From positions 1-40,409 of the forward strand of contig JAKSRT010000010.1 in NCBI GenBank assembly GCA_024403485.1: a stretch of 40,409 nt of DNA. The letters run 5' to 3'. Position 1 is the first letter of the stretch; every line of letters starts with the position of its first letter. The notes under the pieces are model-generated. The model did no database searches and had not been told where the DNA came from. It worked only from the letters and a program-made list of their open reading frames with translations. A program made the position numbers and the translations under genes. Shown piece after piece: positions 1 through 40,409 of the stretch. The DNA comes from Lachnospiraceae bacterium (lineage in GTDB: Bacteria; Bacillota; Clostridia; Lachnospirales; Lachnospiraceae).

Positions 1-64
1 TTCTTGTCTGATGTCCGAAATGAACACCTGCTTCGAGTAACTGTTTCATTGAAATAACGCTCAT
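1..64 (-). CDS. rpsB: 30S ribosomal protein S2, N-terminal 21 codons (runs off the window)
   Basis: The minus strand from 64 to 1 starts with ATG and reads MSVISMKQLLEAGVHFGHQT, the characteristic N-terminus of bacterial ribosomal protein S2 (the LLEAGVHFGHQT block). S2 is a structural protein of the small ribosomal subunit. A strong GGAGGT ribosome site lies 7 nt upstream of the ATG. The rest of the gene lies outside the window. A good sigma-A promoter (176-204) and a leader of about 100 nt precede it. In Firmicutes rpsB is normally followed by tsf and often lies just downstream of the fla/che-sigD operon; here that operon is 31 kb away on the same strand. Confidence 0.93.
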   Translation of the reverse strand, partial: MSVISMKQLLEAGVHFGHQTR

Positions 65-170
65 TTTAATACCTCCATTTGGTTAATAATCTTCCGCACA
101 ATTCCGTTAATCCGCCACCCCGCGTTAAAGGGCACCGGCGGTGAAATTCGTGCGTGCTTTTTTCACAGCT
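65..170 (-). promoter_or_regulatory. Possible structured leader of rpsB (ribosomal-protein autoregulation)
   Basis: The roughly 100-nt transcribed leader between the rpsB promoter and its start is much more GC-rich in the middle (112-165) than the flanks. It can form a stem between CCGCC (112-116) and GGCGG (137-141), with further G/C-rich complementary pieces around it. Ribosomal protein S2 mRNA leaders acting as autogenous control elements are known in several bacterial groups. Membership of a defined S2-leader family is inferred, not shown. Confidence 0.35.
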
Positions 171-175
171 CGCTA

Positions 176-204
176 ATTTTATCACAGATGGAACACCGTT
201 GCAA
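176..204 (-). promoter_or_regulatory. Sigma-A promoter of rpsB
   Basis: On the minus strand a TTGCAA -35 box (204-199) and a TAAAAT -10 box (181-176) are separated by exactly 17 bp. Transcription would start near 168, giving a leader of about 105 nt before the rpsB ATG at 64. This is one of the best consensus promoters in the window and fits a highly expressed ribosomal gene. Confidence 0.75.
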
Positions 205-307
205 TAGGAAAACGCCTATTTTTTAAGCTTTTTCGGCAAAAGAAAAAAAATAACACTATCAATAGGAAGCAATTAATCGCATTGAATGAAAAAACAAGTC
301 GCAACGT

Positions 308-336
308 TTGAATAGGATTATATCATATTTTAACAT
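308..336 (+). promoter_or_regulatory. Putative promoter of the GH10 xylanase gene
   Basis: A TTGAAT -35 box (308-313) and a TAACAT -10 box (331-336) are separated by 17 bp, in a very AT-rich stretch ahead of the xylanase gene at 386. The -10 box is only a 4/6 match, so the call is tentative. Apart from this and the rpsB promoter and leader, I see nothing else in the 320-nt divergent gap 65-385. Confidence 0.35.
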
Positions 337-385
337 AAGGTATTAGTGCTAATGTAAACAACAATATTTTTAGCGAGGTAAATAT

Positions 386-2014
386 ATGAAAAAGAACATT
401 TTACGTACCGTCTCTCTTTTTCTTTTGCTCCTGCTTGTTATAAACAGCATTCCCGCAAAAGTTATGGCCGATGAGGGCGAATACGAATTAGAAGACATCA
501 CTCCTTTAAAGGATGCTGTTTGCGAAACCTTAAACGACGATGAGTTTATTGTCGGTGCCGCAGCAACCTTCAGCGAACTTTGCAACGACGGAATCGAAGC
601 ATTAATCGAAAAGCACTTTAACGCCGTTACTTTCGGTAATGAACTGAAGCCCGATGCATTGTTCGGTTACAGCAACGGTACCTGCCCCGGAAAACATTCC
701 GTTGAATTTAACGGAGAAACAATGGATGTTCCCACCATGGATTTTTCAAGAGCAGAACGAATGCTTGATATAATAAAAAAATGGAACGATGCCAATCCGG
801 ATAATATCATTAAGGTAAGAGGCCATGTTCTTGTATGGCACTCTCAGACTCCCGAATGGTTTTTCCATGAAGACTATGACAAGAATAAAGATTATGTAAA
901 ACCCGCTGAAATGAATAAGCGTCTTGAATGGTATATAAGCGAAGTACTTACTCATTTTACCGGTCCCGACAGCAAATATGCCGGAATGTTCTACGGTTGG
1001 GATGTTGTTAACGAAGCCATTTCCGACGGAACAAACTCCTACAGAACAGACAAAGAAAACGCTAACGAGTCTTTATTAAAGGATACTCATGGTTCAAACT
1101 CCAGTTGGTGGCATGTGTACGAAAGTAATGAATATATTATCAATGCATTCAAATATGCCAACAAATATGCTCCCGAAGATCTTGACCTTTACTACAATGA
1201 CTACGGCGACTGTTCATTAATGAAATGTAAAGGAATCGTTCAGTTAATAAATGATGTAAAAGCTGCGCCCGGAACAAGAATTGACGGTTTCGGCATGCAG
1301 GGTCACTACTCCGCAGGCGAGATGATGCAGGATAAGTTCGGTGTATGTGCCAAGAACTACATGGAAACCGGTGTAAAGGTAATGATTACCGAATGGGATA
1401 TGACCGCTTCCGGTAATTATGATTCCACCGATGAAGAGTCGGTTGTTTCCGAATACACCCGTATGGGCCACAGATACGAAGGCATATACAAAAAGATTAT
1501 CGAATTAAAAGAAGCCGGATATCCCATTGCAGGATTTACCTTCTGGGGCACCATCGATAAATATTCATGGCTTCAGTCCAGAAGCGATGTTGGCGGTGGT
1601 TCAAAAACAGGAAATCCCCAGTGTCCTCTTCTTTTCGATGATAACTTTAAAGCAAAACCCGCTTACTGGGCATTTGTTGATTTTGATAAAATCAATGATA
1701 TGAACACCGAATATAAAGCAAAGGTAAAAGCCGAAAAGGAAGCTGCCGAAAACGGAAATGAAACTGTTGATACTTCCGACGAGAGTGATACTCCGGATGA
1801 AGACAATACCACCGACGAAGCTCTTGATACAGCCGTTGTCGATTCAGCCGCACCTGAAACCGAAACCTCGGAAAACGCAGCAGATAAAACTGCCGATTCA
1901 GATAATCGCGGTCCCGTAGCCACCGGAATAACTACAGTCATCGCTCTCCTTCTTATCGGAACCAGCGCTCTTGCAATCGCCAACAACAAAAAGAAAAACA
2001 ATAAAGAAAAATAA
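386..2014 (+). CDS. Secreted, membrane-anchored GH10 endo-beta-1,4-xylanase
   Basis: Glycoside hydrolase family 10 endoxylanase, a retaining enzyme that cuts internal beta-1,4 bonds of xylan. The first ~28 residues are a signal peptide. The (beta/alpha)8 domain spans roughly residues 35-440. It carries the family landmarks FGNELKPD, GHVLVWHSQTPEW, WDVVNEA with acid/base Glu210, and ITEWD with nucleophile Glu336 (usually ITELD), followed by FTFWG. Residues ~450-505 form an acidic, Thr/Ser-rich linker typical of wall-spanning spacers. A hydrophobic helix (~508-530) and a Lys-rich tail follow, so the enzyme should stay on the cell. A canonical LPXTG is absent; GPVATG just before the helix is at best a divergent sorting signal. 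It is the only plus-strand gene on this side of the locus and ends at a strong bidirectional terminator. Family assignment is certain; anchoring mode is inferred. Confidence 0.95.
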   Translation: MKKNILRTVSLFLLLLLVINSIPAKVMADEGEYELEDITPLKDAVCETLNDDEFIVGAAATFSELCNDGIEALIEKHFNAVTFGNELKPDALFGYSNGTCPGKHSVEFNGETMDVPTMDFSRAERMLDIIKKWNDANPDNIIKVRGHVLVWHSQTPEWFFHEDYDKNKDYVKPAEMNKRLEWYISEVLTHFTGPDSKYAGMFYGWDVVNEAISDGTNSYRTDKENANESLLKDTHGSNSSWWHVYESNEYIINAFKYANKYAPEDLDLYYNDYGDCSLMKCKGIVQLINDVKAAPGTRIDGFGMQGHYSAGEMMQDKFGVCAKNYMETGVKVMITEWDMTASGNYDSTDEESVVSEYTRMGHRYEGIYKKIIELKEAGYPIAGFTFWGTIDKYSWLQSRSDVGGGSKTGNPQCPLLFDDNFKAKPAYWAFVDFDKINDMNTEYKAKVKAEKEAAENGNETVDTSDESDTPDEDNTTDEALDTAVVDSAAPETETSENAADKTADSDNRGPVATGITTVIALLLIGTSALAIANNKKKNNKEK

Positions 2015-2030
2015 ATCGGGTACGCATTAA

Positions 2031-2068
2031 AAAGCGATGGTTGTATATCATATATCAACCATCGCTTT
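2031..2068. terminator. Bidirectional intrinsic terminator
   Basis: A perfect 13-bp inverted repeat (2031-2043 with 2056-2068, AAAGCGATGGTTG and its complement) lies between the convergent stops of the GH10 gene (2014) and the U32-like gene (2090). The plus transcript is followed by TTTATTATTT and the minus transcript by a run of T, so it can end both transcripts. Confidence 0.9.
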
Positions 2069-2089
2069 ATTATTTGTTTCTTTAGCAAA

Positions 2090-2980
2090 CTATTTTGTCA
2101 AGATTTTACTTAATATAGCACTGAGTTTCTTTCTTATAAACTCTTCTTCTCCATCCTTAACCAGGTAATACATATAAGAATCTATTACCATTTCCATCGG
2201 AAGTCCCCGGCCAACCAGTTTAAAGTTTACAAATCCCTTTTCTATATAATCCTCGATTTCTTCTTTTGAAATAAAGGCGGGGCGCTTTTTACATTCGGCA
2301 AATGAGGGGCGAACCTTAATATTGGGGCATTCAAAAGGCTTTCCTTTGTCCTGCTTAAGCTGCTGAAGTGATTCTGCCTTATAGTGATCCGATCTTTTGG
2401 GACAATTGGGGAAGCAAATCTCATCCACCAGAATCTCAACCTTGCCGGCCTCATCTTTCAAAGCCTGGATTACTTCGTTGTTATGATTAAGATCGTAATC
2501 CAGCACAACCATAAAATAGTCTTTGGCCAACTCACTCTTAAAATCCGCCAGATCAGTCAGACGCTTTGTGGTAGATGAAATATATTTGAAATTTGGATAT
2601 TTATCCCGAAGGTACTTTTCAAGAATCGGTGAATTACACAAAACCTGATTCATACCGTTGTCCGCAACGTCCATTATCATGTTGCAGTATTCATCGTGAG
2701 TATGAGCTTCCTCGATAAGAGAGTTGGTCCATGTAAATCTCACCGGAGTATCCATCTTGTTATAGGTATTAACAATAGCCTGCATATTGGCTTTTGATAT
2801 GCTGCCAAAGGCTGCCCTTCCACCGTTCCAGATTGCCCCGGGAAAGGTTCCGTATACGCTGCCGGCCTCATAACCGTCATTAAATTTTTCGGGATATTCC
2901 TTCATCAGATCGATAACCACCTGATTTAAGTAGAAATATACGCAAAACCCCGGCAAATGCCAGAAGACTTTTTTGTTCAT
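2090..2980 (-). CDS. U32-like TIM-barrel protein, paralogue 1 (function unknown)
   Basis: A 296-aa cytoplasmic protein, clearly paralogous to the next gene upstream. Shared blocks include LPG near the N-terminus, WNGGR, CN-x3-MDVA-x-NGMN, SPILE-x-YLR and a C-terminal NFKLVGR (~253-258). The last block matches the FKIEGR signature of the peptidase U32/UbiU-UbiV family. Four cysteines at about 189, 193, 218 and 230 (CFPNC, then two more) could hold an Fe-S cluster, as in UbiU/UbiV; that is inference. The start is set at the second ATG: the GAGGG ribosome site directly abuts the first ATG (2986) but is well spaced from 2980. It is the last gene of the operon from 13146 and ends at the 2031-2068 terminator. 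I cannot assign a substrate; proteolysis is not implied. Confidence 0.8.
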   Translation of the reverse strand: MNKKVFWHLPGFCVYFYLNQVVIDLMKEYPEKFNDGYEAGSVYGTFPGAIWNGGRAAFGSISKANMQAIVNTYNKMDTPVRFTWTNSLIEEAHTHDEYCNMIMDVADNGMNQVLCNSPILEKYLRDKYPNFKYISSTTKRLTDLADFKSELAKDYFMVVLDYDLNHNNEVIQALKDEAGKVEILVDEICFPNCPKRSDHYKAESLQQLKQDKGKPFECPNIKVRPSFAECKKRPAFISKEEIEDYIEKGFVNFKLVGRGLPMEMVIDSYMYYLVKDGEEEFIRKKLSAILSKILTK

Positions 2981-3035
2981 ATGCATCCCTCGGTATCAAA
3001 AATCGAAATCCCGGTTTATCCGATTACTGTTTTTC

Positions 3036-3989
3036 TTAAGGCCAAACACCGGGTTTAGGTCTTGAAACACTGATAACACCCATTTTATTTAAGTTCTTTA
3101 TCATCAAAAGTCTGGTTTCACCGATGTATTCGGGTTTAATCATATAATGACAATAGGTGTCAATAAGTGAAAATACATATGCTGTACGACCTTCGATTTT
3201 AAAGTTATTGATGCCTGCCGGAATATATTTATCCCAGATATCATCGGGTTTAATAACCGTAGGATAATCCTGAATAGTATGAATACAGTTATTCTCACCG
3301 TATTCGCAATACCATTCTTTAATGGGAATCTGCTTATCTTTAGGAAGTGTTCTGTTAAGAAGAACAACCTTCTGATCACGTGCTATCTGTCTGTAGTGCT
3401 CGCCTCTTCTCTTACAGTTTGGCTGGCAAAGAGTATTAACCAGTACCTCGAGTTTTTCAGGCTGATGCAGATTTCCGATAAAATCCCAGTTATTGTTAAG
3501 ATTATAATCAAGTACTACATACTTATAATCTTTGTCAATTTCCGCATTTAAATCGTCTACGTTCTTTATTTCCTTACAGGTTGAACTGTTGTATGCGAAA
3601 TTAGGATATTTCTCACGAAGATACTGTTCCAAAATCGGGGACATAATCATTACTTCGTTCATTCCGTTGTTGGCGACATCCATACAGTAATTACAGAAAG
3701 GATCGTCAAGATCGTTCTCGGTAATCAGGGGATTGGTAAAGGTATAACGAACCGGAATACCTCTCGCATTTATTGTTTTTACGACCTTCTCCACATACTT
3801 TGCATCACACTGGTCGTGCTGAATAAGTCGACCGCCGTTCCAAAGGGATACCGGGAAACAGCCAAAACATGAACCTATTTCAACGCCCTCTCTGAATCTT
3901 TCGGGATACTGCTCAAGTAAACTTACCCAGAACATATTTAAAGGATAATTATATCTAAGTCCCGGTAAATGAAATCTTGCTTTTGTCAT
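3036..3989 (-). CDS. U32-like TIM-barrel protein, paralogue 2 (function unknown)
   Basis: A 317-aa cytoplasmic protein without signal peptide or membrane segment. NFKIEGR at 262-268 is the best-known motif of the U32/UbiU-UbiV fold. Cysteines 188, 192, 228 and 235 (CQPNC, then CEYGENNC) sit where the paralogue also has four, suggesting a conserved metal or Fe-S site. It also shares VRYTFTNPL, MDVANNGMNEV and SPILEQYLREKYPNF with its neighbour. An AGGAGAG ribosome site lies 8 nt before the ATG. It follows the GH43 gene by 20 nt and precedes the paralogue, so all three are cotranscribed. Known U32-fold proteins act in O2-independent hydroxylation, tRNA modification or peptide cleavage; none explains the sugar context. 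Fold assignment rests on motifs only. Confidence 0.8.
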   Translation of the reverse strand: MTKARFHLPGLRYNYPLNMFWVSLLEQYPERFREGVEIGSCFGCFPVSLWNGGRLIQHDQCDAKYVEKVVKTINARGIPVRYTFTNPLITENDLDDPFCNYCMDVANNGMNEVMIMSPILEQYLREKYPNFAYNSSTCKEIKNVDDLNAEIDKDYKYVVLDYNLNNNWDFIGNLHQPEKLEVLVNTLCQPNCKRRGEHYRQIARDQKVVLLNRTLPKDKQIPIKEWYCEYGENNCIHTIQDYPTVIKPDDIWDKYIPAGINNFKIEGRTAYVFSLIDTYCHYMIKPEYIGETRLLMIKNLNKMGVISVSRPKPGVWP

Positions 3990-4009
3990 TACAAAACTCT
4001 CCTGCTAAA

Positions 4010-5587
4010 TTACTTTTCTTCAGCCGCAGCTTTGATTCTGTGGTAGTTAAATTCAGTAAACTGAACCTTTACTGCTTCGTCTCTGTCCACACCGTCCGTA
4101 GCAAAGATACCTACGGTACAACCTACAAATCCGCCGGCTACTTCTGTTGAAAGATCGGAAATATCAAGGTTTCTGATAACAGGGTCCACACCGTGCTTTG
4201 TTACTACAAAGCAGGAGGCCTTTACGCCGTCAACCTTTAATATGATTGATGCGGGACTGTCTGTAATCTTTTCTTCTGCCCATACTTCTTCAACACCGTT
4301 CTTAACAAGAATAACCTGTCCGATGCATTCACTTATTTCAAATCTTAGCTGATATTTATCATTCTGAACATATGCAAGACCGGCTCTTACACCCATATAA
4401 AGGTTATCGGTAAGGAATGTAGCCTTAGCTTCAAAGCAGTGCGAATCCTGTCTTATACATACATATGAAGGAGTAGCCAGTTCGGTAAGGTTATCGGTAC
4501 CTGCCTCAAGGAATAAGCCTTCGCCCTTTTCAAAGGTAGCAAATCTTTCATAGGATTTTCTAAGTGCCATCCATTCAGGACCAAACATACTCATCTTCTT
4601 AAAGTCATAGTCCTTATTCACGTTGGGAAGACTTGTAACGGGCTCAACAACTTCATATTCATCAAGATTGACTTTAAGCTGTTCCGATAATATACCAAGT
4701 CCGGCATTTACCACAGGCCAGTCGTTTTCCCAGATAACACGTGCCAGGAATGTTTCACGCCCCATGGTTGTAAACTCGTTGGTCGGTCTTACTGCCAGCA
4801 TAACCATATACCATTCACCGTTTACGGTCTGGAACAAATCACCGTGGCCCACATACTTAATGGGATAACGCTTTCCCAAATGTCTGTGGGTGAAAATGGG
4901 GTTGCAGAAATTGTTTTCGTAAGGACCGAATACATCCTTGGAACGGGCTACACTGATAGCATGTTCAGGACCGGTACCGCCTTCTGCATGAATAATATAA
5001 TAATAGTCATTAATCTTATAGAGATGAGGACCTTCGGGCCAGTGAACTCCTCTCATGGCACCGTTCCAAACGTTCTTAGGCTCACCTATAAGCTTAAAGC
5101 TTTCAATATCAATTTCCTGAATGTAGATAAACCAGTCACCGTCATATCTGCATCCGTCGGGATTGGGATGAGTTCCGATATAGTAACACTTTCCGTCTGT
5201 GTCAAAGAAAAGGCTTGGATCGATACCGTCTGCTCCATCAATATAATGAGGCTCTGACCAGGGACCTTCGGGATCTTCAGCAGTAACAATATAATTTCCG
5301 CCAAAAGAAACATTCGTGCAGATTACGTAGAAGGTACCGTCGTTATAACGGATTGTAGGGGCAAAAAGACCGTTTGAATGAGGAGCTCCTTCCAGAGGAA
5401 GCTGGGACTCTCTGTCCATAACATTACCGATCTGCTCCCAGTGAGCAAGGTCCTTACTGTGCATGACAGGAAGACCGGGAAAATATGCAAAAGATGAATT
5501 TACAATATAAATATCATCATTTACAACACATGCTGAAGGGTCCGGATAAAAACCGGATAACAAAGGGTTTTCTGTAATAACTGACAT
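4010..5587 (-). CDS. Intracellular GH43 beta-xylosidase / alpha-L-arabinofuranosidase
   Basis: Glycoside hydrolase family 43, an inverting five-bladed beta-propeller enzyme. The catalytic triad is visible: base Asp16 (FYPDPS), pKa-modulating Asp123 (GIDPS) and acid Glu185 (WPEGPH). The propeller occupies about residues 5-320. The rest (~330-520) is the beta-sandwich usual for long XynB-like GH43 enzymes. There is no signal peptide, so it should act on imported xylo- or arabinoxylo-oligosaccharides. Which sugar it releases cannot be told from sequence; both activities occur among close relatives. It has a good AGAGGA ribosome site and starts 25 nt after the preceding ATPase gene. It is placed in the same operon as an efflux-type ABC transporter, which is unusual for a GH43 gene. 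Confidence 0.93.
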   Translation of the reverse strand: MSVITENPLLSGFYPDPSACVVNDDIYIVNSSFAYFPGLPVMHSKDLAHWEQIGNVMDRESQLPLEGAPHSNGLFAPTIRYNDGTFYVICTNVSFGGNYIVTAEDPEGPWSEPHYIDGADGIDPSLFFDTDGKCYYIGTHPNPDGCRYDGDWFIYIQEIDIESFKLIGEPKNVWNGAMRGVHWPEGPHLYKINDYYYIIHAEGGTGPEHAISVARSKDVFGPYENNFCNPIFTHRHLGKRYPIKYVGHGDLFQTVNGEWYMVMLAVRPTNEFTTMGRETFLARVIWENDWPVVNAGLGILSEQLKVNLDEYEVVEPVTSLPNVNKDYDFKKMSMFGPEWMALRKSYERFATFEKGEGLFLEAGTDNLTELATPSYVCIRQDSHCFEAKATFLTDNLYMGVRAGLAYVQNDKYQLRFEISECIGQVILVKNGVEEVWAEEKITDSPASIILKVDGVKASCFVVTKHGVDPVIRNLDISDLSTEVAGGFVGCTVGIFATDGVDRDEAVKVQFTEFNYHRIKAAAEEK

Positions 5588-5611
5588 ATATAGTATCCTC
5601 TCAATATATTA

Positions 5612-6490
5612 TTAAGGTTTTGTGATAATGATTTCGTTATCTTTTGTTGTTATTTTAACCTTATTATCGGATAGACCAAGGCTCTCAATCAGTTCTGCCG
5701 GAATCTGGACACGATTTGCGCGGTCCAATACCGCATATTCATCCTGAGTATCTTCTTCTCTCCAATCGATATTTGTTTCCTTAAGACGATCAGAATACTG
5801 CTCTTTTAATACACGTTCGGAACTGATTTTTCCGTCTCTTATCGCTACTACTCTTCGAACTTTTTTAGAAAGTGCCACATCATGGGTAACAATAAGAATT
5901 GTCTGCCCATTTCTGTTCAACTCCGTAAATACATCAAAAATATAGTCGGCTGTTTTAAAGTCTACACTACCTGTAGGTTCATCGGCAAGTAAAAGTTTAG
6001 GATCGTTGGCCAGCGCAATGGCAATGGCTATACGCTGCTGTTCACCACCGGAAAGCATATTCATACGATTATGCTTTTTGTGTGCCATACCTACCATTTC
6101 AAGAAGTTCCATCGCTTTATCATGCTTATGCTTTGTGCTTGATAAATTCATCGGAAGCATTACATTTTCAAGTGCACTCAAAAACGGCAGCATATTACGA
6201 CCGTCATTCTGCCAAACAAATCCAACCGTGTCCCTTTTATATTTAACCAGTTCCTTCTCACTCATGGTAAAGAGGTTTTTACCTGCTACCCATAGAGAGC
6301 CCGCACTTGGCTTATCAAGTCCGCCGATCATATTAAGGAATGTTGATTTACCGCTTCCGGAATTACCGATAATAGCTGTAAGTTCCCCTTCTTCGACCTT
6401 TAAGTCCAGACCCTGCAGTGCCAAAACTTCGGTTTCTTTTGTCTTATAAATTTTAACGAGGCCGTCAGCCTTAATCATATCATCAGCCAT
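5612..6490 (-). CDS. MacB/LolD-type ABC ATPase with a C-terminal AbrB-like domain
   Basis: ATP-binding subunit of a type VII (MacB/FtsX) ABC transporter. The nucleotide-binding domain (1-~225) has Walker A GNSGSGKS (42-49), Q-loop Gln94, signature LSGGE (146-150), Walker B LLLADE (166-171) and switch His203, so it looks catalytically intact. MacB-type ATPases normally end near residue 230. This one continues through a charged linker into ~254-292 (DRANRVQIPAELIESLGL... then EIIITKP), which fits the swapped-hairpin AbrB/SpoVT fold (R-x-x-IP-x-E-L-...-LGL). Such domains usually dimerise and bind DNA. The gene overlaps the other ATPase gene by 8 nt, and the two probably form a heterodimer under the FtsX permease. 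The transported substrate is unknown. Confidence 0.9.
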   Translation of the reverse strand: MADDMIKADGLVKIYKTKETEVLALQGLDLKVEEGELTAIIGNSGSGKSTFLNMIGGLDKPSAGSLWVAGKNLFTMSEKELVKYKRDTVGFVWQNDGRNMLPFLSALENVMLPMNLSSTKHKHDKAMELLEMVGMAHKKHNRMNMLSGGEQQRIAIAIALANDPKLLLADEPTGSVDFKTADYIFDVFTELNRNGQTILIVTHDVALSKKVRRVVAIRDGKISSERVLKEQYSDRLKETNIDWREEDTQDEYAVLDRANRVQIPAELIESLGLSDNKVKITTKDNEIIITKP

Positions 6491-7166
6491 ATATTCTCAC
6501 CCCGTTTTCAAGTTCTATAATCTCATCTGCAGCTCCCATCAATCCCACATCATGGGTAGTCATAAGAACCGTAATGCCTTCTTTTCTGGTCATTTCCTTA
6601 AAGAGTTCCGTAACTCTTGCAGCCATCTGTGAATCAAGCTCCGCAGTAGGTTCGTCGGCCAGAATCAGCTTCGGACTGTGAGCAATCGATCTGGCTATGG
6701 CAACTCTCTGCTGCTCACCACCCGACATTTCCGCCGGCATATGATTCATACGATTGTGAAGTCCAACAAGTCTTAAGCATTCTTCAACTCGTTTGTCGCG
6801 TTCTTTTGACGGTTTAATACCTGCCATTCTCATGGAAAATTCCACATTTTGAAATGCATTCAATGAAGGTATCAGAGAAACCGACTGAAAAACAAAACCA
6901 AGTTCTTTTCTTCTTAAATTTTCACGCTGCTTCTCATTAAGACCTTTTATGGCCGTTCCGTTAATGAAAACTTCACCGTTTGTAGGGTCATCCAATGTAC
7001 CGATAATGTTCATCAGTGTTGTTTTACCGGAACCGGAACGTCCCTTCAAAATGGCAAAGGTTCCCTTTGAAACTTCAGCATCTATTCCTTTTAAAGCGGT
7101 GAACTCGCCACCCGGCACAGGGAATACTCTCGTAACGCCCTGAGCCTTAATTACAAAATCACTCAT
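6483..7166 (-). CDS. MacB/LolD-type ABC ATPase
   Basis: A 227-aa ATPase, the standard length for the MacB/LolD/YknY group. It has Walker A GRSGSGKT (42-49), Q-loop Gln94, signature MSGGE (147-151), Walker B LILADE (167-172) and switch His205. The start is set at the ATG at 7166, which has GAGGA at the right distance; a TTG four codons earlier overlaps that ribosome site and is unlikely. It lies 27 nt after the permease gene and overlaps the AbrB-fused ATPase gene by 8 nt, so the pair is probably translationally coupled. It should power the FtsX permease rather than the sugar permeases, whose ATPases (MsmX type) look different and are longer. Confidence 0.92.
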   Translation of the reverse strand: MSDFVIKAQGVTRVFPVPGGEFTALKGIDAEVSKGTFAILKGRSGSGKTTLMNIIGTLDDPTNGEVFINGTAIKGLNEKQRENLRRKELGFVFQSVSLIPSLNAFQNVEFSMRMAGIKPSKERDKRVEECLRLVGLHNRMNHMPAEMSGGEQQRVAIARSIAHSPKLILADEPTAELDSQMAARVTELFKEMTRKEGITVLMTTHDVGLMGAADEIIELENGVRIYG

Positions 7167-7193
7167 TATATTCCTCAACTAACCGTCAAAGTG

Positions 7194-9995
7194 CTATTCT
7201 TCACCAAGTTTAAGAGCCTTGGTAACATTCATTCGAGAAAGAATTGCTGCCAATACGCCGAGAGCCAAAAGCATTACCAGCCCTATTACAGCATACAGTC
7301 TGTACATGTCCGAAGCCACCATGATTAATTTCATGGGAAGCGCCTGATCCTGTGATGCATAAGCCTGCTGGAGAATCGGAACAAATAATGTTGAAGTAAG
7401 TTTACCTATTCCTATTCCTGCCAGTACAGAAAACAGACCGCAGAATATCTGCTCATTTATAAGCATCGTCATGATCTCTGATTTATGTAAACCCGTTGCT
7501 CTGAGTACACCGAAAATCAATTCTCGTTCTCTTATGGACATAACCCAGTAAATCAGGTATCCGACAGCACATAATACTATGGTAACAACAAATCCCATTG
7601 TAAGGACACCGTTGGTACCCTGAAGCAAAGGATCCGATAATGTGGACTCCATTTTACTGATTTTATTAACGTACTTGCTGACTTCAACATTGTTATCAAC
7701 AATCCAGTTATAAACATCAATCTCCTTGGCATCTTCAACAAGCTTTATCCACACTTCGTAAGGAGTGGTTCCCCATTTGCTTACAAGATAATCATAATGT
7801 GAAACTATCAGGAAATTATCTTTTGTATAAGCGGTTCCATCCGCATTCAGTCCGTTTTCCGTTGCTGAATATCCGGGGAAATAATCCACAAATCCGATAA
7901 CCGTTCCTATAGCATATTTTTTCTTGTTGTTGTAGAAGGTAATGGAATCACCCTCTTTGTAACCGTATATCGTCTGGAAATTTTTTGACAAAAGAACTCC
8001 GTCCTCAACTACGGCAAGATCATTTAAAAACTCATAATAGTTTTTATCAAGAAGCGACCTGTCTACCATTGTCTGGGTACCGAATTCCTTGGTATTTATT
8101 CCCATAACGGTAACAAACAACATTTCATTTCCGGATTGTTTTATGGAAGCTTTATCATCAAATATTACTTTTGTGTGCATTTGAGCAGCTTCCATTGAAT
8201 TATATTTCGAATAATTCGGAACCACATAGTCACCGGTTGAAACTCCGTATCTATCAGCCAGTTCAACCCAGTTTTCCTTGATAATCACATCGGTTCCGGC
8301 AAGATATTCCGTATTGTCTATTGCATTCTCAAGAATTGTACGTGCAACGGTTGCATGATACATACCAAGAGAAATTGTCATAATCAGAAACAGCATAATA
8401 AGCTGCTGCTTTCTTCCGTTCTTTATGTTTTCCATGAAAGAAACATGGCTGGCCGGTCCCCAGTGGTTTTTCCCGATTAAATATATCAACCTTACGATGT
8501 AAGGCTGAATACGCAGGAAGAAAAGACCTGCACCAAGAATAAATACCGAAGAGCTTATGTATAAAAGCGGATCGAGACTTTCTCCTTCCAAAACAGTATT
8601 GGAAAGATTGCCACCGTTTTTATTGAAGCTGTAATATCCGTATATCGAAACGCCGAGAAGTATTATATCCAGGAACAGCTTCTCCCACCAGGCTTTTCTT
8701 TTAGCCGCCTTCGACTGCTTAAGCTTTACAATCGAAACCTTACTGTGTTTAATCGAAGGTACAACAATGCTCAATAAGCAAACAAAAACTGCCGCACAAA
8801 GATATATAAATGATTCTTTTGTATATGCCACATTCAGCGTTTCCGATAAGTCAAATTCTAAGAAGTTTCTTGTAGAGCCAAGCATTTTTGCAAACAGCGC
8901 TCCAAGAGGCAATCCAAGTATTCCACCTGTAATTGTTATAAACAATCCCTGATATAAATAAAGCAGAATAATCTGGCCTTTAGAACTTCCTCGGCTCTTA
9001 ATAACCGATATTTCGTTCTTCTCCATCTCATACATCTGACTCGATATCATAAAGAGGAAGGTTGCCAGCATTGCAAGAATCGGAATCTGTAAAATAAGCA
9101 ATGTTGTGGAAATTCTTGATACTCTTATATTATAGCTTGCAAATACATCAAGATATGCAGGCTCTTTAAGAACCGACCTGTATGAGCTTTCTTTATACAG
9201 GTAATCAGTCAGTTTTGAAATCCGTTCCACATCCGATGCCTTTAGATCCTGATAGTCAAAAAGAACACTGACACTGCTTACCAGTGAAAATTTGCTGGCG
9301 TTATCGCCTGTAAAACGCTCTCTGAAAACATCCGGATTACAAAGCAGCATATCATTAAGTGCTTCCGGTTTTGTTTGCCAGAAGTACCCCGAGTTATCGG
9401 CAGCATCAAATACGCCGGTAACATACATTCTGATAAGCTCTCCGTTCTTATATCTGAGATCATCATAAGTAAAATATTCACCTACAAGAACACCGAGATT
9501 TATAAGACAGGACTGGCTTACAACACATTCTATTGCCCCGTCTTCGGTAACACCTGTATCGGAATACATTTCACCGGAAAGAATTGTAGCATGTTCAGGC
9601 ATATTGTTGATTGCACCAAGACGTGCCGTCAGTCCCTGTCCGTCTTTTCTCTTTGTTTCCGAACTTATTTTAAGTGAGGTAAGATTTATCAGAAAAAAGG
9701 TCTCTTTTTCTTTAACGCCCATAGTATCGTAAAAATACTTCGGGAAATCATCCATTTTCTTAATGGTGCCGCCGCCTGTTTCTTTTTTAACCGAAACGTT
9801 TCCGTAAACAAGTGCAGCCCACTTACCTTGAGAAATTGTGTAATTTTCAAATTCGTCATTTAACATTCTGTCATATGCGGCAGAACGATAAATGGGAAAA
9901 CTTACTACTGTAGCAGTCAAAAGAATACAACCCAGGAGAAGGCAAACATTCATCCACTTTTTATGCCACATTTTTTGTAACATTATTCTAAACAT
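7194..9995 (-). CDS. FtsX/MacB-type ABC permease with two FtsX domains
   Basis: A 933-aa integral membrane protein. It has an N-terminal TM (~15-37), a large extracytoplasmic domain (~40-290) and then three TMs forming the first FtsX domain, whose MEKNEISVIKSRG loop is typical of FtsX permeases. Further TMs and a second extracytoplasmic domain (~550-790) follow. Three C-terminal TMs form the second FtsX domain, with ERELIFGVLRATGL as the equivalent loop. About ten TMs in one chain make it a full permease, so one copy with two ATPases completes the core. MacB relatives export peptides, lipids or antibiotics, or transmit force, rather than import sugars. The start has AAGGA 8 nt upstream and overlaps the end of the adaptor gene by 13 nt. 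The substrate is unknown. Confidence 0.92.
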   Translation of the reverse strand: MFRIMLQKMWHKKWMNVCLLLGCILLTATVVSFPIYRSAAYDRMLNDEFENYTISQGKWAALVYGNVSVKKETGGGTIKKMDDFPKYFYDTMGVKEKETFFLINLTSLKISSETKRKDGQGLTARLGAINNMPEHATILSGEMYSDTGVTEDGAIECVVSQSCLINLGVLVGEYFTYDDLRYKNGELIRMYVTGVFDAADNSGYFWQTKPEALNDMLLCNPDVFRERFTGDNASKFSLVSSVSVLFDYQDLKASDVERISKLTDYLYKESSYRSVLKEPAYLDVFASYNIRVSRISTTLLILQIPILAMLATFLFMISSQMYEMEKNEISVIKSRGSSKGQIILLYLYQGLFITITGGILGLPLGALFAKMLGSTRNFLEFDLSETLNVAYTKESFIYLCAAVFVCLLSIVVPSIKHSKVSIVKLKQSKAAKRKAWWEKLFLDIILLGVSIYGYYSFNKNGGNLSNTVLEGESLDPLLYISSSVFILGAGLFFLRIQPYIVRLIYLIGKNHWGPASHVSFMENIKNGRKQQLIMLFLIMTISLGMYHATVARTILENAIDNTEYLAGTDVIIKENWVELADRYGVSTGDYVVPNYSKYNSMEAAQMHTKVIFDDKASIKQSGNEMLFVTVMGINTKEFGTQTMVDRSLLDKNYYEFLNDLAVVEDGVLLSKNFQTIYGYKEGDSITFYNNKKKYAIGTVIGFVDYFPGYSATENGLNADGTAYTKDNFLIVSHYDYLVSKWGTTPYEVWIKLVEDAKEIDVYNWIVDNNVEVSKYVNKISKMESTLSDPLLQGTNGVLTMGFVVTIVLCAVGYLIYWVMSIRERELIFGVLRATGLHKSEIMTMLINEQIFCGLFSVLAGIGIGKLTSTLFVPILQQAYASQDQALPMKLIMVASDMYRLYAVIGLVMLLALGVLAAILSRMNVTKALKLGEE

Positions 9996-12091
9996 ATCTT
10001 TGTTCCTTCACTAAGCCCTTCTGCTACCCAATAATATGTGCTGTCGGAACCCCCGGCAACGAAGCTCTTATATACAGGGTTATTATTCTCATCAAGAACC
10101 GTAACATAGGTTATTCCGTTTTCCATGTATACCGCTCCCTTTGGAACCAGCACAACATTGTCCATAGATCTGGTATCAACAGTCACCGCAAAATGACTTC
10201 TCATCCACCAGCCGTCATTTCCCTGATTCGAAGCTGACATTTTTTCCAAATCTTCGGTCGATACCTGAATAAGTGCATAACCCGTAGTAATTCCTGTCGT
10301 TAATGCACAGGGTGCAACCGTGACAACCGTTCCGACTGCTTCCAACTTCTGGCCGCCTGCTTCATATTTGATATTCGCAGTGTTTCCGCAGGTAAGCTGT
10401 CCGTTTTTATCTTCTACGGCCACGAAACAGTTTTCTTCTGCTGAAATCTGAACTACCTTTGCTTCTTTAAAAAGAATGTCGCCCTCTTCATAATTATACA
10501 CAGCCGTAATAATGCCGTTATAAGGAGCTTTGAGTTCAACAAGCGCTGCATCTCTCTGCATTTTACTGATTTTTTCGTTAAGTCTGTCTATATAATCGCG
10601 CTGATTCTTAATAGCTCTGGTTTCTTCTTTTCCCTTATTATCCTTGAGCATTTCATTAAGGTCTTCGGTAGCTCTCAGCAAAGTTCTCTGAGTACGACGA
10701 AGATTTATCGAATCCTGCGCAACATGTACTCTTGCAATAACCTGTCCCTGCTCAACTCTTTCGTATTTTTTTACTATTATTTCATCAATATATGTTGTTC
10801 CGTATTCTACCGGGTTTGTAATCCAGTCGGTTTTTGAGTAAAAAAGATATCCGTTTTCCTTGAAGGTTGCTCCAATCAATCCCTTCTTAACAGTATCTGT
10901 TTTTGTTCCGTTCTTGTCGTTCTTCAACTCACAGATAATCTTATCTCCCGCTTCAAGACCTGATACCACTTCGGTATACAGTCCGCTGGACAGTCCTGTT
11001 TTTATCGGAGTTCTATATGTATTTTCACCGTCATATGTATATACAAAAGCTCCATCCTGATCTGTGCTGACCGAGCTTTTAGGCACACATAAGACATTTT
11101 CTTTTCGATTTGAAACAATCACAATTGCTGCAAAGTCACCGGCTTTAACAGTTTTTTGAGGATCGTCCAGAATAAAGGTGGAATATTTCTGTTCTTGATT
11201 TGATGCGTTTTCTTCTTCCTCCAAATTTAAGTCCTTGTATTGAATTTCATAACGAACCCCGTTTACAAGGGCATATGCGTCATCAGCTCTCTTTACCTCG
11301 CTTTTGTAAATCCAATCTGTTTTTACTTCAAGCTGATTGAAATCACCGATTGCAGCAACCGGTACATTGCGTTCAATATATGTATCACTGTCATAGAAGT
11401 TGATTGCTACAACCGTCCCGGATGTTCCTGCGAGAGCCAGTACATTGTTCCTTTTTGTATTTAGTCTCGCAAGTTTTTGTCTGTTATAATCCGAATCGAG
11501 ATCATACAATTCCGATTTTTCTTTCATGTCCTGGGTAAGTTTCTCATAACGTACGATGGCACTTTGACATTTTCCTTTGTAAATATCGTATTCTTTTTCA
11601 TAACCAAGACCACCGTAAGCCTTCTGCTCATCCTCGGTCATCACTTCAAAGTTATGGCAGATATCCTCATAGCGTTCCATATCAGACTTTGCTATAGCAA
11701 TTTTTTCCTTTGTCTCCTTTAGGAAATAACTATAATCTTCAAGAGCCAAATCCATTTCTTCTTTTTTCAGCTTTATCTGCTCATCAATCTGCTTTGTTGA
11801 AGCATACATTACCGGTGTTTCTTCACTGACTTCGGTTCCGGGAAGGGCTCCGTATTTTTCAAATCTCTGATCCGTTGAAAAAGAAACCTCTGTAGTCTTT
11901 GGTACTACCTTGCCGGGTAATACTTTATAAGCTACCAAATCCCTATATTCGGCCAACACGTAATCCGCGCTGACACCTACCGGATCGATAAGCTCAATCT
12001 GCTGTTCATCTGCATTTTCTTTGGTCTCACATCCGCCGAGAAGAGAAGCGGCAAGAATCAAAGAAATCATAGTATATACTCGTTTTTTCAT
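9983..12091 (-). CDS. Double membrane-fusion (HlyD/MacA-like) lipoprotein
   Basis: A periplasmic-adaptor-type protein of 702 aa, about twice the usual MacA/YknX length. It has a lipoprotein signal ending LLGGC, so Cys21 would carry the lipid. The chain holds two adaptor modules in tandem. The first has a coiled-coil hairpin (~100-215), a lipoyl/barrel region and a beta-rich end (~250-400). The second starts near 430 (EIIVKKYERVEQGQVIARV), has a shorter hairpin (~455-520), ELKAPYNGIITAV and another beta-rich end to 702. The gene joins its upstream neighbour through a TAATG overlap and its downstream neighbour by 13 nt. In a Gram-positive envelope such adaptors extend a MacB permease outward. 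The fused duplication is unusual, and each half could fill one position in an adaptor ring. Confidence 0.87.
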   Translation of the reverse strand: MKKRVYTMISLILAASLLGGCETKENADEQQIELIDPVGVSADYVLAEYRDLVAYKVLPGKVVPKTTEVSFSTDQRFEKYGALPGTEVSEETPVMYASTKQIDEQIKLKKEEMDLALEDYSYFLKETKEKIAIAKSDMERYEDICHNFEVMTEDEQKAYGGLGYEKEYDIYKGKCQSAIVRYEKLTQDMKEKSELYDLDSDYNRQKLARLNTKRNNVLALAGTSGTVVAINFYDSDTYIERNVPVAAIGDFNQLEVKTDWIYKSEVKRADDAYALVNGVRYEIQYKDLNLEEEENASNQEQKYSTFILDDPQKTVKAGDFAAIVIVSNRKENVLCVPKSSVSTDQDGAFVYTYDGENTYRTPIKTGLSSGLYTEVVSGLEAGDKIICELKNDKNGTKTDTVKKGLIGATFKENGYLFYSKTDWITNPVEYGTTYIDEIIVKKYERVEQGQVIARVHVAQDSINLRRTQRTLLRATEDLNEMLKDNKGKEETRAIKNQRDYIDRLNEKISKMQRDAALVELKAPYNGIITAVYNYEEGDILFKEAKVVQISAEENCFVAVEDKNGQLTCGNTANIKYEAGGQKLEAVGTVVTVAPCALTTGITTGYALIQVSTEDLEKMSASNQGNDGWWMRSHFAVTVDTRSMDNVVLVPKGAVYMENGITYVTVLDENNNPVYKSFVAGGSDSTYYWVAEGLSEGTKICLE

Positions 12092-13146
12092 TACTTCTTA
12101 ACTACCTTTTCCCCTTCTTCCAAACCACTCAGAATTTCTACTCTTTCATCACCGAACAGTCCGATTTCGACATATCTTATTTCTCGAATATTGTCCTCAG
12201 ACAATGTATAAACAAAGGCCTTATCTCCGGCTTCATGCACCACTTCTTTGGGAAGTGACAAAACATTTTTTCTGGTATCAACAACCGGATACAATGTTCC
12301 GTATGTTCCAACTTCAACAGTTTTATTATCAGGACCGGTATATACACTAAATACCATTGTGTCTTCCCATGTATCCATCTGATAAGGAGTAACAATGTAG
12401 TCGCCGGCTGCGGCCGAATAGCTGACTGTCATATCAACCATGTCGCCCTCGTGAAAAAGATCTTTGTACTCGGTATCCTTTACCACAAAAAGAATTTCAC
12501 TCATATCAATGATGGTCATAATAACCTTGCCCTCTTTGGATGTTGACCCGCGAAGCTTCTTATCAAGCTTATAAACCGTTCCATCCATTGTTGCATAAAG
12601 GCGACTGTTTCTAAGTTCTGCCTGCTTGGCCGCAAGCTCTTCACGGTCAAATTCCAGATCATCATTTATTAGTGTACGCTGTCTTGCATATCGGTCTCTT
12701 ACTGCCTGTGTCTCTTCCTCACCGAAGATGCCGATAAGGAACAAATCCTGTAGTTCCAAAGACTGATCCATATCAAGGTAACTTAAGCGGAGCTCATTCC
12801 TTTTAATCTTGTATGTTAAATCCTCAATTTCTTCCTCTAGAGATGCTGATGAAAGCTCACAAAGTAAGTCCCCTTTTTTTACGGTTTCACCTTCTCTGAC
12901 ATACACTTTGTCTACATATTTACCTGTTACCGAAAAAGATACTTCCTGATCCTTAGTCTGAACAGAAGTACAGTCAACTCTCTGTGTAAGAACCACATCT
13001 TCAATAGATGCAGAAACAAGGCTGTAGGAAATTGTATTATCTTCGGAATCAACAACCACATTGGGAACAGTCTCGGTTTTTGTACAACCACTAAAAAGCA
13101 GTAATATTGATATAATCAGTGGAGTAAATAATTTAATACGTCTCAT
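12091..13146 (-). CDS. Membrane-fusion (HlyD/MacA-like) lipoprotein
   Basis: A 351-aa adaptor of normal length. The lipoprotein signal ends LFSGC (Cys21). A beta region (VSFSVTGKYVDKVYVREGETVKKGDLLCEL, lipoyl half-motif) leads into a helical hairpin (~105-190), then the second lipoyl half (ATMDGTVYKL), a barrel and a C-terminal domain ending GLEEGEKVV, which is typical of RND/MacA adaptors. It is the first gene of the exporter operon, and its stop overlaps the next start (TAATG). GAGGA lies just before the ATG. The partner is presumably the FtsX permease. Having two different adaptor genes for one permease suggests a mixed adaptor assembly; that is inference. Confidence 0.9.
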   Translation of the reverse strand: MRRIKLFTPLIISILLLFSGCTKTETVPNVVVDSEDNTISYSLVSASIEDVVLTQRVDCTSVQTKDQEVSFSVTGKYVDKVYVREGETVKKGDLLCELSSASLEEEIEDLTYKIKRNELRLSYLDMDQSLELQDLFLIGIFGEEETQAVRDRYARQRTLINDDLEFDREELAAKQAELRNSRLYATMDGTVYKLDKKLRGSTSKEGKVIMTIIDMSEILFVVKDTEYKDLFHEGDMVDMTVSYSAAAGDYIVTPYQMDTWEDTMVFSVYTGPDNKTVEVGTYGTLYPVVDTRKNVLSLPKEVVHEAGDKAFVYTLSEDNIREIRYVEIGLFGDERVEILSGLEEGEKVVKK

Positions 13147-13280
13147 ATATCCTCACGTTTCAACAGCTCAAAGGAGCAATAAATCATAACTGCTATTTAT
13201 TCTTCAGCAGCAGAAAAACTCAATTATTCAAGATAATAGTAGACTAAACGGACACAAAATACCTATTAACCTTTGCTTTA

Positions 13281-13305
13281 CTTATTAGCATTATTTGTTA
13301 GTAAG
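13281..13305. promoter_or_regulatory. Imperfect inverted repeat upstream of the exporter operon
   Basis: CTTATTAGC (13281-13289) and GTTAGTAAG (13297-13305) form an imperfect dyad (7 of 9 pairs) about 135 nt before the first adaptor gene. It could be an operator. No convincing -35/-10 pair was found in the 13147-13333 gap, which otherwise holds only AT-rich sequence. Confidence 0.25.
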
Positions 13306-13333
13306 CAAAAAGAAATGGGACTATTACATAAAA

Positions 13334-13366
13334 AAAGGGACAATGCCCGGAAAACATTGTCCCTTT
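13334..13366 (-). terminator. Intrinsic terminator of the sugar-transport cluster
   Basis: A perfect 12-bp inverted repeat (13334-13345 with 13355-13366, AAAGGGACAATG and its complement) is followed on the minus strand by a run of T. It lies 39 nt after the stop of the solute-binding protein gene, and separates the CUT1 cluster from the exporter operon downstream. Confidence 0.9.
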
Positions 13367-13404
13367 AATTATTTAGTTAATCAGACCTGAGTCAAAAAAC
13401 CATC

Positions 13405-14916
13405 TTACTGGTTAGCTTCATCAATGTACTGCTTAGCGATATCTCTCATACCATCAATGATTTCAGAGATAGTAGATGTGGTATCAGGACCAATTGCCCA
13501 TAAGAAAGGAGCATCCATGAATTCACCACTGTTAGGAATAATTGCCTGTAATTCAACAGTTGAGTTAGCACCCATTAACGGTACGGTTTCTTCACAAGCT
13601 CTTGTATCGAAGTTACCTGTACGAGTTGTATTAATGAAAGGATTGTAATCTTCGTAACCGGGAACATATGCATTCCACATGCTGTAAGCGAAAGCAGCCT
13701 TCCAAGCCTTATCAGCATCGTAGCAAGCAGGAATAAGGTACATGTTGTCCTGAGCTGTCTGGATAAGAGAACCCTTAGGTCCCTTAGGGAACATAACGAA
13801 ACCAAGTCCGTCTTCTGTTTCCATATCAGCGAATAAGTTACCGGGAGCTGCGCAGTACTGCTGATCTACTAAGAATGCAGCGCCGCCACTCTTGAACTGT
13901 CCCTGATAGTAATCCCATGATGCTGCATTTCCTTCTTCATCAGCGGGACCATTCCAGTCATACTTCTGGAATACACCAAGAATCCATTCAAGTGCTTCAA
14001 GAGTTTCAGCTGATTCGAAGTTGTAAACGAACTTACCTTCAGCATCTCTAGTTACATAGCTACCGCCGTTTGAAAATACAGCTGCAGATGTTGCAACACC
14101 TTCGTTAACTGCAAGACCCCAGATATCGATGGTACCATCGTTGTCAAGGTCTCTTGTTGTCTGAGCGAGCATCTTTTCAAACTCTTCCCATGTCCAAGTA
14201 TCATTTGCCTGCATATCATAGATTGATTCAGGATCAATACCAGCTTCAGAAAGAAGCTTCTTGTTGAAGTATACACCTGTACGAGGTTCAGCAGGACCTG
14301 TATGCATAGCATAAATGCTTGAACCGAATGTATATAATGCATGACAGTTGTTATCTGTGAACATCTTGTCAGAGAAATCAAGACAATCAATTGTAGCAAG
14401 GTCATAAGCAAGACCGCTCTTCATAGCAGAAAGAATTGTACCGCCACCTGAGTGTGTGGTGAATACGTATGTTTCATCATCTCCGCCTGCAGAAACGTAA
14501 TCTACGAAATCCTGGTTAACTGTTCCCCAGTCACCCATTGTTACGGTGTGAATCTTGAAGTTATAAGTTTCCTGAACCCATTCACGATAATCGTTAACAG
14601 CTTCTTCGTAGTCTGTCTTAGGTTCTGCAGGATTTTCAAAGTTATCAGCTGTGAACCAGTCACGGATTGTTACTGTGATACCACCAAGGTCATAAGCTTC
14701 GCCGGTAGCAGGATCAGTAATTACTGTGTACTTGCTAACTTCTTCTTCTACAGAAGCTTCAGGAGCAGCGTCATCAGTAGATGCTTCAACAGATGCTTCG
14801 GGAGCAACGTCGGTAGAAGCAACAGGTGTTGCGGTTTCGCCACAAGCTGTAAGAGCAAAAGTCATTGCAGCAGCCATAGAAGCAGCGAGAACCTTTTTAG
14901 CCATAGGTCTTCTCAT
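13405..14916 (-). CDS. CUT1 extracellular sugar-binding lipoprotein
   Basis: Solute-binding protein of a carbohydrate uptake ABC transporter, 503 aa. It has a lipoprotein signal ending LTAC (Cys25) and an Ala/Ser/Glu-rich spacer (~30-60). A periplasmic-binding-protein fold follows, including the calcium-loop-like DLDNDGTIDIWG segment common in this family. It should catch xylo-oligosaccharides outside the cell and pass them to the permease pair encoded just upstream (15138-17049); the ligand is inferred from context. A strong AAGGAGG ribosome site precedes the ATG. Unlike its neighbours it is set apart by 221 nt holding a promoter-like -10 box and several repeats, so it can be transcribed alone and at a higher level than the permeases. 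Confidence 0.93.
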   Translation of the reverse strand: MRRPMAKKVLAASMAAAMTFALTACGETATPVASTDVAPEASVEASTDDAAPEASVEEEVSKYTVITDPATGEAYDLGGITVTIRDWFTADNFENPAEPKTDYEEAVNDYREWVQETYNFKIHTVTMGDWGTVNQDFVDYVSAGGDDETYVFTTHSGGGTILSAMKSGLAYDLATIDCLDFSDKMFTDNNCHALYTFGSSIYAMHTGPAEPRTGVYFNKKLLSEAGIDPESIYDMQANDTWTWEEFEKMLAQTTRDLDNDGTIDIWGLAVNEGVATSAAVFSNGGSYVTRDAEGKFVYNFESAETLEALEWILGVFQKYDWNGPADEEGNAASWDYYQGQFKSGGAAFLVDQQYCAAPGNLFADMETEDGLGFVMFPKGPKGSLIQTAQDNMYLIPACYDADKAWKAAFAYSMWNAYVPGYEDYNPFINTTRTGNFDTRACEETVPLMGANSTVELQAIIPNSGEFMDAPFLWAIGPDTTSTISEIIDGMRDIAKQYIDEANQ

Positions 14917-14944
14917 AATAAATTTATCCTCCTTTTGGATGTCG

Positions 14945-14959
14945 GTGACATTTTGTCAC
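14945..14959. promoter_or_regulatory. Perfect dyad GTGACA-N3-TGTCAC at the start of the binding-protein transcript
   Basis: A perfect 6-bp inverted repeat with a 3-nt centre. It begins directly after the expected transcription start (~14961) of the 13405-14916 gene and upstream of its ribosome site. It may be a repressor operator or a small 5' hairpin; the sequence cannot decide between these. Confidence 0.4.
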
Positions 14960-14967
14960 TAAATAAA

Positions 14968-15011
14968 ATTATAATTACAGTTTCAAAACTCTTTCCGGGA
15001 ATTTCAAAACT
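14968..15011 (-). promoter_or_regulatory. Candidate AraC-activated promoter: 21-bp-spaced direct repeats and TATAAT box
   Basis: On the minus strand a perfect TATAAT (14973-14968) lacks a consensus -35. Two exact copies of AGTTTTGAAA (plus strand TTTCAAAACT at 14981-14990 and 15002-15011) lie 21 bp apart, on either side of the -35 position. Direct repeats two helical turns apart beside a weak -35 are typical of AraC-family activator sites. The link to the regulator encoded at 27048 is inferred. Confidence 0.5.
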
Positions 15012-15057
15012 ATAAATTACTTTACGTTAACATTTTATACATATTTTGTTTATGATT

Positions 15058-15106
15058 CTTGCCAAATATTGCTAAATAATTTCTTAAGAAAGCAATATTT
15101 GACAAG
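15058..15106. repeat. 16-bp inverted repeat carrying AGCAATATTTG, between permease and binding-protein genes
   Basis: Arms 15058-15073 (CTTGCCAAATATTGCT) and 15091-15106 (AGCAATATTTGACAAG) are complementary at 15 of 16 positions, the other being a G-U pair in RNA, with a 17-nt spacer. No T-run follows on the minus strand, so a plain terminator is unlikely. It could be an mRNA-stabilising stem after the permease genes. It could also be a protein-binding site, since the core motif recurs in the regulator/transporter divergent promoter. Confidence 0.6.
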
Positions 15107-15137
15107 TAAACATATGAATATTCTTAAGATTTATTAA

Positions 15138-16148
15138 TTACATCTTAATACCGGTACTTGAAATACTTTCAACAAAGGCCTTCTGTGCAAATAAGTAAAC
15201 CACAAGAATAGGGAATACAATCATTAATGTACCTGTTGAAAGAATACAGTTTGAAAGCTGAGTAGATACACTAACCTGTGCATTGGCAACACCCTGTTCA
15301 CGGGCAATGTATACACCGAGTGAATCTACGATGGTTGAAAGTGATGTACTGACAAGAACCTTCTTACCAAGGAAAAGCTTTGAATAAAAACCGTCTGTCC
15401 ACTGCCATACCAAAGAGAACAGGAAGCAGGAGGTAATAATGGGCTTTGCTTCAGGAAGCATAATCCTTACGAATGTCTTTAACATACCGCAACCATCAAC
15501 ATATGCTGCTTCTTCAAGGTCTACGGGAATATTTCTGAAGAACTGTCTTACAAGATAAATATACAATCCGTTCTTAAGACCCATACAGGTAGCACTCATG
15601 AGGTAGTAAGGAAGAACCGAACCTCTTAAGTTGATTGTTTCACCCTTGATTGCCTTAACAAGTCCCAGGAAATCCCAGTTTGCAAAGTGAAGATACAATG
15701 AACTTGAAAATGCCTGAGGAGGAATGATAATCATTGCAAAAACACAGCCAAACCAAAACTTCTTTAAGGGGAACTTAAATCTTGCAAAGCCATATCCAAC
15801 AATGGTACACATAGCTGTCTGAAGCATAGCAATCGTAACAGCAATTATGGTTGAGTTCTTTAAGCCTTCTTTATAGCTCATGATCTTTGCGGCAGTCTGA
15901 TAATTCTGTCCGGTAAAGTGAAGAGGAATCGATACAACAATAGGATCGTATAAGTCAGACTCTTCCATGAAACTTACCGAAACCTTGTTTAAAATGGGCT
16001 GTAAAATCAGGAAGCACATACCAAAAAGCAATACAAATCGTGCTATAGCCCAAAGAACGTTCATTACGTCTCTCTTAAATAAGTATCCGCCGGACTTTCT
16101 GTTTCTATCCCAATAGGTACTATACTTTTTTTCTTTTACTTTAGTCAT
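15138..16148 (-). CDS. CUT1 sugar ABC permease (LplC/MalG type)
   Basis: A 336-aa inner-membrane permease of the binding-protein-dependent carbohydrate family. It has about six TMs, the first near 33-52. The cytoplasmic EAA loop that docks the ATPase is at ~211-232 (EEAAYVDGCG...LP). It pairs with the LplB-type permease upstream; the two genes overlap by 8 nt and are translationally coupled, with AGGGGGT as ribosome site. The nearest solute-binding protein gene is the next one downstream (13405-14916). No MsmX/UgpC-type ATPase is encoded in the window, so a shared ATPase from elsewhere in the genome must power it, as is common in Firmicutes. Confidence 0.93.
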   Translation of the reverse strand: MTKVKEKKYSTYWDRNRKSGGYLFKRDVMNVLWAIARFVLLFGMCFLILQPILNKVSVSFMEESDLYDPIVVSIPLHFTGQNYQTAAKIMSYKEGLKNSTIIAVTIAMLQTAMCTIVGYGFARFKFPLKKFWFGCVFAMIIIPPQAFSSSLYLHFANWDFLGLVKAIKGETINLRGSVLPYYLMSATCMGLKNGLYIYLVRQFFRNIPVDLEEAAYVDGCGMLKTFVRIMLPEAKPIITSCFLFSLVWQWTDGFYSKLFLGKKVLVSTSLSTIVDSLGVYIAREQGVANAQVSVSTQLSNCILSTGTLMIVFPILVVYLFAQKAFVESISSTGIKM

Positions 16149-17049
16149 AGTAATATACCCCCTTGGAAATAAAGAATGATGTTATTGCAATAAACAATGT
16201 AATTAGTCCGAAGTATGTCCATGCCATCGCACAGGCAGGACCGTAATCCAACTGGTTAAGCATTACGGTATCAATCTTACCCATAACCTGGTTATCGGAT
16301 CTCATTGAGAAGTCGACAATTGTGTAAACCCAGTTAACAAGGAACATTGAACTGATCATAGGGAATGTAATCTTCCAAAGACTTTCCCACTTTGTACAAC
16401 CTTCAATATCCGCAGCTTCATACATGCTCTTCGAAATTGTCTGAAGGCCGGATAAGAAAATAATAATCTGAATACCGGAAGCAACCGCAACATCGTAAAT
16501 GTTATCAATAATTTCAAATACCCATTCAAAAGCTCTGGTACCTACACCGGCCGTTCTTAATATTGTCTGAATCGCGTCAGTAACACTTACGTTTTCTGCA
16601 GCCATTTCAACGGTGCTTGCCAGCTGTGCCATCAGATAGTTATTCTCTTCTATTCCGAGGATAACACCGGAAGAAAGAATAACAGGAAGAAAGAATACGG
16701 CACGTACAAGACCACGTCCTTTAAACTCTTGATTAAGTATTAATGCTACGAAGAAACTGAATACCATGATACCAAGTGAATAAAGTACCATCTGTGAAAG
16801 TTCTTCGGTCAAAAATCTGGTGTAGTCAGGGTCAATTCTGAATGCCAGACGGAAATTTTCAAGTCCGATCCAAGACTTATCTACTCTACCGGGGTTCAAT
16901 TCTACATTACAAAAACTCATGTAGAAAGATTCAAACATAGGCTTCACCATAAACAGAAGAAAACCTAATATGAAAGGAAGAATAAATATGTAACCGGCAA
17001 TTGCTTTACGCTTTTGAAGACCCGCTAATTTGTTTTTTTGTTTCTTCAT
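16141..17049 (-). CDS. CUT1 sugar ABC permease (LplB/MalF type)
   Basis: A 302-aa permease, partner of the following LplC-type gene. It has a first TM at ~18-38, a large outer loop after it, and an EAA loop near 208-232 (YEAADIEGCTKWESLWKITFP). The start is placed at the ATG at 17049, which has AAAGG upstream; a TTG two codons earlier is too close to that site. One extracytoplasmic stretch (~125-170) is longer than usual for the family. It starts 30 nt after the DUF5696 gene, in the same run of minus-strand genes. Confidence 0.92.
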   Translation of the reverse strand: MKKQKNKLAGLQKRKAIAGYIFILPFILGFLLFMVKPMFESFYMSFCNVELNPGRVDKSWIGLENFRLAFRIDPDYTRFLTEELSQMVLYSLGIMVFSFFVALILNQEFKGRGLVRAVFFLPVILSSGVILGIEENNYLMAQLASTVEMAAENVSVTDAIQTILRTAGVGTRAFEWVFEIIDNIYDVAVASGIQIIIFLSGLQTISKSMYEAADIEGCTKWESLWKITFPMISSMFLVNWVYTIVDFSMRSDNQVMGKIDTVMLNQLDYGPACAMAWTYFGLITLFIAITSFFISKGVYYYD

Positions 17050-17078
17050 TTTCAACTAACCTTTCGATTCTTTCTATA

Positions 17079-19691
17079 CTATTTAACAACCTTATAGTCT
17101 CTGGCGGTAACTGTAACACCATCAACGGTTGTATCAATGAATCCGTAATTTACGTATACCTTAGTGCCGTCTTCGTACTCGGTAACAGAAACATTTTCAT
17201 TGAGATTTTCGTGATTAACGATTACCTGATTAAATGTGTGACCAAGTTCGCTGTTGTATCTGTCATAAATCTCTTTAATCTTTCCACCCCATGCGGAATA
17301 GTCAGATGCATAATACTCTGTATAAAGAGTTTTCTGAAGAGTGAAGGGAGATTCTTTCATTATTGAGAAAGAAAGTCCTGCGCCGTATTCTGCTGCATAT
17401 AATACTGCATCATCAGAATTACCGCTGACATTAATGGGAAGTCCCGAATAGTTCTTATATCCGTGAAGAGCTATCTGATAGAACGGAATACACTCATCAA
17501 GAATTGTATACTCACTTCCTCTAAGGTCCATATTACTTATAAAGTCTGCATAAGGTACTGCATACGCATTACCTTCATTAATCATTATAGAAAGATTGCT
17601 GTCTTTAGTTTCTTTAAGCATTGCAACCTGGTTATTTTTTGCCTCTTCTCTTGAGGTATAATCTTTACGCCAAAAGTCGGAAGCAAGATCTCTACCAATA
17701 TCGTGGAACGATACTCCTGTTCCGTATTTATTACCGGCATCTATTAATGTATCAGCCATTTCAAGAACAGTATCACCGTGAAGCAGGAAGTAAGGATCTG
17801 TACCGTCACGTTTTGCATATGTTACATCACTGTAAATATGAAGTTCTGCTCTCTTCTTGGAAAGGAACTTAGCAGCGTCTGAATATGAGAAGAAACCGTT
17901 AAACAGGTTACTGTTATATTCATACATTGTAATTCCATCCAAATAAAGGTTGATTCCAAGATCATTAGCCTTCTTTGATAATGCAAGCATATCCTTTTTA
18001 CTACCGAGAGAGGAAATCAAACGTGCATTATCCAAATACTTCTGCTTAACACCACCGTTACACCAACCTGTGTACTTAAAGTAAAGGTTGTTGATTCCGG
18101 CATCGGTTAATTCCTGCATAAGCTCTGCAGCTTCTTCATAGGTTGTAAGGGGCAGAGGTCTTGAAACAGGAACACCTACAATCTGCTTAACCTTATCAAC
18201 CGCGCCGACAACTTCAACCTCTACAGGTGTGCTGGAGTCCGTGTTCTTTGTGAAATATCCGGGATATTTGTTGATTAAGTAATTTCTGTAATCAACAGCC
18301 ATATCAACATAGCTTCCGGAATCTACAAAACTGTATCTTGCGACAATCGATTCGTCCTCCGGAATCTGGTCAAGGTATACATACATATCTGTATTGGTCT
18401 GAGTACCCAGATCATATTTTTCACGGGGACTGATTAAATATTCAGCTGAAACATAGTTATAACTGTTAGTCTTTCCGCTGACATCAGCTTTGACAGAAGC
18501 ATATGCGGAGCCTTCTTCCATAATACAGATAAAGGAATCGTTCTCATGAGAAATTCCGTATACGTTCATACTTGCTAAAGTATCATGAACAAGAGCATCT
18601 CTTTCGATTGCCATATCCCAACCGTAAAGGTTTGAATAATAATTGCTCTGTGCGGTACGTCCGTTATTAAATCTGATAAGTGATCCGCCACCTTCCGGTA
18701 CCAGCATTGAGCCCTTATCTTCTTTTCCGCCTGCACCAAAGTAAGGAAGAATATTCAAAGTATAAATTGCATAGTCACTCTTTCCTTCAAATGATGAAAA
18801 CGGAACTTCAACCACAAGGTCATCACCATCAAGTCTATAAGTTACATCACAGTTGAAAACAGGATTACTGTTTGTTGCTTCCCCCTGATCAAGCTCTTTG
18901 TCTTCAAGGAATTCTTCGTAGGTATATCCAACAGCAGCGAACTGCTTCTGAAGAGTTTTTTTAGCACCATCCTTCATGTTCTTATCACGAAGAACATAAA
19001 GTGTTTCTGTCTCCAGTAAAGGAATGTCTTTAAGTAGCTGTTCTCTTTTCTCTTCTTTTTCCTTATCTAACGCTTTCTTATCATATTTCTTATAAAACTG
19101 CTTAACGTTTTCAGAATCCTGAATAGGCATCTGAGCTGTTAATTCGTTAAATCTTGCCTCACGCATTGCCGGAGGGAAAACAAATTCCTTTGATACCTTA
19201 CCAAGTGAATAATGAACCGTAACAAAATCTTCACCTGCTTCAATATCATAAATTCCGTTAATAGCACTGAATGAGTAAGAATCAAGAATAATGTCAAGAC
19301 CTGCCTGATTGGCATAAGTCAACAGGAATGAAGACTGAAGCTTATTCTTTTCTTCATTGACAGCAAGTGTATCTTCACCACCGCCTTCAGGAACCGAATG
19401 CCAAACCTTGCCCGAACTCTTAACGGTAAGATCGAAGTTTGTAGTAGTCGCATCCATTACAAACTTAAGTGCATCATTTTCAATAACTACTTCGTTACCG
19501 TCACCGGTATAAGCATTTACTTCAATAATTTCCGGAGGAAGTTCTTTTGATTCAAAGTTAACAACGAATCCGATTCCGACTCCGATTAACGCAAGAATAA
19601 TGGTAGGAAAAATCAAACCTTTAAGTTCTTTGATAATCGAATTCTTTATCTCCCTTTTTCTTTCCTCACTAATAGGATTTAATTTACTCAT
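17079..19691 (-). CDS. DUF5696 membrane-anchored protein with a hydrolase-like TIM-barrel part
   Basis: An 870-aa protein with an N-terminal TM (~26-46) and the rest outside the cell. The N-terminal half (~55-470) looks like the beta-rich region of DUF5696 proteins (WHSVP, SMLVPEGGGSLIRF). The C-terminal half (~490-840) has alternating strands and helices with acidic motifs (YLDGITMYEY, FHDIGRDLASDFWR, MINEGNAYAVPYAD), reminiscent of a glycosidase barrel. Such proteins are repeatedly encoded beside CUT1 transporters in Firmicutes, but no activity is established to my knowledge. The start at 19691 follows a GGGAG site; an ATG four codons earlier is upstream of that site. It is sandwiched between the Yip1 and permease genes. 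Confidence 0.85.
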   Translation of the reverse strand: MSKLNPISEERKREIKNSIIKELKGLIFPTIILALIGVGIGFVVNFESKELPPEIIEVNAYTGDGNEVVIENDALKFVMDATTTNFDLTVKSSGKVWHSVPEGGGEDTLAVNEEKNKLQSSFLLTYANQAGLDIILDSYSFSAINGIYDIEAGEDFVTVHYSLGKVSKEFVFPPAMREARFNELTAQMPIQDSENVKQFYKKYDKKALDKEKEEKREQLLKDIPLLETETLYVLRDKNMKDGAKKTLQKQFAAVGYTYEEFLEDKELDQGEATNSNPVFNCDVTYRLDGDDLVVEVPFSSFEGKSDYAIYTLNILPYFGAGGKEDKGSMLVPEGGGSLIRFNNGRTAQSNYYSNLYGWDMAIERDALVHDTLASMNVYGISHENDSFICIMEEGSAYASVKADVSGKTNSYNYVSAEYLISPREKYDLGTQTNTDMYVYLDQIPEDESIVARYSFVDSGSYVDMAVDYRNYLINKYPGYFTKNTDSSTPVEVEVVGAVDKVKQIVGVPVSRPLPLTTYEEAAELMQELTDAGINNLYFKYTGWCNGGVKQKYLDNARLISSLGSKKDMLALSKKANDLGINLYLDGITMYEYNSNLFNGFFSYSDAAKFLSKKRAELHIYSDVTYAKRDGTDPYFLLHGDTVLEMADTLIDAGNKYGTGVSFHDIGRDLASDFWRKDYTSREEAKNNQVAMLKETKDSNLSIMINEGNAYAVPYADFISNMDLRGSEYTILDECIPFYQIALHGYKNYSGLPINVSGNSDDAVLYAAEYGAGLSFSIMKESPFTLQKTLYTEYYASDYSAWGGKIKEIYDRYNSELGHTFNQVIVNHENLNENVSVTEYEDGTKVYVNYGFIDTTVDGVTVTARDYKVVK

Positions 19692-19720
19692 AACTACTCC
19701 CATTTACTGTTTATTTTTAC

Positions 19721-20377
19721 TTACAATCTATACAATAGTTCCTTACCCAGGGAAATGAAGTAAGCAACGCCCTGAGAAATCATACTAAAGAAGAGTAACA
19801 GCAAGAATATCATTACCAACATTGCGAATGCAGTAGCAACAAGGAAAAGAATATTCTTTGCAAATGAATACTCATGAACCTGACTCATTCCAAGAATTCC
19901 GATAAATGCTATCCAAACCATGGAAATAAGACTGATTACCGCATAGAATTCAGCTTCATCTACAGTAACGAAGTTACTAAAAATCATTAGAGGTAACTGA
20001 ACCAAGGGATACGGAGTAAGTGCATAGCATGTGGCTATATAAACCTGACCGAGACGTCCTTTACCATCAAACAGTGTGGTAAGCGCCCAGTTTCCTATAA
20101 CAAACAGGAACAACGGTAATATAATACTGGCCACATAAGTAATAATATTGAGTTCTTCCCAATATACCTGAATGAACAGGAAGCTTGTAAAACGAAGCTT
20201 CATTATTCTTATTACAATCGTAAGGAATAAAATTGTGTTTGCTGCAGCATAGGTTCCTCTTCTTTCATGGGTAAGATCCCAGAAACCATCAAGAGGATGA
20301 GTTAAACAATATAAAGCGAATTTCAAACTCTTAATATATCGCTGCCAATTTTCTTTGCTGATTAAAGATGTAAACAT
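19721..20377 (-). CDS. Yip1-family integral membrane protein
   Basis: A 218-aa protein with about five to six TM helices and no soluble domain. The N-terminal HPLDGFWDLTHERRG segment just before the first TM and the internal FDGKGRLGQ...TCYALTPYPLV loop match the Yip1 domain. Bacterial Yip1 proteins have no settled role; here the gene sits within a sugar-transporter operon, 15 nt after the NHL protein gene and 29 nt before the DUF5696 gene. NHL/Yip1/DUF5696 is a recurrent trio next to CUT1 permeases, suggesting a membrane complex with the transporter; that is inference. Confidence 0.85.
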   Translation of the reverse strand: MFTSLISKENWQRYIKSLKFALYCLTHPLDGFWDLTHERRGTYAAANTILFLTIVIRIMKLRFTSFLFIQVYWEELNIITYVASIILPLFLFVIGNWALTTLFDGKGRLGQVYIATCYALTPYPLVQLPLMIFSNFVTVDEAEFYAVISLISMVWIAFIGILGMSQVHEYSFAKNILFLVATAFAMLVMIFLLLLFFSMISQGVAYFISLGKELLYRL

Positions 20378-20391
20378 TGTTTTTCTCCGTT

Positions 20392-21918
20392 TTATTTTTG
20401 TACTTTAAATATATCTGCAGTATCAAACTCACGTTTAATAGACTTATATCTTCCAATTCCCATAGGTACAAGGAATAGCAAAAGAAGGACTATTACTATG
20501 GCAACAATATTTTCTTCTACCCAAATCTTTCGATACTGTCTGTATGCCTTTGAGTAGTTTTCATCGTCGTACTTCAATTCGAAGTATTCCATAGCTGTCT
20601 TGTAATCTTTTTGTCTTAAATGAGCTCGACCGATGCCGATATAGGCAAGATCATAGTTTCCGTTATCTTTAATGATATCTTCCCATGCAGCCTGAGAAGC
20701 TTCATATTCGCCTTCATCGAACAAATCCATTGCTTTGAATACAAGAGCACCGAAATCTGTCTGAGTGAAAATTGTTATTGAGCAATCAAGTTCATCCAAT
20801 ACGAACAAATCGTATCCCATGTGATCAATGCCTACGGGCTTTCTGAAGTAACCGTCCATATTACCGTTACCACCACAACAGAATACCATGTTGCCCTGAT
20901 CGTCATAACTGAACAAACGTCCGCGGTTTTTATCCAAGCAGACATAAATATCATTATCAAAACATGTTACATCGGAGAAATAAGAAGCGCCCTTATATCC
21001 GCCGCCGTCTCCCATGTATAAGTCACCGTATACAGGGAAAGCATCCTTATAATAAACACCGTTTTCTACAAGGATATCGTTACCGAGAAGGTTCAGCTTT
21101 CTAACAGCGTCTGCCTTGCCGGCTTTAAGGTCATCAATTGATACGCTACCTGTGCAGGCATATATAAAGCCTTCGTAATCCATATAAATGTTATCGTATT
21201 CAGTAGGAACGAACGCAACCATTTTAGCAAGCTGTTCCTGGGTAGCGAACTTCTTCCAAATATATGTAGTAAAGTCAAAGCTTGCAGGAGTAGCACCTAC
21301 GAAACCGGAAAAGCTTCCGTCTGTTTCGTATTTGATAAGACCCTTATTAATACCGGTTGCGATACAGTAAACACGTTCTGCCGTATCTACAACTATTTTA
21401 TTGGGTGCAAAAGGAATTGAAGGATCAAGTGTGTTATCAACAGGTTTTAAATACTGGCTGATAAAATTATAATCACTGTCTACTTTAAGAATTCTTGCAT
21501 TTCCCTTATCGGCAATAAAGATATTTCCGTCTTCTGAAATCGCAATATCGGTAGGTCCCGAAAATTCCTTTTTATCAATATCACCTTTTACGGAGTCAAT
21601 TATTTTTACAAGTTCAAGCGACTCTCTTGAGGTTCTTTTAAGTTCGATAATACGGTTATTACCCGAATCACAGATAAATACGCTTTCACCATTTACGTAA
21701 AGTCCCTGAGGGGATCTTAAGGGCTTATCCAGTCCAAAATCCGAAGAGGTAAGAACTTTACATACAGAATAGAGGTCGGGAGAATCCTGAACATCGCCCC
21801 AGTAATCATAATTATATGAATAACTTCTCTTCTCTGATGCAGTTGTATCTACTGTTGAGCAGGTAAGAATAAATGCTGACAGCACAATAGCGCCAACTCT
21901 TCTTATTGTTTTTTTCAT
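20392..21918 (-). CDS. Extracytoplasmic NHL beta-propeller protein with TPR and C-terminal membrane anchor
   Basis: A 508-aa protein with an N-terminal signal sequence. NHL repeats fill about residues 60-370 (PQGLYVNGESVFICDSGNNRIIEL, PTDIAISEDGNIFIADKGNARIL and weaker copies), forming a propeller. Two tetratricopeptide-like helical repeats follow (~385-455), then a TM helix (~465-487) and a short basic cytoplasmic tail. The predicted topology is propeller and TPR outside, tail inside. The start is the ATG at 21918 with GAGGAAAG in front; the frame opens eight codons earlier without a ribosome site. It probably scaffolds the transporter or holds a ligand; no enzyme motif is seen. Confidence 0.88.
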   Translation of the reverse strand: MKKTIRRVGAIVLSAFILTCSTVDTTASEKRSYSYNYDYWGDVQDSPDLYSVCKVLTSSDFGLDKPLRSPQGLYVNGESVFICDSGNNRIIELKRTSRESLELVKIIDSVKGDIDKKEFSGPTDIAISEDGNIFIADKGNARILKVDSDYNFISQYLKPVDNTLDPSIPFAPNKIVVDTAERVYCIATGINKGLIKYETDGSFSGFVGATPASFDFTTYIWKKFATQEQLAKMVAFVPTEYDNIYMDYEGFIYACTGSVSIDDLKAGKADAVRKLNLLGNDILVENGVYYKDAFPVYGDLYMGDGGGYKGASYFSDVTCFDNDIYVCLDKNRGRLFSYDDQGNMVFCCGGNGNMDGYFRKPVGIDHMGYDLFVLDELDCSITIFTQTDFGALVFKAMDLFDEGEYEASQAAWEDIIKDNGNYDLAYIGIGRAHLRQKDYKTAMEYFELKYDDENYSKAYRQYRKIWVEENIVAIVIVLLLLFLVPMGIGRYKSIKREFDTADIFKVQK

Positions 21919-21965
21919 ATCTTTCCTCGCATTCAAATACATTTAGTCAAGTGCGTAATAATTCA

Positions 21966-22865
21966 TCAATCCTTAATACCTGAGCTTGCCATTGTTTCAA
22001 GAATCTGGCTTTCAGAGAATACAAAGATTGCAATGGGAACTATGATTACAACTACCATAACGGCTGCACTCTGTCCCGCTCTCGCAATACCGCCGGCCTG
22101 AATCTGCTGGAGCGCATATACAAGAGTTTTCTTTTCTTCTGAATAAATGTAGGTTGAAGCCTTATTATTCCAAAGACCCTGAACGGAGAAAATGATAAGT
22201 GTCATCCATGCAGGTTTTACGTTAGGCATTACGATGCCGGTAAATACCTTCCATTCATTGGCACCGTCGATCTTCGCAGCTTCAATAAGTGCTGTGGGAA
22301 GACCTTCCATGAACTGCTTCATAAGGAATAGTCCCATAGGTGAAGCAAATGCAGGAATAATAATTGCCCAATAAGTATCGATCCATCCTAACTTATTAAG
22401 AATAAGGTAGTTAGGGATCTGTGTAACATAACCGGTGAACATCAGCGCTGTTGTAGCGATTTTAAAGAATGTGGGTCCGCCGGGGAATTCATACTTAGCA
22501 AGTACAAAAGCTGCCATTGATGCAATAATAAGGTGGCCGAATGTACCTACTGCTGTAATGAATACTGTGTTAAATAAATATCTTGAAAATGTAACAGTGG
22601 ATTTACCCATGTTAACAAACAAGTCAGCGTAGTTATCCATTGTAGGATGCATTGCGAAAATTCTGGGAGGGAATTTAAACAATTCATCCAAAGGCTTTAA
22701 CGAGTTACTAACTGTAAAGATAATCGGGAAAGCCATTATGTAAGCCATCAAAACGAGGAAGATATAAAGGGTTAAGTCTCCTGCGATGGAACGGTTGGGC
22801 TTTCTGCGCTTTATAACCGGCTTCTTGTAAGCCTTTTCTACTTTTTCTTTTCTTTTCTTTCCCAT
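21966..22865 (-). CDS. CUT1 sugar ABC permease (MalG/LacG type)
   Basis: A 299-aa permease with six TMs. A basic N-terminus (KKRKEKVEKAYKKPVIKRRKP) precedes the first TM (~30-52). The EAA loop is at ~195-217 (EAAKIDGANEWKVFTGIVMP), and the C-terminus ends SSGIKD, close to the other MalG-type permease here (SSTGIKM). It pairs with the gene just upstream, one base apart, and with the modular binding protein of 23823. As with the second pair, no ATPase gene accompanies it. Confidence 0.94.
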   Translation of the reverse strand: MGKKRKEKVEKAYKKPVIKRRKPNRSIAGDLTLYIFLVLMAYIMAFPIIFTVSNSLKPLDELFKFPPRIFAMHPTMDNYADLFVNMGKSTVTFSRYLFNTVFITAVGTFGHLIIASMAAFVLAKYEFPGGPTFFKIATTALMFTGYVTQIPNYLILNKLGWIDTYWAIIIPAFASPMGLFLMKQFMEGLPTALIEAAKIDGANEWKVFTGIVMPNVKPAWMTLIIFSVQGLWNNKASTYIYSEEKKTLVYALQQIQAGGIARAGQSAAVMVVVIIVPIAIFVFSESQILETMASSGIKD

Positions 22866-22866
22866 A

Positions 22867-23805
22867 TCAGGTTCCTACTCTCCTCAACAGACTCTGGATT
22901 GCTTTATTACATAAAATCATTAACAAGAACAAGATTGTTGCGATTGCACACGCATAACCCATTTCAAATCTTGAGAAACCGTAGTCAAACAAGTGGGTAA
23001 CGATTGTACGTGCTGCATAGTCGGTACTGGGGTAACCGCAAAGGGCCATTGTTACGTCGCAGACACCGAATGAAGATGTAATTGTCATAACCGCACCGAA
23101 CATAAGCATGGGCTTCATGTTGGGAAGGGTAATGTACCAAAGTTCCTGCCAACGGTTTTTAATACCATCCATGTAACCTGCTTCATACTGTGAAGCATCG
23201 ATACCCTGGAGACCTGCTACGAATGAAAGGAATCCTGTACCGAGTGACATCCAAAGGATAACAATCATACAAATAGGAAGCATGTACTGGGGATTGATAA
23301 GCCAAAGGATAGGAGTATCAATAATTCCGACATTCATCAGGAATGCATTTACATGTCCGTAAGCATCTCCTCTGAAGAAAATAGAGAAGATAATGTAACA
23401 GTTACCTGCGATTGAAGGCGCGTAGAAAATGATAACCGCTACAGATCTGATCCAACGAGGAAGTTCGTTAATCAGCCATGCAAACAGGAATGAAAGAATA
23501 TAACCCAAAGGACCGGTTAGAATCGCTATTACCAACGTATTCTTTAAACCAATCAGGAAAATATCATCCTGTAAGATTAAGTTAATGTAGTTTGTGACTC
23601 CCAAAAATCTGGGACTTTCCAAAATGTTGTAGTATGTAAAGCTAAAGTAAATAGAAGCTACAACAGGGAATACGAAAAACATGGTAAACAGTACTGCATA
23701 GGGAAGAAGGAAAAGGTAGCACATCTTGCTACGCTTTGCCTTTTTCCAAGCAACTGTCAGATTATGTTTTCGCAGGGTATAATACTTGCTAAAAAATTCT
23801 TTCAT
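22867..23805 (-). CDS. CUT1 sugar ABC permease (MalF/UgpA type)
   Basis: A 312-aa permease. The first TM is at ~29-53 (YLFLLPYAVLF), followed by FLGVTNYINL, and the EAA loop is near 204-226 (YEAGYMDGIKNRWQELWYITLP). About six TMs are visible. It lies between the modular binding protein gene (17 nt upstream) and the MalG-type permease gene (1 nt downstream), the standard order binding protein, MalF, MalG. Confidence 0.94.
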   Translation of the reverse strand: MKEFFSKYYTLRKHNLTVAWKKAKRSKMCYLFLLPYAVLFTMFFVFPVVASIYFSFTYYNILESPRFLGVTNYINLILQDDIFLIGLKNTLVIAILTGPLGYILSFLFAWLINELPRWIRSVAVIIFYAPSIAGNCYIIFSIFFRGDAYGHVNAFLMNVGIIDTPILWLINPQYMLPICMIVILWMSLGTGFLSFVAGLQGIDASQYEAGYMDGIKNRWQELWYITLPNMKPMLMFGAVMTITSSFGVCDVTMALCGYPSTDYAARTIVTHLFDYGFSRFEMGYACAIATILFLLMILCNKAIQSLLRRVGT

Positions 23806-23822
23806 CAGTGCTCTCCCATCGC

Positions 23823-26798
23823 TTAATCAGTGTCCATACCGAATTCGGTTCGTTTTTTCTTAATTTCTTCGTCAATCTTAATCGAATAGTCGATAATCGT
23901 TTCACGAGTATCGTCTTTATCATTCAAAACTTTACGAATAGCATTTGATATATGACGTCCGGTATAGTATCCACCGGGAACTTCTCTAATACCTACTGTG
24001 TTGTCCCACTGTTCGTTAAGAATAGCAATTTCGGATGTGCTCCAGGGAAGACTGGAGAATGCATCTCTGTTTGCGGTTGCATAACGAGCTGATGAACCAA
24101 GAAGTGCTTCGATTTCTCTACCGAACTGGATCTGAACTTCGGGTCTTGACCACCACTTCATGAATTCCCATGACTTTGCTTTAATGCTTTCGCTGTCGGA
24201 AGCAATCATCATCGATGCGCTACCGGTAATAAAGTCTGAACGGTCGATAGTTCCGTCTTCTTTTTCTGTTCCCGGGATTAATGTAAAGTCCCAAAGACCT
24301 CTGATTTCGGGAGCTGATACAACCAATGTATTGTACATTGAGTAAGGTCCGATAATAAGCGGCATTTCACCTGAACGGAAACGGCTTACCGAGTCGTAAA
24401 TTGTAGGAAGACCGTAATCGTTAAAGTATCTTACATAATCGTCAAATGCTGCAATACCGGCTTCGGTATCAACTGTTGTATGAGTACCTAATTCATTGTA
24501 CATATCTCCGCCGTACTGATAGAGGAGTGAGAAGTACATCGAAAGGTCAGGCATGTTTGACATTGTTGCGGTTGTTGCAGCACCTGTTGTACTTGAACCT
24601 GCTGCGGTAGGAATACCAACCGATAAGTTGTTACCCTGAATTGTAGGTAACATTTCAATAAGTTCTTTCCAAGTATTTGGAACTCCAAGTTCGAGTTCTT
24701 CCAAAATATCTTCTCTGTAGAACATTACGTTGAAGGTCTGTGTTTCGGGCATACCGTAAATATGGCGATATACGATTTCACCGTTTTCAACATCATCAAG
24801 ACAGTACTGTTCATATGAGCTTGCCGAATAGTGTGCGAATACTTCTTCCCAGCCTTCAAACTGAGTTAAGTCTTCGGCCGCATTTCTAAGAGCGTAGTTT
24901 ACAGGTTGATCGGCACCTACGGAAAGAACTACGTTAGGTCCGCGTCCTGCAAGTACCGCATTAAGCAGTGCTGAAGGATCAATTACTTCTACGTTTACTT
25001 TGATTCCGGTTTCAGGAACAAAGCTTTCGTCGATAAGGGATTTAACGATTGTAACCTGGTCACGACCGGTAAGAACCCATACCTTAATAACTTCATCGTC
25101 ATCGGCATCATCATATACATTACCGATTGCGTTGTAATCAACAAAGAATGAAGCAAAGAAAGATTTTATTTCATGCCAAGCCTTGGTTACAAAGTTTGAC
25201 TTATCCTTTTTAAATTTAGCCTGTGAGCCGGTAATAACAAGGTAGTCAATATCAAGCTTTGTTTCGCTCATCTGTAACTGAGATGTACCAAGCGCTGTTA
25301 CATTATCTTTAAAGGTAACAAATTCTGTAGTAATCTTCTGAGGTCTCTTGATAAATCTTTCAAGCTGCTGTGCAACAGTCTGTGCACTTGCAATCTGATC
25401 TGATTTCTGACCGGAGAAAGCTGTCATATCATCAACGATCTTGAAGAGACGCATCTCTTCCATTCTCATTGCATCGATAATTTCAGGATAATCGGAATCA
25501 ATCTTATAGTCTCTGTACTTATCGGGGTTAACACCTGTAAGAACAAGAAGTTTTCTATAAATCTGGTTGAGTCTGAATGTTGAACTTTCAAGATCTGAAA
25601 GAATCTGACCTAAACCACCGAGAGTAGCTTCCAGTCTGATGGTGTGCTTACCTTTTTCAAGATAAATATCATAAGGTGTTCCGTTATCATCGGAAAGTGT
25701 CTTTGTTTCCCAATCAGTGTTGTATGCGAATGAAATTTCTTCCATCTCTGGGAAGGGGACCTCGCCGTCAATCGAAACGATACGGCTTGATACGCTACCA
25801 CGCTGATAGTTCTGACGTCCCTTTACGGTAACATTGTAGTAACCGTCTTCAGGAACTTCAAATTCCCATTCAATCCACTGTCCGGCCTGTTTCCAGGTAT
25901 CGCCGCCACAGTAGTTAAGCACTGTGTGAGTTACGCTTCCGGGAGAAGTGGTAGGTGATGATCTGTCATATTTAGCATAAAGTGAAGATTCCGAACGAAC
26001 GGTTGATTCTTCACCCTGAACAATCTGCACATAGTTAAGGCCTGCTTCAGTAGCAGAAACAGCCGGACGATTTGCACTGTACTGTGCATAATCAACGCTC
26101 TGCTTTACAGCCTTCACCTCAAGATTCTTAATTACGATAGGTTCATCAACGCCTTCCAAGCCAAAGGTGTTTTCGCCCTTTTCAAAATAGAACTTGTAAG
26201 GCTCTGTATAATAACCCATTTCATCTTTGAAATAGGAAGCCTGCCAGCCAAACTCTTCAACCTGAGTAGGTCTGATTTCATTGCCCTGGTTGTCAACCCT
26301 CTTAGGGCCGCCGTCTTTATACATACGTGTAAATACGCAGCTCTTGGCGCCGTCAAAAGGAAGTTCGTCATTAATATATACGGTTCTTTCGGCTGCAACG
26401 CCACGTGACTGAGGAATAAGATATTCCATATACACATTGTAAAAGCCTGTTTCGGGCACATTTACCTTCCAGGTAACCTTTGAAGTCTCAGATGTGTAAA
26501 GTGCTTTTTCAACACCTTCATCTTTATAATCAGATACAACTTCAACTTCTCCTTCGCTTGTATACTTAAAAAGATCAATAGTTGCATCCTTATCGGCTTC
26601 TTTAGCATCGCTGTAATCAGAAAGATAGCCTGCATAAGTACCGGTACGTTCAAGTCCGATAACATCCTTGCTGAGATCAGCATTGGCATACTTGTCGTGG
26701 AAGTCGTCAACCTGTCTTAATGACAAAAGAACGCACAGAAGCACAACTGCTCCTACGACTCCTAACACGATAAGCACTTTTTTTAAGTTCTCGTTCAT
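23823..26798 (-). CDS. Membrane-anchored sugar-binding protein with N-terminal carbohydrate-binding-like modules
   Basis: A 991-aa protein, more than twice a normal solute-binding protein. An uncleaved TM (~6-27) anchors it; VLLC is not a convincing lipobox. Two beta-sandwich segments follow (~85-235 and ~245-400). Each has the pattern of CBM6/CBM35-like domains (WKVNVPETGFYNVYMEY; WEFEVPEDGYYNVTVKG; then IRLEATLGGLGQI). A helical region (~410-550) leads to the family-1 binding-protein fold (~570-991; VWVLTGRDQ, GPYSMYNTL, WSRPEVQIQFG). It heads the transport cluster with a GGAGG site, divergent from the AraC gene. The modules may hold polymeric or decorated xylan near the transporter; ligand specificity is inferred from context only. 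Confidence 0.9.
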   Translation of the reverse strand: MNENLKKVLIVLGVVGAVVLLCVLLSLRQVDDFHDKYANADLSKDVIGLERTGTYAGYLSDYSDAKEADKDATIDLFKYTSEGEVEVVSDYKDEGVEKALYTSETSKVTWKVNVPETGFYNVYMEYLIPQSRGVAAERTVYINDELPFDGAKSCVFTRMYKDGGPKRVDNQGNEIRPTQVEEFGWQASYFKDEMGYYTEPYKFYFEKGENTFGLEGVDEPIVIKNLEVKAVKQSVDYAQYSANRPAVSATEAGLNYVQIVQGEESTVRSESSLYAKYDRSSPTTSPGSVTHTVLNYCGGDTWKQAGQWIEWEFEVPEDGYYNVTVKGRQNYQRGSVSSRIVSIDGEVPFPEMEEISFAYNTDWETKTLSDDNGTPYDIYLEKGKHTIRLEATLGGLGQILSDLESSTFRLNQIYRKLLVLTGVNPDKYRDYKIDSDYPEIIDAMRMEEMRLFKIVDDMTAFSGQKSDQIASAQTVAQQLERFIKRPQKITTEFVTFKDNVTALGTSQLQMSETKLDIDYLVITGSQAKFKKDKSNFVTKAWHEIKSFFASFFVDYNAIGNVYDDADDDEVIKVWVLTGRDQVTIVKSLIDESFVPETGIKVNVEVIDPSALLNAVLAGRGPNVVLSVGADQPVNYALRNAAEDLTQFEGWEEVFAHYSASSYEQYCLDDVENGEIVYRHIYGMPETQTFNVMFYREDILEELELGVPNTWKELIEMLPTIQGNNLSVGIPTAAGSSTTGAATTATMSNMPDLSMYFSLLYQYGGDMYNELGTHTTVDTEAGIAAFDDYVRYFNDYGLPTIYDSVSRFRSGEMPLIIGPYSMYNTLVVSAPEIRGLWDFTLIPGTEKEDGTIDRSDFITGSASMMIASDSESIKAKSWEFMKWWSRPEVQIQFGREIEALLGSSARYATANRDAFSSLPWSTSEIAILNEQWDNTVGIREVPGGYYTGRHISNAIRKVLNDKDDTRETIIDYSIKIDEEIKKKRTEFGMDTD

Positions 26799-26884
26799 AA
26801 GTTTCCTCCAAAAACCTGGGCGAAGACATAGTTTTACTTAAGTCTTCTTTTTACAAATAATAGTTTATTAAGAATCTATAAACT

Positions 26885-26902
26885 GCACTAACTAAATAGT
26901 GC
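26885..26902. promoter_or_regulatory. Dyad GCACTA-N6-TAGTGC in the divergent promoter region
   Basis: A perfect 6-bp inverted repeat in the 249-nt gap between the modular binding-protein gene and the AraC gene. It lies 87 nt from the former and just beside the AGCAATATTTG motif at 26912-26922. Its position suits an operator for the transport cluster; the binding protein is unknown. Confidence 0.4.
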
Positions 26903-26911
26903 TATAAATCG

Positions 26912-26924
26912 AGCAATATTTGCG
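26912..26924. promoter_or_regulatory. AGCAATATTTGCG motif shared with the 15058-15106 repeat
   Basis: This AGCAATATTTG stretch is identical to the core of both arms of the inverted repeat before the second binding-protein gene. Three copies in the two regulatory gaps of the same cluster suggest a site for a common regulator. GCAA-TAT-TTGC within it is itself a short dyad. AT-rich background makes chance recurrence possible. Confidence 0.4.
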
Positions 26925-26953
26925 ATTTGATTTATCATTTTTTATTCTTTTTT

Positions 26954-26983
26954 TTGCATTTTTGCCCAAATATGTGGTAAAAT
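26954..26983 (+). promoter_or_regulatory. Promoter of the AraC-family regulator gene
   Basis: A TTGCAT -35 box (26954-26959) and a TAAAAT -10 box (26978-26983) are separated by 18 bp, with a TGG extension directly before the -10 (extended -10). Start of transcription is expected near 26990, leaving a leader of about 58 nt. Confidence 0.6.
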
Positions 26984-27047
26984 GAACAAAAATCGAACAA
27001 AACGGATGGCAATATGTACATATATAATTGCTATGCGAGGATTATAA

Positions 27048-27995
27048 ATGGCAAATAATACAAACAATGAAAATATACAGCAGTACAACCATGTAAACTC
27101 AGATTATCTCGGTTTCAGGAATATGCAGGATACTCAGGAGGTTGTACAGTTTCATGACAGCAGCCTTCATCGTATCTGGCTCAATGATCTGCCTGTTTCT
27201 TATTCAGCCCATTGGCATTCCGCTGTCGAAATAATCGTTCCCGTAGAAAATTATTACGATGTAGCCGCAGGCAACGTGCTTTACCATGTAGAGCCGGGCA
27301 ATATCATCATTATTCCTCCCGGAGAACTTCATGAGTTAAAGGCTCCTCCGGAAGGAAAGCGTTTTGTTTTCCTGATGAACATTTCCCTCATAAGCCGATT
27401 AAAAGGTTTTGCCGGGATTCAGGCCCTGCTTGCCAGACCCTTATTAATAACAAAAGAAAACTATTCCCATATCTACGAAGATATTTACGAAATTCTTGTT
27501 CAGATTCGCAATGAATATTTTCAAAACAGTGAATTTGCCGAGTTGATTATACAGGCAAAATTATTGGAATTATTTATAAAAATCGGTGAAAACAAAGTCA
27601 ACACTGACGAACTTTTCCCTGCCGTTCGCCCTTATAAACAGAAAGAATATGTTCAAAAGTTTAATCAGACGCTTGAATATATCGATTCACATTATATGGA
27701 AGACATTTCGCTTGAAAGTGTTGCCTTCCAGGCCGGTTTCAGCAAATTTCATTTTTCAAGACTGTTTAAACAGTACACGGATTACACCTTCTGCGACTAC
27801 CTTTGCTACCGAAGAATCAAGGCGGCTGAAGAATTACTGGCAATTCCTGATTTTTCCATTACGGATGTTGCGATGCAGGCAGGCTTTTCAAGCATTTCTA
27901 CCTTCAATCGTTTATTTAAGCAGCAAAAAGGATGTTCCCCCAGCGAATACCGCTCAAAAAACAATCGGTATACCGTAAAACGCAGTGCAAAATAA
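27048..27995 (+). CDS. AraC-family transcriptional regulator (cupin sensor, HTH output)
   Basis: A 315-aa regulator. The N-terminal cupin has the usual AraC-binding signature: HWHS at 55-58, then VEPGNIIIIPPGELHE (~81-96). The DNA-binding domain (~203-308) has both helix-turn-helix units: ISLESVAFQAGFSKFHFSRLFKQ and ITDVAMQAGFSSISTFNRLFKQ, ending GCSPSEYR. The cupin probably senses a xylan-derived sugar. GAGG lies 7 nt before the ATG. It is transcribed divergently from the sugar-transport cluster and is the only classical transcription regulator in the xylan part of the window, so it is the prime candidate activator. Direct repeats at 14981-15011 fit this type of protein. Confidence 0.95.
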   Translation: MANNTNNENIQQYNHVNSDYLGFRNMQDTQEVVQFHDSSLHRIWLNDLPVSYSAHWHSAVEIIVPVENYYDVAAGNVLYHVEPGNIIIIPPGELHELKAPPEGKRFVFLMNISLISRLKGFAGIQALLARPLLITKENYSHIYEDIYEILVQIRNEYFQNSEFAELIIQAKLLELFIKIGENKVNTDELFPAVRPYKQKEYVQKFNQTLEYIDSHYMEDISLESVAFQAGFSKFHFSRLFKQYTDYTFCDYLCYRRIKAAEELLAIPDFSITDVAMQAGFSSISTFNRLFKQQKGCSPSEYRSKNNRYTVKRSAK

Positions 27996-28012
27996 AAAAT
28001 TTCCGTTTTAAT

Positions 28013-28040
28013 GTATGAATTTATTCAAGCATATTCATAC
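28013..28040. repeat. 8-bp inverted repeat after the regulator gene
   Basis: GTATGAAT (28013-28020) and ATTCATAC (28033-28040) are perfectly complementary with a 12-nt spacer. It sits just before the stronger terminator hairpin, so the convergent gap holds two stem-loops in tandem. There is no T-run, so its role is unclear. Confidence 0.5.
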
Positions 28041-28062
28041 GCTCGGCTCCTTGTCGTAACAT

Positions 28063-28095
28063 AAAAGAGTTTCGCAACTATTGCGAAACTCTTTT
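28063..28095. terminator. Bidirectional intrinsic terminator
   Basis: A perfect 15-bp inverted repeat (28063-28077 with 28081-28095, AAAAGAGTTTCGCAA and its complement) with a 3-nt loop lies between the convergent AraC gene (stop 27995) and GH43 gene (stop 28099). T-rich sequence follows on both strands, so it serves both genes. Confidence 0.92.
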
Positions 28096-28098
28096 GTA

Positions 28099-29649
28099 TT
28101 ATTCATATCTGTATTTAAAATCCGTAAATACCGCTTCACCGCCGGTTTTTCTGGTTGAGTAGACAAAAAGTCCGAATCTGCATCCTGTAAAATGATCAAG
28201 TCTGAAGTACAGTTTAATCGCATTTCCAACCTTTGCCCACTTACCGTCTTCTTTCAAATAGAAGAAATCGAGCTTATCCTGCATATTTTCAAAATTAGGC
28301 TTTAGGCAAAGCGTAACTTTCGGTCCGCTCAAACGAATCTTATCGACAACTTCGCCCGGCAGAAAATCTCCGCTTGCACCTATCTTAGCCGGTGCATTGG
28401 AATTGTCTCTTACAACTTTTATAAGAAAATAATTTCCCGCATGTTTGGTTACAGCCAAAAATCCATATGTTCCCTGGAGTGCGCAGAGACCTGCAACATC
28501 GCCTTCGTTAAGTCCGGTTCCGTCAACAGTGACCTCAGCCTCACATTTAGGATACATCATTCTCTGAGTAAGTGTATTCTTGGCATAAGTAAGATTTGAT
28601 GCAATCTTTCCGGTTTTGATAGCCAGTCCGCCTTCCGGCTTTATATACCAGTTCGAATCATCCGGAACATGATTCCACTGCCATTGAAGTTTCAAAGACG
28701 GTTTGTCAGCTTCAGCTTCATCATCAAGCTCAAACGAATCGGATGTGAAAAGCGGTTCATATCTGTAATACGGACGGCTGCTGGCAATTTCCATTCGGCT
28801 CGGAACCTTTCCGTTCACACCGAATACAGGCTTTTCTTTATCCCAGCTTACAGGAAGAAGAACCGGAATTCGTCCTACTGCCCCGCTGTCCTGGAACAAA
28901 ACCGCATACCACTTTCCTGAGGGTGTATCAATAATACCACCCTGTGCAACTCCCTGTCCCGAAACTCCGCGGTCATCGCAGAACACGGTTTCGCCGACAT
29001 ATTCGCCATCCACACTGTCGCTTATAAAGCAGCATTCTTCTCTCATTCCGCCCTTAGGCCAGTGAATGGTAAAAATATAATATTTTCCGTTTATTTTATA
29101 AAAGTGAGCACCTTCATGTCCAAGACCTTCATAGCCTTCGGGTTCTCTGATAATAACCTTATCCGTTCCTTCAACAGGTCCTGTTAAATCTTTGTCCAGT
29201 TCGACTAAGTGAATCTCTCTGTTTCCGTATACAAGATAATTTTTTCCATTATCATCAAATAAAAGAGAGCAGTCATGATAATAACCTTTAATAGTGCTTT
29301 TCTTCCAGCTTCCGGCTATATCTTTTGTTGTAAAATGATATGTGGTCTGTGTAAAATGACTCACAAAAATAACATGAAAAACTCCGTCTTTATATCTAAA
29401 ACACGGAGCCCACATTCCCCCGGCATAATTGCTGAATTCCATATCCAGTCTTTCCTGGGGTGTATCATCCAGGGAATCAAAAATATAGGAAACTATCTCC
29501 CAGTTCTTTAAATCATACGAACGGAGAACAGCACCACCGGGCATAAAGTACATAGTTGTACTAACCATATAGTAAGTATCGTCAACACGGATAACATCCG
29601 GATCCGGATAATCACATTTTAAAATTGGATTAATTGCTGACTCTGACAT
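28099..29649 (-). CDS. Intracellular GH43 beta-xylosidase / alpha-L-arabinofuranosidase
   Basis: A second family-43 enzyme, only distantly similar to the one at 4010. Catalytic residues: base Asp16 (DYPDPD), pKa modulator Asp126 (YHDCS) and acid Glu179 (LGHEGAH). The propeller spans ~5-300 and a C-terminal beta-sandwich ~310-516. The N-terminal signature (PILKCDYPDPDVIRVDDTYY, MYFMPGGAV) suggests GH43 subfamily 10, where xylosidase and arabinofuranosidase activities occur; that placement is from memory. There is no signal peptide, so it works on imported oligomers. It lies 158 nt after the GH8 gene. A TATAAT on the minus strand (29695-29690) without a clear -35 may give it its own promoter; nothing else is seen in that gap. 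Confidence 0.93.
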   Translation of the reverse strand: MSESAINPILKCDYPDPDVIRVDDTYYMVSTTMYFMPGGAVLRSYDLKNWEIVSYIFDSLDDTPQERLDMEFSNYAGGMWAPCFRYKDGVFHVIFVSHFTQTTYHFTTKDIAGSWKKSTIKGYYHDCSLLFDDNGKNYLVYGNREIHLVELDKDLTGPVEGTDKVIIREPEGYEGLGHEGAHFYKINGKYYIFTIHWPKGGMREECCFISDSVDGEYVGETVFCDDRGVSGQGVAQGGIIDTPSGKWYAVLFQDSGAVGRIPVLLPVSWDKEKPVFGVNGKVPSRMEIASSRPYYRYEPLFTSDSFELDDEAEADKPSLKLQWQWNHVPDDSNWYIKPEGGLAIKTGKIASNLTYAKNTLTQRMMYPKCEAEVTVDGTGLNEGDVAGLCALQGTYGFLAVTKHAGNYFLIKVVRDNSNAPAKIGASGDFLPGEVVDKIRLSGPKVTLCLKPNFENMQDKLDFFYLKEDGKWAKVGNAIKLYFRLDHFTGCRFGLFVYSTRKTGGEAVFTDFKYRYE

Positions 29650-29807
29650 GATTTAGTCCTTTCAAACATAATTTCCTAATATAAGAATGATTATAGTTTG
29701 AAAAAGAAGGGCATTCTTCTTAATAATTGTCAGTAAATAGTCAAATTATGCGAAAACCTATACATCGTCCAAAAAATAAACCGGACAAAAAAATACAGGA
29801 CAATGTA

Positions 29808-30929
29808 CTAATATACTCTGTAATTTCCGCTCAATGCCAGAAAAGCGAAGAAGTACAGGCAGTTGTCATAGTATCTTCTTTCTCCTTTTCTTAATGGAGT
29901 ATTGTAAAATTTGGTAAGCCACTCTTTTGACAAGTCATTGGCACCTGTAAGAATTATTGTTTCCGCAACCGTTGCAAGCAGTCCGATAGGATGAAGCGCC
30001 GCCTCTCCTGCAATTCTTCCGTCCACCTCATAAATACGGAAAGTATCCTTTCTCATATCCTCAAGAAGAAACTTCTGCATATTTTCGCCCACTTTGAACT
30101 GCTCCCCATTTCCACCGTTCCAAAGATAATCAAGGGAAATGTTGGCTGCGGTTCTATAGGCATCAGAGTAAAACCAGTTATGTCTGATATCTGCCCAGGG
30201 AAGGGGTTTGTTCATAGGACTTCCGTCGAATTCAGCATACTCTGAAGAGAAACCGGTAACCGGGTCACAAGCCTTTGCCAGATATTCTCTGCTCGCCTTT
30301 GCTGCTTCGCGTAAAAACTCCTTATCTTCATCAAAGGCCCATTCTGCCATCAAATCGTAGAAATGAGGCAAATGATAGGACGGATCTGTGTAAGGACATC
30401 CGGGAACAAAAAGAATCTGATGATTGTCGGCATTAAACATGGGCTCACCGCTTCTTCCGTTGCTTCCCTTGTTAATCATGGCAGACAGTATTTTCTTTGC
30501 TTCTTTTGAATATTCAAAAATACCCTCTCCGTCACCCCATCTGTGAGATGCAAAGAAAAGGGCCATAGCATAATACTCCTCTCCATCGGGAGCCGGACCG
30601 TGTGAGTTCTTTTTTCCGTTGGTCTGACATGACCACGCAAAGTATCCCTCATTAGTTCCCTCATCCATAAACATGTATGTCTTTGACCACTTCCAGATTC
30701 GATCAAACTGTTCTTTCATATCCAGCTGAACGCAAATCATCATTCCGTAGCTCATACCTTCAGTTCTTGCATCATAGTTACCGGTATCCATTATGTATCC
30801 TAAATCGTCGCCCTGGTCGAAATATACCTTATCTTCACCAAAGAAATATTCCTGTTTGATTTCTTCCAGTCTTTTTGCGGTTTCCTCATCAGAAATTCCT
30901 ATTTCATTGAACCAGTTTTTAAATTCCAT
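29808..30929 (-). CDS. GH8 reducing-end xylose-releasing exo-oligoxylanase (Rex type)
   Basis: Family-8 glycoside hydrolase, 373 aa, an (alpha/alpha)6 barrel without signal peptide. Rex enzymes (EC 3.2.1.156) remove xylose from the reducing end of xylo-oligosaccharides inside the cell. Catalytic acid Glu57 (ARTEGMSYGM), Asp115 (APDGEEYY) and base Asp256 (YSDAYRTAANI) match the Bacillus halodurans Rex triad in order and nearly in spacing. The length fits Rex (~380 aa) rather than secreted GH8 cellulases. The start is set at 30929, with AGAGGA well placed before it; an ATG six codons earlier overlaps that site. A perfect 24-bp palindrome lies 39 nt upstream. The gene is followed by a GH43 gene, so the two complete xylo-oligomer breakdown. 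Confidence 0.93.
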   Translation of the reverse strand: MEFKNWFNEIGISDEETAKRLEEIKQEYFFGEDKVYFDQGDDLGYIMDTGNYDARTEGMSYGMMICVQLDMKEQFDRIWKWSKTYMFMDEGTNEGYFAWSCQTNGKKNSHGPAPDGEEYYAMALFFASHRWGDGEGIFEYSKEAKKILSAMINKGSNGRSGEPMFNADNHQILFVPGCPYTDPSYHLPHFYDLMAEWAFDEDKEFLREAAKASREYLAKACDPVTGFSSEYAEFDGSPMNKPLPWADIRHNWFYSDAYRTAANISLDYLWNGGNGEQFKVGENMQKFLLEDMRKDTFRIYEVDGRIAGEAALHPIGLLATVAETIILTGANDLSKEWLTKFYNTPLRKGERRYYDNCLYFFAFLALSGNYRVY

Positions 30930-30967
30930 TCCAATTCCTCTTTTCATTCCTTAATAAATTCAGCAAA

Positions 30968-30991
30968 TCAGCATCCCAATTGGGATGCTGA
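30968..30991. promoter_or_regulatory. Perfect 24-bp palindrome between the motility operon and the GH8 gene
   Basis: TCAGCATCCCAATTGGGATGCTGA reads identically on both strands. On the minus strand it follows the last motility-operon gene (stop 31003) and precedes GH8. As RNA it gives a 10-bp stem with an AAUU loop, but only a short T-run follows, so it may be a weak terminator. A TTGGGA/TATTAA pair (30979-30974 and 30956-30951, 17-bp spacing) would place its right half over a -35 box, so it may equally be an operator. Confidence 0.55.
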
Positions 30992-31002
30992 AATCAAAAC
31001 TA

Positions 31003-31704
31003 CTAATTTCTTCGTGTGATAATTCTGGCCATATCATCAAAATCAAGTCCAAATTCAATTTTATATGTACCTACACTTATAACCTTATCGTATCCGTTGG
31101 CACATAAAAATTTGTCAAATTCAACAGCTGATTCAACCAGACCTGCTTCGTACATTCTTCTGGCAACACTCACTGAACTGTCTCCTCGTATTATTACAAT
31201 TTCTACAGCGTCGCCTTCATTTGTATAACCTTTTTCATCTCCGGGAAGAGGATTTATTGCGGGAGGTGTTTTTTCCTCATCTGCCTCTTCTATCAAATCA
31301 GGGTCTTCGCTATTGGCATCCGTACCCGTTACATTTTCTTCGGCAACCTCTCCCGTATCATTCGAATTTTCACTTTCCGAAATGATGGGAGGTACCGTAA
31401 CTTCATCTTTTTCCTTAAAAGGTGCTTCTTCAGGCTCGTCGGTATTGTCGGCCATATTTTCTTCCACCTCGGTACCGTCTGAATTCACATCGTTCTGTTC
31501 ATTATCTTCGACAATATTTGCAGATATCTCCGAAGTATTGTTATTTACACCGGTCAGAGTCGAGGACTCAGTCATTCCCAGTTCGGACGCTCTTTTTTTA
31601 ATGTCAGCATCCGACATTTTATAGTTTTTGGTCCCAATCCCCAAAACAAGGGCAGCAACAATAAGTCCCGCTCCTATTCCTCTAGAATAGGATTTTAAAT
31701 TCAT
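31003..31704 (-). CDS. Membrane-anchored protein with MltG/YceG N-domain-like C-terminus
   Basis: A 233-aa protein with an N-terminal TM (~8-24) and a long acidic, low-complexity extracytoplasmic linker (~45-155). A compact C-terminal domain (~160-233: VEIVIIRGDSSVSVARRMYEAGLVESAVEFDKFL, then VGTYKIEFGLDFDDMARII) resembles the LysM-like N-terminal domain of MltG/YceG transglycosylases. The catalytic domain is absent, so it is not an enzyme; it may bind peptidoglycan. It is the last gene of the fla/che operon, 14 nt after the DUF6115 gene. Its role in motility is inferred from position only. Confidence 0.8.
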   Translation of the reverse strand: MNLKSYSRGIGAGLIVAALVLGIGTKNYKMSDADIKKRASELGMTESSTLTGVNNNTSEISANIVEDNEQNDVNSDGTEVEENMADNTDEPEEAPFKEKDEVTVPPIISESENSNDTGEVAEENVTGTDANSEDPDLIEEADEEKTPPAINPLPGDEKGYTNEGDAVEIVIIRGDSSVSVARRMYEAGLVESAVEFDKFLCANGYDKVISVGTYKIEFGLDFDDMARIITRRN

Positions 31705-31718
31705 ATCACAAAATTCCT

Positions 31719-32678
31719 TTATTTCTTTTTAGAAAACAAATCAATTACCAGTTTTACTTCTCCCATACCAAGACCGAGTTCTTTGGCTATTGCCATATTT
31801 GACTTACCTTCTTCATGCATTTTCCTAATAAGCTCGTTATTATTCTTTCTGCTCTCGTTGTCTCGGTCAAAGTGAAGTTCCACATCACCGGAATTTTCAT
31901 TGCTTAAAAGCACGCTCTTTTCCGAAGTATCACTGCCGGCATCAGCATCTGCCGAAACAGGAATCTGAGGAAGCTTATCGTTCTTACCGGTTACCGGTTT
32001 TTTTACGGTTCTGGGCTTCTTTTCCTTGCTCTTTTCCGGTACTTCTTCTTTGTTCTCTTTTTTACTGTCCTCGCCAGCCTCGGTAAGGAATGACGGAATA
32101 TCGGTAACCGGAGGTCTCATCCTTTCAGGCGAAGTTCTTGGTGCCTCCTGAACTACTTCAACTCTTTCAGGCATAAAGGGAATGAATGCATTGTTGTTTC
32201 GCTCTTTCTCCATTTCCTTTATAGCTTCATCCTTGGCTTTAAGTACTTCCTCTCGGATTTCAAGCTGACGGTCTTTTTCCTTCAGTTCGTCATTTAAAGC
32301 CTTAAGCTGCTCATCCGAATTTTTAAGCTTCTCGCCTTTATCGTTGAGCATATCATACAAGAAAACAGCTTCCTGGTGATTGTCATTAATTTTCTTAAGA
32401 ACAGTTCCGGAGAATTCTTCAACAGCCATAATTTTTTCGTTGGAAATCTTCTCAAGCTGGCGCTCTGTCTTCTCAACGGAGTAGTTGACTGTTTCCTCTA
32501 CCATTTCCCCGATACGTTCTTTGGCATCCGAAACCTCTTTTTCAACCATGTCCTTTATAAGCTTTTCATCTATTTGGGGAGTTTCGGCTGCTTCCTTCTT
32601 TTTTCCATCCGGTAAAAAGAAGGAGGCTGCAAAAAACAGCACCCCTAAAACAAGTATAACAATTGCGGTTGCATTCAT
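31719..32678 (-). CDS. DUF6115 protein: TM, coiled coil and C-terminal HTH-like tail (SwrB-position gene)
   Basis: A 319-aa protein with an N-terminal TM (~4-22) and a cytoplasmic coiled coil (~36-165) rich in Glu/Lys. A disordered Pro/Lys/Glu linker (~170-275) follows. The conserved C-terminal helix-turn-helix-like segment (~280-316: NELIRKMHEEGKSNMAIAKELGLGMGEVKLVIDLF) is typical of DUF6115. Its place after the sigma factor in a fla/che operon, its single N-terminal TM and its coiled coil recall Bacillus SwrB, which activates flagellar assembly; equivalence is inferred. It overlaps the preceding small gene by 4 nt (ATGA), a sign of translational coupling. Confidence 0.85.
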   Translation of the reverse strand: MNATAIVILVLGVLFFAASFFLPDGKKKEAAETPQIDEKLIKDMVEKEVSDAKERIGEMVEETVNYSVEKTERQLEKISNEKIMAVEEFSGTVLKKINDNHQEAVFLYDMLNDKGEKLKNSDEQLKALNDELKEKDRQLEIREEVLKAKDEAIKEMEKERNNNAFIPFMPERVEVVQEAPRTSPERMRPPVTDIPSFLTEAGEDSKKENKEEVPEKSKEKKPRTVKKPVTGKNDKLPQIPVSADADAGSDTSEKSVLLSNENSGDVELHFDRDNESRKNNNELIRKMHEEGKSNMAIAKELGLGMGEVKLVIDLFSKKK

Positions 32679-32992
32679 ATTCTGATATCAAAGGAAGCCG
32701 TCTGATTTTTTATCAGTACTTTGCCCTCTTTTTCCTTTTCGTCTTTCTTTTTTTTATTATCGTTACGGGTATATTCGTTGGAACCTTTTTCTCGGGCGTC
32801 GAATTTATTCTGATTATTCTCGGTTTCGTCACTTCTGCTGACCGAACTCGAGCGGTTTTCCGTTTCTTTCTTCACATCTGCGGCAACCTGAGTCTGGTCG
32901 GATACAACCTTTGCATCCTCATTTTGCCTTTGGATGGCAAAATCCTGAAGTCTTGTAATCGAGCCTTGAATTTCAATGGGTCCTATTGCCAT
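32675..32992 (-). CDS. Small charged hypothetical protein of the motility operon
   Basis: A 105-aa protein. The N-terminus (MAIGPIEIQGSITRLQDFAI) is hydrophobic-patterned, whereas residues ~30-90 are almost all polar and charged (Lys, Glu, Asn, Asp) and probably disordered. The end, VLIKNQTASFDIRI, is again ordered-looking. It has no TM and no recognised domain. I believe similar small proteins occur in Lachnospiraceae flagellar operons, but the function is unknown. It starts 20 nt after the FapA gene and its stop overlaps the DUF6115 start by 4 nt, so it is a real translated gene. Confidence 0.8.
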   Translation of the reverse strand: MAIGPIEIQGSITRLQDFAIQRQNEDAKVVSDQTQVAADVKKETENRSSSVSRSDETENNQNKFDAREKGSNEYTRNDNKKKKDEKEKEGKVLIKNQTASFDIRI

Positions 32993-33011
32993 AACAGCAC
33001 CTCATTTCTTA

Positions 33012-34598
33012 CTAGTAAATGGCAGCCATCTTGACGTCTCCGTCCTGTTTAACAAAACGGCAGTATTTCATAGCTGTCTTAACCATCATAGAAGCGTCTC
33101 CGATAACAATTTTGGTTCCGGGAGATACATCACCGGTTACTATCACCTGTCCCTGCGTTTCGGAATCAAGAATTTCCTGACACTTCTCAATCTCAGCAAT
33201 ACATACTTCTCTACGGGCTGTCAATTCCTTGCTCTGTACCGCCAGTAGCTGAACCTGCTGAATTTGGTTCTGCATAAGTTTAACGCCTGAAGCAAGTTTC
33301 TGTTTAACACTGTCGAGTACGGGAGTAATCTGTGCAAGCGACTTATTAATTTCGGTTATTTCTTTTTGGAGTTCCTGCGCCTTCATCTTAACCGAAGCAT
33401 CAACACCGACTTCCACGGTTGTATCAGCACCCATATTGGACCCAAGGTTTTTAACCGAAATCAGATTTGAGGCGCATACTCTTCCTCCGGTAATAAAGCC
33501 TTTTTTTCCGTTTACACGCACATCTCCGCCGGAAACAACCGTACTGTGCATAATGGATTCTGTATCAATATTTCCTTCCGCCGTAACGGAGGAATTTTCG
33601 ATAAAATTGCAAACTATGTTTTTGCCCGCTTTAAGAACTCCCTTATGCATTCCTTTCATGCCGCGAACTACAACAATATTTTCCGTTGCTTCAAGATAGG
33701 CTCCCTCCACAACGCCTCTTACTTCTATTGAGCCTTTGGCAATAACCTTAAAATTTTCGCATACATTGCCATTAACTCTTACGCTTCCGTCATAAACAAT
33801 ATTACCTACGGAATTGTCCACATTTTCAACTTCAAGAACGTTTGACACAAACACTTTTCCTTCAACAAAAGAAACGTGTCCGTTAACATCCGAATACAGT
33901 TCTGTCTTGTCATCGGTCATAGTAATGTTTCGACCGTACTTTAAAATCGCAGGTCTTACATCTCTTGGACGAATATTTTCACCCTTTATATTTTTACCGG
34001 GTTTTCCGGGTACTGCAGGTGTAAGTTTCGCCAGCAAATCACCCTTCTTGACATGAATAATTGTATTAAGATTAAAGAAGTCTACCGTTCCGTCTTCTTT
34101 AAGCGTTGGCTTAATTTTGGGATTTGTATTAAAGAAATACTCGATTACAGCATCAGAACCCTGTATGGGCGCAGTTCCTTTTGCCACAACCAAATCCGTA
34201 CAATACTGTCTCTCTTTCAAAAAAGAATCTATAACTGCTTCATCAATCCCGTTTACTATACCACGAGATGTGAGTTCACTTAAAAATCCCCTTTTATCCA
34301 TTTCCTTTCCGCCCGCAAAAGGAGGAATAACTCTGACTGTACAGACCATATTATCCGGAGAAACAGTTACTTTTACAAATTCAGAATCAGCATATTCATA
34401 ACTGTACGCCGTAGGAATGTCAATAATCTCGGTTGCTGTAAACGCCGCCATCATATCCTTTGGATCGTACATTATATTTTTAAGCTGCAAATATTCGACA
34501 AGTTCTTCTCTTCTGATAGCTTCCCCGCCGTTGTTGGCAGGATATACTCTGACAAAGGCTTTGCCCTGTTTTGAAATAATCTGAAAATATGCGTTCAT
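33012..34598 (-). CDS. FapA-family (DUF342) polymerising beta-helix protein
   Basis: A 528-aa cytoplasmic protein of the FapA/DUF342 family. An N-terminal domain (~1-165) has the family motifs (KGTAPIQGSDAVIEYFF, KKGDLLAKLTPAVPGKPGKNIKGE). A right-handed beta-helix follows (~225-385: VGNIVYDGSVRVNGNV, FKVIAKGSIEVRGVVEGA, then GGDVRVNGKKGFITGGRV). It ends in a coiled coil (~390-455) and a short C-terminal domain. DUF342 genes are often found in Firmicutes fla/che operons; a structural or scaffolding role is likely but not proven. It lies 22 nt after fliA. Confidence 0.9.
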   Translation of the reverse strand: MNAYFQIISKQGKAFVRVYPANNGGEAIRREELVEYLQLKNIMYDPKDMMAAFTATEIIDIPTAYSYEYADSEFVKVTVSPDNMVCTVRVIPPFAGGKEMDKRGFLSELTSRGIVNGIDEAVIDSFLKERQYCTDLVVAKGTAPIQGSDAVIEYFFNTNPKIKPTLKEDGTVDFFNLNTIIHVKKGDLLAKLTPAVPGKPGKNIKGENIRPRDVRPAILKYGRNITMTDDKTELYSDVNGHVSFVEGKVFVSNVLEVENVDNSVGNIVYDGSVRVNGNVCENFKVIAKGSIEVRGVVEGAYLEATENIVVVRGMKGMHKGVLKAGKNIVCNFIENSSVTAEGNIDTESIMHSTVVSGGDVRVNGKKGFITGGRVCASNLISVKNLGSNMGADTTVEVGVDASVKMKAQELQKEITEINKSLAQITPVLDSVKQKLASGVKLMQNQIQQVQLLAVQSKELTARREVCIAEIEKCQEILDSETQGQVIVTGDVSPGTKIVIGDASMMVKTAMKYCRFVKQDGDVKMAAIY

Positions 34599-34620
34599 TG
34601 TTTAGCCCCCATTAACACAC

Positions 34621-35385
34621 TCACTGAGTGAGAATCCCCATATATTTTCCCATTTTTTCCTTCATCTTCTGAAGGGCTCTTGTATGAAGTTGTGACACTC
34701 TTGACTCAGAAACCTCAAGTACGTAACTGATTTCTTTTAATGTCAGTTCTTCGTAATAATAAAGCAATATAACCTTTTTTTCTTTTTCGGTAAGAATCTC
34801 GAGTGAAGCCGCAAGCTGTTCTTTCAGCTCATTCTTTTCCAAAACCTCTTCAGGACCTTCAAAATGCGAAGCCAGATTTTTTTCGTTGGGCACTTCACTG
34901 CCGGATTCCATAAATTCATTTAGTGAAACAACATTTGTAACTTTCATTTGGGACTGCCAATCTGAAAGCTCATCACCGGTAATACCGATTTTTACGGCGA
35001 TTTCTTCATCTGTGGCAGGTCTTCCCTTCTCTGCTTCCACTTCTTTCATGGCAGCATCTATCTGTCGCTGTCTTTGGCGTACAGTTCTTGGAATCCAGTC
35101 CATCTTTCGAATCTGATCAAGAATCGATCCACGAATTCTCAAACTGGCATAAGTTTCAAATTTAACATCTTTGGATGGTTCAAACTTATCTATTGCATCA
35201 ATCAAGCCAAAAATGCCGTAACTTACCAAATCATCATATTCAACATTGTAGCCTAAGTACATGCTGAGGCGTCCCGCTACCAGTTTCACCAACGGAGCAT
35301 ATTCCAAAATAAGTTTTTCTCTTACCTCAGCACTTCTTTGTGACGAATATTCATCCCAAAGCTTCTTTTTACCCTGTTCGTCCAT
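34621..35385 (-). CDS. fliA: Flagellar RNA polymerase sigma factor (FliA/SigD)
   Basis: A 254-aa sigma-28 family factor that directs RNA polymerase to late flagellar, motility and chemotaxis genes. It has region 2 (~20-105: EYDDLVSYGIFGLIDAIDKFEP, then ASLRIRGSILDQIRKMDWIPRTVR), region 3 (~110-165) and region 4 (~195-250: LTEKEKKVILLYYYEELTLKEISYVLEVSESRVSQLHTRAL). The length is normal. It is in the standard Firmicutes position after cheC and cheD, with a small membrane protein gene between. An anti-sigma factor (FlgM) is not encoded in the window. Confidence 0.95.
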   Translation of the reverse strand: MDEQGKKKLWDEYSSQRSAEVREKLILEYAPLVKLVAGRLSMYLGYNVEYDDLVSYGIFGLIDAIDKFEPSKDVKFETYASLRIRGSILDQIRKMDWIPRTVRQRQRQIDAAMKEVEAEKGRPATDEEIAVKIGITGDELSDWQSQMKVTNVVSLNEFMESGSEVPNEKNLASHFEGPEEVLEKNELKEQLAASLEILTEKEKKVILLYYYEELTLKEISYVLEVSESRVSQLHTRALQKMKEKMGKYMGILTQ

Positions 35386-35414
35386 GTATTACTCCATCCT
35401 TTTAAGGATTCGGA

Positions 35415-35669
35415 TCAGTTATCTTCCTCCTCGGAAGAAGGTTCCTTTTCAATAACCTCTCCTTCTGTTTCAACTACCTTCTCGTTGTTTTTCTTTTCAA
35501 ATGAATCAAGAATCATCTTAACAATGCATCCGATAATATAAAAAACAACAAGAGTTGAAAGCAATGCAATAAGCATTGAACTAAGTTTAAAGCCACGAAA
35601 ATACGCTACGAGCGAAGTAACAAGCCCCGCCAACAGCATAAGTACAAGCGGCATTTCTTTTCTTGTCAT
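35415..35669 (-). CDS. Small two-TM membrane protein between cheD and fliA
   Basis: An 84-aa protein with two TM helices (~8-24 and ~30-52) and a short, strongly acidic cytoplasmic tail (EKKNNEKVVETEGEV, ending SSEEEDN). No family recognised. It starts 2 nt after the cheD stop, so it is cotranscribed and probably coupled. Small membrane proteins at this site are seen in other Lachnospiraceae motility operons; a role cannot be assigned. Confidence 0.75.
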   Translation of the reverse strand: MTRKEMPLVLMLLAGLVTSLVAYFRGFKLSSMLIALLSTLVVFYIIGCIVKMILDSFEKKNNEKVVETEGEVIEKEPSSEEEDN

Positions 35670-35671
35670 TA

Positions 35672-36157
35672 CTAAATTGTCCTTTCGGGTTTTCCTACCG
35701 CACGAATAACATAATCTCCTGTTTCCGGATAAAAAATAACGGTTCGTCCATAATTTTCACCGGTATCCGCTGCAAGAATAGGAATACCCAGCTTCTTCAG
35801 CATAGCTTTGCTGGCTTCTACATTTCTTTCACCAACGCGAACAAGATCCGTCTTGTTCTGGAATGCAAACATTTGAGCTCCGCCGGCTATTTTAGCTACC
35901 ATGCGGCTCCTCTTTGCACCTTCAAGTTCCATAAGACGAACCAATTCAACAATACCTGTATCTGCAAATTTATATATATTGCTATTCTGTCTTATTGCCG
36001 TTGAGTCAGGCAACATAACATGAGCAAGACCGCCTATCTTTGTATTAGGATCTCTAATCGCAATACCGACGCAAGACCCAAGCCCCAAAGTAGTTATACT
36101 GTTGGGGCTTAAGCATACTTTAAGATCGGCCATACCTACCTTTATAACTTCACTCAT
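35672..36157 (-). CDS. cheD: Chemoreceptor glutamine deamidase CheD
   Basis: A 161-aa protein. CheD deamidates specific glutamines of chemoreceptors, making them signalling-competent, and binds CheC to stimulate its phosphatase activity. The Cys-His pair is present: Cys29 in TTLGLGSCVG and His46 in GGLAHVMLP, with Thr23 nearby as in the Thermotoga enzyme. The C-terminal VGERN...LGIPILAADTGENYGR part is also typical. It follows cheC by about 33 nt. Presence of both fits the Bacillus-type, not the enteric, adaptation system. Confidence 0.96.
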   Translation of the reverse strand: MSEVIKVGMADLKVCLSPNSITTLGLGSCVGIAIRDPNTKIGGLAHVMLPDSTAIRQNSNIYKFADTGIVELVRLMELEGAKRSRMVAKIAGGAQMFAFQNKTDLVRVGERNVEASKAMLKKLGIPILAADTGENYGRTVIFYPETGDYVIRAVGKPERTI

Positions 36158-36190
36158 ACTCCAAGCTATCCCTTACTTAATCTCAATTAA

Positions 36191-36805
36191 TTAACCGATT
36201 CCCAAAGCGGACAAAATTCTTTCGTAAGACTCCAGATCCGGAACAAGAATAAAATATCCGTCCAAATCATAATCATCGGTAAACTGAGTCTGGATTAATA
36301 ATATTTTGTCACCAAGAGTACCAAATTCAATTGCGGGAACACTAAGAATCGCCCCTGCCATATCGATGGTCAAATCCGGTACCGAAGGATAAATTGTTAA
36401 ATTAGTAAGTGATGAAAGAGAATTTAAATATGCTCCGGTAATAATGTTTCCGATTTCCTTAAGTGCCGAAAGTTCAATATCACCAAAATTATCTTCTGAC
36501 ACTTCCATTCCCATAAGTTTTGAAACCAGATGTCCGGCAGACTTTTTTTCCAAAAGAAACATTATGCTTCCGGTTATATCGCCCTCCACGCAGAGGTAGA
36601 TGCCGGCCATAATCTGTTCTTCGCCGCCCATCAGTTCTCCTACTTCGTTGAAACCGAGGAGTTTAACCTGAGGAACCTTCATATCAACTTTACACTGAAG
36701 CATCTGTGCAAGCGCCGTAGTAGCATTACCTGCACCAATATTTCCCAATTCTTTAAGCACATCAAAATACTGTTCAGACATGCTGTCCAATGTGATATCG
36801 CTCAT
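36191..36805 (-). CDS. cheC: CheY-P phosphatase CheC
   Basis: A 204-aa member of the CheC/CheX/FliY family, which dephosphorylates CheY-P. Both active-site helices are intact: D15-x3-E19-x2-N22 (LKELGNIGAGN) and S113-x3-E117-x2-N120 (LKEIGNIITGA). This is the two-site form of CheC, as opposed to single-site CheX. It is adjacent to cheD, its partner, and downstream of cheW. Confidence 0.95.
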   Translation of the reverse strand: MSDITLDSMSEQYFDVLKELGNIGAGNATTALAQMLQCKVDMKVPQVKLLGFNEVGELMGGEEQIMAGIYLCVEGDITGSIMFLLEKKSAGHLVSKLMGMEVSEDNFGDIELSALKEIGNIITGAYLNSLSSLTNLTIYPSVPDLTIDMAGAILSVPAIEFGTLGDKILLIQTQFTDDYDLDGYFILVPDLESYERILSALGIG

Positions 36806-36831
36806 ATGCTTTTTAGAACCTTTCCTGTATT

Positions 36832-37290
36832 TTATACCTGTTCTGTAAGAACCGCATTTAAATCAAGTAAGGAGATAAGTCCCTGGTCACATTTTCCTAC
36901 GCTTACAACATAGTTTGAATGCTCAGTATTGGCATCTGCGGATACCTTTTCAATCTGACCTTCTTCAAGCGTAACTACTTCTTTCACTTCATCGACAATA
37001 ATACCAATAGTTCCGTGCTGTTCAAGCTTAAGAATAATAACTCGGGTGTTCTTGGTATATTCGTCTTCATCAAGTCCCATTTTAAGTCTCAAACTCATTA
37101 CAGGTACAACTTCACCTCTAAGGTTAATTACACCCTTTAAATAATTTGCAACCTTGGGAACTCTGGTAATATGAACCATGCGGGTAATATTTTCCACATA
37201 AGAAATGTTAATACCGTAGGATTCATCTCCCAATTTAATAACAATATATTGAACGCTTCCGCTGTTTGTACCGATTTTTAACTCATCCAT
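36832..37290 (-). CDS. cheW: Chemotaxis coupling protein CheW
   Basis: A 152-aa adaptor linking CheA to chemoreceptors in the polar signalling array. The whole protein is one CheW domain with the usual blocks: YGINISYVENI, ITRVPKVANYLKGVINLRGEVVPV and IGIIVDEVKEVV. The start is the ATG at 37290, 8 nt after AGGAGG; the TTG one codon earlier is not needed. It lies 14 nt after cheA. Confidence 0.96.
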   Translation of the reverse strand: MDELKIGTNSGSVQYIVIKLGDESYGINISYVENITRMVHITRVPKVANYLKGVINLRGEVVPVMSLRLKMGLDEDEYTKNTRVIILKLEQHGTIGIIVDEVKEVVTLEEGQIEKVSADANTEHSNYVVSVGKCDQGLISLLDLNAVLTEQV

Positions 37291-37304
37291 CAATGTGTCC
37301 TCCT

Positions 37305-39398
37305 TTAAATCAATGCATTGGCATCAAGGATTAATGCGACTTCACCATCACCAAGAATGGTAGCACCGCTTATGAACTTGCACTTGCTGATATACTTACC
37401 CATAGACTTAATAACAATTTCCTGCTGTCCGATAAGTTCATCAACAACAATACCTGCAAGCTTATCACCCTTTTTAACGATAACAACCATAAGGTTATCT
37501 TCAGGGGACTTAACTGACTGAGTTTCAACAACATCCGACAATCTTATAATCGGAATTACGCTTCCACGAAGAGTAATAACTTCCTTGGACTGAACATACT
37601 GAATTTCATTTGCGGGAATGTTTTCAATAGTCTGAATGGATCCAAGAGAAATTGCGTATTTCTCGTTTCCGACAGTAACCATAAGTGCCTGTATAATAGC
37701 AAGGGTAAGAGGAAGTCTTACACTCCATGTACTTCCTTCGCCAAGCTTAGTCTTAACTTCTACTTCACCACTTAATGCTTCAATCTTGGATTTTACTACA
37801 TCAAGGCCAACGCCTCGTCCGGATACTTCGGAAATCTTCTGTGCAGTAGAGAAGCTGGGAAGGAAAAGAAGGTCAATGATTTCTTTTGAGGACATATTTG
37901 CTGCCTGTTCAGGAGTAATAGTACCTCTTTCGATTGCCTTATTCTTAACCTTTTCTACGTCAATACCGTTACCGTCGTCTCTAACTTCGATTACAACGTT
38001 GTTACCGTCCTGATATGCATCAAGGAAAATTGAACCTACTTCAGGCTTACCTCTTTCCTTACGAACTTCAGCGGATTCAAGACCATGATCTGCTGCATTA
38101 CGAAGAAGGTGCATAAGAGGATCGCCGATTTCGTCAACCACGGTACGGTCAAGTTCAGTTTCTTCACCGGACATGTACAATTCCATCTTTTTACCGAGAG
38201 ACTTCTGAAGGTCTCTGATCATACGAGGGAATTTGCTTACAACACTTTCGATGGGAACCATTCGAACCTTCATTACAGATTCATGAAGAGATGTTGTAAC
38301 ACTTTCAAGGTATTCGATATGTTCAGCGTAGCCGTCCTTCTGCACATTTTCTGCAGAATTGGTTGCTGAAACAAGAGAGTTCTTTGCAATAATTAATTCG
38401 CTTACAAGGTTCATAAGAGAATCAAGTTTTTCGATGTCTACACGTACTGTACGGTTAACAACAGGCTTAGCAACTGCTTTCTTTTCGTTCTTGGGAGCTT
38501 CCGTCTTAGCCGGAACCGCTTTCTTCTCTTCTTTAACCTCCGCTTCCGCAGGCTTTGTTTCCTGAACTTCTTCCTTTACCTCTTCAGCGGCAGAGACCGT
38601 GAAATCTGCATCTGTCATCTCTGCGCCGTGTGCATCGGCAATTTCAGAAACATTCTTAACAGAAGCAAGAATGTCATCCAAATTGTCTTCGGAAACAACG
38701 ATAACGCTGAAATCAAATTCAAATTTTTCATCTTCGATATCCTGGCTTGAAGGATTTGAAACAATAATCTCGCCGTGTTCTTCAAGTGCCTTAAATACCA
38801 GAAATGCTCTTGCAGCCTTTAATATACAGCTTTCCTGAACATTTACGGTTATTCCGTAGAATTTCTTTCCTTCAGCCTTTGCTGCTTCATAAAGACTCTT
38901 TTCTGTATCGGAGAGTTTAATACTCTTCCACTTATCATTACCGGCTTCTGCCGCTTTAGGAGCTTCTTTTGCAGCAGGCGCTTCTTCTTTAGCTTCCGGA
39001 GCAGCATCACCGGAGTTACCGTTAAGAATATCGTTTAATGCTTTTATTAATGGTTCATTATCATTGGTACCTTCATCTGCAGATTCCTGAATTGAAGTTG
39101 TATATTCTTCAAGTGCGTCGAGACACTGAAAAAGAATATCTATCATATTAGGCTGAACCTTAATATTTCCGTTTCTTACTTCAGAAAATACATTTTCCAT
39201 ATCATGAGTGAGATTCTGCATACGCTTATATCCCATAGTACCTGCCATACCCTTAAGGGAATGGGCTGCACGGAATATTTCGTTGATTGTATCCATATTT
39301 TCGGAATCCTGCTCAAGTTCAAGAATCTGAGTGTTCAGACTTTGTAAGTGTTCCTTTGTTTCATCAAGGAAAATCTCGAGATACTGACTAACATCCAT
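37305..39398 (-). CDS. cheA: Chemotaxis histidine kinase CheA
   Basis: A 697-aa sensor kinase that phosphorylates CheY and CheB. P1 (HPt, ~1-105) carries the phospho-accepting His46 in RAAHSLKGMAGTMG. P2 (~155-270) is the response-regulator docking domain, and an Ala/Glu/Lys-rich linker follows. P3 (~318-380, RVDIEKLDSLMNLVSELII) dimerises. P4 (~382-560) is the ATPase, with the N-box LLRNAADHG (~430), DDGNGID (~472) and GRGVGLDVV (~524). P5 (~565-697) is CheW-like. All are intact. Its start overlaps the end of cheB by 11 nt. Confidence 0.97.
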   Translation of the reverse strand: MDVSQYLEIFLDETKEHLQSLNTQILELEQDSENMDTINEIFRAAHSLKGMAGTMGYKRMQNLTHDMENVFSEVRNGNIKVQPNMIDILFQCLDALEEYTTSIQESADEGTNDNEPLIKALNDILNGNSGDAAPEAKEEAPAAKEAPKAAEAGNDKWKSIKLSDTEKSLYEAAKAEGKKFYGITVNVQESCILKAARAFLVFKALEEHGEIIVSNPSSQDIEDEKFEFDFSVIVVSEDNLDDILASVKNVSEIADAHGAEMTDADFTVSAAEEVKEEVQETKPAEAEVKEEKKAVPAKTEAPKNEKKAVAKPVVNRTVRVDIEKLDSLMNLVSELIIAKNSLVSATNSAENVQKDGYAEHIEYLESVTTSLHESVMKVRMVPIESVVSKFPRMIRDLQKSLGKKMELYMSGEETELDRTVVDEIGDPLMHLLRNAADHGLESAEVRKERGKPEVGSIFLDAYQDGNNVVIEVRDDGNGIDVEKVKNKAIERGTITPEQAANMSSKEIIDLLFLPSFSTAQKISEVSGRGVGLDVVKSKIEALSGEVEVKTKLGEGSTWSVRLPLTLAIIQALMVTVGNEKYAISLGSIQTIENIPANEIQYVQSKEVITLRGSVIPIIRLSDVVETQSVKSPEDNLMVVIVKKGDKLAGIVVDELIGQQEIVIKSMGKYISKCKFISGATILGDGEVALILDANALI

Positions 39399-40409
39399 TT
39401 TTAACTACCCCCACGTTCATAATGATCTCCTGCGCCACCTGTTTAAGGGTTACCACTTGATCTGAAAGACCTGCTTTAAAAGCACTCTTAGGCATACCGT
39501 AAACCGTGCAGGAGTCTTCGTCCTGTGTGATTACAAATGTTTTCTTATATTTCTTTAAATACTCGATTCCCTTAGTTCCATCGGCTCCCATACCGGTCAA
39601 TACAACACATACAATTCTGTCTGCCGGAGATTTGGAAAGGGATTCATACATATAATTTGCGCAAGGTTTAACGCCTTCTCTTGACGGTTCATCCGAATAT
39701 CGAATCACATGTTTTCCGCCGGAATAGTCAACATTCAAATGCTTGCCACCTTTTGCGATATAAACATGACCGTTTTCAAGAACATCCCCATCATTGGCTT
39801 CGGTGACCTTCACTTCACTTATAGAATCAAGTCTCTCAGCCAGAGATGCGGTAAAACCCGCAGACATGTGCTGTACAATAACAACCAGTGCCTTAAGCGA
39901 TGCCGGAAGAAATGGAATAACATCCTGTAACGCCTTCGGTCCTCCCGTAGAACTTGCGAGAGCAACTATCTGGCTACCGGATGCACCTCTTGAAGATTTT
40001 GAAACCATTTCAACCAATTTATGGTTTGCTTCTCTAAGAGACGAACGATCCACTTCTCTGGTGCTGAAGTCAGATGCTTTTGTGCTGCAAACCGCATCAA
40101 GAATTTCCATCAGACGAACATCAAATGTACCATCCTTACAGTCAAATGCACTGTCGGGTTTGTGTACAAAATCGATGGCGCCAAGACTTAATGCATCAAG
40201 AGTAGTCTGCGCTCCCTCTTTTGTATCTGTGCTGGCCATTATCACTCTTGCAGGAATTTTTCTGTTTCGAAGTTCCTTTAAAAGTTGAAGACCGTTCATC
40301 TTTGGCATATTAACATCCAAGACTACAGCATCGTATGTTTTTCTCATCAGAAGCTCTAATGCTTCCTCACCGTTCGTTGCGCGATCCAACACATGGAATC
40401 TCGTATCTG
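39388..40409 (-). CDS. cheB: Chemoreceptor methylesterase/glutaminase CheB (5' end outside the window)
   Basis: Response-regulator methylesterase, truncated by the window edge at its N-terminus; the frame stays open to base 40409. The partial receiver domain includes the phospho-acceptor Asp (DAVVLDVNMPKMNGL) and a KPDSAF end. A linker follows, then the catalytic domain with Ser in ALASSTGGPKAL, His in VVQHMSAGFT and Asp in VLTGMGADG. A GTG at 40392 lies inside the receiver domain and is not the true start. CheB removes methyl groups from receptors, working against CheR (not in the window). Confidence 0.95.
   Translation of the reverse strand, partial: DTRFHVLDRATNGEEALELLMRKTYDAVVLDVNMPKMNGLQLLKELRNRKIPARVIMASTDTKEGAQTTLDALSLGAIDFVHKPDSAFDCKDGTFDVRLMEILDAVCSTKASDFSTREVDRSSLREANHKLVEMVSKSSRGASGSQIVALASSTGGPKALQDVIPFLPASLKALVVIVQHMSAGFTASLAERLDSISEVKVTEANDGDVLENGHVYIAKGGKHLNVDYSGGKHVIRYSDEPSREGVKPCANYMYESLSKSPADRIVCVVLTGMGADGTKGIEYLKKYKKTFVITQDEDSCTVYGMPKSAFKAGLSDQVVTLKQVAQEIIMNVGVVKNGC

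What the first reader, a model, noticed from the sequence alone, without database searches (positions are those of the whole stretch)
2090..13146. MacAB-like exporter cotranscribed with GH43 and two U32-like proteins: a possible undescribed system
Eight genes with gaps of at most ~55 nt and several overlaps encode two adaptor lipoproteins, an FtsX permease, two ATPases, a GH43 enzyme and two U32-fold paralogues. They end at a single terminator. An efflux-type machine welded to a xylan enzyme and putative Fe-S proteins fits no pathway I know. It could export or surface-deliver a modified product, or act as an envelope force transducer for the sugar transporter.
Basis: partly seen in the sequence, partly recalled or inferred. 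Interest (0 to 1): 0.75.

Follow-up and report, generated by a model that had tools for sequence, protein, structure and literature searches.

The report
Envelope pump recruited to xylan locus
A gut or rumen bacterium carries a MacAB-like ATP-driven envelope pump, built from unlike parts, beside the genes it uses to take up and digest xylan; related bacteria keep the two together, but what the pump moves is not known.

Summary
The eight genes are there, tightly packed, with a hairpin at the end. They are not one unit of descent.

(1) MFP1-MFP2-FtsX-ATP1-ATP2 is a separate module: a heteromeric MacAB/YknXYZ-like ABC machine with three adaptor units, a one-chain two-half permease and two different ATPases. 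ATP2 ends in an AbrB-like domain. The module also occurs alone.

(2) GH43 is an exchangeable, probably cytoplasmic xylosidase: near the module in 23 of 42 testable loci.

(3) The last two proteins are divergent and U32-like, with four conserved cysteines each; their wider family also occurs alone.

The steady partner lies upstream: a double sugar importer (SBP2-P2a-P2b-NHL-Yip1-DUF5696-P1a-P1b-SBP1). Its NHL-to-P1b order holds in 34 of 35 other stretches, none of which holds a detectable pump permease or adaptor. Linked pumps form one clade; the pump lies downstream of the importer in 44 of 48 testable loci, upstream in others (searches set: one more family).

Cargo and direction are inferred. 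Verdict: new variant of a known machine.

The parts
12091..13146 (-). MFP1, adaptor lipoprotein with one MFP unit (351 aa)
   Evidence: RND_mfp E=8.6e-26, HlyD_D23; lipobox in sequence; beside FtsX in 52 of 52 testable loci
9983..12091 (-). MFP2, adaptor lipoprotein with two fused MFP units (702 aa)
   Evidence: RND_mfp in two stretches; profile matches to MacA structures; N and C halves resemble MFP1 and each other, hhalign 99.9/98.8/98.4%
7194..9995 (-). FtsX-type permease, two FtsX halves in one chain, two large extracellular segments (933 aa)
   Evidence: PF02687 in two stretches; hydropathy; nearest solved chains LolC, FtsX, LolF, YtrF
6483..7178 (-). ATP1, FtsE/LolD-type ATPase (231 aa)
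   Evidence: beside FtsX in 50 of 50 testable loci
5612..6490 (-). ATP2, LolD-type ATPase with C-terminal AbrB-like domain, residues about 250-292
   Evidence: MazE_antitoxin E=6e-4, under the cut-off; profile comparison with AbrB/SpoVT E=1.7e-5, shuffles far lower; tail shared by 68 of 68 rows, 0 of 65 ATP1
4010..5587 (-). GH43 beta-xylosidase-like enzyme with GH43_C2, no signal sequence seen
   Evidence: PF04616 E=3.9e-86, PF17851; no hydrophobic N-terminus
3036..3989 (-). U32a, divergent U32-like protein (317 aa); Cys 99, 188, 192, 228
   Evidence: PF01136 E=1.2e-4; collinear profile matches; cysteines at least 98% conserved in 41 rows
2090..2986 (-). U32b, paralogue of U32a (298 aa); Cys 101, 191, 195, 220
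   Evidence: 42% identical to U32a; cysteines 100% conserved in 39 rows; PF01136 only E=0.15
2031..2069 (-). terminator-like hairpin, shared with convergent GH10 gene
   Evidence: sequence, fold
13334..13366 (-). terminator-like hairpin between SBP1 and MFP1
   Evidence: a comparable hairpin in 18 of 46 related gaps
13405..14916 (-). SBP1, sugar-binding lipoprotein of the double importer
   Evidence: PF01547; gene order
15138..16148 (-). P1b, importer permease
   Evidence: PF00528
16141..17055 (-). P1a, importer permease
   Evidence: PF00528
17079..19703 (-). DUF5696 protein, one N-terminal membrane helix; N-terminal stretch resembles a 3,6-anhydro-D-galactosidase
   Evidence: PF18952 E=1.1e-190
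19721..20377 (-). Yip1-family membrane protein
   Evidence: PF04893
20392..21942 (-). NHL-repeat protein with a C-terminal membrane helix
   Evidence: PF01436
21966..22865 (-). P2b, importer permease
   Evidence: PF00528
22867..23805 (-). P2a, importer permease
   Evidence: PF00528
23823..26798 (-). SBP2, large membrane-anchored binding protein
   Evidence: PF13416; N-terminal helix

Best explanation
The block is a heteromeric MacAB/YknXYZ-like (type VII) ABC machine that an ancestral Lachnospiraceae lineage tied to a xylan version of an older, widespread double sugar importer. Two different ATPases (ATP1, ATP2) work on one chain that holds both FtsX halves. Three adaptor units (MFP1 plus the two fused in MFP2) would make, in two copies, the six-unit adaptor tube known from MacA and Spr0693. 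ATP turnover in the cytoplasm should drive movement of the outside domains and tube, moving a molecule that is already outside the membrane away from it while the cell feeds on xylan. GH43 is a cytoplasmic passenger that trims imported xylo-oligosaccharides; the U32-like pair is an accessory of the xylan locus, probably Fe-S proteins. Shown here: domains, gene order, three adaptor units in many relatives, AbrB-like tail, linkage to the importer. Inferred: hexamer, outward direction, cargo, Fe-S clusters.
For: Domains. Adaptor units: three MFP stretches upstream of FtsX in 15 of 19 stretches examined (8 in clear MFP1/N-half/C-half order; 7 with weaker or mixed assignment), split into three genes in some and 1+2 in others. 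Linkage: importer genes upstream in 44 of 48 testable loci; importer downstream instead in L058/L202, L056/L203 and G116 (L092/L145). Tree of 47 permeases: linked rows fall in one 31-row clade, support 100/100, with one unlinked row (L087) and one undecided (L075) inside. Another family, G575: MFP-FtsX directly before SBP2-...-SBP1. Co-occurrence in 150 family genomes, one per genus: FtsX and DUF5696 15/4/16/115, p=4.5e-9; still 11/0/4/10, p=5e-4 among GH10 carriers and 4/4/12/105, p=0.009 among the rest. Mechanism of relatives: PMC5985334, PMC5768738 (passages).
Against: Nothing shows cargo, direction or expression. FtsX also co-occurs with GH10 (11/8/14/117, p=1e-5), so shared fibre-degrading lifestyle explains part of it, and Fisher tests ignore phylogeny. 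Most importers have no pump nearby, and L181 is a xylan importer cluster without it, so the pump is not needed for import as such. Outside the family most FtsX relatives fetched show one recognised adaptor, and 10 of 21 have no ATPase hit within the stretch, so the three-adaptor two-ATPase plan is shown only for part of the wider family. Four of 19 stretches were not resolved. No structure could be predicted.
Confidence: 0.5

Rival explanations
1. Lol-like surface delivery: the machine pulls lipoproteins or membrane-bound proteins of the xylan locus (for example SBP1) from the membrane and passes them through the adaptor tube into the wall.
For: Nearest solved permeases by profile are LolC and LolF; ATP2 scores best to LolD, below its cut-off; in Paenibacillus cellulosilyticus the order is ATPase-adaptor-permease-ATPase-solute-binding protein; SBP1 is the direct upstream neighbour here.
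Against: LolD/FtsE/MacB ATPases are close to each other, so the best name says little; importers without the pump keep their SBPs; no adaptor is part of LolCDE (recalled).
Confidence: 0.15
2. Ordinary efflux pump (peptides, phenolics or antibiotics from rumen plant matter) that happens to sit in and be expressed with the xylan operon, with no role in xylan use.
For: Module is stand-alone elsewhere; GH10 co-occurrence points to shared lifestyle; hairpin before MFP1 allows separate expression in part of the clade (18 of 46 gaps).
Against: Linkage kept despite moves to either side of the importer, and seen again in another family.
Confidence: 0.25
3. The U32-like pair is an anaerobic, UbiU-UbiV-like Fe-S hydroxylase that modifies an aromatic or sugar compound freed from xylan, and the pump exports the product.
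For: Two unlike U32 paralogues of about 317 and 298 aa with four conserved cysteines each resemble the UbiU-UbiV heterodimer of about 330 and 300 aa (PMC6747719, passages); the >=48%-identical U32a group occurs in 7 of 150 genomes, all 7 with the pump; a carboxylesterase stands in related loci such as L042.
Against: Only three of the four cysteines lie in the interval where U32 proteins have theirs and the spacing differs from the published motifs; no pathway partner seen; the wider U32 family is often solitary; U32 is absent from four pump loci and halved in one of 42, so the pump does not need it.
Confidence: 0.07
4. ATP1 and ATP2 energise the sugar importer, which has no ATPase of its own in the operon.
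For: No ATPase gene lies in the nine-gene importer.
Against: Importers elsewhere lack these ATPases too; ATP1/ATP2 are FtsE/LolD-type and stay with FtsX in 50 of 50 testable loci, also where no importer is near. Such importers commonly use a shared ATPase such as MsmX (recalled).
Confidence: 0.04

Closest known systems
MacAB and Gram-positive Spr0693-0694-0695 (PMC5985334, PMC5768738, passages)
   Same: FtsX-type permease with outside domain, FtsE/LolD-type ATPase, MFP adaptor; profile of MFP2 hits MacA chains
   Different: One adaptor gene and identical halves there (6:2:2); here three adaptor units, two permease halves in one chain, two unlike ATPases, AbrB-like tail, and a sugar importer as neighbour
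Bacillus subtilis YknWXYZ (PMC4338810, passages)
   Same: Gram-positive MFP-ATPase-permease set with a Yip1-family partner (YknW); here a Yip1 gene lies six genes upstream of MFP1
   Different: Here Yip1 belongs to the importer, also where no pump is near; no link to a peptide toxin seen
LolCDE / LolDF
   Same: Nearest solved permease chains by profile; ATP2 closest to LolD by score
   Different: LolCE family models score far below cut-off (33.9 against 362 bits); adaptors present here
UbiU-UbiV and other U32 proteins (PMC6747719, passages)
   Same: Two unlike paralogues of similar size; four conserved cysteines each; partial sequence resemblance
   Different: Cysteine spacing differs; family score below or far below cut-off; no known substrate
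Gram-positive polysaccharide utilisation loci of Roseburia/E. rectale (PMC5320581, passages)
   Same: ABC importers, GH43, GH8, AraC regulator; one published xylan locus lists two ABC systems
   Different: The passages seen do not mention a MacAB-like pump, DUF5696, Yip1 or U32 proteins in those loci

Membership tests
MacAB/YknXYZ-like type VII ABC machines | FtsX-type permease with large outside domain after the first helix | tested here: met
   PF02687 twice; hydropathy peaks with long outside segments between about 35-299 and 550-790
MacAB/YknXYZ-like type VII ABC machines | FtsE/LolD/MacB-type ATPase | tested here: met
MacAB/YknXYZ-like type VII ABC machines | MFP adaptor encoded with it | tested here: met
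MacAB/YknXYZ-like type VII ABC machines | Hexameric adaptor tube on a permease dimer | not testable with these tools
MacAB/YknXYZ-like type VII ABC machines | Drives movement of substrates on the outer side of the membrane | not testable with these tools
   needs experiment
LolCDE | LolC/LolE family score over cut-off | tested here: not met
   33.9 bits against 362.45
Peptidase U32 (PF01136) | Score over the curated cut-off | tested here: not met
   21.9 against 22.4 bits for U32a, 11.7 for U32b
Peptidase U32 (PF01136) | Four conserved cysteines for a 4Fe-4S cluster | tested here: inconclusive
   Four conserved cysteines in each but with another spacing than the published motifs
AbrB/SpoVT swapped-hairpin domain (ATP2 tail) | Family score over cut-off | tested here: not met
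   20.2 against 24.7 bits; 4 of 24 members at E<=0.01
AbrB/SpoVT swapped-hairpin domain (ATP2 tail) | Profile resemblance along the domain | tested here: met
   E=1.7e-5, probability 78.7%; best of 50 column shuffles 1.6% (one of the 19 AbrB rows, L261, was a wrong-frame row)
Gram-positive polysaccharide utilisation locus | Glycosidases, importer and regulator together | tested here: met
   GH10, GH43 twice, GH8, two importer permease pairs, AraC

The most novel reading that the evidence does not exclude
Pump and double importer form one physical trans-wall machine: the ATP-driven FtsX/adaptor engine works on the outer side of the membrane to feed or release long xylan chains at the two importers, a single-membrane counterpart to TonB power for SusCD, with the AbrB-like tail pairing two engines.
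Probability: 0.08. Interest if true: 0.9.

Novelty: new variant of a known kind. Interest (0 to 1): 0.55.

Why it matters
MFP-dependent ABC machines of Gram-positive bacteria have few known jobs, and the role of an adaptor where there is no outer membrane is called open in the passages of PMC4338810 and PMC5985334. A version encoded with a xylan importer gives an inducible growth phenotype to test. The unlike-part design (three adaptor units, two ATPases) would let each position in the ring be changed on its own. The nine-gene double importer, kept in order across many families of the phylum, seems undescribed in the papers searched (no paper with DUF5696; one search gave nothing apt) and deserves study by itself.

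Tried and rejected
Rejected: eight genes as one evolutionary system (pump, GH43 and U32 separate in relatives). Rejected: ATP1/ATP2 as importer ATPases. Rejected as unsupported: ATP2 tail as DNA binder; the arginine pair that AbrB uses (recalled) is not kept in the printed rows. Led nowhere: Rfam scan, 0 matches at gathering scores; PDB profile search for U32, 0 matches at E<=0.1; Pfam scan of the ATP2 alignment, only 4 of 24 members for MazE_antitoxin; paper searches for xylan+Roseburia+FtsX (0), xylan+Butyrivibrio+HlyD+ABC transporter (1, on Dictyoglomus, listing only), AbrB with ABC ATPase (nothing apt in the listings). A regular expression for the AbrB-like tail matched only 33 of 68 rows because its spacing was set wrongly; the profile test replaced it (trained on 51 near rows: 17 of 17 distant rows; trained on 17: 51 of 51; ATP1 control 0 of 65 both ways).

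Selections made before counts: one search used ATP2 ORFs over 250 aa and over 45% identity (67 of 69 such best-hit ORFs). The tree used 46 of 71 long FtsX ORFs plus the window; I dropped most odd-numbered loci and cut-off ones to save time. Thresholds were mine: FtsX E<1e-60, DUF5696 E<1e-90, GH10 E<1e-20, U32a at least 48% identity. Order counts by tblastn ignore genes unlike window genes. My ORF caller picked antisense ORFs in some loci (for example L044, L060, L093), so four of 19 stretches are unresolved.
Full report
Observation. The eight minus-strand ORFs at 13146-2090 are present and packed with gaps of at most 49 nt and three overlaps. Pfam and NCBIfam give two RND_mfp-type adaptors (the second with two matched stretches), an FtsX permease with two FtsX stretches, two ABC ATPases, a GH43 with GH43_C2, and two proteins that only brush the U32 family. 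A hairpin with a T-run follows the last gene. A second, 15-bp hairpin with a T-run lies between SBP1 and MFP1; a comparable hairpin was found in 18 of 46 related SBP1-MFP1 gaps, with different stem letters and a similar loop, and not in many gaps of about 90 nt.

Host. The window is contig C2 of a genome of 2.19 Mb in 125 contigs, 73% complete. Named relatives of the permease with 71% identity are Lachnospiraceae from rumen and gut.

The pump is its own module. In 150 genomes of the family, one per genus, 19 have a long FtsX match at E<1e-60 (my threshold). Twenty-kilobase stretches around most of them show MFP, FtsX, ATP1 and ATP2 genes without the xylan genes. In the class, 57 of 391 genomes match the FtsX profile at E<=1e-30. 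The wider kin are less uniform: of 21 stretches (20 from that search, one from a Paenibacillus plasmid) 11 show both ATPases by tblastn and 10 show neither at the locus, and most show one recognised adaptor.

Adaptors. Profiles of MFP1 and of the two halves of MFP2 match one another (hhalign 99.9, 98.8 and 98.4%). Of 19 stretches scanned, eight show the three units in clear order, either as three genes or as one plus a fused pair (L091, L092, L094, L095, L096, L097, L098, L100); seven more show three adaptor stretches with weaker or mixed assignment (L101, L103, L104, L105, L106, L107, L108); four are unresolved (L093, L099, L102, L109). With two permease halves in one chain and two unlike ATPases, two copies of three units would give the six of MacA on MacB and of Spr0693 (6:2:2, PMC5768738, passages). 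This stoichiometry is inferred.

ATP2 tail. ATP2 ends in about 40 residues that resemble the AbrB/SpoVT swapped-hairpin domain. The Pfam score is under the cut-off (20.2 against 24.7 bits) and only 4 of 24 aligned members match at E<=0.01. A profile of 68 tails against AbrB/SpoVT rows from related genomes gives E=1.7e-5 and 78.7%, while the best of 50 column shuffles reaches 1.6%. One of the 19 AbrB rows was a wrong-frame row. The tail is shared by all 68 rows, near and distant, and by 0 of 65 ATP1 proteins. Nine class-level ATP2 proteins and the Paenibacillus one show it too. Solved homologues align only up to about residue 247. Pairing of two engines is the likelier use, since AbrB's arginine pair (recalled) is not kept.

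The importer. Upstream lie SBP1, P1b, P1a, DUF5696, Yip1, NHL, P2b, P2a and SBP2. In 35 stretches around other DUF5696 genes, 20 from a draw over the phylum and 15 from genomes of the family or behind pump loci, NHL-Yip1-DUF5696-P1a-P1b holds in 34; the 35th (L203) is cut by the contig end. P2a-P2b stand in front in 28, with SBP2 before them in 27. None of the 35 stretches contains an FtsX, MFP or U32 hit over 60 bits with window queries; for L202, L203 and L204 the pump lies just outside or on another contig. Window queries may miss distant adaptors. DUF5696 has one membrane helix, and its N-terminal stretch matches a 3,6-anhydro-D-galactosidase chain.

Linkage. Of 58 loci, 48 have enough upstream sequence and 44 of these hold SBP1, P1a, P1b and DUF5696 upstream of MFP1. 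The exceptions are L058, L075, L087 and L078; L078 starts inside SBP1. In L058 (with L202), L056 (with L203) and G116 (L092 with L145) the importer lies downstream of the pump instead; for L075 the importer is on another contig (L204). L087's genome has only a distant DUF5696 (28% identity). On a tree of 47 permeases the linked rows form one 31-row clade with support 100/100, together with L075 and L087. So one tie, then shuffling with linkage kept, is the simplest history. In G575, of another family, an MFP-FtsX pair without its own ATPases stands directly before SBP2-P2a-P2b-NHL-Yip1-DUF5696-P1a-P1b: 1 of 20 class-level stretches. FtsX and DUF5696 co-occur in 15 of 19 pump genomes against 16 of 131 others (p=4.5e-9). 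GH10 co-occurs as well (11 of 19 against 14 of 131, p=1e-5), so lifestyle matters; inside GH10 carriers the pump-DUF5696 link remains (11/0/4/10, p=5e-4), and outside it is weaker (4/4/12/105, p=0.009). These tests ignore kinship.

Passengers. GH43 is within reach in 23 of 42 testable loci, U32a in 38, U32b in 37. Eleven loci have the same order without GH43, and the U32 genes can lie between SBP1 and MFP1 (L047, L050, L078, L079, L085). Other loci carry GH115, GH3, an FGGY kinase, a GH120-like protein or a carboxylesterase near the end, all fitting xylan. U32-like relatives occur in 33 of 150 genomes (E<=1e-8), most of those inspected standing alone. Each paralogue keeps four cysteines (U32a 99, 188, 192, 228; U32b 101, 191, 195, 220). 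UbiU and UbiV, a heterodimer of U32 proteins with one 4Fe-4S cluster each, have other spacings (PMC6747719, passages). The seven genomes with a U32a at least 48% identical all have the pump (7/12/0/131, p=1.7e-7), though kinship may account for it.

How it most likely works. By its parts it should work like MacB: ATP use inside drives movement outside, without carrying substrate across the membrane (PMC5985334, passages). In a xylan locus it most likely clears or moves some extracytoplasmic molecule during feeding. Candidates are breakdown by-products, lipoproteins, or the glycan itself. The evidence does not choose among them. The bold reading, a force engine for glycan uptake, is not excluded.

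Novelty. Machine class known; the unlike-part design, the AbrB-like tail and the tie to a double importer were not found in the papers searched (the library lacks most subscription papers). The Butyrivibrio xylan transcriptome paper (PMC6344614, passages) has no occurrence of macrolide, efflux, U32 or HlyD in its main text.

Noticed in passing
window 5612-5740: C-terminal AbrB-like domain on an ABC ATPase, shared by 68 of 68 aligned ATP2 rows and 0 of 65 ATP1.
   Followed up: yes
window 13405-26798; L172-L191, L202-L216: Nine-gene double sugar importer with NHL, Yip1 and DUF5696 genes, in nearly fixed order over the phylum.
   Followed up: partly
L105, L106, L108: Stand-alone pump modules next to DUF6034 lipoproteins (several in tandem in L105 and L106), with a two-component system in L106.
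   Followed up: no
L283 13224-20351: Paenibacillus cellulosilyticus plasmid: ATPase, adaptor, FtsX permease (25% identity), ATPase with AbrB-like tail, then a solute-binding protein.
   Followed up: partly
L287, L291-L295, L298, L299, L301, L302: FtsX-MFP pairs of other families with no ATPase hit at the locus; they may share ATPases encoded elsewhere.
   Followed up: no
L181: Lachnospiraceae xylan cluster with GH10 and the double importer but no pump and no U32 genes.
   Followed up: partly
window 13366-13334: Terminator-like hairpin after SBP1 with a TTTTCCGG-type loop that recurs in relatives with other stem letters.
   Followed up: partly
window 386-2014: Convergent GH10 xylanase with signal sequence and C-terminal hydrophobic stretch.
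   Followed up: no
window 31719-40392: Chemotaxis and flagellar-type genes (CheD, CheA, CheB, sigma factor, FapA) flank the xylan locus.
   Followed up: no
L056 10.8-15.9 kb: Between pump and importer lie two further ABC-type ATPase genes around a DUF1854 gene.
   Followed up: no
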